DNA from: Frankia sp. R82
GTDB lineage: Bacteria > Actinomycetota > Actinomycetes > Frankiales > Frankiaceae
Assembly: GCF_023716925.1 (NCBI RefSeq)
Contig: NZ_JAMQQG010000012.1
Location: 1-45,648 of the forward strand
Length of the DNA: 45,648 nt
Direction of reading: 5' to 3'
Under the pieces are notes generated by a model. That model had not been told where the DNA came from. It worked only from the letters and a program-made list of their open reading frames with translations, and ran no database searches. Shown piece by piece: positions 1 through 45,648 of this stretch (its first letter is position 1; each line of letters begins with the position of its first letter). The position numbers and the translations under genes were made by a program.

Positions 1-792
1 CCCCAGGGCCACGTCGACCCCGCCCAGATGCGCGGTCGCGTGCGGGTCGCCGCCGGCGGCAACCCGCCGGCGCAACGGGTCGGCAACCCCCGTCGCACCG
101 CCGTACCAGCAGGCGGCGACACCGATGCCGCCGACCCAGAACCCGGGCCGGTCCAGGTAGTCGCCCGGCCCACCGATCGGCCGGGCCGCCACCGCGGCGA
201 AACGGACCGCGCGGGTGTCGCTGCCCCACAACCCGGCGCTCGCCCAGTCGAGCGGGCCGGGCCGTATCCCCGGGTCGTCGAGCGCCACGGCGAACAGCCT
301 GCGTTTCGACGCCCGCCCGGCGGCCGCCCCGTCGGTCCCGTCCGGCTCTGGCGTGGCGGTGAGCAGGGCGTGGGTGAGCAGGGTCGCGCCCGAACACCAC
401 TGCTTCGTCCCGGCCAGGCGCCATCCGTCAGCGACGTGGCGGGCGGTGACCACATGCCCCGGTGCCTCGGCGGCCCAGACTCCCCAGCGGGTCGCCGGGG
501 GCTGGGCCGGCTCGGTCGGCCCGGCCAGCTCGGCGAGGATGGCCGCCGCGTCGGCATGGGCCTCCACCAGCCGGGCGGTGACAAGGTCGGTGGCGGCCAG
601 GGCGGCCAGGGCCGACCAGCGCTCCCGCGTCCGTCCCGCTGCCGGCAGTGGCCAGTGCGACGCCCGCGCGCACTGGCGGGCCACCTCGCCGCGCGTCGGC
701 AGCCGCGGACCATGGTGGCCCGATCGCACGGGTACCCGGCCGCCGGGGCCGCCATGGCCCTTCGGCGCTGCCTCGCGCACGCTCACGAGCAC
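1..792 (-). CDS. Acyl-CoA dehydrogenase-like protein, 3' end beyond the left edge
   Basis: The minus strand is open without a stop for 264 codons from a GTG at 792 (other in-frame GTGs at 786 and 780; an in-frame TGA lies directly upstream of 792) to the window edge. The product has the alpha-helical N-terminal region and middle beta domain of acyl-CoA dehydrogenases: a Thr/Ala-rich helix (TDLVTARLVEAHADAA), then a stretch around AGTKQWCSGA that matches the conserved G-x-K-x-W-x-S-G segment before the FAD/substrate beta barrel, and a later RPGFWVGGIGVAACWYGG segment at the start of the C-terminal helices. Members usually oxidise an acyl-CoA or related substrate with FAD; the catalytic Glu region is not in the window, so activity and substrate cannot be judged. 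It is divergent from the phosphatase gene at 1189. No clear ribosome-binding site is visible, so the start is uncertain. Family call fairly good, function unknown. Confidence 0.68.
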   Translation of the reverse strand, partial: MLVSVREAAPKGHGGPGGRVPVRSGHHGPRLPTRGEVARQCARASHWPLPAAGRTRERWSALAALAATDLVTARLVEAHADAAAILAELAGPTEPAQPPATRWGVWAAEAPGHVVTARHVADGWRLAGTKQWCSGATLLTHALLTATPEPDGTDGAAAGRASKRRLFAVALDDPGIRPGPLDWASAGLWGSDTRAVRFAAVAARPIGGPGDYLDRPGFWVGGIGVAACWYGGATGVADPLRRRVAAGGDPHATAHLGGVDVALG

Positions 793-1188
793 TCAGATAC
801 CCGGTGTCGGTTCTCGAAATCCGGATGGTGGTCCACGTCGGACGTCGAAGACGCGGTCCGGGTCAGGGCCGGCGTTCGTCCCATCGGGGCCGACCGGCCG
901 GATGTCAGCTCCGGCCGTCGAGGCACATCTGTGCGGTGCCCCGATCCGCACCGCTGCGTGCGCGGCTGCCCGGGGGATTCAGGCACCTGCCGGCAGCTCG
1001 GCCCGAGAACGGGCAGGGGTTTGGTGAGAGTCGTCTTTTCCTGACCCACGTCGGGGTTCGAGGAACGCGGCGTGCGCCGTGCCGGGTCGGCCCTGTCGTC
1101 GGGTGGTGAACCGACGCGACCAGGCCGGACGAAAAGACCGGAAAGGTCACATCGTTTTCACACGTACCGGCTCCTACCATGTGCTCTC
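793..1188. other. Divergent intergenic region
   Basis: About 400 bases separate the acyl-CoA dehydrogenase-like gene (minus) from the PAP2 gene (plus) and must hold both promoters. I see no convincing -35/-10 pair, no tRNA and no conserved peptide in any frame. Reading frames that cross it are GC-driven antisense frames. Confidence 0.5.
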
Positions 1189-1845
1189 GTGACCCACGTG
1201 GCGACGTTTCGCCGCATTGTCATCGCCGTGTCGGGCCTGCTCCTCGCGGCTTTGCTGTGCGCTGTTCTGCTCAGGGGCGGCGCCCCGTTCGCGCTGGACA
1301 CCGCCTGCCATCGATGGGTCCTCGACCATCGCGGTCGTGCGCTGACCGACATCGCCGTGGCGGCGACGCGGAGTGGGGTCGGGATCTGCCCCTACGGTCT
1401 GGCCGCGGCCGGCGGCGCCCTGGCACCCCGGCGGCCCTGGCCCTGGCGCTGGTGGCCGGGAGCCCTGATCGGGATGGCGGCGCTGCTGGTGGGGCAAGCG
1501 CTCCGGATCGGCCTGGCCGCCCTGGTGGACAGAGCACGCCCCCCGGCCGCCGACTGGATCACTCATCCGTCGGGCCATGCCTTCCCGTCCGGGCACACCA
1601 CCACCTCGACGCTGGTGGCCATCGGTGTGGCCGTGATCCTCCACCGCCGGGCCGGGCGCCCTGCCACCCGGGTCGCGGCCGTGGTCCTTCCGGGCCTGTG
1701 GGCGATCTCGGTGGGTGCCAGCCGGGTCTATCTCGGCGTCCACTGGCCCACGGACGTACTCGCGGGATGGCTGCTTGCCGTCTTCCTGGCCGCCGTCTGC
1801 CTACCGCCACTGGCCGCGGTGCTGGATCGGGCCGGATCCGTCTGA
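1189..1845 (+). CDS. PAP2-family membrane phosphatase
   Basis: 218-residue membrane protein of the type 2 phosphatidic acid phosphatase family, which removes phosphate from lipid phosphates such as undecaprenyl pyrophosphate or phosphatidate at the outer membrane face. Motif 2 FPSGH (132-136, catalytic His136) and motif 3 SRxxxxxHxxxD (Ser178, Arg179, His185, Asp189) are intact. Motif 1 is partly degenerate: RARP (R117-P118) is present but the Lys normally seven residues before that Arg is Ala110. An N-terminal hydrophobic segment (about 10-30) and several later ones predict five or six membrane spans. GTG at 1189 is chosen because it leads directly into the first membrane segment; the frame stays open upstream but that part has no membrane-protein character. 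Substrate not predictable. It is followed after about 240 bases by another membrane protein on the same strand. Confidence 0.88.
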   Translation: MTHVATFRRIVIAVSGLLLAALLCAVLLRGGAPFALDTACHRWVLDHRGRALTDIAVAATRSGVGICPYGLAAAGGALAPRRPWPWRWWPGALIGMAALLVGQALRIGLAALVDRARPPAADWITHPSGHAFPSGHTTTSTLVAIGVAVILHRRAGRPATRVAAVVLPGLWAISVGASRVYLGVHWPTDVLAGWLLAVFLAAVCLPPLAAVLDRAGSV

Positions 1846-2082
1846 TCCGCGGCACAGCGACCGAACGACACCCCGACGTGTTTCTTCGCCGCCTGGCCGG
1901 TAATGCGACCGTCTCGTTGTACCAATACGGGGCACGGCCGACGTGATCGGCACGGCATCTCGCTCACACCGTGCTCACATCCGAGTGCTCCTACCTTCCG
2001 CAATGGATATCTGGGATTCTTGGGATCCGGGTGTGGCGCCAAGGCGCGAGATTTCCCGAGAAGCGCGTGTGTGGGAGGTTCT

Positions 2083-2976
2083 GTGGCCGGGCTGGAGAAC
2101 AGGGTTGGAACGGATCGGGCCATGGATGTCCGGTATGCCGTGAAGAAGCTTCCGGAGATCACGTTCGCGTTCTGGGTCATGAAGGTCGCGGCGACGACCC
2201 TGGGCGAGACGGCAGGTGACCTGCTCGCCCAGACCCTCGGCCTCGGCTATTTTCTGACCACGGTGGTCCTCGTCCTCGTCTTCGTGGTCACGCTGGCCGT
2301 GCAGTTGCGGGCGCGGTCCTACCACCCGTTCTTCTACTGGATGGTCATCCTGTCCACCAGCACCGCGGGCACCACGATCTCCGACTTCATGAACCGCGAT
2401 GCCAGTGGGAAGTACCTGGCTGCGGGAACCGACTCGCTGGGCTGGGGGCCGCAGGGCCTCGGCCTGGGGTACCCGGTGGGTGCCGCCATCCTGTCCGCGT
2501 TGCTGGTCGCCATCTTCGTGGCTTGGCGGCGCAGTGGACTGCCCTTCGCGATCGGCAGGATCGACACGCTACGTGGCGAGACGTACTTCTGGTCGGCGAT
2601 CCTGGTGTCGAACACACTCGGCACCTCGATGGGTGACTTCCTCGCGGACAGCTCGGGCCTCGGCTACGCGGGAAGTGCGCTGCTGATCGTCGGATTGCTG
2701 GCCCTGCTGCTCGCGCTGCGCTACCACCCGGCGGTGTCGAACGTGCTGCTGTTCTGGCTTGCCTTCGTGCTCACCCGTCCCCTCGGCGCGACCGCCGGCG
2801 ACTTCCTGACCAAGCCGGTCGCCAAGGGTGGGCTTGCCCTGGGCACCCTCGGGTCGTCGACGATCCTGCTGGCGCTGCTGCTCGGCCTGGTCGGCTACGC
2901 CCACGCCCGACAGCGACGTCGGACCGGTGCGCCCGGCGCCGTCGAGGTGGACACGGCGTCGATCGGCGTCTCCTGA
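2083..2976 (+). CDS. COG4705-type four-repeat membrane protein
   Basis: Integral membrane protein of about 297 residues with eight or more hydrophobic spans. It contains four internal copies of one motif, each roughly Gly/Thr-x-Thr-x-x-Asp-Phe/Leu: ETAGDLLAQTLGLGY, TAGTTISDFMNRD, TLGTSMGDFLADSSGLGY and PLGATAGDFLTKP. This fits the uncharacterised membrane-anchored COG4705 family, whose members are built from four such repeats; no reaction is established that I can name with confidence. The acidic residue in the middle of each repeat lies at a membrane boundary and suggests transport or cation handling (inference). Start: GTG at 2083 has GGGAGG four bases upstream; ATG at 2122 is an alternative and begins just before the conserved KKLPEITFAFWVMK. 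Function unknown. Confidence 0.82.
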   Translation: MAGLENRVGTDRAMDVRYAVKKLPEITFAFWVMKVAATTLGETAGDLLAQTLGLGYFLTTVVLVLVFVVTLAVQLRARSYHPFFYWMVILSTSTAGTTISDFMNRDASGKYLAAGTDSLGWGPQGLGLGYPVGAAILSALLVAIFVAWRRSGLPFAIGRIDTLRGETYFWSAILVSNTLGTSMGDFLADSSGLGYAGSALLIVGLLALLLALRYHPAVSNVLLFWLAFVLTRPLGATAGDFLTKPVAKGGLALGTLGSSTILLALLLGLVGYAHARQRRRTGAPGAVEVDTASIGVS

Positions 2977-3258
2977 TACACCCGGCCGCTGCATGTGGTC
3001 TCCGGGGCCCTGCTCGGTCTCGAGCGGCGGGACGAGGCGGATCTGCGCGCGGACGTCGCCGCGTGGGTAGCCGACGTCGACGATCGGGACATGCCGATCC
3101 CGGGCCGTCGGATGATCTCGTGTTGCCGATGGCCCTGATGATCGGGACCGAGTATGAGGACCGCCGCGCCGGTGGGATCGGGTGTGCAGTCCTCCGCGGG
3201 TACTTCGCACATTCGATCTTGATCTGATTGTCGATCAATGGCCCGATCTGGGCAGATG
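2977..3258. other. Intergenic stretch with possible short coding remnant
   Basis: Immediately after the COG4705 stop, in the same frame, 48 codons (about 2995-3138) read with GC-rich third positions and an ordinary acidic composition (LLGLERRDEADLRADVAAW) before a stop. There is no ribosome-binding site and I do not recognise the family, so it may be a degraded gene end or chance. The rest, up to the tRNA, shows nothing. Confidence 0.3.
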
Positions 3259-3331
3259 CTCCCGCGATAGGACTCGAACCTATAACCTGCCGGTTAACAG
3301 CCGGCTGCTCTGCCAATTGAGCTACACGGGA
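3259..3331 (-). tRNA. tRNA-Asn (anticodon GTT)
   Basis: Read on the minus strand this is a complete 73-nt cloverleaf. Acceptor arm TCCCGTG pairs with CGCGGGA (one G-T pair) with discriminator G. The D-arm is GCTCAATTGGCAGAGC, the anticodon arm GCCGG-CTGTTAA-CCGGC carries GTT, and the T-arm contains the canonical TTCGAGT. CCA is not encoded. It stands alone, in antisense orientation to its neighbours. Confidence 0.97.
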
Positions 3332-3473
3332 TCGGATGCCGTAGCACCTGACGTCCTAAGCCTACCTGAGGTTCGGGCCATCCTGTGTGTGGGGTAGGAA
3401 TCGATCTGGCGTCCCAACGTCAGCCGTCCAGTGGATCACTGCCGGCACATCCCTCGGTCATCTGGGAGGCACC

Positions 3474-3755
3474 ATGCGGATCAGGCCCGGCGTCGTCGCC
3501 GCGCTCGGCGTCGGTTATGTCCTCGGCGCCCGGGCTGGGCGGGAGCACTACGACGCGATCATGCGGCAGGCGCGGGAGATCCGTGAGCGACCGGAGTTCC
3601 AGGGGGCCGCCGGGCTGGTCTCCGCACAGGCGGGAGCGGCCTTCCAGCGGGTGCGCGGCCTGCTCGGGGCCGGAACCGAATCGCCCAGGACGCTCCCGTT
3701 CCGCCCGCTGGCGGCACATAGCTCCAACGGTGTCAGCTCGGTGAGCGCCCACTGA
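3474..3755 (+). CDS. Small YtxH-like protein
   Basis: 93-residue protein. Residues 1-20 (MRIRPGVVAALGVGYVLGAR) form a Gly-rich short hydrophobic segment followed by AGREHYDAI and an amphipathic, charged helix (RQAREIRERPEF). This is the layout of the small actinobacterial YtxH-domain proteins, membrane-anchored by one N-terminal helix, of unknown role and often loosely linked to stress. The start is set by a strong GGGAGG six bases before ATG 3474; the frame is open further upstream but that part is antisense to nothing and lacks coding character. The C-terminal 30 residues are low in structure. Function unknown. Confidence 0.72.
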   Translation: MRIRPGVVAALGVGYVLGARAGREHYDAIMRQAREIRERPEFQGAAGLVSAQAGAAFQRVRGLLGAGTESPRTLPFRPLAAHSSNGVSSVSAH

Positions 3756-4047
3756 CCGAGTCCGCTGCGAGCCGCGCCACCCGGGCGCATCCATGCCCTT
3801 GCGCTCCTGCTGGAGCTCTGCACGCTTCGTGGCCACCGCCATGGACGGCATGGGCGGGGTCCGTCTCGGGGCCGACGGTTCCGCGGAACACCGTGATCGC
3901 GGACGTGGGCACGTGGGCACCTGGCGAGGGGTAGGTGGTGGGCGGGGCGGCGGGTGCGGGCGGCGGTGGAACGGGGACGGGGAGTCCGGATGCCGGATTC
4001 CTGCCATCCGGGCATTGCTGGGATCGCGATCAGGGGATGGGTATCCG

Positions 4048-4488
4048 TTGAGTTCAAGTGGGCGAGGCGGTGGGCGGCGCGGGAGTCGGGCCGGGGCGGG
4101 GACGCCGGGTGGCGCCGAGGGGGCGGGCGGCGACGGGGCGCCGAACACGGCTGGGGTGCCGGCGGCGCTGGCCGCTCTGGTGGAGTTGCTGGGGCGTCGG
4201 TATGCGCTGGGGGTCTACTGGCAGCTGCGGACCGGGACGGAGTCGTTCCGGACGCTTGCCGCCCGACTGGACGCTCCGCAGGCGCAGCTCACTCAGCGGC
4301 TGCGGGAACTGCGCGAGGGCGGCATCGTCGAGGTGGACGAGGCCGGCGAGTACCGGCTGACCGCCCACGGTCGGCGCCTGCAGGGGGTCATCGAGCCGCT
4401 GGCGGCCTGGGCCGACGAGTGGGGGGCGCTGCGTCCCCGCCAGCGCGTTCCGCGTGGAGCCGCCTCCCGCGGCTACGACGAGCCCTGA
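4048..4488 (+). CDS. HxlR-family winged-helix regulator
   Basis: The C-terminal 110 residues are a typical HxlR-type winged helix: LVELLGRRYALGVYWQL, then GTESFRTLAARLDAPQ, then recognition helix QLTQRLRELREGGIVE and wing VDEAGEYRLTAHGRRL. Such proteins bind operators as dimers and often respond to quinones, formaldehyde or redox change; the N-terminal Cys used by some members is not present here. The start is uncertain. The frame is open back to 3793, but everything before about 4100 is Gly/Arg/Ser-rich and probably untranslated. I place the start at TTG 4048, which has AGGGGA upstream; GTG at about 4156 would give the bare domain. The target is unknown; no adjacent divergent enzyme gene suggests one. 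Confidence 0.75.
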   Translation: MSSSGRGGGRRGSRAGAGTPGGAEGAGGDGAPNTAGVPAALAALVELLGRRYALGVYWQLRTGTESFRTLAARLDAPQAQLTQRLRELREGGIVEVDEAGEYRLTAHGRRLQGVIEPLAAWADEWGALRPRQRVPRGAASRGYDEP

Positions 4489-4964
4489 GTCGGTGGCGAC
4501 GTACCGCCCGGTGGGTGGTGCCTGCCAGGGGTGGCGCATGCGGGCGATATGACGGATTGCGTTCGCTTATTTGGCGAACGGTGATGACGGGTTCACAGCT
4601 TGTCTTTCGTTGATCTTAAGAATCCTTTAGGTCGCGGGAGATGTGCTGTGTCTGTCGGATTCGACGCGGGAGCGGCACTGGAACTCCCGAGGCCACGGCG
4701 CAACGGTGCCGCTCCGCGTCGTTCCGGCCGACCAGCTTCACCCGGCGGAGGTGACCCCGACCTTCGGTGGGTGCGCCCAGCCCGGGTCGCGGCCCGTCCC
4801 AGCCGTGACCCGGGCTCAGCTTTTCCCGGATATGTTTCGGCTCCACGACCGTGACGGCCAACTTTTTCCGACCCGGTTCACTCTGCTGCCCGTCGGCTGT
4901 TTCCAGCACGTGCCCCGGTAGGTCGGAAACCCGGTAGGTCGGAAAGCAGCGGCCGTGACGCCGG
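4489..4964. other. Intergenic region between hxlR-type gene and gltX
   Basis: Nearly 480 bases between two convergently ending genes. It contains an AT-richer patch at about 4560-4630 and, near the gltX end, a pair of 16-bp tandem repeats listed separately. I find no plausible protein or RNA gene. Confidence 0.5.
4914..4945. repeat. 16-bp tandem duplication downstream of gltX
   Basis: CCCGGTAGGTCGGAAA occurs twice head-to-tail (4914-4929 and 4930-4945). A shorter inverted relative, TTTCCGACCCGG, lies about 45 bases to the left (near 4864), so GGTCGGAAA in either copy could pair with TTTCCGACC. Position just beyond the gltX stop would suit a termination or mRNA-end element, but the loop is long. 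Confidence 0.6.
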
Positions 4965-6389
4965 TCAGGCGGTGGCCGCGTCGGCGGCGAGGCGGGCACG
5001 GGCGGCGGCGAGGCGGGCGCGGGTGGTGTCGCGGCCGAGGAGCTCAAGGGACTCGAACAGCGGCAGGCCGACGGAACGGCCGGTCACGGCCACCCGGACG
5101 GGGGCCTGGGCCTTGGCGAGTTTCAGGCCGTGCCGTTCACCGATCTCGGTCAGCGCCGTCTTCAGGGCATCCGCCGCCCACTCGACCGTGGCGAAGTGCT
5201 CGTCGACGTCGGCGAGCAGCGCCGCCGCCGGCCCCTTCATCGCCTTCGCCCAGGCCGCGTCGTCCACCGGCGCGTCCGCCAGAAAGAGGAAGTCGACCAT
5301 CGGCACGATCTCGGCGAGCACCGACAGGCGGGACTGGGCGAGTTCGGCCACGGCGGCGAAGACCTTCGGATCGAACGCGTCGGACGGCCACGGTGCTGCC
5401 GGACCGGTCAGCCACGGCCGCACGGCGATGGTGAACTCGTCCGGCGTGAGGGCCCGGATGTACTCGCCGTTGAACGACCGCAGCTTCTTCTCGTCGAAGA
5501 AGGCCGCGGAGGGCTTGACGTCGGCCAGGTCGAAGGTTGTCTCGATCGTCTCCCAGGGAACGATCTCCTCGTCGCCGGGGGGCGCCCAGCCGAGCAGCAT
5601 CAGGTAGTTCTTCATCGCGGCGGGCAGATAGCCCTCGTCCCGATAGGACTCCAGCGCCACCTTGTCGCGCCGCTTGGACAGCTTCTGCCGTTTCTCGTTG
5701 ACGATGACGGGAACGTGCGCCCACACCGGCGGCTCCGGCGCGCCGAGCGCCGTCCACAGCAGCTGCTGCTTGGGGGTGTTCGGCAGGTGCTCCTCGCCCC
5801 GGATGACATGGGTGATGCCCATCTCCAGGTCATCGACGACGTTGGCGAGCAGGAACACCGCCGAGCCGTCGGCGCGGGCAACGACGAAGTCCTCGAGGGT
5901 GTCGTTGGCGAACTGCGGCTCACCGCGGATGAGGTCCCGCACGACCGTCACACCCTCGTCGGGAGTGCGGAAACGCAGCGCCCGGCCGGGGCCGGCCGCC
6001 AGGCCGCGGTCGCGACAGTGGCCGTCGTAACCGCGCTGGGGGTTGCCGGTGCGCTCGGCCAGCACCTCGCGGGTGCAGTCGCAGAAGTAGGCCAGGCCGG
6101 CCTGCTGCAGCCGGGCGGCGGCGTCCCGGTGGGCCTGTGCCCGGGACGACTGCAGGACCGGGCCCTCGTACCGACCGGGACTGATGCCCAGCCAGTCGAG
6201 GGCACTGATGATGCCGTCGGTCCATTCCGGCCGGTTGCGGGAGGCGTCGGTGTCCTCGACACGCAGCACGAAGTCACCGCCGGCGCGCAGTGCCACCAGC
6301 CAGTTGAACAGCGCCGACCGCGCTCCACCGACATGGAAGATGCCGGTGGGAGACGGCGCGAACCGGACCCGTACCCGCCCAGAACTCAT
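4965..6389 (-). CDS. gltX: Glutamyl-tRNA synthetase
   Basis: Class I aminoacyl-tRNA synthetase that charges tRNA-Glu (and, in organisms that use GatCAB, possibly tRNA-Gln) in the cytoplasm. 474 residues, the normal bacterial length. N-terminal [20 protein letters not shown] carries the HIGH-equivalent signature HVGG at 19-22; VEDTDASR follows; the KMSKS-equivalent KLSKR is at 236-240; the C-terminal third is the all-helical anticodon-binding domain. The short Cys/His cluster CDCTR with HCRD (about 108-130), seen in zinc-containing bacterial enzymes, is present in part. Start ATG 6389 fits the family N-terminus exactly. The gene stands alone on its strand between the GntR regulator and an intergenic region. 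Nothing odd. High confidence. Confidence 0.97.
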
Positions 6390-6488
6390 GCGGGCGAGCG
6401 TACAGGGATCTCGAGGCGGCCCACCCGCACCGCGGACGGACGGCCACGCACCCGGCCGCCCGCGCCGACTTCCTCGGCCTGGCCGGTG

Positions 6489-7397
6489 TTATTCGCCGAG
6501 GAGGTCGAGGGGGGTGGTGGGGTGGTGGGGGGTGTGGGGGGTGTGGGTGAGGTGGTGGTGCCAGTGGGTTGCGGCGGTGTCGGGGTCGTGGTTGGTGAGG
6601 TGGGTGAGGAGTTGCTGGTGGGTGGTGTGGTGGTGGTGGAGGGTGTCGAGGTCGGGGGTGAGGGTGTCGGGGGTGAGGGTGTCGGGGGTGGTGGCGTCGA
6701 GGATGTGGCGGATCATGGTGGTGAGGATGGTGAGGGTGTGGTTGGCGGGGGTGGTGTGGGGGGGTGGGGTGAGGAGGAGGGTGTGGAAGTGCTGGTGGTG
6801 GGTGTGGAGGGTGTGGGGGTCGGGGTTGGGGGTGTCGAGGAGGTGGGTGGTGGTGGTGAGGTGGTGGGTGAGGGTGGTGAGGTGGGTGTCGGTGATGGTG
6901 GTGGCGAGCAGGCGGATGGTGGTGGTTTCGAGGTGGGTGTGGGCGGTGTGGATGTCGGCGAGGGTGGTGTGTTGGTGTTCGAGGACGAGGGCGGTGTAGC
7001 GGGCGGCGACGTCGCCGCCGGGGGTGTGGACGCGGGCGCCGCCGTGGGCGCCGCGGCGGACGCTGATGAGGGCTTCGGATTCCAGGACGCGGAAGGCTTC
7101 GCGCAGGGTGGGGCGGGAGACGCCGAACTGTTCCATGAGGACGGCTTCGGGGGGTAGGGCGTCGCCTTCGTGGAGTTCGCCGCGGACGATCTGGCGGCGT
7201 AGGTGGGCGGCGACGAGTTCGGCGGTCTTGGGTACCCGCACGTGCTGACCAACCCGGTTCGCCGCCAGCAGCGGGCCCCCCAGCCCGCGGGTGATGGCCC
7301 TGGTGGCGGTCCCCTCCGCGGTGGTGCCACGGCTCAGGCGCACCGGATGTGGCGCGACGCGGGACGTCGTGAGATCTGCGGACGGCGTAAGCGTCAT
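6489..7397 (-). CDS. GntR/FadR-type regulator with His/Thr-rich FCD domain
   Basis: 302-residue transcription factor. Residues 55-127 are a clear GntR winged helix (VPKTAELVAAHLRRQIVRG, LPPEAVLMEQFGVSRPTLRE, VRRGAHGGARV). Residues 135-300 align in layout with an FCD ligand-binding domain, but are made almost entirely of His, Thr, Leu, Pro and Asp, with runs such as HTHHQHFHTLLLT and hardly any Lys, Glu, Val or Gly. The coding strand is correspondingly almost G-free between about 6500 and 6970. ATG 7397 is chosen because GGGGGAA lies about seven bases upstream; the open extension to 7502 is not needed. FCD regulators bind a metal and a small acid through His/Asp residues; here there are too many His to pick the true ligands. 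Target and ligand unknown. The bias looks like mutational drift in an expressed gene, not a frameshift. Confidence 0.87.
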   Translation of the reverse strand: MTLTPSADLTTSRVAPHPVRLSRGTTAEGTATRAITRGLGGPLLAANRVGQHVRVPKTAELVAAHLRRQIVRGELHEGDALPPEAVLMEQFGVSRPTLREAFRVLESEALISVRRGAHGGARVHTPGGDVAARYTALVLEHQHTTLADIHTAHTHLETTTIRLLATTITDTHLTTLTHHLTTTTHLLDTPNPDPHTLHTHHQHFHTLLLTPPPHTTPANHTLTILTTMIRHILDATTPDTLTPDTLTPDLDTLHHHHTTHQQLLTHLTNHDPDTAATHWHHHLTHTPHTPHHPTTPLDLLGE

Positions 7398-8005
7398 ACT
7401 TTTGTTCCCCCTGGTGACGGCTGCCTGTCCCGGTTCGACGTGGCTGCCTGAGCGTGACCATTGATAGGTGGCCCGTAGCCGCTGCAAACAATTGGCTACC
7501 AACCGTGCTTACAAGGTCGCATTGTGGCAGTGCACTGGAGAGGTTGCCCCTGGGGGGCGTGGGAGTACCACGCTGTAATACGCAGATTGTTACGCAGAGT
7601 AGATGTAGCGCCCGATGTGTCATCCGGGTACCGAGCTGCTCGCTTTGGCCGCCTCCGCTGGCTGTCCGCTCGGTTTGCCCGGCGGTTAGGTGCAGTCTGA
7701 CCTGCGCGGACGTTGTCTCTGTCGGGAGGCGTCCGGGGGAGCGATGCGCGGCCTCAGGGTTGCCCGTCCGAGCTGCGATCCGGTCGACCAGTCTGCCCGG
7801 TCGCAGCGATGGCTACGCGCTGTCGTCGGCTGGACGGCGGCCGCCCGGATGGTCGACAGACCAGGAAACAAGGCGCCCCGCGGTCGAGAACGAGCGGTGG
7901 TCCGGCGCCCACTGCTGGGGCACCGGACCACGGACCGTGACAAGCGGTTCTCGAGCTCGGTCGACGCGTGGGGCTGGCCGGTCGCTGGGCGCGCCGATCC
8001 TCGAG
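7398..8005. other. Intergenic region upstream of the GntR gene
   Basis: About 600 bases between two minus-strand genes. It must hold the GntR promoter. A GTAA-N11-TTAC inverted repeat at 7575-7593 inside near-direct repeats (ATACGCAGA / TTACGCAGA) is a weak operator candidate. No protein-coding or RNA gene is convincing in either strand. Confidence 0.4.
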
Positions 8006-8554
8006 TCAGATGGTCGAGGTGATCGCGGCGGAGGTCTCCGCCGCCTCCAGCGTGACCGCGACGGCATGGACGACGGCGGCGACCCGGATCGCCTCCTGGA
8101 TCATCTCGCGGGCCACCCCCCGCTCGCGCAGCTCGTGCTCGTGCGCGGTCAGGCAGCGTCCACAGCCGTTGACCGCCGAGACGGCCAGCGACCACAGCTC
8201 GAAGTCGACCTTGTCCACACCGGGGTTGGCCAGCGCGTTCATCCGCAGACCCGCCCGCAGCCGGGAGTACTCCGGGTCCTCGAGCAGGTGCAGCGTCCGG
8301 TAGTAGATGTTGTTCATCGCCATCACCGCGGCGGCGGTGCGGGCCGCGGTGGCCGCGGCCGGGTCGAGGTGCTGCACCGCCTCGGGTTCGAGCTCGGCGA
8401 GCGTGGTGCGCCCGCGGCTCGCGATCGCCGCGGCCAGCACCGACCCCCACAGCTGCCGGGGGGACAGCTGCGACTGGCTCGTCACCGAACCCAGGTTCAG
8501 CCGCAGGTCACGGGCGTAGTCGGGGAGCAGCTCCCGCAGTCGGGCGACGGACAT
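8006..8554 (-). CDS. ahpD: Alkyl hydroperoxide reductase AhpD
   Basis: AhpD is a small cytoplasmic thiol reductase that passes electrons (from lipoamide/Lpd-SucB in Mycobacterium) to the peroxiredoxin AhpC. 182 residues. The active-site segment [11 protein letters not shown] gives Cys131, Cys134 and His138, and Glu119 sits in the expected upstream place; together these match the Glu-Cys-Cys-His relay of the mycobacterial enzyme almost number for number. ATG 8554 overlaps the last base of the ahpC stop (TGATG), so the two are translationally coupled. The open extension to 8629 lies inside ahpC in another frame and is rejected. Expression should follow OxyR through the ahpC promoter. Confidence 0.95.
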
Positions 8555-9117
8555 CAGACACCGACCGGCTGCGGGGCCGGGGCCGCGCTGCCGAGCGTCG
8601 CCTCCCCCTTCTGCCAGTTGCAGGGGCACAGCTCGTCGGTCTGCAGGGCGTCGAGCACCCGCAGCACCTCGGCCGGATTCCGTCCGACGCTGCCCGCGGT
8701 GACCATGACGAACTGGATGACGTTGTCGGGGTCGACGACGAAGGTCGCCCGCTGCGCCACACCGTCGTCACCGAGCACGCCCGCGCCGGCGGTGAGCTCC
8801 TTCTTCAGGTCGGCGAGCAGCGGGAACGGCAGGTTGGTGAGATCGGGGTGGTTCTGCTTCCAGGCCAGGTGGACGTACTCGCTGTCGGTGGAGACGCCGA
8901 GGATCTGCGCGTCCCGGTCGGCGAACTCGTCGTTGATGCGGCCGAACGCGGCGATCTCGGTCGGGCAGACGAAGGTGAAGTCTTTCGGGTAGAAGAACAC
9001 GACGCGCCACTTGCCGGCGCGGCTGGTGGACGACTCCTGGACGAAGGCGGTGTCCGGGTCGCTGCTCACGACGCCGATCAGGTCATAGCTGGGGAAGGTG
9101 TCGCCGACGGTCAGCAC
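8554..9117 (-). CDS. ahpC: Peroxiredoxin AhpC
   Basis: Cytoplasmic peroxiredoxin that reduces hydrogen peroxide, organic hydroperoxides and peroxynitrite. 187 residues. FTFVCPTEI carries the peroxidatic Cys51; the C-terminus LCPCNW carries Cys164 and Cys166, the two-cysteine arrangement of mycobacterial AhpC, where three cysteines take part. The start GTG 9117 is preceded by AAAGGAGC at good spacing; the longer frame to 9240 has no peroxiredoxin similarity. First gene of ahpC-ahpD, divergent from oxyR with 170 bases between, a standard OxyR-controlled arrangement. Nothing unusual. Confidence 0.96.
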
Positions 9118-9274
9118 GTCCGCGTGCTCCTTTCGAGGTGGGGCCTGCCGGGCGCGGGTGGCGCCGGGCGGGGCGCGAGCCGCTGTGGGGCAGGGCCCCG
9201 GGGAGAGATCCGGTACGTGGCCCACTCTCGTCAGCAACAACTGAGAAGTAAAATCGAAAAGTTCCGCAGTTTTG

Positions 9275-9289
9275 ATAGCCTCATTCTAT
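9275..9289. promoter_or_regulatory. Candidate OxyR operator half (ATAG-N7-CTAT)
   Basis: ATAG at 9275-9278 and CTAT at 9286-9289 are separated by exactly seven bases, the classical OxyR element; the AT of the oxyR start codon lies inside the second tetramer. The neighbouring tetramers at the same pitch (9264-9267 and 9297-9300) do not match, so only one of the two palindromic halves is good. LysR regulators usually bind between divergent genes, as here. Confidence 0.55.
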
Positions 9290-10259
9290 GGCTAGCCCGC
9301 AGCCCACGGTGACCCAGCTTCGTGCGCTGGTGGCCGTCGCCGACCACCGTCACTTCGGTCGGGCCGCGGCCTCGCTGCACGTGAGCCAGCCCACCCTGTC
9401 CAGTGCGGTCGCCGCCCTCGAACGCACCCTCGCGGTGAGCCTGGTCGAACGCACCACGCGCAGCGTGCTGCTCACCGGTGTCGGCGAGGAGATCGTCCGC
9501 CGCGCCCGGGTCGTGCTCGGCGCCGTGGACGACCTGACCGAGGTGGCGCTGCGAGCCCGGGAGCCGTTCGCCGGAGATCTGAGCCTGGGCGTCATCCCGA
9601 CCATCGCCCCCTACCTGCTGCCCCGCCTGCTGCCCGCGCTGCGCGGCGACGGCGGTGCGGATGCTGGTGGCCGGACCCCACCGCTGCGGCTGCGGGAGGC
9701 GCAGACCGAGACCCTGCTGGCCGAGCTGCGCGGCGGCGCGCTCGACCTCGCGCTGCTCGCGCTGCCCAACGACGAACCCGGCATCGGCGAGATCCCGCTC
9801 TATGACGAGGAGTTCGTCCTGGTCACCGCCGCTGCCCATCCACTGGCCGGGGGAAGTTCGCTGCCGGTCGCGGCGCTCGGCAGCCAGGAGCTGCTCCTGC
9901 TCGAGGACGGTCACTGCTTCCGCGCCCAGGCGCTGGATGTCTGCCACGAGGCCGGTGCCCGGGAACGCACGGCGCTGCGTGCGGCGAGCCTGTCCACCAT
10001 CGTCCAGATGGTCGCGGGTGGCCTCGGCCTCACGTTGCTGCCCGCCGCGGCGGTTCCGGTCGAGGTCGGTGAGGGTCGGGGCCTGGCCGTCGCCACGTTC
10101 CGTCGTCCCGCCCCGCACCGCCGGGTCGGTCTCGCCTACCGCACCACCTCGGCCCGTCTGCCCGACTGGGAGCTGCTCGCCGCCCGGATCCGCGCCGCCC
10201 TCCCCGCCACCGGACTTGACCTGACCCCGCTCGATGGGGAACGCCTGGCAGAAGTGTGA
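9288..10259 (+). CDS. oxyR: Hydrogen-peroxide-sensing regulator OxyR
   Basis: LysR-type activator of peroxide defence genes. 323 residues: winged helix at 7-65 (FGRAAASLHVSQPTLSSAVAAL) and periplasmic-binding-like sensor domain at 95-300. GHCFRAQALDVC places Cys210 and Cys219 nine residues apart, as in Escherichia coli OxyR (Cys199/Cys208), so it is a thiol-disulfide OxyR and not another LysR. The start ATG 9288 has no ribosome-binding site and overlaps the operator candidate, which suggests a leaderless transcript and tight autoregulation; GTG 9309 is a less likely alternative. Divergent from ahpC-ahpD, its presumed targets. Confidence 0.95.
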   Translation: MASPQPTVTQLRALVAVADHRHFGRAAASLHVSQPTLSSAVAALERTLAVSLVERTTRSVLLTGVGEEIVRRARVVLGAVDDLTEVALRAREPFAGDLSLGVIPTIAPYLLPRLLPALRGDGGADAGGRTPPLRLREAQTETLLAELRGGALDLALLALPNDEPGIGEIPLYDEEFVLVTAAAHPLAGGSSLPVAALGSQELLLLEDGHCFRAQALDVCHEAGARERTALRAASLSTIVQMVAGGLGLTLLPAAAVPVEVGEGRGLAVATFRRPAPHRRVGLAYRTTSARLPDWELLAARIRAALPATGLDLTPLDGERLAEV

Positions 10260-10309
10260 GCGTCAGCGACCCGCCGCCGATCGACGTCTTCGTTGCTCCG
10301 AGACACCCG

Positions 10310-11014
10310 TCAGGACTTCGGACCCAGGGTGACCGTGATAGTGCCCACCCTGCCCTTGACCTGAACGGTCACCTGGTCGCCAATGCGGTACTGGTGTATT
10401 GCCGCAAGCAGAGCCGGCGTGTTGGTGATCGTGTGCCCTTCGATCGCAGTGATGACGTCACCAACCTTCAGCCCCGCCTTCTCCGCGCCGCCACCGCTGG
10501 CGACCGTTACAATCTCTGCTCCATTTTCCCGTGTGGTGGCACTGGAGTCAGTCGCAGTTTTTGCGCCCAGGCCGAGATAGCCGTGTGGGACCGAGCCATG
10601 TTCAATCAGATCCTCGGCGACCGAGCGCGCCTGCACCGCGGGGATCGCGAATCCAGATGGCCCGACGGAGTTGGCGGGCGGGCCAGTCGTCGATGTGTTG
10701 GCGTCGGCGCCGTTGGCGGGGCTGACATATGTGTTGATCCCGATGACCTGGCCGGCATGGTTGACCAGCGGGCCGCCGGAATCCCCCGCAGCGGTCACCA
10801 CGTCCGACGCGATGGCGTCCAGAACGGGAAGCTCGCCGCCTGGCAGTTGATCGAGGGAGACGGGATGGCGAACCTGGGTCACCTGACCGGAGGCGAGGGT
10901 GCCTGCCAGTCCGAGTGGGCTGGCGACGGCGGCTACCTCGTCCCCACCATTCCACCAGCAGGTCACGATCACCTGGTGTGCCCGGGACGTCAGCCTCCGC
11001 CACTCGTTCGGCAT
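10310..11014 (-). pseudogene. HtrA/DegP-type serine protease, C-terminal half only
   Basis: 234 codons encoding the second half of a trypsin-fold protease plus one PDZ domain. GDEVAAVASPLGLAG matches the family's second beta-barrel, AGDSGGPLVN holds the catalytic Ser79, and residues about 140-230 form a PDZ domain (GAEKAGLKVGDVITAIEGHTI). The first barrel with the catalytic His and Asp, and any signal peptide or membrane anchor, is absent. The first 23 residues are unlike the family, and an in-frame TGA lies eight codons upstream of ATG 11014. I found no His/Asp segment in the other two minus frames up to the MarR gene. Intact members degrade misfolded exported proteins; this copy cannot, unless it acts only as a PDZ module. 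Probably a 5' deletion remnant. Confidence 0.72.
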
Positions 11015-11293
11015 CAGCCCCGGCTGACCGGACTGTCACAAATGCTTTCAGCATTTCCCCCGCGTGCGCGTTCAACGTGTCTGCGTCAGCGCAGGAGCAG
11101 CCTATGGCCATCACGGCATCGCGGTCTGTTGTACGGGATGTTGACGAGCGCTGCGGCGGGTGGTGGTGCCTGGCAGCGGACCGAGGTATCCGATCTCTGG
11201 GCTGGGGAGAGGGGGCCGCGTGGCAAGTCCAGGGCGCCCGGCCTGCGGAGGGGACGAGCCTCCGGGACATCTGCTGAGATTCGAGCGTAAGCC

Positions 11294-11740
11294 TTACGTG
11301 GTCAGGGCACCGAAGACATCGGGGACGTTGTCGTCCAGGACGAGGAGGGTGGCGATGCGGGTCAGGTGGTCGCGGTCCCTGGCGGGGATGTGGGTGGCCA
11401 GGTCGGTCAGGCGTTCGCTGACCTCGTCGTAGAAGGCGTCGGTGCGTTCCTTGCCGGTGGGGGTGAGGCTGACGGTGATGGCGCGGCGGTCGGTCGCCGA
11501 CATCGCGCGGGTCAGGTAGCCGCGGCGTTCGACCCGTTGGGCCAGGCCGGTGACGCTGGACTTGTCCAGGCGCAGCATCGCGCTGATCTCGCCCATGCCG
11601 CGCGGCTGGTCCTTGAGCACGCACATCAGCTGCGCCTGCGCCACCGACAGGCCGTGGTGCGCGCAGACGTCGGCGTAGAGCGAGTTGACCAGGTAGGACA
11701 GGCGGACCAGGGCCACCGGTGTCGTGAACATCGTGCCCAC
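11294..11740 (-). CDS. MarR-family transcription regulator
   Basis: 148-residue MarR-type winged helix dimer: VALVRLSYLVNSLYADVCAHHGLS (dimer helix), AQAQLMCVLKDQPRGMGEIS, recognition helix LDKSSVTGLAQRVERRGYLTR, wing SATDRRAITVSLTPTG, and the C-terminal dimer helices. The DKSSV / RRGYLTR / DRRA pattern is canonical. GTG 11740 follows GGAGA at six bases; ATG 11731 is an alternative. No Cys-based sensor is evident. There is no divergent transporter, so the target is not suggested by context. Confidence 0.9.
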   Translation of the reverse strand: MGTMFTTPVALVRLSYLVNSLYADVCAHHGLSVAQAQLMCVLKDQPRGMGEISAMLRLDKSSVTGLAQRVERRGYLTRAMSATDRRAITVSLTPTGKERTDAFYDEVSERLTDLATHIPARDRDHLTRIATLLVLDDNVPDVFGALTT

Positions 11741-11893
11741 CCGGGATCTCCGCCTCTCCGCCTCTCCGTTCGCTGACGACTCAGGCTACCGATCGAACAC
11801 GCGCACAGCGCGGCACAGTCCGATGTGGACGCCCGGGAGCCCAACGGCCGGCAGCCCGAACCCGGATGGACGCGCCGGCAGCCGGTGCGCGGT

Positions 11894-12367
11894 TCAGACG
11901 AGGCCGGTCACGATCGTGACGGTGCCGACGGTCAAAGCAGGTATGGGTTCGGGCCAGCGGGCGGACAGCAGCAGCCGCTGCAACTGGTACTGGATGATGC
12001 CGGCGGCCAGTCGTGCGTCGTCCAGGAACTCGGCGAGGTTACTGACATGTGCGAAGACCTGCCCGGTGGGCGACCATCGAAAGGTGATGACCAGAAGGTC
12101 TCCCGTGGCGCCGACATCGAGGAGGGCGACGCTGCCCCAAGGGCCCGCGGGAGGAGATGGCGGGGTGCTTCCGTCCATCGGCGCGTAAGCCCGCCGCCGG
12201 GTTACCTGATCAGAATCCGACGGACCTTCAGCGATCGGCTCCCGGCCCTGCACCTGATCTCCGTCAGCCGCGATCAAAGCCCGCAGATCGCGGGTGATCT
12301 CCGCCGCGACCTCCGCCATCAACGCTGCCTTCATCATCGGCCCTTCGTGTTTCGCGGCTACCGTCAC
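11894..12367 (-). CDS. Hypothetical protein coupled to a lipoprotein
   Basis: 157 residues, no family recognised. The N-terminus (AALMAEVAAEITRDLRALIAAD) is helical, a Pro/Ser-rich linker with PPSPPAGP follows at about 68-75, and the C-terminal half alternates hydrophobic residues (VALLDVGATGDLLVITFRW, LAAGIIQYQLQRLLLS, TVGTVTIVTGLV), suggesting a small alpha/beta fold. No signal peptide. GTG 12367 overlaps the stop of the preceding lipoprotein gene by four bases (GTGA), so the two are translated together and probably act together. No further function can be inferred. Confidence 0.65.
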   Translation of the reverse strand: MTVAAKHEGPMMKAALMAEVAAEITRDLRALIAADGDQVQGREPIAEGPSDSDQVTRRRAYAPMDGSTPPSPPAGPWGSVALLDVGATGDLLVITFRWSPTGQVFAHVSNLAEFLDDARLAAGIIQYQLQRLLLSARWPEPIPALTVGTVTIVTGLV

Positions 12368-13011
12368 AACGTATCGTTGACCCAGTCAGGGCATCGGTTC
12401 TCCGTAACGTAGGAGGAGTTCCGACAGTACGCGGTCACGACGCCCATCTCGTTCCTGTCCGGCGAGCCGGAGCCCGGGCCCCGTTCCTCGTAGACCTCGA
12501 CGTACTCGACCGGCCTTCCCCGCGCCCGAAACTGCTCGCCGTACAGGTAGCGGCCGTTCGGCTGTCGTATTCCGTGACTGCTGTTGAGAACGGTTGCCTC
12601 GATGGCGCCAAGATCGAGATTGTGATCCACATAGGCATGCAGATATCCGAAGCCGCTCGATCCGGCCCGCCCCTGGCGAACCCAGACACTGTGGCCCCTG
12701 CCGCCGTTGTCCTTCTGTATCGTCATGCAGGACCAGGGACTCTGAGCCCCTCGGTAGTAGGTGTTGAATGGGCAGCTGACGTTGCTGGCCGACGCAAGGG
12801 CGACCGGTGCGACCCCGAGCGCAGGAAGCGACGACGCAGTGGCACCGGAATACGGCACCCACAGTCCCACCGGCCCGGCGGACGCCGCTGCGCTCCCTCC
12901 GCTCCCGGTCACGCTCGAGCAACCGGCCATCACCAATAATGCCAGCGATGCTACCAGCAGGGCGCGGATCCGTCGTGCTCGTCCCTGCGTGGAGAGGATG
13001 ACCTGGTCCAC
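12364..13011 (-). CDS. Hypothetical exported lipoprotein
   Basis: 215 residues. A basic N-terminus (RARRIR) and hydrophobic core end in a lipobox, LLVMAGC, with lipid-attached Cys31, so the mature protein should sit on the outer face of the membrane. The mature part has four more cysteines (SCPFNTYY, WSCMTIQ, YCRNSS, RCPDW), probably two disulfides, and aromatic-rich segments (GFGYLHAYVDHNLDLGA, GRYLYGEQFRARG). I do not recognise the family. GTG 13011 is preceded by AAAGGAG at seven bases. It is the first gene of a coupled pair with the hypothetical gene ending at 11894. Confidence 0.75.
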   Translation of the reverse strand: MDQVILSTQGRARRIRALLVASLALLVMAGCSSVTGSGGSAAASAGPVGLWVPYSGATASSLPALGVAPVALASASNVSCPFNTYYRGAQSPWSCMTIQKDNGGRGHSVWVRQGRAGSSGFGYLHAYVDHNLDLGAIEATVLNSSHGIRQPNGRYLYGEQFRARGRPVEYVEVYEERGPGSGSPDRNEMGVVTAYCRNSSYVTENRCPDWVNDTL

Positions 13012-13499
13012 GCGATCGCTCCTTTGTCGGGCACCATAGGGCCGCCCCATGGCCAGAATGTGGTGTCACCGTATTGGCCCATAGATGTCCGGTGCACCAC
13101 CTTTTCCGGCGGTGGATCGCCGCCAAGCCCCCCGAAAATCCCAGGAGCTGGTCCTGGTTAGCTCACTGTTCATCTGCGTGACAGTTGTCGTGCTTCCGAC
13201 AGGTCCGCATTCGAGGGTGCGTGGGCCTGTGCCGCGTCACAGCCGTCTGGAAGCGCGCCACCGCCCGCACCCGGCGCGGCAAAGATCGCACAGGCCCGCT
13301 CGACACCCGGTGGTGGGTCCTCACCACAGCGCCCTGATCTGGGGAGAGACCGCTCGAGAACTCTCCGAGTGCCGCGGGGGCAACAATCTCATCGCACGCC
13401 TGGAAGGGACGCGAAGGACCCTCTCGCCCCCGTGACCCGCCGGGTCATTTGTTCCACGCGGCCGAGAACGTCGGTCGACGTGCCCGCGGACCTGGAAGG
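13012..13499. other. Intergenic region, no gene seen
   Basis: About 490 bases between the lipoprotein gene and the Wadjet-like remnant. It must contain the lipoprotein promoter. A plus-strand frame around 13230-13330 reads as an Arg/Thr-rich peptide with a Trp pair that resembles a transposase scrap, but too weakly to call. Confidence 0.4.
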
Positions 13500-14253
13500 T
13501 CAGTGGGGATCGCGGCTGGCGACGCTCGGCGCGTCACCGGGGTCGGCCGGTGGAGTGGGGCCGAGCCGGTCCGCGGCGGCGCTCACGACCGCCGGGTTCT
13601 CGCAGACGAACACGGCCGCGCCAGCCAGCGCGGTCAGGGTCGGTGGGTCGTCCACCAGTTGGCGCAGTGACAGGTGCCCGGGCTCACCCGCCCCCCGCCA
13701 CAGGTCCAGGACGCGGCCGGTCACGCTGTGCCGGTCGCCGGGCAGTCCGAGTGTCAGCACGGGCAGCGCCAGCTCGCTGACGAGGACGCCGACCGCGGCC
13801 CATGCCTCGCGCCGCCACTCGGCGGACCGCGCGGTCCGTCCCACCAGCTCGTCCGGACCAGCGTCGCCATCGGCGCTGATCGACCGGCCTGGCAGTGTCA
13901 CGTCGTCGAGGTCGGTCAGGCGGAGCTGTTCGGTGCCGACGGCGCGCCGCGTCGACGAACGCGACCGAGGCGGCCTGTCGGGTCGCCTCGGCGCCGGCTA
14001 CGGCCTCGGCCGCCCCATCGAGGACCGACCGGGCCTCGTCGGGCTCCCGCCGTCGGTCGGCCGACCGTTCCTGGGCTTGACGGTCGGCCGCGATCAGTCC
14101 GGCGACCAGCTTGACCGCGTCCTCGCGGCGTCGGGTGACGTCCTCGGCCGCGCGCCGGGCGGCCAAGGTCAGTGGTCGACGTGTGTCGGCCAGTATCCTG
14201 GCGTGCTGGTCGACCGGCGACCCCTCGACCGTCTCGATCGGGGATCCCGCCGG
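13500..14253 (-). pseudogene. Wadjet JetD-like (TIGR02679) remnant fused to a coiled-coil fragment
   Basis: Minus strand, two frames. From 13500 to about 13960 one frame encodes a segment typical of the middle of TIGR02679 proteins, the JetD nuclease of type II Wadjet plasmid-defence systems: WRREAWAAVGVLVSELAL, VLTLGLPG, GEPGHLSLRQL and the signature VFVCENPAVVSAAADRLG. It stops where the C-terminal TOPRIM-like part should begin. Upstream (about 13960-14253) the neighbouring frame encodes an Ala/Arg/Glu-rich coiled coil (RRAAEDVTRRREDAVKLVAG, AEAVAGAEATRQAASVAF) like part of a JetC/SMC-type protein; a one-base shift near 13950 joins the frames. The adjacent jetA and jetB are absent. I read this as a deletion scar of a Wadjet-like operon. 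JetD part fairly convincing, JetC part tentative. Confidence 0.52.
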
Positions 14254-14256
14254 TCA

Positions 14257-14664
14257 CGCACCGCCGTCGAGGCCGTCGGGCCTGTTCAAAGATCGGTTCT
14301 TCCGGCCCGACAGGCCGAGCCTGGCTGCAGCAGGAAGGGCACCTGATCTCGGCGCAAGCCGTGGGCGCCAACCAGCTGGGGGGGCGAATCCTGTTCGGCA
14401 CGGCTCACCCGTGCGCCAGTGTGGCAGCGCCGTGCCATGCAACCTGCGCAGTGGCGCCCTGCTACCAGTCGGCGCCAAGAGCATCGCCGCCGTCGCTTGA
14501 CGATCCATGGAGATTTTCGTATTAGTGCCCGGACCGGACACCCGCAGGAAACCGCGACACGGGTACCCGCCGGGTCACTCCGGCACCTCTCCGCTTGAAC
14601 AAGTCTCGGCCACGACGCGAGAGTGAAATCTGCTGGCGTGGTTTGCGAGTTAGAGTATCCGGAC
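14257..14664. other. Intergenic region upstream of the SGNH hydrolase
   Basis: About 400 bases with no recognisable gene. AT-richer patches near 14510 and 14620-14660 (TTAGAGTATCC just before the ATG) probably hold the promoter of the downstream hydrolase, but no box pair is clear. Confidence 0.4.
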
Positions 14665-15495
14665 ATGACTGAGAACCGACGTATCGCCGCGCTTGGCAGC
14701 TCATTCGCGGCAGGTCCAGGCATCGAGCCGGTCGACGACCCGGTGGCGATGCGCTCGGCGCGGAACTACCCACATCTATTCGCGCAGGCGCTCGGCGCCG
14801 ACCTGGTTGACCTCACGGTGTCCGGAGCGTCCACCGCAACAATCCTCGACACCCCGCAGCTCATGATGAACGGAACCCAGTATCCGCCCCAGATCGAGGG
14901 GCTGCCCGCGGACGCTGACACCGTCACTGTCACCGCGGGAGGGAACGATCTGCACCTCGCGGTTTCCATGCTTTACGCGGCATGGGCCCGGCACGACCCG
15001 GCGGGGGTAGTCACCCAGATGCTCAAGCCGAACTTCACCAAAGGCATCCCGGAGCCGACCGCGAGCGACGTCGACGTCGTCGCCGCCGGACTCGCTCGCA
15101 TCGTAGCGGAGACACGAACCCGCGCGACCGGCGCCCGCATCATTCTGGTCGACTATCTGACCATGGTGACGGAAGACACCACGCCGGGCGATGGGATACC
15201 GTTCTCGTCGGAGGAAATCTCCGCATTTCTGGAGATCCAGTCGGCCCTGGCGCGCGCCTACCAGATCGCCGCGGAACGTTCGGGAGCCGAGCTGCTGGCG
15301 ATGTCCGCGGTGAGCAGGCGCCACGGACTGGGCTCAGCCGACCCCTGGGTCTTCGACTTCCAGCCGACCATCGAAAAGACGGCCTGCTCCTTCCACCCGA
15401 ACGAAACGGGTATGTACGCCGTCGCCGGCCAGTTGCTGCAAATCCTGCACGAACCGGCTGACGCCGTCGACCCGTGCGGGAAAATCGGGAATTGA
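14665..15495 (+). CDS. SGNH/GDSL-family hydrolase
   Basis: 276-residue single-domain esterase/lipase of the SGNH family, as in the Streptomyces scabies esterase group, which cleaves ester bonds. Block I is ALGSSFAAG (nucleophile Ser13, with the usual Asp of GDS replaced by Ser12), the oxyanion Gly is in TVSGAS (Gly54), block III is AGGND (Asn94), and block V is SFHPNETG (His244). There is no signal peptide, so it is cytoplasmic unless exported otherwise. ATG 14665 puts block I at the very N-terminus as expected. A strong hairpin follows the stop. The substrate cannot be predicted. Confidence 0.86.
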   Translation: MTENRRIAALGSSFAAGPGIEPVDDPVAMRSARNYPHLFAQALGADLVDLTVSGASTATILDTPQLMMNGTQYPPQIEGLPADADTVTVTAGGNDLHLAVSMLYAAWARHDPAGVVTQMLKPNFTKGIPEPTASDVDVVAAGLARIVAETRTRATGARIILVDYLTMVTEDTTPGDGIPFSSEEISAFLEIQSALARAYQIAAERSGAELLAMSAVSRRHGLGSADPWVFDFQPTIEKTACSFHPNETGMYAVAGQLLQILHEPADAVDPCGKIGN

Positions 15496-15497
15496 CC

Positions 15498-15540
15498 CCG
15501 GCGAGCACCCCCGCACCGGGGGTGTGGCCGTGTTCGCCGG
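15498..15540 (+). terminator. Nested hairpin after the SGNH hydrolase
   Basis: Inner stem CACCCCC (15506-15512) pairs with GGGGGTG (15518-15524) around a five-base loop; an outer stem CCGGCGA (15498-15504) pairs with TCGCCGG (15534-15540). It starts three bases after the stop codon. No U tract, as is common in high-GC actinobacteria. Confidence 0.65.
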
Positions 15541-16212
15541 CTCGGCACCCACTGGCCGCCCGCCAGCCCTAAACGGGTAAGACCACTAAAGTGCCGGGCC
15601 GCACAGCCGGACCGCCTGGCAGCCGAAGGGAGTGTGCGGTGCGCTGCGGCTCCACAGTCACGAACCCCGTTTCCGGGATTCCGATGGTTGTCCCCGTCGG
15701 CCGCCATCACACAAGGACGTCCTGACCTGGCATTTCAGTGGATCAGACGGTGGGGGACCTGGATTGTCCGCCTGGTGAAGCCATGTGTCTCCTCCCTGCC
15801 CGCCGGCCGCCACGCCATGAGCTAGATCACCAATAGAAGTCGATTCATCAACATGTGTCGGCAAGTATGCGGAGGGGATGCCCGCTACGCAACTCGTTGG
15901 TGGCCTCGCCCGCGGTACGCCTCTTTTCGGGCCGCCTGACCGCCGGCTTGGGTTGACAGGGTGGCCGAACTGGTGCAAAACTCCCAAACCATTCCCGGGT
16001 GAGCCACTGACCGCATCCTCAGGCTGTTCTCCGCCACCAGCCTCGGCGCGTCCGAAGCGGCCACCCTCCCTGTGCGCCGTCCGCTCGCAGCGATCAGCCA
16101 CCCGAGTGGGTGCCTTTTCGCGCGGTACCAGGCGGCGAGAACCCATTGTCGGTTTTCACGCGCCCAGAAATTTCCGGGTGGCGGAGCGCCGACGGCCAGG
16201 AGGACTGTGTCC
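15541..16212. other. Intergenic region upstream of the carboxylesterase
   Basis: About 670 bases with no gene I can support. A short plus-strand frame near 15727 (LTWHFSGSDGG) and an AT-richer patch at 15820-15860 are the only distinct spots. The ribosome-binding site of the esterase (AGGAGG) lies at its right end. Confidence 0.4.
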
Positions 16213-17844
16213 ATGCGAGTTCCGTTCCAGTTATTGGCCCGATCGCCCCGGAAGAAATACTTGGTTCGCGGGCTGGTGGTGCCGAGCGCTGTGGTCGCCG
16301 GCGCGCTGTTTGTCGCGGGCTGCCTCCCGGTGGGTGGTCCGACCGGCGGCGGTCCCGGGGGTGGTCCGACCGGCGGCCCCGTGGCCGCGCCGCTCCAGGT
16401 GACCACCGACCATGGCGATGTCCGCGGCGCCGCCGTGCAGGCCCACCGCGTTTTTGACGGCATCCCCTACGCCGCGCCGCCGGTCGGCGACCTGCGCTGG
16501 AAGCCGCCGGCCCCGGCCCAGGCCTGGACCGGGACGCGCGATGCGACGAAGCCCGCGGCCTCCTGCCCGCAGCCCGCCGGTCTCGGTAGCACCGGCACCA
16601 CCAGCGAGGACTGCCTGTTCCTCAACGTCACAACCCCCGCCGCGATCAGCACCAAACTGCCGGTCATGGTGTTCCTCCACGGCGGCGGCTTCACCAGCGG
16701 CTCCGGCGCGTCGTATGACCCGACGCCCCTGGTCGAGAAGGGCCAGACCGTCGTCGTCACGCCGAACTACCGGCTGGGCGCGCTCGGTTTCCTCGCGACC
16801 CCGGCCCTCATCGCTCAGGGTGGCGACGCCGGCATGTACGGCATCGAGGACCAGCAGGCGGCGTTGCGCTGGGTGCGCGCGAACATCACCGCGTTCGGCG
16901 GTGACCCGCAGAACGTGACGGTCTTCGGCGAGTCCGCGGGCGCGGTCAGCTCCTGTGTCCAGCTCGTCTCGCCCAGCTCGGTCGGCCTGTTCGACAGGGT
17001 GGCGTCCCAGAGCGGCTGCGCCCTCGGCGGCGTGGACCTCCAGACGGCCTCGAGCCGGGGCAGCGCGATCGAGACCGCGGCCGGCTGCACCGGAGCCGAG
17101 GCGCTGGCCTGCATGCGCGGCAAGACACCGCAGGATCTCCTGAAGGCGATCCCGTCCGGCGCGCTCGCCACGTTCGACGCCGTCTACGGCGGCAGCGTGC
17201 TCCCCGCATCCGTCCCCACGCTGCTCGCGCAGGGCAAGGGCAGCAAGACGCCACTGCTCGTCGGCACCAACCACGACGAGGGCCGGCTGCTGGCCCTCGT
17301 GGCCGGGGGATCAGTCGACGCGACCACCTATCCCAAGACCATCCAGACGAGCTTCGGGGCGGACGCGGGCGCCGTCCTCGCCGAGTACCCGGCCTCGGCC
17401 TACTCCAGCCCGGCGCTTGCCTACGCCACCCTGATCGGCGACTCCCAGTTCTCCTGCCGGACCCTGCGGCAGGCCACCTCCGCGGCGACGCAACGACCGG
17501 TGTACCAGTATGAGTTCGACGACACGAACGTGCCGAGCCTGATCCCCGACTTTCTGGCCCCGTACCCGCTGGGCGTGACGCATGGCGCCGAGCTCCCCTA
17601 CCTGTTCAAGCAGAAGACCCTGAACGCCGCCCAGCAGGCCTCGAGTGACCGCATGATCGGCTACTGGACCCGTTTCGCCGCGACCGGGGACCCGAACGGC
17701 GCCGGCGCGAGCACCTGGCCCGCCGTCACCGCCACCGACAGCCACGTGCTGTCCCTGCGGTCGGCCGCGGCCCAGGCCATTCCCACCGCCGACTTCAGCA
17801 CCGACCACCACTGCGACTTCTGGCAGATCCACGACACCGTCTGA
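16213..17844 (+). CDS. Type B carboxylesterase, exported lipoprotein
   Basis: 543-residue alpha/beta hydrolase of the carboxylesterase/cholinesterase family (PnbA-like), cleaving carboxylic esters outside the cell membrane. Positively charged start, hydrophobic stretch and lipobox FVAGC (Cys37), then a Gly/Pro linker (about 40-58) and the catalytic domain: YAAPPVGDLRWKPP, SEDCLFLNV, FLHGGGFTSGSG (oxyanion hole), GESAG (Ser241), NHDEG (Glu356) and THGAELPY (His457), a complete Ser-Glu-His triad. AGGAGG sits nine bases before ATG 16213; the frame open back to 16072 is not needed. A perfect hairpin follows the stop. Substrate not predictable; the family includes para-nitrobenzyl, drug and plasticiser esterases. 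Confidence 0.93.
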   Translation: MRVPFQLLARSPRKKYLVRGLVVPSAVVAGALFVAGCLPVGGPTGGGPGGGPTGGPVAAPLQVTTDHGDVRGAAVQAHRVFDGIPYAAPPVGDLRWKPPAPAQAWTGTRDATKPAASCPQPAGLGSTGTTSEDCLFLNVTTPAAISTKLPVMVFLHGGGFTSGSGASYDPTPLVEKGQTVVVTPNYRLGALGFLATPALIAQGGDAGMYGIEDQQAALRWVRANITAFGGDPQNVTVFGESAGAVSSCVQLVSPSSVGLFDRVASQSGCALGGVDLQTASSRGSAIETAAGCTGAEALACMRGKTPQDLLKAIPSGALATFDAVYGGSVLPASVPTLLAQGKGSKTPLLVGTNHDEGRLLALVAGGSVDATTYPKTIQTSFGADAGAVLAEYPASAYSSPALAYATLIGDSQFSCRTLRQATSAATQRPVYQYEFDDTNVPSLIPDFLAPYPLGVTHGAELPYLFKQKTLNAAQQASSDRMIGYWTRFAATGDPNGAGASTWPAVTATDSHVLSLRSAAAQAIPTADFSTDHHCDFWQIHDTV

Positions 17845-17877
17845 CCTGACCCCGGACCGCACGACCGGTCCCGCAAA

Positions 17878-17925
17878 GCTGACGCCGCTGTCACGCCGCC
17901 CCTGCGCCGTGACAGCGGCGTCAGC
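17878..17925 (+). terminator. Perfect 18-bp hairpin after the carboxylesterase
   Basis: GCTGACGCCGCTGTCACG (17878-17895) is exactly complementary to CGTGACAGCGGCGTCAGC (17908-17925) with a 12-base loop, 33 bases after the stop. This is the strongest hairpin in the window and should terminate the esterase transcript without a U tract. Confidence 0.75.
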
Positions 17926-17927
17926 GT

Positions 17928-17993
17928 CATGTCCGCCGCCTCGACGCCGTCGAGCACCGGCATGCGCACATCCAGCAGAACCAGGTCCGGCCA
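17928..17993 (-). pseudogene. Response-regulator receiver scrap (22 codons)
   Basis: Minus-strand codons read WPDLVLLDVRMPVLDGVEAA, the beta3 strand and phosphoacceptor Asp loop of a receiver domain. Sequence before and after in the same frame does not resemble a receiver, and the scrap ends two bases from the terminator hairpin. Too short to function; presumably the residue of a deleted two-component gene. Confidence 0.5.
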
Positions 17994-18211
17994 ACGATGA
18001 TCGCCGGAGCCGGGATGAGCCTGGTCGTCCGGCCCGTCACGGTGATCGACATCAGCGGTGTCGCGCCCAGCGATGCGGGTCTGGCCTGGGGGCCGCTCAC
18101 TCACGACACTCCTGGCGTTGCGGCTGCTCACGCGACAGCCCGGAAACGCGTCGTCACACTCGGCTTCGCCTGCGTAGGTGGCATTGACGATGGTGGGTCG
18201 GGCCCACTAGT

Positions 18212-18241
18212 TTGCTTTGTGATCCAAAAAGTTTGTAATAC
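18212..18241 (+). promoter_or_regulatory. Candidate promoter for the truncated binding-protein gene
   Basis: TTGCTT (18212-18217) and TAATAC (18236-18241) are 18 bases apart in a strikingly AT-rich patch. The pair is flanked by an inverted repeat, CTAGTT (18207-18212) and AACTAG (18243-18248), which could be a repressor site. The first downstream gene starts 110 bases later. Confidence 0.35.
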
Positions 18242-18351
18242 TAACTAGCTGACCGCCTGGGCCTCGTGACCCGGACGGGGCTCGTGGCGATGGCCGGATC
18301 CCATGGGTTGCAGGCATTTCTTCGTTCGCCCGGTCGAAAAGGAGGGGTTGC

Positions 18352-18735
18352 ATGTCCGCGCGCCTTCGCCGTGCCCGACGGACGGTCAGGGCCTGGCCGA
18401 TGCTCCGAGCCGCGGCCGCCGTCGCCGCGACCACGGCCCTGAGGTTGGCGGTGACATCCTGCGGCAGCCCGCGCGCCGGCGGAACGCTGCGGATCGCGGC
18501 TGACACCGACCCGGGCTGTCTGGATCCACAGCGGACCGGTCAGCTCCAGACCCTGGACATCCCCCGCAGCCTGGTGGACTCGCTGACCGATCAGGACCCG
18601 AAGACGGGCACGATCGTGCCGTGGTTCGCCCGGTCCTGGACCATCAGCCCGGACGCGAAGCAGTTCACCTTCGTCCGGCGCACCGGCTACACCTGGGCGT
18701 CCTCACCTGGCGCCACCGGGGAGGTGGCGCGATGA
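18352..18735 (+). pseudogene. Oligopeptide-type solute-binding lipoprotein, truncated to its N-terminus
   Basis: 127 codons beginning with a good ribosome-binding site (AAGGAGG) and ATG 18352. A basic, hydrophobic signal ends in a lipobox-like LAVTSC (Cys37), followed by the start of a family 5 extracellular solute-binding protein: GGTLRIAADTDPGCLDPQ, PRSLVDSLTDQDPKTG, IVPWFARSWTISPDAKQFTF. Family members have about 500 residues; here similarity stops after the first 75 mature residues and the frame ends at GEVAR. The stop overlaps the next start (ATGA). The permease and ATPase genes that normally accompany it are absent. Probably an internal deletion that fused the head of a transporter operon to the oxidoreductase, leaving a peptide that may still be made and drives coupled translation. 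Confidence 0.68.
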
Positions 18736-19631
18736 GCGCGCTGTCCGGGGCACGGCTGGCGTTCGGCGCCGGTGGCGCGGTCAGCGGGCTGTCGGCGACG
18801 CAGACCCTCGATCTCGCCCAGGGCGCCGACGAGCTTGGTTACGACCTGTTCAGCCTCAGCGACCATCTGCACAGCGACAGTCCCACCGATGACCCGTTCA
18901 CCACCCTGAGCTGGCTTTCGGGCCAGACCCGCCGCATCGAACTGGCCACGAACGTCCTGGCCCTGCCCTACCGGCCACCGCCCGTGGTCGCGAAGATCGC
19001 CGAAACCCTCGACCGGCTCTCGGGCGGACGGTTCGTCCTCGGCCTGGGTGGTGGCGGGTACGACGCGGAGTTCCACGCCTTCGGCCTCACCGAACGCACC
19101 GGTGGGCAGAAGATCGTCGGGCAGCGGGAGGCCATCGCGATCCTGCGGGGTCTGTGGTCGGGGAAGCCGACCACCCTGACCGGCCAGGAGTTCTCCGTGC
19201 ACGGCGCCCGTATCACCCCGCCGCCGGCCCAGCCGATCCCGATCTGGCTCGGGTCGTACGGGCCGCGCGCACTGGCACTCACCGGCGAGCTCGCCGACGG
19301 CTGGCTTCCCTCCATCGGACGGGTCGGCCTCGACGGCGCCCGCCGGATGCGCGAGGTCGTCCTGGCCGCCGCCACCCGGGCCGGCCGTGACCCCGCGTCG
19401 ATTGTCTGTGCGACAAATGTGATCGTGCGGCTCGGGCAGCAGGCGTCGCCGGGGTCGGGGGTGGTCAGCGGAACCGTCGCCGAGGTGATCGACCAGCTCG
19501 TGGACATCGTGGCCGTCGGGTTCACCGCTCTGCTGCTCGCCGTGCCCACCGTCGCCGAGCTCGAGACCCTGGCCCGGGATGTCCTGCCCGCCGTCCGCGC
19601 CCAGGCCGCCACCCGCTCCCCATCGTCGTAG
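18732..19631 (+). CDS. LLM-class flavin-dependent oxidoreductase
   Basis: 299-residue luciferase-like TIM-barrel enzyme; actinobacterial members mostly use F420 or FMN. Typical landmarks: GYDLFSLSDHL near the N-terminus, DPFTTLSWLSGQTRRIELATNV, the strongly conserved ETLDRLSGGRFVLGLGGGG with following DAEFHAFGL, REAIAILRGLW, PIPIWLGSYGPRAL and GELADGWLPS. ATG 18732 has GGGGAGG seven bases upstream and overlaps the stop of the truncated binding protein (ATGA). The substrate is unknown; the earlier presence of a transporter gene upstream suggests oxidation of an imported organic compound (inference). Confidence 0.9.
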   Translation: MSALSGARLAFGAGGAVSGLSATQTLDLAQGADELGYDLFSLSDHLHSDSPTDDPFTTLSWLSGQTRRIELATNVLALPYRPPPVVAKIAETLDRLSGGRFVLGLGGGGYDAEFHAFGLTERTGGQKIVGQREAIAILRGLWSGKPTTLTGQEFSVHGARITPPPAQPIPIWLGSYGPRALALTGELADGWLPSIGRVGLDGARRMREVVLAAATRAGRDPASIVCATNVIVRLGQQASPGSGVVSGTVAEVIDQLVDIVAVGFTALLLAVPTVAELETLARDVLPAVRAQAATRSPSS

Positions 19632-19735
19632 CCGGTCCTGATGCTGGTGGCGGTGCCGGTGGCGGTGGCGGTGCTGATGCTGGTGGCGGTGGCGGTGGCG
19701 TCGCATAACGGCGAGGCAGCTGGCTCGGCAGGCTC

Positions 19736-19789
19736 ATGTGGAGCGTTGTTCGGGATTTCCGGCCGATTTTCCCGAACAACCCTCCACAT
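19736..19789. repeat. 20-bp near-perfect inverted repeat, 14-base loop
   Basis: ATGTGGAGCGTTGTTCGGGA (19736-19755) and TCCCGAACAACCCTCCACAT (19770-19789) are complementary except for one base pair. The position 105 bases after the oxidoreductase fits a terminator, but the length and AT-rich outer arms also fit a small palindromic element or MITE tip. No second copy in this window. Confidence 0.6.
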
Positions 19790-20100
19790 CGTCCCGGACC
19801 GCCCTCGACAGATCGGAATCGGTCTTCGGCATGTCGGTATCGATCCCCGGTGTGCCGGGTTGGCCTCGGGCGGCGTCGCCGATCTGTCGCTGCATGCGCC
19901 CGGCCGGTGATCTGTCGTGACGTTCTCCGGTCGAGGACGTCACGTGAGCGTGGCAGCGACTGATGTCGGAGGGCAGGGTGAAGTTCCTGGGGGTTTGTGC
20001 CGTGGACTGAAGTCCAGGTCGGGTTCGGGTGCCGGGCGTGGGCGTCCGGGGGCCATGCCGGCGCTTCCGGTGGACCGTGGGGAAGGGCTTGATCGCATCT

Positions 20101-20153
20101 TGCCGAGGCCTGGTGAGGGCACGGAGCCCTGAATCCTTCACTAAGCCTCGGCA
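20101..20153. other. Structured stem-loop element
   Basis: TGCCGAGGC (20101-20109) pairs with GCCTCGGCA (20145-20153). Inside, GTGA pairs with TCAC and GGGC with GCCC around ACGGA, giving a nested, branched hairpin of 53 bases. It may be an untranslated-leader structure, a small RNA or a relic of a mobile element; nothing decides between them. Confidence 0.4.
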
Positions 20154-20693
20154 GGATCGGCAACGGCGCGAGGATCCTCGGCGTTGTGCTCGTCCACGTA
20201 GGTTTTTGTGCTATTTGGAAAGTAAGTCCTTTTTGGTGCGGCGCGGCGAGGTGGTACGGGGTGGAGCGGGGTGGTTGCCTTGTGTTCGGATGAAGGTGCG
20301 CATCGTCGTCCTGCCGGAAATGGGCGGCTGACCCGAGGCAGGTGAAGCCGGGGTCGGCGGCGGGACGGAAACGTGACGGCTGCCCGAAACCGCTGGTCCG
20401 ATGCCCGGTTGACGCACCGCGGCACGTCATGCTGCGGGCTTCGTCACGTTTTAGTGGCGAGGTCGGTGGGAGAGGAATCCGGAGAGACCGCGACCGCCTG
20501 ATCGCGGCGGGCCGGCCGACGGACCGGGCTGCCACGATTGTCCTGCAGGGCGCTGCGGGCACCGCGTCGGAGCAGGTCGGGACGCCGGCCCACAGCCAGA
20601 GCGGGTGGCGTATGCCGGTATCACAGCGTGTGGGTCGTGGTGGTGTGCGTAACGGTGACGGACGCTGCGGTGGTGAACGAACCAGCGCCGGTC

Positions 20694-20790
20694 GCAGCAC
20701 TGACGACCGCAGCACTGACGACCGCAGCGGTGGCGAGCGTGGCGACGATCAACACGGTCACGATCAACATGGCCACGATCAACTCGGCTA
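20694..20790. repeat. 15-bp minisatellites upstream of the ligase gene
   Basis: GCAGCACTGACGACC is repeated exactly at 20694-20708 and 20709-20723. A second 15-bp unit, CGATCAACANGGYCA-like, is repeated three times at 20746-20760, 20761-20775 and 20776-20790. The period of 15 keeps a plus-strand frame open (TINTVTINMATINSATAD), but it has no start signal. Confidence 0.7.
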
Positions 20791-20872
20791 CGGCGGACAT
20801 AACGGCAGATTCGGACCCGGAGATACCTGGCCGTCATGCATGTGTAACCGGCTGGTCGTAGCGTAGCCGGCC

Positions 20873-23494
20873 ATGAGCGACGCGCGAATGGTTTCCGTCG
20901 GCGTCGAGGAGGAGTTTCACATCCTCGATCTCAACACCCGTCAGCTTGTGCCTCGGGCGGAGGAAATACTCGCCCGCCTCGATGGAGACTCCTTCTCCCC
21001 GGAACTGCTCAAATCTGTCGTCGAGACGAACAGCCGGCCGACGCTGGATCTGCTGGCGTTGCGGACGAACCTGCTCGATCTGCGCCGCCGTCTGGCCGAG
21101 GCGGCCGGGGAGCTGGGGCTCGGGCCGGCGGCATCGGGCACTGTGCCGATTCTCGACATGGACGCGCTCGACGTCTCCCGCGACGACCGCTACGAGCAGA
21201 TGACCGAGGACTACCAGATCGTCGCCCGCGAGCAGCTGATCTGTGGCGCCCAGGTGCACGTCGACGTCGCCGACCGTGATCTGGCGATGGCCGTGGTGGC
21301 CTGGACCGCGCCGTGGCTGCCGATGCTGCTGGCGCTGTCGGCCAGTTCGCCGTACTGGCTCGGCGCCGACAGCGGGTACGCGAGCATGCGCACGCTGGTC
21401 TGGCAGCGCTGGCCGACCGCGGGGGTGGCCGGGTCGTTTCGCACCGCCGCCGAGTACGACCAGCTCATCGCCGACCTGATCAAGTCCGGGGTGATCAGCG
21501 ACCCGGGCATGGTCTACTTCGACGTCCGCCCGTCGGCCCACCTGCCGACCGTGGAGCTGCGGATCTGCGACGCCTGCCCGGACGTCGACAACGTCATCCT
21601 CATCGCCGGCCTGTTCCGTGCGCTGGTCTGCCGGGCGGTGGAGGAGATCGCGGCGGGCGGCCAGGCACCGCCGCCGCGCGCCGAGTTGCTGCGCGCCGCG
21701 ACCTGGCGGGCGGCCCGGTCGGGGCTGGAGGGCGACCTCGTCGACATTCTCGGCGCGGGGCCGGGGCCGGTACCAGCACGGGCGATGCTGCGCCGGCTGC
21801 TGGAGGAGGTTCGTCCGCAGCTGGAGCAGTACGACGACTGGGAGCTCATCGACAACCTCGCCGAGCAGGCCGCCGGGCGCGGCAGCTCCGCGCAGCGCCA
21901 GCGCCGTGCGTTCGCCCGCCGTGGGCTGCTCACCGACGTCGCCGACCTGATCCTGGCCGAGACCCGGGATGTGCCGCCGGCCGGCGCCGTGATCGGCGTG
22001 GCTCCGGCGGTGTCGGCCCCCGACCAGATCGCGCCGACGCTGCTCGAGCGCTACCAGCCCACCGGCTATGACGAGGTCGTCGACGACCACGGTGCGGTGC
22101 GACCCCAGTACCGCGCGGTGATGCGCACCCTGGAACGGCTCGGTCCGGACGTCCTCGACGAACGGGTCGGCACCCGCGAGGCCGAGCAGCACGACCGCGG
22201 CATCGTCTTCAAGGTCGCCGGGGACGAGCGCAGCCGGCCGTTCCCGTTCGACATCGTGCCGCGGATCATCGCCGCGCAGGACTGGGCGGTGCTGCGGTCG
22301 GGCCTGACCCAGCGGGTCCGGGCGTTGGAGGCGTTCCTGCGTGACGTCTACGGTGAGCGGGCGGCCGTCGCCGACGGTGTGGTGCCACCCTGGGTTGTCA
22401 ACGACGCACCCGGGCTGCGCCACGGCGGACGGGCGGTGGCCGACGAGGCGATCCGCGTGACCACCGCCGGGATCGACCTGGTCCGCGGCGCGGACGGCGG
22501 CTGGCTGGTGCTCGAGGACAACCTGCGGGTGCCCTCCGGGATCGCCTACGCCCTGGAGGGACGTCGGCTCGCCGAGTCGGTGCTGCCCGAACTCGGGCCG
22601 CCCAGCGGCATCCTGCGCCTGGACGGCATCCCGGCGCTGTTGCACGAGGCGCTGCTGGCCGCCGCCCCGGCCCGTCCCGGCGGCGGGAGCAGCACCGGTG
22701 GCAGCCGGGCCAGCGGCGGCGGTGAGCCGGTGGTGGCGGTGCTCTCCGGCGGGCCGGCTGACTCGGCCTACTTCGAGCACACCATGCTCGCCGAGCAGAT
22801 GGGGGTGGCGCTGGTCGAACCGGGCGAGCTGCTCGTCGACGACGACGGCGCGCACCGCGTCGACGGCGCCACCCGGCACCGCGTGGACGTGCTCTACCGG
22901 CGCATCGACGAGGACGAACTGTTCAACGCGGTCGGCGCGGACGGCGCGCCGCTGGGCCCGGCGTTGCTGCGGGCGATGCGGGCCGGGCTGGTCAGTGTCG
23001 CCAACGCGCCCGGCAACGGGGTCGGCGACGACAAGGTCACCTACGCCTATGTGCCGCGGATGGTCACCTACTACCTGGGTGAGCAGCCGGTACTCGACGA
23101 TGTGCCCACCTACGTCTGCGGCGACCCGGAGCAGTGCGAACACGTGCTGGCCAACCTCGACCAGCTGGTCGTCAAGCCGGTGGACGGTTTCGGCGGCGCG
23201 GGTGTGCTGATCGGCCCGCACGCCGAGCCGTACCAGCTCACCGAGGCGCGCGAACAGATCCTGGCCGACCCGCGACGCTGGATCGGTCAGGAGGTGGTGG
23301 CCCTGTCCACCCATCCCACCTGGCATGACAGCCAGCTCCAGCCCTGTGCGGTGGATCTGCGGGCGTTCGTCTACGTCGGGGCCGAACCGGTGGTGGTTCC
23401 CGCGGCGCTGTCCCGGGTCGCCCCGCCCGGCAGCCTCATCGTCAACTCCTCGCGCGGCGGCGGCTCGAAGGACACCTGGATCCCTCGCCGCTGA
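20873..23494 (+). CDS. GCS2-type carboxylate-amine ligase fused to circularly permuted ATP-grasp
   Basis: 873 residues in two catalytic domains. Residues 5-370 are a YbdK/GCS2-type glutamate-cysteine-ligase-like domain (GVEEEFHILD, ETNSRPTL, CGAQVHVDV, YFDVRPSAHLPTVELRICDA), which in relatives joins an amino acid carboxylate to an amine using ATP. Residues 395-870 are a complete circularly permuted type 2 ATP-grasp domain (YDEVVDDHG, PFPFDIVPRII, VLEDNLRVPSGIAYAL, LVVKPVDGFGGAGVLIG, SSRGGGSKDTW). Similar fusions are annotated as putative glutamate-cysteine ligase 2 in Frankia. Mycothiol organisms do not need glutathione, so another dipeptide product is more likely. It is followed after 250 bases by an NAGGN-amidotransferase-like gene on the same strand, which suggests it makes the gamma- or alpha-linked glutamyl/glutaminyl backbone that enzyme then amidates (inference). 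A Gly/Ser linker lies at about 603-617. Confidence 0.9.
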   Translation: MSDARMVSVGVEEEFHILDLNTRQLVPRAEEILARLDGDSFSPELLKSVVETNSRPTLDLLALRTNLLDLRRRLAEAAGELGLGPAASGTVPILDMDALDVSRDDRYEQMTEDYQIVAREQLICGAQVHVDVADRDLAMAVVAWTAPWLPMLLALSASSPYWLGADSGYASMRTLVWQRWPTAGVAGSFRTAAEYDQLIADLIKSGVISDPGMVYFDVRPSAHLPTVELRICDACPDVDNVILIAGLFRALVCRAVEEIAAGGQAPPPRAELLRAATWRAARSGLEGDLVDILGAGPGPVPARAMLRRLLEEVRPQLEQYDDWELIDNLAEQAAGRGSSAQRQRRAFARRGLLTDVADLILAETRDVPPAGAVIGVAPAVSAPDQIAPTLLERYQPTGYDEVVDDHGAVRPQYRAVMRTLERLGPDVLDERVGTREAEQHDRGIVFKVAGDERSRPFPFDIVPRIIAAQDWAVLRSGLTQRVRALEAFLRDVYGERAAVADGVVPPWVVNDAPGLRHGGRAVADEAIRVTTAGIDLVRGADGGWLVLEDNLRVPSGIAYALEGRRLAESVLPELGPPSGILRLDGIPALLHEALLAAAPARPGGGSSTGGSRASGGGEPVVAVLSGGPADSAYFEHTMLAEQMGVALVEPGELLVDDDGAHRVDGATRHRVDVLYRRIDEDELFNAVGADGAPLGPALLRAMRAGLVSVANAPGNGVGDDKVTYAYVPRMVTYYLGEQPVLDDVPTYVCGDPEQCEHVLANLDQLVVKPVDGFGGAGVLIGPHAEPYQLTEAREQILADPRRWIGQEVVALSTHPTWHDSQLQPCAVDLRAFVYVGAEPVVVPAALSRVAPPGSLIVNSSRGGGSKDTWIPRR

Positions 23495-23708
23495 CGGAGC
23501 CGCGGTCGAAGCCGTGTTTCCGAACTGTCGGTGACCGGCTCGGCCGCGCTGGCCCGGTGGTGCCGACGGTGCGCCGCCGGGCCGCTACGGCCTGCGCGGA
23601 CGTGGACCGTGCGTGACCGCAACCGGGCCGACACGACTGTGAAACGTCCGGCATCGATCGTGTGGAGACGACGAAGTCTCTCGACGCCGGGCAGGTACGT
23701 CCGGAGAA

Positions 23709-23726
23709 GGGATCATGCCTGATCCC
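23709..23726 (+). promoter_or_regulatory. Small hairpin in the leader of the amidotransferase gene
   Basis: GGGATCA (23709-23715) and TGATCCC (23720-23726) form a perfect 7-bp stem with a four-base loop, ending 20 bases before the start codon and just before the likely ribosome-binding sequence. It could affect translation or mark a processing site. Confidence 0.35.
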
Positions 23727-23746
23727 AGTAACCCGACGGGAGCGCT

Positions 23747-25531
23747 ATGTGTGGGCTTAGTGGCGAGCTGAGGTTCGACGGCCGGGCAGCCGACGTCGAC
23801 GCCGTGGTTCGGATGACGGCGACGATGGTGGCGCGCGGTCCGGACGGCGTCGGGATCTGGGCGTCCGGGCCGGTGGCGTTCGGCCACCGCCGGCTGAGGA
23901 TCATCGATCTGTCGGAGCGGGGCGCACAGCCCATGGTCGACAGCGAACTGGGCCTCACGACCGCGTTCAACGGGTGCATCTACAACTACCAGCAGCTGCG
24001 CGACGAACTGACCGCCGCCGGCTACCGGTTCTTCTCCACCTCCGACACCGAGGTGATCGGCAAGGCCTACCACCGGTGGGGCATCCACTGCGTCGATCAC
24101 TTCGCCGGCATGTTCGCCTTCGCCGTCGCCGAACGGGACACCGGCCGGCTCGTGCTCGCCCGCGACCGGCTCGGCATCAAGCCGCTCTACTACGCCGCGG
24201 ACGCCGAGCGGCTGCGGTTCGCGTCGACGCTGCCGGCGCTGTTGGCCGGCGGCGGGATCAGCTCCGACCTGGACCTCGTGGCCCTGCACCACTACTTCTC
24301 GTTCCACTCGGTGGTGCCGGCGCCGCACACCATCCTCGCCGGGGTGCGCAAGCTGCCCGCAGCGACCGTGCGGGTCGTCGAACCGGACGGTCAGTACACC
24401 GACGAGCTGTACTGGAGCCCGTCGTTCACCCGCGACGACGCCCACGCCGGCTGGGATGCCGGTGACTGGCAGGACGCGATCGCCGCCCGGCTGCGCACCG
24501 CCGTACGCCGGCGGATGGTCGCCGACGTGCCGGTGGGTGTGCTGCTGTCCGGTGGCCTGGACTCGAGCCTGATCGTCGCGCTGCTCGCCGAGGCCGGGCA
24601 GACGGGCCTGTCCACCTTCAGCGTCGGGTTCGAGGCGGCCGGCGGCGAGTCCGGCGACGAGTTCGCCTACTCGGACATCATCGCCGACCATTTCGGCACC
24701 GATCACCATCAGATCCGGGTGCCCGGCAATCGGCTGCTGCCCGCCGTCGACGCCGCCATCGCCGCGATGAGCGAGCCGATGGTCAGCCACGACTGCGTGG
24801 CGTTCTACCTGCTCTCGCAGGAGGTGTCCCGCCACGTCAAGGTGGTGCAGTCCGGACAGGGCGCCGACGAGGTGTTCGCCGGCTACTCCTGGTACCCGCC
24901 GCTGGCCGACGTCCCTCGTGACCAGGCCGTCGATGCCTACCTGTCGGTGTTCGCCGACCGGCCGCACCGGGACCTTCCGGGCATGGTGGAGTCGTCCTAC
25001 CTGCTGGAGCGGGACGCCAGCCGTGACTTCGTCGCCGCCCACTTCGCCCATCCCGGGGCGGCGACGTCCGTGGACGCGGCGCTGCGCATCGACTCGGCCG
25101 TGATGCTCATCGACGACCCGGTGAAGCGGGTCGACAACATGACGATGGCCGCCGGGCTCGAGGCCCGCACCCCGTTCCTCGACCACGAGCTCGTCGAGCT
25201 CGCCGCCGCCTGCCCGCCCGAGCTCAAACTCGCCTCCGGCGGCAAGGGCGTGCTCAAGGACATCGGCCGCCCGCTGATGCCGGTGGACGTCATCGACCGA
25301 CCCAAGGGCTACTTCCCGGTACCGGCGATCCGCCATCTGCACGGCCCGTTCCTCGACCGGGTCCGCGAGGCCCTGTTCGATCCGGCGGCCAAGGCCCGCG
25401 GCCTGTACCGGCCGTCCTGGGTGCAGTCGATGCTCGCCGCACCCAACGACAACCGCACCACCCTCGGGGCAAACGCCCTCTGGCAGGCTGCGCTGCTCGA
25501 GATGTGGCTGCAGACTCATGGCCTGACCTGA
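23747..25531 (+). CDS. N-acetylglutaminylglutamine amidotransferase-like asparagine synthase
   Basis: 594-residue glutamine-dependent amidotransferase. Residues 2-205 are the class II glutaminase (Cys2 after Met removal; MCGLSGELRFDG, LGHRRL-type segment, FNGCIYNYQQLRDEL, ARDRLGIKPLYY). Residues 240-590 are the synthetase with ATP P-loop LSGGLDSSL (Ser268-Ser274) and QGADEVFAGYSWYPP. Several stretches (SGELRFDG, DLSERGAQPMVDSELGLT, FHSVVPAPHTIL) are typical of the family that amidates N-acetylglutaminylglutamine, the osmolyte made by AsnO and Ngg in Sinorhizobium and Pseudomonas, and not of plain AsnB. Length fits. The usual partner, an Ngg GNAT/ATP-grasp fusion, is missing; a GCS2/ATP-grasp ligase and a separate GNAT flank it instead. 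The product may be NAGGN or a related amidated dipeptide. Confidence 0.85.
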   Translation: MCGLSGELRFDGRAADVDAVVRMTATMVARGPDGVGIWASGPVAFGHRRLRIIDLSERGAQPMVDSELGLTTAFNGCIYNYQQLRDELTAAGYRFFSTSDTEVIGKAYHRWGIHCVDHFAGMFAFAVAERDTGRLVLARDRLGIKPLYYAADAERLRFASTLPALLAGGGISSDLDLVALHHYFSFHSVVPAPHTILAGVRKLPAATVRVVEPDGQYTDELYWSPSFTRDDAHAGWDAGDWQDAIAARLRTAVRRRMVADVPVGVLLSGGLDSSLIVALLAEAGQTGLSTFSVGFEAAGGESGDEFAYSDIIADHFGTDHHQIRVPGNRLLPAVDAAIAAMSEPMVSHDCVAFYLLSQEVSRHVKVVQSGQGADEVFAGYSWYPPLADVPRDQAVDAYLSVFADRPHRDLPGMVESSYLLERDASRDFVAAHFAHPGAATSVDAALRIDSAVMLIDDPVKRVDNMTMAAGLEARTPFLDHELVELAAACPPELKLASGGKGVLKDIGRPLMPVDVIDRPKGYFPVPAIRHLHGPFLDRVREALFDPAAKARGLYRPSWVQSMLAAPNDNRTTLGANALWQAALLEMWLQTHGLT

Positions 25532-25585
25532 CCGACCCGACCGGCCAAGCCGAGCCGAGCCGACCCGATGCCGTAGGGAGTTGAG

Positions 25586-27832
25586 ATGAACCGAGCCTCC
25601 TGCCCCGAGGACCTGACCGGGTCGACGCAGGCCCTGGCCCGCGACGTGCCGGCGCAGCGTCCCGCCGTCCTGGACGTGCTGGCTCCGCTGCCGACGGACC
25701 TCCCGAACGCCTGGGTGACGGCGGTCGGCGTGCGCGCACCGGCCCTGGCCGCCGACGGTCGGCTCGCCTACATCGCGGACGGACCCACCGGCCCGCGCCT
25801 GTGGGTCCGCACCATGGCCGCGCCCGCCGGAGCCGGGAACGTCGCCGGGGATGTCGACGAGGTCGGGAACATCGATGGTGTCGGGAACATCGATGGTGTC
25901 GGGGACGTCGGCGCCGACGGTCACGGGTACGGGGTGGCCGTCGACACCGGGCCGGGGCAGGTTCGGGCCGCGATGTGGTCACCGGGCGGGGAGCTGCTGG
26001 CCGTGCAGGTCGCGCCGGGCGGTGGGGAGCTCACCGAGGTGCGGATCGTCGATCCGGCGTCCGGGCTCGGCGCGGGTGGCCGTCCCGGCGGGGCGTGGCG
26101 GCTCGCCGGCGGCGACGGATGGGCCGCCGCCCCGGCGCGGTGGACCGCCGATGGCCAGGCGCTGCTGGTCACCGAGTCCGACCGGACCGACCCGTCCGGA
26201 CGCACCCTGGCGGTGCTGATCACCCTGGACGGACGGCGGGTCGTGCTCGCCGAGGGCATCGCCCTGCAGATCCTCGACGCCGTCGCCATCGCGGACGGCC
26301 ACCGACTGCTGCTGCGGGAGGGACCGCGGGGGGTCCGCCGGGCCCTGGTCGTCGATGCCCGGCTCACCACCGCGTCCGAGGAGGGCACCACCTACGCCTC
26401 CTGGGAGCTGCCGGGCGGGCGGGCGACCGTGCTGTCCGGCCGCTTCGTCGCCGGCGGGCACCGTGCCCTGCTCGTCACCGACCTCGGCGGTCGTGAGCGC
26501 GCCGCACTGCTCGACGTGGCGGTGGACGGCCCGGGCCCCGCCCGGGTGCTCGCCGCCCGCCCGGACGCCGATGTCGAACGCATCGCCCTGCTCGACACGC
26601 CCACCGGACGGGTGGCCGCCCCTCGTCCGGAACTGGCCGGGGTGGAACTGGTCGACCCGGGTCTGGGCGGGATGGCCCGGGCGGAGGCGGAGCTGATCGG
26701 GACGGGGCTGGGCGCCGCCGGCCTGGGACGGGCCGTCGTCGTGTGGAACGTGGCGGGACGCAGCGAGCTCACCGGAGTGGACCTGGCCACCGGCGAGGCG
26801 CATCCGCTGCCCACGCCGCCGCGGGCGGTGATCACCGCGCTGCTGGGACGAGCCGGCGGACGGGAGCTCGTGCTCGCCGTCGAGGACGCCACCGTCCCCG
26901 CCGAGCTCTGGACGTGCCACCTCAGCACCGACTCGGGAGATGCCGACTCGGGGGATGCGCGGTGGGGCGCCGTCCACCGATGTCTGGTGTCGCGCGCACC
27001 CCGGCAGCCGGGCGCACTCGTCGAACCGGAACTGCGCACCCTGGCCGCCCATGACGGGCTCACCCTGTCGGGTTTCTGGTACCGTCCGCCGGCGCCGCCC
27101 GGGCCGATGCCGACCCTGATCTACCTGCACGGCGGGCCCGAAGCGCAGGAACGGCCCACGTTCAACCCGCTGATCCACGCGTTGAACGCCCGGGGGATCG
27201 CGGTGTTCGCGGCCAACGTGCGCGGCTCCACCGGCTACGGCCGCTCCTTCGAGGAGGCCGACCATCTGCACCGCCGCTTCGACGGTATCGAGGACGTCGC
27301 GAGCTGCGTGCGTGACCTCGTCTCCGCCGGCCTCGCCGAGGCGGACCACATCGGGGTCGCCGGCCGCTCCTACGGCGGCTATCTGACGCTGGCCGCGCTC
27401 GTCGGCTTCCCGGAGCTGTTCCGCGTCGGCGTCGACATCTGCGGCATGGTCGACCTCGAGACGTTCTACCAGCACACCGAGCCGTGGATCGCGGCCAGCG
27501 CGGTCACCAAGTACGGCGACCCGCAGACCGACCCGGCGCTGCTGCGGGCGCTGTCCCCGCTGCACCGGATGAGCCGGCTCGCCGCACCCCTGTTGGTCGT
27601 GCACGGCGAGAACGACACGAACGTCCCGGTCGTCGAGGCCGAGCAGACCATCGCCGCCGCCCAGGCCCGCGGGGTGCCGTGTCGCTACCTGCTGTTCCCC
27701 GACGAGGGCCACGAGGTGGTCGGGCTCGCCGGCCGGCTGCGGTTCGTCCGCGAGACCGTCACCTGGCTCGCCGACCAGCTGCTGCCCGACCGACTCCCCG
27801 CCACCCACCGGGAGGACGAGTCGGTGGCCTAG
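25586..27832 (+). CDS. S9-family prolyl-oligopeptidase-like peptidase
   Basis: 748-residue serine peptidase: beta-propeller (about 45-470) and C-terminal alpha/beta hydrolase with YLHGGPEAQERPTFNP, GRSYGGYLTLAAL (Ser595), ENDTNVP (Asp677) and EGHEV (His709), a full triad. Family members cleave short peptides or acyl-peptides, usually in the cytoplasm; no signal peptide is present. ATG 25586 has GGGAG at eight bases and is 54 bases after the amidotransferase stop, so they are probably co-transcribed. The canonical NAGGN cluster of Proteobacteria carries an M42-family peptidase; this could be its functional substitute, recycling the dipeptide (inference). Residues 90-110 hold an 18-bp tandem repeat (VGNIDGVGNIDG) in a surface loop of the propeller. 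Confidence 0.9.
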   Translation: MNRASCPEDLTGSTQALARDVPAQRPAVLDVLAPLPTDLPNAWVTAVGVRAPALAADGRLAYIADGPTGPRLWVRTMAAPAGAGNVAGDVDEVGNIDGVGNIDGVGDVGADGHGYGVAVDTGPGQVRAAMWSPGGELLAVQVAPGGGELTEVRIVDPASGLGAGGRPGGAWRLAGGDGWAAAPARWTADGQALLVTESDRTDPSGRTLAVLITLDGRRVVLAEGIALQILDAVAIADGHRLLLREGPRGVRRALVVDARLTTASEEGTTYASWELPGGRATVLSGRFVAGGHRALLVTDLGGRERAALLDVAVDGPGPARVLAARPDADVERIALLDTPTGRVAAPRPELAGVELVDPGLGGMARAEAELIGTGLGAAGLGRAVVVWNVAGRSELTGVDLATGEAHPLPTPPRAVITALLGRAGGRELVLAVEDATVPAELWTCHLSTDSGDADSGDARWGAVHRCLVSRAPRQPGALVEPELRTLAAHDGLTLSGFWYRPPAPPGPMPTLIYLHGGPEAQERPTFNPLIHALNARGIAVFAANVRGSTGYGRSFEEADHLHRRFDGIEDVASCVRDLVSAGLAEADHIGVAGRSYGGYLTLAALVGFPELFRVGVDICGMVDLETFYQHTEPWIAASAVTKYGDPQTDPALLRALSPLHRMSRLAAPLLVVHGENDTNVPVVEAEQTIAAAQARGVPCRYLLFPDEGHEVVGLAGRLRFVRETVTWLADQLLPDRLPATHREDESVA

Positions 27833-27980
27833 CCGCCGGCCGGCGCAGGGGCATGATCGGGCCGTATGGCCAGGTCGACCCTCTCTCGGACCCGCTCCGG
27901 CTCCCCTCTGGCTGGGCGGAGCCGATCCGTTACCCCGGGTGGGCGAAGCATCCACGGACGGTGCTGACACAATACGTATC

Positions 27981-28406
27981 GTGAAAATCGAGGAGTTGGA
28001 GGCGGACCGGACCTGGCTGGCGTTCGACCCCATGCGCCAGCTGCGACCCCACCTGACCTCGACGGGGTTCGTCCGCCTCGTCAACGAGGTGCAGCGCCCC
28101 GAGGGCTACCGGCTGATCGGGTCCTGGGACGGCGAGCTCAGCCGGGTCGCCGCGGCGCTCGGCTTCCGTCAGGTGACGTCGCTGGCCACCGGACGGCACC
28201 TGGTCGTCGACGACCTGACGACCATCCTCGTCGCCCGCGGTCGCGGCCACGCCACCCGCCTGCTGGCCTGGGCCGACCGGGAGGCCCGCCGTCTCGGCTG
28301 CGAGCACATCCAGCTCGGCGTCGACACCCATCGCCACGAGGCCCACCGTCTCGCCCTGCGCACCGGCTACGCGATCTCCACCTTCGGCCTCACCCGCCGC
28401 CTGTGA
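27981..28406 (+). CDS. GNAT-family N-acetyltransferase
   Basis: 141 residues with the acetyl-CoA-binding motif A, TILVARGRGHATRLLAWADR (pyrophosphate loop RGRGHA at 86-91), motif B EHIQLGVDTHRHEAHRLALRTGYAI, and an N-terminal half typical of small amino-acid acetyltransferases. GTG 27981 is chosen because it begins directly before the conserved N-terminus. The bases upstream (ATACGTATC) look like a -10 region and no ribosome-binding site is seen, so this may be a leaderless transcript with its own promoter. It lies 150 bases behind the peptidase on the same strand. In Ngg the GNAT domain is fused to the ligase; a stand-alone copy next to the ligase and amidotransferase could supply the acetylation step (inference). 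Confidence 0.85.
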   Translation: MKIEELEADRTWLAFDPMRQLRPHLTSTGFVRLVNEVQRPEGYRLIGSWDGELSRVAAALGFRQVTSLATGRHLVVDDLTTILVARGRGHATRLLAWADREARRLGCEHIQLGVDTHRHEAHRLALRTGYAISTFGLTRRL

Positions 28407-28487
28407 TCCGCTGCCGATAACCTGCCGGCAGGCGCCCGGGTCACCTCCTGGGGCAGCGTCGGCTGTGGCTGTGGCTGTGTCGCGGAA

Positions 28488-28958
28488 CTATCGCCGGCGG
28501 TCGCCCAGCCAGCGCCGGAGCCCCGTCTGTCCGGGGGCGGGGCCGGGCGCGACGAGTGGAAGGAACTGCCAGACGTCGAAACGCTCGACCCCGTGGCGGT
28601 GATCGCGCTGGGTCAGCCGCATCTCCAGACCGTCCCCGCGAAGCTCGCCCCAGTAGTCGACCTGGCCGTGCTGACCGGTGCTGCTGACCGTGATCTGCTG
28701 GCCGGCGATCCGGTAGTGGCCGCCGACGGGCGGCCGTGGCACCAGCACCTCGGCCACCGCGGGCAACGACTGGTTGCTGGTGGTCCCGCACGCCGAGCCG
28801 TGGCTGAAGAAGCGAAGGTAGAAGTTCCACCCCGGCTCCGGCCCGGCCGCCACGTACAGCCCGTCGAAACGCGGGGCCACCTGTGCGACCCGCGGCAACG
28901 ACGGTAGCGCGGGCAGTGCCGGCATCGACCAGCCCTGCGGACTCTGCGGAAAGACCAT
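28488..28958 (-). CDS. Hypothetical protein downstream of endonuclease V
   Basis: 156 residues; family not recognised. A Pro/Leu-rich start (SMPALPALPSLPRV) is followed by an all-beta-looking body rich in aromatics and alternating hydrophobics: FDGLYVAAGPEPGWNFYLRF, GHYRIAGQQITV, QVDYWGELRGDGLEMRL, VERFDVWQFLPL. It resembles small calycin- or jelly-roll-like proteins in layout only. No signal peptide and no catalytic motif. ATG 28958 has GGGGGAA just upstream and lies 27 bases after the endonuclease V stop, so it is probably co-transcribed with it and may belong to the toxin locus. Function unknown. Confidence 0.75.
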   Translation of the reverse strand: MVFPQSPQGWSMPALPALPSLPRVAQVAPRFDGLYVAAGPEPGWNFYLRFFSHGSACGTTSNQSLPAVAEVLVPRPPVGGHYRIAGQQITVSSTGQHGQVDYWGELRGDGLEMRLTQRDHRHGVERFDVWQFLPLVAPGPAPGQTGLRRWLGDRRR

Positions 28959-28984
28959 GGTTCCCCCAGCCACGCGACGTGAGA

Positions 28985-29653
28985 TCAGCGGTGCGCGGCG
29001 AGCGCAGCCCTGCTGAGGTGATCTGCTGCTCGGGTCGTTTCTGGGAGCCGGTACTTCGGGCATAGTTCGAGAACCCACCGGCAGGCTGAGTCGAGATTGG
29101 AGCGATGCCCCACCGATAGGTACACCTCCCGAACTCCATCGCGAGTGCGAAGTGCGGCCCCGACCGGCTCCCCGTCGAGCAGGATTGCTGTGCGCTCGCC
29201 GCGCCGCTGCCCAGGAGAAGTGTGTGTGCCGACGAAGCGTGTCTTTGCCACCCCAATCGTCGGTAGATTCAGGGTGATACCGAGATGGCAGGCCAGCCCG
29301 AAACGCCGTGGATGGGCGATCCCGTGACCGTCGCAAAGTACCAGGTCGGGGGGTGACGCCAACTTTGGAAGCACCTCGTTCCACGCGTCGAGCAGCGGCG
29401 GTAGCTCCCGAAAGGACAATAGTCCGGGAACATAGGGGAATGCTGCCCGACCCACGGCTGTCGCCGAGTCGATGACCTCCCAGGTGGGCGCTGAAAGGAT
29501 GACGACTGCGCCGGCTATCAGGTCGGATGCGGTATCGTAGGCGACATCGAATCCGGCGACTGTCGTGACTCGGTCCGGCCCGGCAACATTGGCTTGGACG
29601 CGCTCCCTCAAATGGAGCTGCAGTGCCTCCGCCTCCGCAACCCGCGTCGCCAT
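28985..29653 (-). CDS. nfi: Endonuclease V
   Basis: 222-residue deaminated-base repair nuclease. It cleaves DNA (in some organisms RNA) one bond 3' of hypoxanthine, and less well uracil. GFDVAYD (Asp36), YVPGLLSFRE (Glu83) and CDGHGIAHPRRFGLA (Asp108) give the complete metal-binding set; the PYVPGLLSFRE motif includes the wedge that separates the strands. ATG 29653 has AGGGG five bases upstream. It lies 123 bases behind the YwqK-type immunity gene on the same strand, an interesting place because the toxin there is a nucleic-acid deaminase: this nuclease could remove the damage the toxin makes. Its ribosome-binding sequence can pair with an upstream segment (separate entry). Family call certain; role in the locus is inference. 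Confidence 0.93.
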   Translation of the reverse strand: MATRVAEAEALQLHLRERVQANVAGPDRVTTVAGFDVAYDTASDLIAGAVVILSAPTWEVIDSATAVGRAAFPYVPGLLSFRELPPLLDAWNEVLPKLASPPDLVLCDGHGIAHPRRFGLACHLGITLNLPTIGVAKTRFVGTHTSPGQRRGERTAILLDGEPVGAALRTRDGVREVYLSVGHRSNLDSACRWVLELCPKYRLPETTRAADHLSRAALAAHR

Positions 29654-29655
29654 AT

Positions 29656-29722
29656 AACCCCTCACGGTTTTTTGTCGTCATCTGGGCGACCGTTGTAGCC
29701 ATGCGGTTGGGGATGAGGGGTT
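29656..29722 (-). promoter_or_regulatory. Possible stem sequestering the nfi ribosome-binding site
   Basis: On the minus strand AACCCCTCA (29722-29714) is fully complementary to TGAGGGGTT (29664-29656), which contains the ribosome-binding site of nfi three bases before its ATG. The loop is 49 bases. In an mRNA reading through from the immunity gene, folding would hide the start site of endonuclease V. Confidence 0.35.
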
Positions 29723-29776
29723 TTCCTTGACTTTTTACCCGTCCCAACTTGGCGTCATGGTTACTGGTCGAGCTGG

Positions 29777-30124
29777 TTATTGCAACTGTGTTCCGTCTTC
29801 TGCCCATTTCTTGCGCTGAACGATCTCTCCATGATCGTAGATGGTCTCGCTGCTAAGTTGGCCGTTGGGGAACCATGTGCGACCGACCCCGTGCGGACCG
29901 CCACCCACGTTCCAGTGCTCGTACTCGATTGATCCGTCGGGATAGAAAGATTTTTCCAGGCCGCTTTTAACGCCATCCTCGTAGGATTCTATCTTGCAAA
30001 TCTGATTATTTTTGTAATAGTCTACCGCTTGACCGGTGAAAAATTTTTCATTGTGGACTACGTACAGGTCGTCGGTGTAGTCGATATCGTCAATGTGTAC
30101 GGTATGGATCGAGTCGGATTCCAT
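29777..30124 (-). CDS. YwqK-family (MORN-like) immunity protein
   Basis: 115 residues of short Tyr/Gly beta repeats: FFTGQAVDYYKNN, YEDGVKSGLEKSFYPDG, YEHWNVGGGPHGVGRTWFPNG, IYDHGEIVQRKKWAEDG. This is the YwqK-type antitoxin fold related to MORN repeats; in Bacillus subtilis YwqK neutralises the deaminase toxin YwqJ, and here it follows a YwqJ-type deaminase by 11 bases. The pairing makes the assignment strong. The gene is much richer in A and T than its surroundings and uses AAA, AAT and ATT codons freely, a sign of recent transfer together with the toxin tip. It acts in the cytoplasm by binding the toxin domain. Confidence 0.85.
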   Translation of the reverse strand: MESDSIHTVHIDDIDYTDDLYVVHNEKFFTGQAVDYYKNNQICKIESYEDGVKSGLEKSFYPDGSIEYEHWNVGGGPHGVGRTWFPNGQLSSETIYDHGEIVQRKKWAEDGTQLQ

Positions 30125-30135
30125 GGCTGGGCCGC

Positions 30136-32109
30136 CTATCTGTTGGGTGACAGCTTTCCGGGTATGGATTCGACACCGGATCGATCCCCGAGTATAGCAG
30201 TGCAGTTGGCGCAGCAGGGCGCGGCCGATTTTTCGTCCGGACGGTAGGGAAAGTAGTTGTCGACCAGCATCTCGGAGAGGGATTCTGCGCTGACCTGGTA
30301 TCCCATTCTTTCGCGGTCGTGCAGGGCGCGGCTGACATTGAGCACCTCGGCGTGAGATCCTGCGACACTGAAGTGCGGATACCCTCCTCTATCTCCTCTG
30401 GGATACTGGTATCCCTGGGGATTCTGTTGGGCTTCCCTCTTCAGGGTATTTAGGCGTTCCCGGAGAATTGGATGGAGGTCCTCTGGAGCTGTGATGCTGT
30501 TTGTCGACTCGTACAGGAGGCCGGTCCGTTTGTCCAGGAGATCGGACACGACTGGTGCTACTCGCGATTTTGGGATCGAGTGGTCGTCGCGCGCATCCCA
30601 ATATCCTTGGCGCCGTTCGTCGGCGAGGTCGTGGAGGTACTCGCGCACTGGCTTTCCGTCAATCTTTTCGATCAAGCCGTTCTCGCTCCGATCGACCTGG
30701 CTCTCTGTCAGGCGTGGTAGAGGCTGGACCTTGGTGAGTGGGGCTTCAGGTGATGTCGAGGCGCCGGAATCGTCCGGCGCTCCCGGTGGATCGATTGTGC
30801 CGGAACTCCCTGTGGGGCTGTCGGTGGTCGAGGTCGATGCGCGGTCCCGGTCTCGCTGCGTGGTAGGGAAATCGCTGCCAGCCCCGGCCGGAAGGCGCTG
30901 TGTTTCCCCATCGTCCAGGGAAGTTTTCGAGTCTCCTGCGCCATCCGTCCGGCGTAACGGTTCGGATCCGGCTCGCTCAGACCCCGGGAGGTCGTGTTCG
31001 GTGGCAGGGCTGCTCGCCTCGGCCGGTGTTCCGGCCAGACTGCGGGCCGGTGGCCTGTGCTCCGACGGCCCGTCGTCTGACACCTCGTTCGGGGGGGGAT
31101 CGGCGGCAGGGACATCGGTGTCCTGCGGATCTTCTCGGACTCTCTCGTCATCCGGCGTGCGTGCTCCATCCCCAACAGGAGGAGCGTTGCTGGCGTCCCG
31201 ATCGGAGGGATCGTGGATTTCGGGCTGCGTAGTAGATGTGCCTCGATCGTTGGCTCCGAATGGCTCAGTACCGTCCCTGGTCTCGACGCCGGACGGGCTG
31301 TTCCGCGGTGTACCTTCCTCCTTGTCCGGCCGAGTTTTATTTTCCAATCCGGGCTTTTCCGAATCGGTGCCGACTGGCTCGGAGTCGAGTGCTCCGTTGG
31401 TGACATCCGGTGGATTGGTGGTGACCCCGTTGGATTCGGTGGAGGCGATGCGGTGGTCGTCGATCGCGGCTTTGCGTTCGTCGAGGGCTGCCTGGAACTC
31501 GGGTGTCGGTTCGAGCCCCTGTCGCGGTGGCTCGAGACCTTGCGGTTCGTGCTCCCTGAGCAGCGCGGATGCAGCCGGCTGCTCAGGGTCGGACGAGGCG
31601 GCGTCCTGCTGCTCGGCTGGGGGAAGCGGGTCGCCGTCCAGCGCGGCAAGTTTGTCCTGGGTGGTCTGTGCGGCTGGTTGAACAGCGACCGTGTCAGTCG
31701 GCTCCGGTATTTCGCTGTGCTCGGACCCAGGAGTTCCTCTGGCTTGGTCGGACCGTCCGATGTCGTGGTAGTCGGACTTCCCAGTGCCGTCACCGCGGTC
31801 CAACGCGGCAATTTTGTCCTGAGAGCTCCAAGCTGCTGGGGTCCTCGCCTCGGTGGTGGTGTGCGTCTGGTCGTCGGTGGCGGTCGGATGTTCGCGGGCC
31901 GCATCCTGCCGTTCATTGCCGGTGTCCTCGACGGTTCCCGATCCGGCCTCCGCCTGACCACCAGTCGCCTGCCTGTTCTCAGGCCTGGAGGTCTGGAAGC
32001 CGTCGTCGCCATCCAGCGCGGCAGCCTTGTCCTGCGTGGAGACCTCGGGTGGCGGCGGGGGAGGTGGAGGAGGCGGTGCGTCGGTCGTCGACGGTCTGTC
32101 GGTTGCCAT
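30136..32109 (-). CDS. Polymorphic toxin with C-terminal YwqJ-type deaminase
   Basis: 657 residues. Residues 12-21 are ten prolines; 22-500 are an acidic, Pro/Ser/Thr/Asp-rich, probably disordered stretch with three copies of QDKxAALD (26, 97, 151) and a looser relative ALDERKAAIDD near 210. Residues about 500-657 are a YwqJ-type nucleic-acid deaminase: YPHFSVAGSHAEVLNVSRAL (zinc His586, proton-shuttling Glu588) and PCCANC (zinc Cys633, Cys636). No signal peptide, LXG or WXG domain, so export must use another route; the HerA-type ATPase gene ends six bases upstream. ATG 32109 follows GGAGGGG at 11 bases. The last third drifts to lower GC, like the immunity gene after it. The target, DNA, RNA or nucleotide, is unknown. 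Domain call strong, export inferred. Confidence 0.85.
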   Translation of the reverse strand: MATDRPSTTDAPPPPPPPPPPEVSTQDKAAALDGDDGFQTSRPENRQATGGQAEAGSGTVEDTGNERQDAAREHPTATDDQTHTTTEARTPAAWSSQDKIAALDRGDGTGKSDYHDIGRSDQARGTPGSEHSEIPEPTDTVAVQPAAQTTQDKLAALDGDPLPPAEQQDAASSDPEQPAASALLREHEPQGLEPPRQGLEPTPEFQAALDERKAAIDDHRIASTESNGVTTNPPDVTNGALDSEPVGTDSEKPGLENKTRPDKEEGTPRNSPSGVETRDGTEPFGANDRGTSTTQPEIHDPSDRDASNAPPVGDGARTPDDERVREDPQDTDVPAADPPPNEVSDDGPSEHRPPARSLAGTPAEASSPATEHDLPGSERAGSEPLRRTDGAGDSKTSLDDGETQRLPAGAGSDFPTTQRDRDRASTSTTDSPTGSSGTIDPPGAPDDSGASTSPEAPLTKVQPLPRLTESQVDRSENGLIEKIDGKPVREYLHDLADERRQGYWDARDDHSIPKSRVAPVVSDLLDKRTGLLYESTNSITAPEDLHPILRERLNTLKREAQQNPQGYQYPRGDRGGYPHFSVAGSHAEVLNVSRALHDRERMGYQVSAESLSEMLVDNYFPYRPDEKSAAPCCANCTAILGDRSGVESIPGKLSPNR

Positions 32110-32115
32110 CGGGTA

Positions 32116-35100
32116 TCAGCCCCCTCCAGCCGCGACGTGCTTTTCCAGCAGGTTCGCCATCTGGAAGCGCAGTGCCGCCAGGTCCGCACCGGCGCAGGCC
32201 TGGTGCAGGGCCAGCCGCAGATGCTCGTCGGACGTGCCGCCGGTGAGTGAGCGCACCGCAAGGGCGAGGCCGCTGGCGGCAAGATTGCCGAGGCTGACGG
32301 CCTCAAGGCCGGGCGCACAGTGCGGGCTGTGCAGCATCTCGTCGAACTGAGCGGCGATGGTGGTGCCAGTCAGCGACAGGCCACGGTGGCGCCATTCCCC
32401 TGTGAGGGGATGTGGCTGGTCGGCGCCTGGTCGGCGCCGGGCCTCGGTCAGGGCACGCCGGACGTCCTGGTAGCGGTACGGACCGGCGGTCCAACGCCGA
32501 GTGTCAGCGCCGATGCCCTCACTGGTGCCGGAGGCTGCGACGTCGACGAGCATGCAGTGCAGAGTGTCGGCGAGACTGCGAGCGAACTCGTCCAGGTCGA
32601 CATAAGGGCGCAGCAGGAGCGAACGGGCCGTCGCCGCCCGGTCGACGGCATGGGCGAGCAGGCAGTCCAGGGTGCGCGGGGGCTGGGCGAGTAGTTTCTC
32701 GCGCAGCGCCGGGGTCGGCGTGGGCGGTGCCTGGCCGAGGAGGTGGGCCAGGCCGATGACCTGGTGTGCGGCGACGGCTTCGACCCAGACGACCAGCAGG
32801 GGGTCGGCGGCCAGGTGGGACGCGTCGTTGACCTGGCCGAGTGTGCAGGCGCCGTGGGTGGTGCAGTCGGTGCCGCACAGCAGGCTGCGCCGGCCTGTCA
32901 GCGGGATGGCGTCGTGGCGGGCGCCCTGCACCGACTCGCGGTGCCCACCGGGCAGCATCCGGGTGAGGATCGGGCGGTCCATGCCGTCCACGGCGATCGC
33001 GGCCACGCCCGGCGGCAGGGCGACGACGAGCTCCGACTGGTCGTCGCGCAGGTTCATCGTGGCGCCGACGGCCTCGCGGTCCTCGGCCGACGGCAGCCGG
33101 TGCATCACCTTCAGCGCGGTGTTCTTCAGGACGTCCGGGAGGATCTTCGACGGGATCTGCTCGACGACGAGCACCCCCTCGCCGTAGGCGCGGATCTCGG
33201 CGAGCAGAGAGGCGAACAGCTCGACGGCAGCCGCGGCCGGACCGTCGGTGACGTTCTTGAGCAGCCGGTGGGCCTCCTCGACGACGAGGACGTGACGCAG
33301 CTCGTCGAGACCGGAACTGCCGTGGCACACCCGCAGGTGCTCGACGATGCGGATCAGGATCGCGCCGAGCAGGAACGCCTTGTCCTGATCGCTGGTGATG
33401 TCCTCGAGTTCGACCACGACGTTGCGGGTCAGCAGCGCGCCGATGTCGAGGGGATGGCCGCCCTCGAAGAACCGGCCGGGGGTGCCCTCGCGCAGCGAGC
33501 CGATCCGCACGTCGACGAACCCGCGCACGTCCGCGGTCACCTCGGCGCCGTAACCGATGGTCTCGACCACCCGGGTGGCGGTGCGCTGCAGATCGCCGAG
33601 GGTCGGGTAGCGGGGGCGGGCAGGTACCAGCGGCTCGTCGTCGCGGAACCGGGGTCGGTGCTCGGGGCGCATCCGGCCGGCGACGAGATCCCAGCCGGCG
33701 TCGGTGTAGCAGACGGTCAGCGCCCTGGCCAGCACCTGCGGAAACGGCTCGTGGGCCTCGAACGCGGCCAGGAACAGGGCCCGGACCAGGTCGATGTGGC
33801 TCTGCAGCGGGAAACCCGGCTCGGGTTCGAGCGGGTTGAGCCCGGCCGGCGGGGCATCGAGGCGTCCCGGCCGGATGACGAGAACCTCGGCGTGGCCGGC
33901 GAGTCGACCGGCCATCCGGGCGTACTCGGCCTTGGCCGGCTCCAGCACCAGCCATGGCACTGGATCCGCGGCGCGGGCCAGCGACTCCAGCAGCGAGCGG
34001 ACCGTCTGCGACTTGCCCGAACCGGTCGCCCCGCAGACGAACCCGTGCCGGTTCAGCGTGGCCCTGGGTACCGGGAGCACACCCGCCGGTGACCAGCCGG
34101 CATCCAGCACCTGGCCGAGCACGACCGCGCCGCCGACCGCATCGTGGCGTGCGACGTCGTCCGATCTGTCTCCGTGGTGAAGGGTCGGCGCCGGTGCCAT
34201 GGGCGGCCGCATTCCCAGGCCGCCTTCCGGCGTGACGTCGAAGGTGTGGGCGGTGACCAGGGTGATGCCGGGCAGCTCCCGGCGGGGCGGACGGGCCAGC
34301 GCCGCGAGCAGCTCGCCCCCGGCGCGGAACGGGAAGCGTGGCTCGATGCCGGCGTTCGCCGGTCCACCGACCGGAGGATTCTGCGGTCGTCCCGGCGGGT
34401 CGCCCGGCACCGAGGACTCGTGAGCATGCGGAGTGCCAGGAGTGCCCGGGGCGCCTGGGGCGCCAGGGTGGCCGAAGGCAGGACGGGACGGCGCCGGCCG
34501 TACGTTGATCCGCCCGCCGCCGACGCCATCGCCGGGTCCCGCACCGGGCAGGTACTCGGCGCCGATGCCGGAGCCGGGATGTCCGTGAGGGCCATAACCG
34601 GAACCGGGGTGGCTGGTGGGGTCGTCCGGACCGGAGGCGAGCATGCGCGGCGGCTCGGCCGCGCCCGCCCGCGATGCAGACGGCCCCAGTGGCGTGCCCA
34701 GGGCCTCGGCCAGCCCGGACGGGCGGGAGCGTTGCGGGGTGAGCAGGTAGGGCAGATCGTCGAGATCGCCCGCACCGCACAGCAGGGCGGCGGTCAACCG
34801 GGTCTCGGTGGCCGTTGGCGCGCCGACGAGCACCCGCACGTCCCACAGGCCGGTGGCGGCGGAGCGAGTGAGTTCCCGGTAGCGGGCCTCGGCGCGTTCC
34901 AGTTCGACCCGGGCGTGCCCGTCCTGCTCGCGTCGACGCAGGAACGGGATCATGCGCAGCAGGTCGCCGCGCTCGGCGTCGACGACGCCGGTGGCCACGG
35001 GCTGCGCGACCACCAGCCAGGCGAAGGCGCCGGGCAGATGGGCGGCGAAGTCATCGAACGAGCCGTGCCGGCTCGGGCCGCCACCGTCACGGCCGTTGCT

Positions 35101-35610
35101 GCCAGGACGATCCGCCACCCACAGGGCGTCCGCCGTGCCGGCGCAGCGCAGCCAGCTGGGAAAGCCGTTCAGCGCCGCGACGACCTCGGCGCCGTCCACC
35201 GCGACCCCCGTACTGCCCGGCGGATACAGCACCGGTACCGGCACGCCTGACGAGCTGTCCGCAGTCGGGGCGTGGCAGGCCGCGGTCGGGTCGGCCGCTG
35301 TCGTGTCGGCCGGCGTCGTGTCGGCCGGCGTCGTGTGGGCTGCCGTCGTGCGGGCTGCCGTCGTGCGGGCCGGTGGGAACGTGGGACTTCCACCGACGAG
35401 GACCCGCAGGTGCGGATCTCCGGGCACCCGGAGCCAGACGACCGCGATCGCGCTCGGCTCCGCGCCGGGAGGATCGGCATCGCAGGTCAGGTCGGCGTGA
35501 GCCGCGATGAGTGCGGCGAACAGCTGGGCCGGTGCGGGGTCGGGCACGTCCGTCGCGGCGGGTGGCCGGGGGACGGCGAGCAGCCGGTGGAACTGGAATC
35601 TGGCCAGCAC
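32116..35610 (-). CDS. HerA/TraG-like P-loop ATPase
   Basis: 1164-residue ATPase of the HerA-FtsK superfamily. Walker A GATGSGKSQ (about 527-535) and Walker B HVLVVEEAHRLL (about 772-783) are intact; LVLEPAKAEYARM and LVVEQIPSKILPDVLKNT between and after are typical of the HerA/TraG branch that drives DNA or protein translocation. The 500-residue N-terminus is a large non-ATPase domain with a 15-bp minisatellite (TTPADTTPADTTAAD, about 85-110) and a Gly/Pro-rich linker. A Cys cluster, LLCGTDCTTHGACTLGQ, follows the ATPase core. GTG 35610 starts 12 bases after the stop of the membrane partner and the gene ends 6 bases before the toxin, so the three are one operon. I infer a motor that exports the toxin; a DNA-processing role is the alternative. 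Confidence 0.85.
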   Translation of the reverse strand: MLARFQFHRLLAVPRPPAATDVPDPAPAQLFAALIAAHADLTCDADPPGAEPSAIAVVWLRVPGDPHLRVLVGGSPTFPPARTTAARTTAAHTTPADTTPADTTAADPTAACHAPTADSSSGVPVPVLYPPGSTGVAVDGAEVVAALNGFPSWLRCAGTADALWVADRPGSNGRDGGGPSRHGSFDDFAAHLPGAFAWLVVAQPVATGVVDAERGDLLRMIPFLRRREQDGHARVELERAEARYRELTRSAATGLWDVRVLVGAPTATETRLTAALLCGAGDLDDLPYLLTPQRSRPSGLAEALGTPLGPSASRAGAAEPPRMLASGPDDPTSHPGSGYGPHGHPGSGIGAEYLPGAGPGDGVGGGRINVRPAPSRPAFGHPGAPGAPGTPGTPHAHESSVPGDPPGRPQNPPVGGPANAGIEPRFPFRAGGELLAALARPPRRELPGITLVTAHTFDVTPEGGLGMRPPMAPAPTLHHGDRSDDVARHDAVGGAVVLGQVLDAGWSPAGVLPVPRATLNRHGFVCGATGSGKSQTVRSLLESLARAADPVPWLVLEPAKAEYARMAGRLAGHAEVLVIRPGRLDAPPAGLNPLEPEPGFPLQSHIDLVRALFLAAFEAHEPFPQVLARALTVCYTDAGWDLVAGRMRPEHRPRFRDDEPLVPARPRYPTLGDLQRTATRVVETIGYGAEVTADVRGFVDVRIGSLREGTPGRFFEGGHPLDIGALLTRNVVVELEDITSDQDKAFLLGAILIRIVEHLRVCHGSSGLDELRHVLVVEEAHRLLKNVTDGPAAAAVELFASLLAEIRAYGEGVLVVEQIPSKILPDVLKNTALKVMHRLPSAEDREAVGATMNLRDDQSELVVALPPGVAAIAVDGMDRPILTRMLPGGHRESVQGARHDAIPLTGRRSLLCGTDCTTHGACTLGQVNDASHLAADPLLVVWVEAVAAHQVIGLAHLLGQAPPTPTPALREKLLAQPPRTLDCLLAHAVDRAATARSLLLRPYVDLDEFARSLADTLHCMLVDVAASGTSEGIGADTRRWTAGPYRYQDVRRALTEARRRPGADQPHPLTGEWRHRGLSLTGTTIAAQFDEMLHSPHCAPGLEAVSLGNLAASGLALAVRSLTGGTSDEHLRLALHQACAGADLAALRFQMANLLEKHVAAGGG

Positions 35611-35622
35611 GTCAGGCCCGCG

Positions 35623-37725
35623 CTACCGCTGACCGGGCTGGCGGTACTGCTGATAGGGATAGCCGCCGTTGCCCTGCCCGCCCTGCGGATACTGCTGGCC
35701 CGCCGTACCGGGATACGGGTAGGGCGGCGCCTGATGGGTGGGCTGCGGGGCGGCGATCTGCTGCGTGGCGGTGGTGCCGCCCTGGGTCAGGCTGCCCGGG
35801 TCCCGGGAGTGTGGCACGGCGGTGAAGTCCCGCGTCGTGTCGGCGACCCCTGGCAGCAGGACGAGCCCCGGGTTGCAGTCGCCGGGGCGCACGCGCCCCG
35901 GTCCGGCGTCCGTCCCGACCAGGATGAAGGCGGTGGTCGCCAGGCTCTGCAGCGTTGTCGGCTCGACGGCGTAGTCCTTCTCCCGCTGCAGGGTCGTGCC
36001 GAGGTTCTGGCTGACGCTGTTGGACACGTTGACGGTGTTCGTCCACGACGACGAGTGCGATGTGGTGGTCGAACGGTTCCAGCTGTCGCCGCTGCTGCGC
36101 CCACCCACACCGATCGAGCTCTGGCCACCGGTTCCCTCGGTGTACGAGGTGCCGTCCTGCTCCCCGTAGCTGTTCGCGAAGCCCTCGGTGAAGCTGTTGC
36201 CGACCTGGTTGGTCACCTGCGAGAGAACGAAACGGAAGCCCTTGCCGATGTGCTCGGCAGCGGTCGCGGCCTCCCGGGGATTGCCCAGCCGCATGAAGAT
36301 GGCGGCACTGTGACCGGTGCCGATGAGCTTCTCCGCGTCGTCGCTGAGGCTCTTGAACATCAGGATCAGCCGGACCCTGGCCGCCTCGGCCTGCTGGGCC
36401 AACGTGGTCAGCGTTTCCCGGCCGAGATGGTCGGCGCCGGCGATGATCACGACGTCGGAGCTCGCGCCCCGCAGGTCGGCGTCGTTGCGCAGCCGGTGCA
36501 GCAGGAGCTGGACGAGAACCCGGTCGACCAGCAGCTTGCGTCGTCCGGAACTGTCCCGCCCCGCACTCGTGGTCGACAGCACCCGCAGGCCGCCGCGCGG
36601 CCACCAGTCCGCCGCTGTCCCGGTCGCGGCGGTCGTGGCATGCTCTGCGGGCTCGGCGCCGGAAAGTATCTCCAGTTCGGTGCGCAGGAAGCTGATCTGC
36701 TCCGCGGTCCGTTCCCGCTGCCCGAGATCGTGCATCCGCTGCTGCAACGCGTCGATCTCGTAGGCGTCGAACACACCCTCGTGGATCGCGGAACTCTGGT
36801 TGTCGAGGATGCGCAGCGCCGCGGCGAGCCGGACAAAGCTCAGCGGGGCGTGGATCGAGGACGTCACGACCCGCAGGATGTTGAAGTCGATGGCCCGCAG
36901 GCCCGGGTCGCCCCCACCTCGACGGTCGGTGTCGAAGGCGTCGGCGAGCAGCGCGGCGACCTCGCGGGGCTCACGGCCCACCAGCAGACCGAGCCGTTCC
37001 AGGCTGGCCGGCAGCTCCCGGACCTCGACCGGGAGCTGGCGGCCAGCGGGCAGGTGGGCATCGTTGGCGAGCATCACCAGGCCCGCCCCGACGCCGAGCT
37101 CGGACAGGTCGAGCAGCAGTATCCCCGCGCCACTGCCGAGCAGCGACGCGCCTCCCGTCGCCAGAATGCTGGTCCAGCCGGCGCCGGTCCCACCGAAGAC
37201 GTCGACCCGCGCGGGCGTCTGGAGATCGAGCGGGTAGAAGTCCATCGCCGCGGCAACCCGGTGCCGCTCGGCCTCGTCATGCTGGTGGACGCGTTGCTGC
37301 CAGGCCACGTAGGCGCCCTGGAACTCCTGCTCGCGCTGGACGAGCGCCGCCTCGTAGGCGGCGGTGTACTGCTTGATCTGCCGACTGATCGAGGTCAGTG
37401 GCACGAAGTACCAGGCGAGCAGGCCCAGACCGATGACCAGGATGAACAGGCCGCCGGTCGGCGACCCCGCCAGCGATCCCAGCCCGGAGAGCACGAGCAG
37501 GCCGCCCACGATCGGCTTCCAGATCCGTCTGGTCAGGTACTGCCGGCGGAACTCGAGCCCGCGCAGGTCCGGTGGCGGCACCGGGAACCGGGAGGGCGGC
37601 TGGTATGCCTCCGGATGCGGCACCGGCGGATGTGCGGGCGCGAACTCCCAGCCCCAACGTTCGACCGGGCTGAAGATCCGTGCGACCAGCGTTCTGTTCA
37701 GCGCGTCCGCTTTTGGCGTCGTCAT
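35623..37725 (-). CDS. Membrane protein with a degenerate HerA/TraG-like nucleotide-binding fold
   Basis: 700 residues. Two membrane spans at about 72-115 (VGGLLVLSGLGSLAG, GGLFILVIGLGLLAWYFV), then a coiled segment (QIKQYTAAYEAALVQREQEF) and a cytoplasmic domain shaped like a TraG/VirB-type ATPase but with broken motifs: the Walker A position reads FGGTGAGWTS, with Trp184 in place of Lys, and the Walker B-like strand is DVVIIAGADHLG. A Ser/Thr/Gly-rich stretch (about 515-565) and a Pro/Gln/Tyr/Gly tail end the protein. ATG 37725 lies just before the first conserved part, with GGGTGAG upstream. It is first in a four-gene operon with the HerA ATPase, the deaminase toxin and its immunity gene. 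I infer a membrane anchor or pore partner of the ATPase. Family name not known to me. Confidence 0.78.
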   Translation of the reverse strand: MTTPKADALNRTLVARIFSPVERWGWEFAPAHPPVPHPEAYQPPSRFPVPPPDLRGLEFRRQYLTRRIWKPIVGGLLVLSGLGSLAGSPTGGLFILVIGLGLLAWYFVPLTSISRQIKQYTAAYEAALVQREQEFQGAYVAWQQRVHQHDEAERHRVAAAMDFYPLDLQTPARVDVFGGTGAGWTSILATGGASLLGSGAGILLLDLSELGVGAGLVMLANDAHLPAGRQLPVEVRELPASLERLGLLVGREPREVAALLADAFDTDRRGGGDPGLRAIDFNILRVVTSSIHAPLSFVRLAAALRILDNQSSAIHEGVFDAYEIDALQQRMHDLGQRERTAEQISFLRTELEILSGAEPAEHATTAATGTAADWWPRGGLRVLSTTSAGRDSSGRRKLLVDRVLVQLLLHRLRNDADLRGASSDVVIIAGADHLGRETLTTLAQQAEAARVRLILMFKSLSDDAEKLIGTGHSAAIFMRLGNPREAATAAEHIGKGFRFVLSQVTNQVGNSFTEGFANSYGEQDGTSYTEGTGGQSSIGVGGRSSGDSWNRSTTTSHSSSWTNTVNVSNSVSQNLGTTLQREKDYAVEPTTLQSLATTAFILVGTDAGPGRVRPGDCNPGLVLLPGVADTTRDFTAVPHSRDPGSLTQGGTTATQQIAAPQPTHQAPPYPYPGTAGQQYPQGGQGNGGYPYQQYRQPGQR

Positions 37726-38065
37726 GCACTCACCCGTCCGACCCCCCGATACGACTGCGGACTGCGTGAAGCCGGCAGTGTGACCACTCGCAGACGCATG
37801 CTGACAAACGACGCTACCGTGATTTGCTCCGCGTATGCACGTGAGCCGGGAACGTAGTCCTAGCCGGGGTGGACCCTGGCCTGGACGGACGGCCATGGTG
37901 CGGCTAACCCCCGTCCGTACTGGCCGGTCAGCTCCGTCGCGCGGCCGGGCCCGGACGATCTACCTTCCGGTATGCCCGGCCAGGAGCGCGGGTCCCGCCG
38001 AGAACTGCCGGTGCCTGTCGGGCCGCAGCGGCGGCGGGGAGGCGACGACGTGAGGACGAGCAGCT
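37726..38065. other. Divergent promoter region of toxin operon and two-component system
   Basis: 340 bases between the minus-strand toxin operon and the plus-strand sensor kinase. Both promoters must be here. I see no clear box pair; a less GC-rich patch at 37795-37860 (GACAAACGACGCTACCGTG) is the likeliest promoter site for the minus-strand operon. No other gene. Confidence 0.45.
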
Positions 38066-39478
38066 ATGACGGGCATGGTCGAGGTGGGCGGCGCCCCCAC
38101 CGGGGCGCGGCGGCCGAACGGTGGGGTCCGGGCGTTGGCGCGGGCGACGTACGCCGGGCCGATGTGGGTGGCCACGGCGTTCACCGCGCTCACGAGCATG
38201 CTCGCCGTGCCCGTGTTCCTGACGGTGTTCGTGCTGATCATCATGGGGGTGCCGCTGCTGCTGGTCGCGCTGGCCGGGGTGCCGCTGATCTGGGCCGGGC
38301 TGGTCACCGCCCGGCTGGCCACCCGGGTGGACGCCTGGCGGTTCGAGACGATCCTGGGCCGACGGCTCCCGCTGCGCCCCTCGCCCGCCCATCCACCGCC
38401 GGCCGACGGTGTCCGGGCGCGTGTCGGCGGGGAACTGCGGCGGCTGCGTTCCGGTGGCAGCTGGTTGGACGCCTGCTACGCGCTGGTCGTCGTCCCGCTG
38501 TTCGGCTGGCTCGGCGGCTGGCTGCTGTTCGTCGCCTGGGGCGGCGGGCTCGCGTTCGTGCTCTTCCCCGCCTACGGATTCACCCTCACCGCGGGTGACC
38601 GCGTGTTCGGGCAGGATTTTGGCTACGGCACCTCGGTGACGCTGCACGTCGGGCTCGGCGTCGCCGCCCTGCTCGCCGCGCCCTGGCTCGCCCGCGGCCT
38701 CGTCGCCGCGCACTACCAGCTGGCCCGTTGGCTGCTGTCCCCGCGGGAGGAGGAACTGCTCGCCTGGCGGGTCGAGGACCTCACCTCCAGCCGGGCGGGC
38801 ATGGTCGCCGCCGCCGCCGCCGAGCGGCGCCGCATCGAACGCGACCTGCATGACGGTGCGCAGCAGCGGCTGGTGGCCGTCGCCATGACCCTCGGACGGG
38901 CCCAGGCCCGCTTCGCGCAGGACCCGGACGGCGCCGCCGGTCTCGTCGCCGAAGCCCACGCCGAGGCGAAGCGGGCGTTGGTCGAGCTTCGCGACCTGGC
39001 CCGGGGCATCCACCCGGCGGTGCTCACCGACCGGGGCCTGGACGCGGCGCTGTCCGGGCTCGTCGCCTGCTGCCCGGTGCCGGTCACCGTCGACGTGGAC
39101 GAGGCGACGACCCGGCGCCGCGACCCGGACGCCGAGGCCGTCGCCTACTTCTTTGTCGCCGAGGCGTTGACCAACGTGGCCCGCCACGCCGATGCCACCC
39201 GGGTCGCCGTCACCGTGCGCCGCCTTCCCGCGGACCTGAGCGTGACGGGCCAGGGCACCGTGAGCCACAGCCATGCGGGCCAGGGCCATCTGGGCCAGGG
39301 TGCGGGGCGTCTCGTCGTCGAGGTCGCCGATAACGGCTGCGGCGGCGCCGCAGAGCGGGGCGGTACGGGTCTGGCCGGCCTGCGGGACCGGGCCCGCGCC
39401 GTCGACGGGACGTTCAGCCTGACCAGCCCGCCCGGGATCGGTACGACGCTGCGGCTGGAGCTGCCATGCGCATCGTGA
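38066..39478 (+). CDS. NarL-type sensor histidine kinase
   Basis: 470 residues. Four or five membrane segments in the N-terminal half (SMLAVPVFLTVFVLIIMG, LLLVALAGVPLIWAGL, YALVVVPLFGWLGG, VTLHVGLGVAALLAAPW) form a small sensor domain of the type common in actinobacteria. The HisKA_3 dimer domain follows (ERRRIERDLHDGAQQRLV, phosphorylated His262) and the ATPase domain (VAEALTNVARHADATRV N-box, VADNGCGG, GGTGLAGLRDRA). Between N-box and G-box a repetitive insert (GQGTVSHSHAGQGHLGQG) enlarges a loop. Its last 13 bases overlap the response-regulator gene, and the third gene overlaps in turn, so the three form one operon. It probably senses the cell envelope (inference from family and the DUF4097 partner). 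Confidence 0.92.
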   Translation: MTGMVEVGGAPTGARRPNGGVRALARATYAGPMWVATAFTALTSMLAVPVFLTVFVLIIMGVPLLLVALAGVPLIWAGLVTARLATRVDAWRFETILGRRLPLRPSPAHPPPADGVRARVGGELRRLRSGGSWLDACYALVVVPLFGWLGGWLLFVAWGGGLAFVLFPAYGFTLTAGDRVFGQDFGYGTSVTLHVGLGVAALLAAPWLARGLVAAHYQLARWLLSPREEELLAWRVEDLTSSRAGMVAAAAAERRRIERDLHDGAQQRLVAVAMTLGRAQARFAQDPDGAAGLVAEAHAEAKRALVELRDLARGIHPAVLTDRGLDAALSGLVACCPVPVTVDVDEATTRRRDPDAEAVAYFFVAEALTNVARHADATRVAVTVRRLPADLSVTGQGTVSHSHAGQGHLGQGAGRLVVEVADNGCGGAAERGGTGLAGLRDRARAVDGTFSLTSPPGIGTTLRLELPCAS

Positions 39479-40245
39479 TCGCCGAGGATTCGGTGCTGTT
39501 GCGGGAGGGCCTGATCCTGCTGCTGGAGGACCTCGGTGTCACCGTGACGGCCGCGGTCGACGAGGCGGAGGCACTGCTGCGCGCGGTCGCGGCCGATCCG
39601 CCGGACGTCTGCGTCGTCGACGTCCGCCTGCCACCGACCTTCGTGGACGAGGGGGTAAGGGCGGCCCTGGTGCTGCGCCGGCAGTGGCCGGCCGTCGGCG
39701 TCCTGGTGCTCTCGCAGTACGTCGAGGAACGCTACGCGGTCGATCTGTTCATCGCCGAAGGCAACCGGAACACCGGCGGGGCCGGCCGCCCCCGCGGTGG
39801 CGTGGGCTACCTGCTCAAGGACCGGGTCTCGGACGTCGCCGACTTCCACGCGGCGTTGACGCGGATCGCCGACGGTGCCACCGTGCTCGACCCCGAGGTC
39901 GTTACCCAGCTGATGATCCGCACCCGTCGGACCGATCCCCTGGCCGCCCTCACCCGCCGCGAGAACGAGGTCCTGCGCCTGATGGCGGAGGGACGCTCGA
40001 ACGTCGGGATCTCCGCCGCGCTCGTCATCACCGAGCGTGCGGTCGAAAAGCACGTCACCGGCATCCTCGCCAAGCTCGGCCTGCCGGCCGCCGAGGACGA
40101 CCACCGACGTGTGCTCGCCGTCCTGCGCTATCTCGACTCGACCGATGGCCACGGTGCCATCCCGGTTCGCGGCGCCAACCCCGCCCACAGCACCGGCACC
40201 AGCCCCGGTGGTACCCGGCCGTATTCGCAGGAGGCCCCGCGATGA
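39466..40245 (+). CDS. NarL/LuxR-type response regulator
   Basis: 259 residues: receiver domain 1-122 with acidic pocket AEDS (Glu7, Asp8), phosphoacceptor Asp52 (VVDVRLP), switch Ser83 and Lys118 (YLLKD), then a LuxR-type helix-turn-helix (LTRRENEVLRLMAEGRSNVGISAALVITERAVEKHVTGI, about 144-185). Fourteen residues, GNRNTGGAGRPRGG (99-112), are inserted between beta4/alpha4 and the beta5 strand just before the conserved Lys, where most relatives have two or three. The C-terminal tail is disordered. Starts inside the kinase gene with ATG 39466. Probable target is its own operon, including the DUF4097 gene. Confidence 0.93.
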   Translation: MRIVIAEDSVLLREGLILLLEDLGVTVTAAVDEAEALLRAVAADPPDVCVVDVRLPPTFVDEGVRAALVLRRQWPAVGVLVLSQYVEERYAVDLFIAEGNRNTGGAGRPRGGVGYLLKDRVSDVADFHAALTRIADGATVLDPEVVTQLMIRTRRTDPLAALTRRENEVLRLMAEGRSNVGISAALVITERAVEKHVTGILAKLGLPAAEDDHRRVLAVLRYLDSTDGHGAIPVRGANPAHSTGTSPGGTRPYSQEAPR

Positions 40246-41270
40246 CCGATTCCACCCACCTCCCGGCCCCCGACCACCGCTCCGTCGACCTCGGCCTGCG
40301 TCCCGACCCGGACCATGACGGCGACTCCGTCCTTCGTGGCGGTCCCGACCGGCCTGGGCACGGGTCCGGACCACGTCCCGGGCGGGTGCCGGCGCTGCTC
40401 GTCGGCGGTCTGGTCGCGGTGGTCCTCGTGGCCTTCTTCGGGATCTCGGTCGTCACCGGAACGAGCGGACGGGAGGTGCGGCTCGAGACCCGAATCCTGC
40501 CGGCGTCGGTGACCCGCATCGACATGACCGCCGAGGCGGGCGACGTGGCCCTGTACGGCCCCGGTGCCACCACTGCCCGCGGCATCGTGTTCCCCACCGG
40601 CGCGTCCGCAGCCCCACGGTTCTCGGCCCCACCGCTCTCAGCCCCACCGTCCTCAGCACAGCCGACGGCGGTGCAGGCAGCCGGAGCGCAGCCGTCCGGG
40701 CTGGTTCTGGTCGCCCGGCTCAGTGGCGTCGTGCGCATGCCCGCCCTCGACGTACAGATCAGTGGTGACACCGCACGGGTGTCCAGCCGCTGCCCGCTGT
40801 GGAGTTTCTGGGACTGCGGGTCCGCCTACTTCGTTGCCGTTCCGTCCGGGCGCAGTGTCACCCTGCGGACGTCCGCAGGGGACGTGAGCGCGACCGGTCT
40901 CGACGGTCCCGCCCGGCTGTACACCTCGGCCGGCGACGTCGTGGTCACCAGGTCGCGCGGGGCGGTCGACGCCTCCAGCGCGGCCGGTGACGTGCGCGTG
41001 CTCGAATCCCGCTCCCGCTCCGTGCGGATGTCGAGCTCCGCGGGCGATCTGACGCTGGAGGCCACCGAGGCACCGGACGACCTTGATGCCCAGAGCTCGG
41101 CCGGCGACGTGCGGGTGCTGCTGCCCGCAGACTCACCGCCGTATGCGACCGACGTGTCCACCTACACCGGCGACCGGGACGTCACCATCGGATCCGATCC
41201 GAGATCCCAACGTCGGCTACGGGTCGCCACCGCCGCCGGCAACGTGACGGTGCACCGCACCGAACCCTGA
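40242..41270 (+). CDS. DUF4097-type beta-repeat membrane protein
   Basis: 342 residues. A disordered, charged N-terminus, one membrane span at about 50-70 (VPALLVGGLVAVVLVAFFG), a Pro/Ala/Ser linker with repeated SAPP units, and an extracytoplasmic beta-solenoid with five SAGDV-type turns (TSAGDVSATG, TSAGDVVVT, SAAGDVRVLE, SSAGDLTLEA, SSAGDVRVLL), characteristic of DUF4097 adhesin-like proteins. Cys in SRCPLWSFWDCG may form a disulfide. ATG 40242 overlaps the regulator stop (ATGA) and has GCAGGAGG upstream. DUF4097 genes are often next to two-component or anti-sigma genes; a sensing or regulatory accessory role is likely, but no activity is known. Confidence 0.85.
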   Translation: MTDSTHLPAPDHRSVDLGLRPDPDHDGDSVLRGGPDRPGHGSGPRPGRVPALLVGGLVAVVLVAFFGISVVTGTSGREVRLETRILPASVTRIDMTAEAGDVALYGPGATTARGIVFPTGASAAPRFSAPPLSAPPSSAQPTAVQAAGAQPSGLVLVARLSGVVRMPALDVQISGDTARVSSRCPLWSFWDCGSAYFVAVPSGRSVTLRTSAGDVSATGLDGPARLYTSAGDVVVTRSRGAVDASSAAGDVRVLESRSRSVRMSSSAGDLTLEATEAPDDLDAQSSAGDVRVLLPADSPPYATDVSTYTGDRDVTIGSDPRSQRRLRVATAAGNVTVHRTEP

Positions 41271-41329
41271 GCGTCCCTCGGGCCCCGGGGATCGGCGTCC
41301 GCCGGGGCCGAGGGGCGGGGAGGAGCGCT

Positions 41330-42112
41330 CTAGCGGAACCAGCCGCGGCGACGGCCGAGGTGTTCGAGCTGCTGGTGGAGCAGGCCGGCCAGGGCCTGGC
41401 GGTCGAGGTCGTGATGGGAAAGGCGGAAGCGGGTGAGCTCGTCGCCGCCCGAGGACAGCAGGCCGCCGCGGCGGTCGGCCTCGAGCACGACGTCGGTGCC
41501 GGCGCCGTCGACCAGGAAGGTCACCTCCAGCTCGCGGATCCGCCGGGCGTACTCGCCGGACGGGCGCAGCTCGATCTCCTGGTAGAACGGCAGATCCGAA
41601 CCGCGCAGGCGGCCCTTCTCCACATCGGCGGAGTGGAACTGGAAGCCCAGATCGCCGAGCGCGGCCAGCACCGCCTCCTGGATGGGCAGCGGATGCACCT
41701 CGACCGGGTCGAGATCACCCGGGTCGACCGCCCCGGAGATCGAGAGCTTCGTGCGCACCCCGATCTTCATCCCGCGCAGCTGCCAGCTGCCGACCGTGGT
41801 GATCGGGGTCTGCCACGGCACGGCCAGCTCGAACCGTCCGCCGATTCGCTGGCCGGGGGCGACCGTAAAGCCGCCCCCGACCTGCTGGGTACCGAACGTG
41901 ACCTGCTCGTACCAGGTGGAGTCGTCCCGCTCGACCTCGACGGTGGCCTCCAACGAGACCAGCACCTTCTCGATCTCCTGCTCGACCTTGCCGCCGACGA
42001 TGTTCGTCACGCCGGTGACGACCGTGCCCGGCTGGGTCTGCGGCCGGTCCAGCACCGTGTCCACCTCGGCCGCGCCCACCCCGAGCCGCGACATGAACCG
42101 CTTCATCACCAT
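41330..42112 (-). CDS. Spo0M-family protein
   Basis: 260-residue arrestin-like protein of the sporulation-control Spo0M family: FMSRLGVGAAEVDTVLDRPQ, GTVVTGVTNIVGGKVEQEIEKVLVSLEA, WQTPITTVGSWQLRGMKIGVRTKLSIS, DPVEVHPLP, LGDLGFQFHSADVEKGRLRG. The LPFYQEIELRP and final LGRRRGWFR segments are typical of actinobacterial members. Spo0M affects developmental decisions and cell-shape functions in Bacillus by unknown means. ATG 42112 has GAGGGA upstream and matches the family start; the frame open to 42361 is Arg-rich and rejected. Single gene, convergent with the DUF4097 gene. Confidence 0.9.
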   Translation of the reverse strand: MVMKRFMSRLGVGAAEVDTVLDRPQTQPGTVVTGVTNIVGGKVEQEIEKVLVSLEATVEVERDDSTWYEQVTFGTQQVGGGFTVAPGQRIGGRFELAVPWQTPITTVGSWQLRGMKIGVRTKLSISGAVDPGDLDPVEVHPLPIQEAVLAALGDLGFQFHSADVEKGRLRGSDLPFYQEIELRPSGEYARRIRELEVTFLVDGAGTDVVLEADRRGGLLSSGGDELTRFRLSHHDLDRQALAGLLHQQLEHLGRRRGWFR

Positions 42113-42369
42113 CGCCGTTGCTTCCCTCTCGTCCCGGCTCCGTTGCCTGGCCGCCCGGCTGCCGTGCGGGCCGGTCGCCGGCCCTGCGCCGGCTGCCCTG
42201 CGTCTGCCCATACTGCGTCGACGGCTGTCCCGAGCCGTCGTGGTCGAGCCTCCCATGCCGGGCTGCCGGGACGGTCGAACCGTCGCCTTCAAGACGGTCC
42301 GTGACGAAGGCGGCGGACGCTGACGGGTGGGGCATCCGCCTGCGGGGAGAACCGGTACCATCCCGCTTC

Positions 42370-42939
42370 GTGACCTGCATCGTCGGTGTACAGAAAGACG
42401 GCCGGGTCGTCATCGGTGGGGACAGCGCCGGCGTGGCCGGCTGGTCCGTCACCGTGCGTGCGGACACCAAGGTGTTTCGCAACGGGGAGTTCCTGATGGG
42501 CTTCACCGACTCGTTCCGGATGGGCCAGTTGCTGCGGTACAGCCTCGTGCCGCCCGTCCCACAGGACTGGGATCTCGACCGGTTCATGTCGACGGAGTTC
42601 ATCGCCGTGGTCCGGGACTGCCTGCGCGACGGCGGCTTCGCCCGCAACGAGTCGGGCAACGAAAGTGGCGGGCTGTTCCTGGTGGGTATCCGCGGGCACC
42701 TCTACCGGATCGACTCGGACTACCAGATCGGCCGCAGCGTCGACGACTACTACGCGATCGGCAGCGGCGACGAGTACGCCAGCGGCTCGCTGCACACCAC
42801 CGCCGGCCTCGACGCCGACGAGCGGGTCCGCCTGGCCCTGGAAGCCGCCGCCCACCACTCCACCGGCGTCTGCCCCCCCTTCCACTACGTCACGTCCGAT
42901 GACGTCTACGCCCCCGACGGCACCGTCCGCGCCCCCTGA
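42370..42939 (+). CDS. Proteasome/HslV-like Ntn-hydrolase
   Basis: 189 residues starting MTCIVGVQKDGRVVIGGDSAG, which after Met removal exposes Thr2 as nucleophile, followed by the Ntn-type beta hairpin and the GGDSAG turn; later segments SVTVRADTKVFRNGEFLMGF, FLVGIRGHLYRIDSDYQI, AIGSGDEYASGSLHTTAG and RVRLALEAAAHHSTGVCPP reproduce the HslV/proteasome beta order (GSG-x-A-x-GAL loop near the end). It is therefore likely a self-compartmentalising peptidase or related amidase; no ATPase partner is nearby. GTG 42370 is the only start that leaves Thr at position 2. Start region has only a weak ribosome-binding site. Confidence 0.8.
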   Translation: MTCIVGVQKDGRVVIGGDSAGVAGWSVTVRADTKVFRNGEFLMGFTDSFRMGQLLRYSLVPPVPQDWDLDRFMSTEFIAVVRDCLRDGGFARNESGNESGGLFLVGIRGHLYRIDSDYQIGRSVDDYYAIGSGDEYASGSLHTTAGLDADERVRLALEAAAHHSTGVCPPFHYVTSDDVYAPDGTVRAP

Positions 42940-42972
42940 CACCCGCGCCTCCTCGGGAGGGGGACCAGCGCG

Positions 42973-43449
42973 TCAGGGCAGCTCGGCGTCACCATCGAGG
43001 TTGGCGATCATGCGGCGCAGGACGGTGAGTGCGGCCGCGTACTGCTCGGTGGTGATGCCGTGATGCAGCTGGTCATGGGCCCGCCGGGTGCGCTCGGCGG
43101 CACGTGCCCGCCCGGCTTCGCCTGCCTCGGTGAGCGTGAACACGGGTGTTCCTGCCGGCTGCGGCGAGGACATCAGCCAGCCACGGGCGAGCAGATCGTC
43201 GAGGACCGCGTCGATGTCGGTGTTGAGATCGTCGAATCGGGCCAGTCGGCGGATCAGGCCGGCACGGTCCCACCGGGCCGGGGCCCCGGCGATGTGGTTG
43301 AGGACCCACCAGTGTGGCTGGGTGAGATCTTCGCTGGCGAGCTCGGCGCGGATCCGGCCCACGATCGTGCGATAGGCCGCGCCGGTCCAGTAGCCGGCCG
43401 GCTGTCGGGCCAGCACCTCGTCCGGATGGGGTGTGATGTCCGTGGTCAT
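42973..43449 (-). CDS. MarR-like winged-helix protein
   Basis: 158 residues. YWTGAAYRTIVGRIRAELA forms a dimer helix, LTQPHWWVLNHIAGAP and WDRAGLIRRLARFDDLNTDIDAVLDDLLARGWLMSS a winged helix, VFTLTEAGEAGRARAAERT the wing and C-terminal helix. It resembles actinobacterial MarR-type proteins that have lost the basic recognition residues; DNA binding is likely but weaker evidence than for the gene at 11294. ATG 43449. It ends 33 bases beyond the Ntn-hydrolase stop on the opposite strand. Target unknown. Confidence 0.75.
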   Translation of the reverse strand: MTTDITPHPDEVLARQPAGYWTGAAYRTIVGRIRAELASEDLTQPHWWVLNHIAGAPARWDRAGLIRRLARFDDLNTDIDAVLDDLLARGWLMSSPQPAGTPVFTLTEAGEAGRARAAERTRRAHDQLHHGITTEQYAAALTVLRRMIANLDGDAELP

Positions 43450-43653
43450 GGCACTCCCGTCGGCGACGCCCTGGAGTCGGCACTACCGGGTGGCAACGTC
43501 GCGGTGTCGGAGGATGACGCTAGAACCTGAACCCGGGTGCAGGTCAACAGGGCTCGGTGCCCGACGGGCCGGGCCCTGTCGACCCGGGGGCGATCACCAC
43601 CCGGCCGGGCGCCTGCAAGGCGACGGCCGGCCGGGCGGGCGCGATGTGCTCGG

Positions 43654-44733
43654 TCAGCGGCGCAGGGCCTGGGTGGCGAGGGCGGTGGCGGCGGCGCGGC
43701 CGGCCACGGGGGTGAAACGGTCCGAGGCGGCGGTGAGGGCGGCGTACTCGTCGTCGGCGAGGACGATGTCGGCGGCTGCGGCGTTGCTCTCGACCTGGGC
43801 GACGCTGGACGCCCCGGGGATCGCGATCACTTGGGGATGGTGGATCGCCCAGGCCAGGGCGATCTGCGCCGGTGTCGCGTCGTGGGCGGCGGCGACATCG
43901 CGCAGAGTGTCGAGCAGAGGCACCACCCGGTCGAGGTTCTCGGGCAGGAACAGTGAGTTGGCGGAACGGACCCGGCCGGCGGGCCGGTGGGTGGCGGAGT
44001 AACGGCCGGACAGCAGACCCTGAGCCAGCGGACTGTAGGCGATGACGATCCGGCCTTCGGCCGCGGCGAACTCGAGCAGCGCGGCGCCCCGGCGGGGCCG
44101 GGCGAGGCTGTACTCGACCTGGTTCGACAGCACCGGCGCACCGAGCGCCGCGTCCGCCTCCTGCCAGCGCTGCAGCGAGTAGTTGCTCACGCCGACGTCC
44201 CCGACGAGCCCGACGGTGCGCAGCGCCTGCATGCCCGGCATCGTCCAGCGGTCGCGGATCACCGGGTTCGGCTGATGCACCTGGTACAGATCCAGGTGGC
44301 GTACGCCGAGCCGGCCCGCGCTGGCGACGGCGCGCTGCTCGACGACGGCCGCCACCGGCAGCACCGGCATGATCTTCGTTGCGAGATACACCTCCCGCGC
44401 GGTTTCGGGCTGGTCGCCAGCCTTGCCCGGGCGGCTGCCTGCGGTGTCGGTGCTGCTTCCGGTGCCGGTGCTGCTCCCGGTGCCGGAGCCATGGGAGGTG
44501 GCGGCGGCGAGGGCCGTGCCCAGAATGCGTTCGCTGCGGCCGAAGCCGTACACCTCGGCGGTGTCGAAGACGGTGATCCCGAGTTCGAGCGCACGCCGGA
44601 CGACCTGGGCGGCACCCTGATCGGCGTATTCGCTGCCGTAGCCCCACTCCCGGGATCCGAACTGCCAGGTGCCCAGTCCGATCTTCGACAGGCGTTTCGG
44701 GCTGGTGCTGACGCTGTGCTCGACGTGGCGCAT
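43654..44733 (-). CDS. Aldo/keto reductase
   Basis: 359-residue NADPH-dependent oxidoreductase of the aldo/keto reductase superfamily (TIM barrel). The catalytic set is complete: Asp57 and Tyr62 (FDTAEVYGFGRSE), Lys120 (YLATKIMP) and His153 (LYQVHQPN); VGVSNYSLQRW, NQVEYSLARP and IPGASSVAQVESNAAA mark the cofactor side. A loop at 82-112 (GSGTGSSTGTGSSTDT) is enlarged by an 18-bp tandem repeat and is absent in ordinary relatives. ATG 44733 matches the family start; the frame open to 45207 is not related. Substrate unknown; members reduce aldehydes and sugars. Confidence 0.9.
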   Translation of the reverse strand: MRHVEHSVSTSPKRLSKIGLGTWQFGSREWGYGSEYADQGAAQVVRRALELGITVFDTAEVYGFGRSERILGTALAAATSHGSGTGSSTGTGSSTDTAGSRPGKAGDQPETAREVYLATKIMPVLPVAAVVEQRAVASAGRLGVRHLDLYQVHQPNPVIRDRWTMPGMQALRTVGLVGDVGVSNYSLQRWQEADAALGAPVLSNQVEYSLARPRRGAALLEFAAAEGRIVIAYSPLAQGLLSGRYSATHRPAGRVRSANSLFLPENLDRVVPLLDTLRDVAAAHDATPAQIALAWAIHHPQVIAIPGASSVAQVESNAAAADIVLADDEYAALTAASDRFTPVAGRAAATALATQALRR

Positions 44734-45037
44734 GCGTCCAGTCAACGACACCGGATGTGCCCAGGGCGAGGTGGCCGCCGCCCGAGCGGTGTGGACGGGC
44801 GCGATCGAGGCCGGCCGCGGGCAGGCCGGTACGCGCGAGGATGCGAGGTAGTGCGGCACGCGGGGGCGCACAGCCGGGATGCGCGGGCGGGTGTCCCGTC
44901 CCCGACAGGCCCTGGATGGTCGGCGTGTGCCGTGGGTCCGGTGGGTAGCTGCTAGTTTGCCCGCAGGTCCGGTGAACAGCCGGGCATGGCGTGGCCCGGC
45001 GGCCCACGGGCGGCGGCAGGCGAGTGAGGGGAGTGCC
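44734..45037. other. Divergent intergenic region between aldo/keto reductase and TerD gene
   Basis: 304 bases holding both promoters. An AT-richer stretch at 44940-44965 (GCTGCTAGTTTGCC) could be the -10 area of the TerD gene. Nothing else seen. Confidence 0.4.
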
Positions 45038-45648
45038 GTGGTCACCCAGTTCAGTCGCGGGCAGAAGACCCAGCTGTCGGCAGTAACCCCGAACACCGAC
45101 CTGTACGTCGGCGTGCAGATCAACGCGCCGGGGGAGTGGGACATCTCCTGCTTCGGGCTCGACCTCGGCGACCGGCTCTCCGACGACCGGTATTTCGTCT
45201 TCTTCAACCAGCCGTCCTCACCGGAGGGTTCGGTTCGGCAGGTCGGCCCGCAGCCCGGCGACAGCCAGGGCTTCCAGATCAGCCTGGACCGGGTGCCGGC
45301 ATCGATCGGTCGGCTGTCGTTCTGCGCCGCCCTCGACGGGGCGGGCAGCGCCGCCGCGATCTCCTCCGGCTACCTGCGCATCGTCGCCGGCGGGGCGGAG
45401 GTGCTGCGTTACGCGTTCACGGGTGCCGACTTCACCAGCGAACGTGCGGTGATGATCGGTGATGTCTACCGCAAGGGCGTGTGGCGGGTCGCCGCGGTCG
45501 GTCAGGGTTTCCAGGGCGGGCTCGCCGAGCTGATCCGCTCCTACGGCGGCGAGGTCGCCGACGAGCCCGAGGCCGCGGCCCCTGCGCCGCCCCCACCGCC
45601 GGCCCGGCCGGTCCACGACCGGCGCAAGGCGCAGCCGCCCGCCGCACC
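45038..45648 (+). CDS. TerD-family protein, 3' end beyond the right edge
   Basis: 203 complete codons from GTG 45038, preceded by GAGGGGAG, to the window edge. Residues 3-175 are a TerD beta sandwich: FSRGQKTQL, VQINAPGEWDISCFGLDL, DDRYFVFFNQPSSPEGSV, RLSFCAALDG and YAFTGADFTSERAVMIGDVYRKG, with the acidic residues that bind calcium in tellurite-resistance TerD proteins; then a Pro/Ala-rich linker begins and a second domain probably follows. TerD proteins occur in envelope-stress and tellurite-resistance complexes; the role here is not defined. Confidence 0.9.
   Translation, partial: MVTQFSRGQKTQLSAVTPNTDLYVGVQINAPGEWDISCFGLDLGDRLSDDRYFVFFNQPSSPEGSVRQVGPQPGDSQGFQISLDRVPASIGRLSFCAALDGAGSAAAISSGYLRIVAGGAEVLRYAFTGADFTSERAVMIGDVYRKGVWRVAAVGQGFQGGLAELIRSYGGEVADEPEAAAPAPPPPPARPVHDRRKAQPPAA

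Follow-up and report, generated by a model that had tools for sequence, protein, structure and literature searches.

A putative NAGGN-type compatible-solute locus in Frankia in which a GCS2 ligase may replace Ngg

Introduction

Which enzyme supplies the substrate of AsnO in an actinobacterium that has no Ngg? The 'trio' of N-acetylglutaminylglutamine amide (NAGGN) genes set out by Sagot in 2010 reportedly consists of TIGR03104 (AsnO), TIGR03103 (Ngg) and an M42 peptidase. Many actinobacteria have an AsnO annotated as a NAGGN enzyme, yet a large share (14/46 in a phylum sample) lack the enzyme that would make its substrate. The pathway itself has been described (PMC8070244), and NMR and MS have established NAGGN in the actinobacterium Micromonospora provocatoris, which is said to carry ngg (PMC8146288). 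Here, we analyzed a window of 45,648 nucleotides, the whole stretch of DNA under study, from Frankia sp. R82, for which an earlier note had proposed a rewired four-gene variant of this pathway.

Results

A recurrent unit of ligase, AsnO and S9 peptidase

The four genes named in the earlier note, encoding a fused ligase, an amidotransferase, an S9 peptidase and a free GNAT, are all present on one strand where it had placed them (Table 1). Of the 33 Frankiaceae with AsnO, 31 have the ligase gene immediately before asnO and on its strand, a linkage that is more than chance, and many of the 63 non-Ngg loci mapped hold ligase, AsnO and S9 without further members. Judged by gene neighborhoods, these three genes are the recurrent unit. 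Clustering of neighbors revealed no tailoring, transport or carrier gene that recurs across the non-Ngg loci. The check suggested in the earlier note, conservation of the four-gene order in Frankia and its relatives, upheld the ligase–AsnO pair but not the GNAT: only 22 of the 33 Frankiaceae have it downstream of AsnO at a distance of up to 5 kb (on the same strand in 21 of these).

Table 1. Coordinates of the genes and domains of the candidate locus.
Feature	Position	Strand	Basis
Fused ligase, GCS2 + circularly permuted (CP) type 2 ATP-grasp, 873 aa	20873..23494	+	Pfam, AlphaFold model
GCS2 domain, residues 9-285 of ligase	20897..21727	+	Pfam 180.9 bits, cut-off 21; GhExE signature
CP ATP-grasp domain, glutathione-synthetase-like fold	22061..23488	+	model residues 397-872 on 3n6x, Z 41.2
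CP_ATPgrasp_2 Pfam match	ligase residues 463-850	+	411.9 bits, cut-off 32
AsnO, class II glutamine amidotransferase fused to asparagine-synthase domain, 594 aa	23747..25531	+	TIGR03104
S9 peptidase, acylaminoacyl-peptidase-like, 748 aa	25586..27832	+	PF00326 151 bits, cut-off 22.6
Free GNAT N-acetyltransferase	27939..28406 (GTG start 27939 or 27981)	+	PF00583 38.3 bits, cut-off 20.7

Distribution of Ngg and GCS2-type loci

Canonical Ngg (TIGR03103) gave no match at E 1e-30 in any of 35 Frankiaceae, and in the Frankia sp. R82 genome its best score was 27.6 bits, where the cut-off is 569. Among 46 genomes with AsnO in a phylum sample, 32 carry Ngg directly downstream of AsnO, 13 carry GCS2 and/or CP directly upstream (≤400 bp), and one has neither. 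No TIGR03103 match at E 1e-30 was obtained in 14 of the 46, and GCS2 and/or CP adjoins AsnO in 13 of these 14. Upstream of AsnO in the 32 Ngg-linked genomes, the sequence read (at least 1.5 kb for 29; three at contig ends) contained neither GCS2 nor CP. The proposed actinobacterial variant without canonical Ngg is real. In these samples, its ligase and amidotransferase genes are mostly adjacent; finding them apart in most genomes would have been the refutation named in the earlier note. The named loci, which are the best 80 of 587 relatives, lean to the S9 type, and the phylum sample is the less biased count; the AsnO proteins of genome G130 and locus L079 are identical and may come from one species present in both sets.

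Sixty named loci have no Ngg next to AsnO; a search of 50 of them, with the ten on MAG contigs set aside, identified full-length Ngg elsewhere in the genome in four. Each of these four genomes encodes one AsnO over the cut-off, in an S9-type locus, and their orphan Ngg proteins keep 149–153 of the 156 columns invariant in 19 canonical Ngg. This pairing of a well-conserved, unlinked Ngg with an S9-type AsnO is the strongest pointer to NAGGN, or something close to it, as the product; its rarity, four of 50 genomes, counts against that reading. Ca. Mycobacterium methanotrophicum, represented by one 4.7-Mb contig titled a complete genome, has Ngg, and no fused ligase was found there.

In the AsnO tree, Ngg-type and GCS2-type proteins fall on two sides, and the partition may therefore rest on a single event, which again counts against the NAGGN reading. 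We also considered two independent switches to GCS2 but do not claim them, as a single clade of all non-Ngg AsnOs is compatible with the AU test (p-AU 0.683; that tree scored better). Four Rubrobacteraceae-type sequences fell on the Ngg side of a quick AsnO tree, and in the CP tree their CP groups with five paralogues; one of these loci (L079) has separate GCS2, CP and AsnO genes, and the other three showed only CP within the 1.5 kb examined.

The amidotransferase belongs to the AsnO subfamily

The amidotransferase scored 994 bits on TIGR03104, the NAGGN-amidotransferase equivalog (cut-off 570.1), and was the sole match over the cut-off in the genome, confirming the subfamily to which it had been assigned. 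It also passes TIGR01536 (399 bits, cut-off 267); because no second protein in the genome does so, AsnO could also make asparagine. To that extent the objection that this is an ordinary asparagine synthetase with incidental neighbors keeps some force. We nonetheless regard it as highly improbable in view of the TIGR03104 score, the ligase found directly upstream in Frankiaceae, the GCS2 and/or CP found there in 13 of the 14 Ngg-less genomes of the phylum sample, and the AsnO-specific residues S347, H348, F353, Q371 and K460, which are kept in 63/63 S9-clade members.

When 47 Ngg-linked AsnOs were compared with 63 of the S9 clade, 228 columns proved to be conserved within each type, and 226 of these hold the same residue in both. 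When AsnO-specific columns were set against 19 of 20 control amidotransferases (L181, without a recognizable start, was left out), the S9 clade kept 39/59. In the control comparison, the mycobacterial Ngg type kept 57/60 columns of the other Ngg types, and the reverse direction gave 60/103. Retention in the S9 clade is thus below one Ngg control and no worse than the reverse, and some change of acceptor is possible. Carried further, the lower retention could mean that AsnO and ligase were recruited to a new acceptor, in an operon for an unrelated amidated secondary metabolite or peptide tag; to our knowledge, no substrate has been assigned to CP_ATPgrasp_2 proteins, which leaves room for such a role. 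The near identity of the shared columns, the many loci of three genes alone and the lack of any recurring tailoring, transport or carrier gene all argue against this scenario, which we consider improbable.

The two halves of the ligase

The GhExE motif of GCS2-type ligases (PMC2588565) reads GVEEE at residues 10-14 of the ligase, and E12, E13 and E14 are invariant in 40 aligned sequences. In the CP_ATPgrasp_2 core, 92 columns show the same residue in 30 or more of 31 fusions. In an AlphaFold model (mean pLDDT 90.1), the solved fold nearest to the N half is NP459575/YbdK (YbdK Z 40.7; plant GCL Z 34.9), and those nearest to the C half are 3n6x, followed by glutathione synthetases (human Z 26.9; homoglutathione synthetase Z 26.9). 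The YbdK/COG2170 carboxylate-amine ligases (1r8g, 1tt4) share the fold of the N half and its GhExE motif, whereas GCS2 is here usually fused to CP ATP-grasp and linked to AsnO. Mfla_0391 (3n6x), a CP_ATPgrasp_2 protein 41% identical to the C half, is a separate protein. Bifunctional glutathione synthetases (3ln6, 3ln7; N half Z 25), which we take to be GshF-type, also join gamma-glutamyl-ligase-like and ATP-grasp halves in one chain, but the present enzyme is of GCS2 rather than GCS1 type, and its CP ATP-grasp is closer to the families of eukaryotic glutathione synthetase and of glutathionylspermidine synthetase. The ligase did not match EgtA, the ergothioneine gamma-Glu-Cys ligase (TIGR03444 17.1 bits, below the cut-off of 370.8), and its comparison with an Ngg protein gave nothing significant outside a short stretch of ATP-grasp (E 0.013).

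Stand-alone GCS2 adjoins AsnO in Streptomyces, Nonomuraea and Microbispora. Streptomyces griseofuscus (L103), for instance, has a GCS2–AsnO–S9 unit, and Micromonospora noduli and M. arida are likewise of the GCS2 type. A search for the ligase halves in 42 chosen genomes, with up to 22 candidates scored in each, found no CP ATP-grasp match in 16 of the 17 that have stand-alone GCS2 beside AsnO. On this distribution, the CP half looks dispensable and GCS2, the half retained in Streptomyces, is probably the core ligase, which weakens the earlier idea that a two-domain ligase performs two successive condensations. A fused ligase was found away from AsnO in two Planobispora and in Yinghuangia; genes of 621–622 aa upstream in Planobispora and Ca. 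M. methanotrophicum, tried as further ligases, proved to encode a fusion resembling oxidoreductases and an enzyme of GlmS type.

The carboxylate that GCS2-type ligases usually activate is the gamma-carboxylate of glutamate (PMC2588565), so that a gamma-linked rather than an alpha-linked peptide would be expected, a further point against the NAGGN reading. In a glutathione-like route, GCS2 would form a gamma-glutamyl dipeptide such as gamma-Glu-Gln, CP where present would add a residue or amine, and AsnO would amidate the end, with no acetyl cap. The ligase halves, modeled to fold like gamma-glutamylcysteine ligase and glutathione synthetase, fit this route, as does the persistence of GCS2 alone in Streptomyces, and gamma-Glu-Gln, being itself an N-acyl glutamine, might be accepted by AsnO. 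The orphan Ngg paired with S9-type AsnO, the GNAT linked in most Frankiaceae and an S9 peptidase whose nearest relatives act, by name, on acylated peptides point the other way, and we judge the route possible but somewhat unlikely. A related proposal takes the fusion as a two-step ligase that, with AsnO, makes a gamma-glutamyl peptide amide for actinobacterial stress; Ngg and the fusion would replace each other because their products are interchangeable. We know of no gamma-glutamyl peptide amide that serves as a natural solute, and we hold this proposal to be unlikely.

The acetyltransferase and the peptidase

The start of the GNAT gene is uncertain: position 27939 is backed by relatives whose alignments begin at residue 1-11, and 27981 is favored by coding potential. 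One sister genus includes six genomes in which the GNAT is the next gene after AsnO, at 93-310 bp, with no room for S9. Its relatives stand beside AsnO in four of the 63 non-Ngg loci, all four from Frankiaceae. By these neighborhoods, the AsnO-linked GNAT of this family (P0004) is confined to part of the Frankiaceae and is not a general member of the unit; as a fourth gene it holds for the present locus and not beyond that part of the family. Compared with an Ngg protein, P0004 gave no significant match.

We considered whether another gene of the operon might be a GNAT and, on the neighbors scanned, rejected this. The 63 non-Ngg loci have 82 contiguous same-strand neighbors, four of them the Frankiaceae GNAT. 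A Pfam scan of 51 of the other 78 (the 27 left out are 84-120 aa or >360 aa) identified one GNAT, of 304 aa, as the second gene after S9 in Curtobacterium (L106); it is unrelated to the Frankiaceae GNAT and outside the P0004 cluster. Linkage thus leaves the acetyl source outside Frankiaceae unexplained, which speaks against the NAGGN reading and for the gamma-glutamyl route.

By sequence, the best PDB matches of the S9 peptidase are 5l8s, an amino acyl peptidase, and 2qzp/1ve6, acylamino-acid-releasing enzyme. S595, D677 and H709, the putative Ser-Asp-His triad of S9 enzymes, are invariant in 17 aligned sequences. The enzyme resembles acylaminoacyl peptidases, a relatedness that predicts release of N-acyl amino acids; no signal peptide was obvious by eye, and it is probably cytoplasmic. 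S9 lies near AsnO in 56/63 non-Ngg loci versus 0/22 Ngg loci, and M42 in 0/63 versus 7/22; no match to an Azospirillum M42 protein was found in the window.

Discussion

With some reserve, we favor the reading that the locus encodes a non-orthologous NAGGN compatible-solute pathway, in which Ngg has been replaced by a GCS2 ligase and M42 by S9. AsnO would have been retained, and Ngg (GNAT plus ATP-grasp) swapped for a GCS2 ligase usually fused to CP ATP-grasp. Glutamine would first be N-acetylated, a step assigned to the linked GNAT in Frankia and to another enzyme in other genera; the ligase, with ATP, would couple N-acetylglutamine to a second glutamine; AsnO, drawing nitrogen from glutamine, would amidate the terminal carboxylate, so that NAGGN or a near relative results; and the S9 enzyme would cut the blocked dipeptide once stress is over. 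A NAGGN-type pathway is suggested by the equivalog score and shared columns of AsnO, by the placement of Ngg downstream or GCS2/CP upstream of it in the phylum sample, by the split of S9 and M42 between locus types together with the acylamino-acid-releasing relatives of S9, by the GNAT directly after AsnO in the sister genus, by the orphan Ngg proteins, and by the NAGGN of M. provocatoris, albeit a strain said to carry ngg. The earlier claim of NAGGN or a related capped, amidated dipeptide draws support from gene content, AsnO type and the absence of Ngg, and is weaker where it relied on a linked GNAT and two condensations.

The AsnO–Ngg–M42 pathway likewise groups orthologous AsnO with a ligase, and often with a peptidase, in an operon-like unit. 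Here, however, there is no Ngg, GCS2 with or without CP ATP-grasp lies upstream where Ngg lies downstream, S9 takes the place of M42, and the GNAT is free or not linked. Iyer's 2009 study of amidoligases, which reportedly surveys the gene neighborhoods of ATP-grasp and GCS2 proteins, may already mention the present context. In the open-licence PMC literature, we found no title or abstract opening that names a GCS2-CP ligase for NAGGN, and PMC10979467 uses the two terms apart; we found no measured product of a GCS2-type locus.

The variant is not wholly unreported, since a divergent 'asnO-dipeptidase-ngg' cluster has been published for Frankia Casuarina strains (PMC5563000), with AsnO >60% identical to that of other species and an 'Ngg' <15% identical to Ngg, the dipeptidase lying between that gene and asnO. 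The asnO-peptidase order is the same, and the cluster is probably the present locus in other Frankia; by position, its 'Ngg' is apparently a GNAT taken for Ngg. The passages that treat the cluster contain no mention of the GCS2-CP ligase, and those on osmolyte transcripts list trehalose, glutamate and threonine synthase genes but leave out asnO. In F. alni, FRAAL1888 and FRAAL2171, called NAGGN genes and not mapped to the present locus, were up 2.2 and 1.5 under PEG (PMC5768760).

Our analysis names a likely replacement for Ngg and defines a minimal unit of three genes. It also corrects an apparent assignment of Ngg in the Frankia literature. The missing pathway step is now directly testable, and genomes that pair an orphan Ngg with an S9-type AsnO offer natural swaps. 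If the proposed pathway is true, it would provide a substrate for a set of GCS2 and CP_ATPgrasp_2 proteins.

A four-gene locus in Frankia sp. R82 and its conservation in Frankiaceae

The four genes named in the earlier note, encoding a ligase with fused GCS2 and circularly permuted (CP) ATP-grasp halves, the amidotransferase AsnO, an S9 peptidase and a GNAT, are all present on one strand of the window, which lies on contig C310 of a 6.9-Mb draft genome. The intergenic gaps are 252 bp (ligase–AsnO), 54 bp (AsnO–S9) and 106 or 148 bp (S9–GNAT), depending on the GNAT start. Against the TIGR03104 model for N-acetylglutaminylglutamine amidotransferases, AsnO reached 994 bits (cut-off 570.1), versus 399 with the model for asparagine synthases in general; it is 91% identical to its nearest named relative found, in Frankia sp. 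AgB32 (locus L041). A genome-wide profile search yielded no second TIGR03104 match over the cut-off, and canonical Ngg (TIGR03103) was not found in this genome (best score 27.6 bits, cut-off 569). At the TIGR01536 cut-off, AsnO is the genome's only match to glutamine-hydrolysing asparagine synthetase. Elsewhere in the window, an ATPase of 1164 aa resembling HerA/FtsK, with mad8 as its top PADLOC match (62 bits), adjoins a 700-aa protein without a Pfam or PADLOC match, possibly an uncharacterised defence or DNA-processing pair.

Features of the window and of AsnO loci in other genomes
Locus	Feature	Position	Strand	Model or match
Window	Ligase	20873-23494	+	GCS2 residues 9-285, CP_ATPgrasp_2 residues 463-850 (Pfam)
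Window	AsnO	23747-25531	+	TIGR03104
Window	S9 peptidase	25586-27832	+	Pfam
Window	GNAT	27939 or 27981 (alternative starts) to 28406	+	Pfam
Window	HerA/FtsK-like ATPase	32116-35610	-	mad8 (PADLOC)
Window	700-aa protein	35623-37725	-	
L106	304-aa GNAT	14991-15902	+	FR47/Acetyltransf_1
L206	Second AsnO with divergent GCS2	2652-5559		AsnO 901 bits
L075	Divergent GCS2	11812-12942	-	
L083, L084, L085	AsnO-S9-CP ATP-grasp	~13.7-15.3 kb		

AsnO over the cut-off was present in 33 of 35 Frankiaceae genomes, and none of the 35 had a TIGR03103 match at E 1e-30. The earlier note had suggested checking whether the four-gene order is conserved in Frankia and its relatives. The ligase–AsnO part of this order held: 31 of the 33 genomes have the ligase immediately 5′ of AsnO in the same orientation. 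Of the other two, G410 (63% complete) has no ligase match, and in G408 just a CP-like fragment of 69 residues precedes AsnO. The GNAT part held less well: 22 of the 33 genomes have a close relative ≤5 kb 3′ of AsnO (21 on the same strand) and four have it on a different contig, while seven have none beside AsnO (four with weaker matches elsewhere, three with none). Within the window's own genus (n = 13), the GNAT is on the same strand in eight, on the opposite strand in one, on other contigs in three, and one genome is without it; in genera g241 and g243 it shares the AsnO strand in 6/6 and 7/8 genomes. Since it directly follows AsnO in six g243 genomes, with a gap of 93–310 bp and no space for S9, the GNAT linkage is to AsnO. 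The complete order was read in three loci, namely the window, L041 and L044. In G410, an M42 gene lies on the opposite strand from AsnO on a shared 6-kb contig (L179), and the DNA separating the two matches neither ligase nor Ngg.

Two locus types across Actinomycetota

Among 396 Actinomycetota genomes sampled across the phylum, 46 encoded AsnO over the cut-off. A TIGR03103 match lies directly downstream in 32 (30 over the cut-off, two cut or split), GCS2 and/or CP ATP-grasp lies ≤400 bp upstream in 13, and one genome (G298) has neither. No GCS2 or CP was found upstream in the 32 Ngg genomes (at least 1.5 kb read for 29; three at contig ends). The 80 named loci, the best of 587 AsnO relatives and thus a set leaning to the S9 type, comprise 33 in which the ligase is fused, 13 in which GCS2 stands alone, 20 with Ngg, one split (Rubrobacteraceae), three (Modestobacter, Klenkia) in which CP follows S9, and ten without a ligase match in the neighbouring DNA examined, several of these on contigs ending early. 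In two Planobispora and Yinghuangia, where no ligase was found beside AsnO in the DNA examined, a 55–57% identical fused ligase is encoded elsewhere in the genome.

With four plasmid loci and the window included, the set numbers 85 loci, 63 non-Ngg and 22 Ngg. S9 is near AsnO in 56/63 versus 0/22, and M42 in 0/63 versus 7/22. The earlier note's actinobacterial variant of the NAGGN (N-acetylglutaminylglutamine amide) pathway included a free GNAT, and this element does not generalise: the Frankia-type GNAT occurs in 4 of the 63 non-Ngg loci, and many loci consist of ligase, AsnO and S9 alone, with no further contiguous genes. A Curtobacterium locus (L106) encodes another GNAT two genes past S9 in a same-strand run; unrelated to the Frankia type by clustering and the sole GNAT in 51 of 78 other contiguous neighbours scanned, it is a candidate acetyltransferase outside Frankiaceae.

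Two Kocuria loci (L105, L116) have AsnO without a ligase, S9 or Ngg match in 10 kb on either side, and TIGR03103 matches are absent genome-wide. The genome of Micromonospora noduli, which has AsnO with the fused ligase (L070), also carries a second AsnO over the cut-off, immediately followed on the opposite strand by a divergent GCS2 (38%; L206); a similar GCS2 lies directly 3′ of AsnO on the opposite strand in Micromonospora foliorum (L075), where relatives have S9. On a contig labelled Nevskia (Pseudomonadota; L078), AsnO, GCS2 and CP all group within the Mycobacterium branch, and this is probably a mis-binned MAG contig. One sequence cluster recurs at both locus types, downstream of S9 (L045, L046, L050, L053, L056) and near Ngg (L092, L107, L110, L114); the scan of two members, L045 and L107, identified both as Ser/Thr protein kinases.

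Orphan Ngg genes and the AsnO acceptor

Of 50 named genomes in which AsnO has no Ngg beside it, four encode a full-length Ngg over the cut-off at an unlinked site: Ca. Mycobacterium methanotrophicum, Mycobacterium sp. 1164966.3 and two Modestobacter. Each has one AsnO over the cut-off, of the S9 type, and no AsnO pieces occur in the 8–10 kb examined near the four orphans, which keep 149–153 of the 156 columns invariant in 19 canonical Ngg. In Ca. M. methanotrophicum, Ngg and AsnO share a single contig of 4.7 Mb that is titled complete genome; the fused ligase carried by sister mycobacterial loci was not found in that genome. On the plain reading, S9-type AsnO would use the product of Ngg, and these natural swaps are the weightiest evidence that the product is NAGGN or a near relative.

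At conserved positions the two AsnO types are nearly indistinguishable: of the 228 columns that reach 90% conservation in each type, 226 are identical. Comparison with 19 other amidotransferases of the phylum marks 59 columns as AsnO-specific in Ngg types. At 90%, 39 of these persist in the S9 clade (32/44 in the synthetase domain), and S347, H348, F353, Q371 and K460 are present in all 63 S9-clade members. Conversely, Ngg types keep 37 of 41 S9-clade-specific columns. As a control, 57 of 60 columns are kept from other Ngg types to the mycobacterial type (60/103 in reverse), and the Rubrobacteraceae AsnO keeps 55 of the 59. S9-clade AsnO is thus conserved, yet it has changed more than in one of the two controls, a partial argument against an identical acceptor.

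The two halves of the ligase

Stand-alone Streptomyces GCS2 is sister to the Yinghuangia fusion in the GCS2 tree, and stand-alone forms from Microbispora and Nonomuraea fall within a Streptosporangiaceae branch containing fusions; this nesting suggests that CP was probably lost at least twice. A CP match at E 1e-20 is missing in 16 of the 17 genomes with stand-alone GCS2 beside AsnO (13 named, four from the phylum sample), the exception being G460 (44%). No GCS2 positions differ consistently between 31 fusions and nine stand-alone forms, which share 75 columns, and the CP half is strongly constrained where present (92 columns identical in ≥30 of 31 fusions). GCS2 is the half most often kept; the three Geodermatophilaceae loci (L083, L084 and L085; Modestobacter, Klenkia) keep CP, in the order AsnO–S9–CP, with GCS2 not linked, and both Modestobacter are among the genomes with an unlinked canonical Ngg. 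Both halves thus look like working enzymes, and a strict version of the two successive condensations that the earlier note considered possible for the two-domain ligase is not general.

AlphaFold gave a good model of the ligase (mean pLDDT 90.1, pTM 0.64). In the N half, the matches are to carboxylate-amine ligases of the YbdK type (Z 41.2 and 40.7) and to a plant glutamate-cysteine ligase (Z 34.9); the C half best matches Mfla_0391 (Z 41.2, 41% identity), followed by human glutathione synthetase and homoglutathione synthetase, both at Z 26.9, and then by glutathionylspermidine synthetase (Z ~23). By fold, the whole ligase resembles a glutathione-making pair in one chain. For carboxylate-amine ligases of the superfamily, activation of the glutamate gamma-carboxylate is usual (PMC2588565), and this is the main support for a gamma-glutamyl peptide amide as the product instead of NAGGN. 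The S9 enzyme, however, whose nearest solved relatives by sequence are acylamino-acid-releasing enzymes and whose S595, D677 and H709 are invariant in 17 aligned, would better suit an N-blocked alpha-dipeptide.

Relation to the AsnO-Ngg system

In the canonical pathway, Ngg acetylates glutamine and adds a second one, and AsnO amidates (PMC8070244). For Casuarina Frankia, one report describes an asnO-ngg cluster in which a "dipeptidase" separates asnO from an "Ngg" <15% identical to others, and the portion available mentions no upstream ligase candidate (PMC5563000); by position, this "Ngg" should be the GNAT. Micromonospora provocatoris makes NAGGN (NMR, MS) and is said to carry asnO and ngg (PMC8146288). 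As Micromonospora has both locus types (L076, L080 and L086 with Ngg; L066, L070, L073 and L075 with the fusion), this finding is not decisive for the GCS2 type. Two further reports describe NAGGN clusters as conserved in Micromonospora (PMC11537254, PMC12915310).

Lacking Ngg, the window locus is not a member of the AsnO-Ngg system; AsnO is kept, while ligase and peptidase are non-orthologous. Judged from sequence comparison, the locus type would represent a widespread actinobacterial variant of a NAGGN-type solute pathway, as the earlier note proposed, and it probably works like the AsnO-Ngg system.
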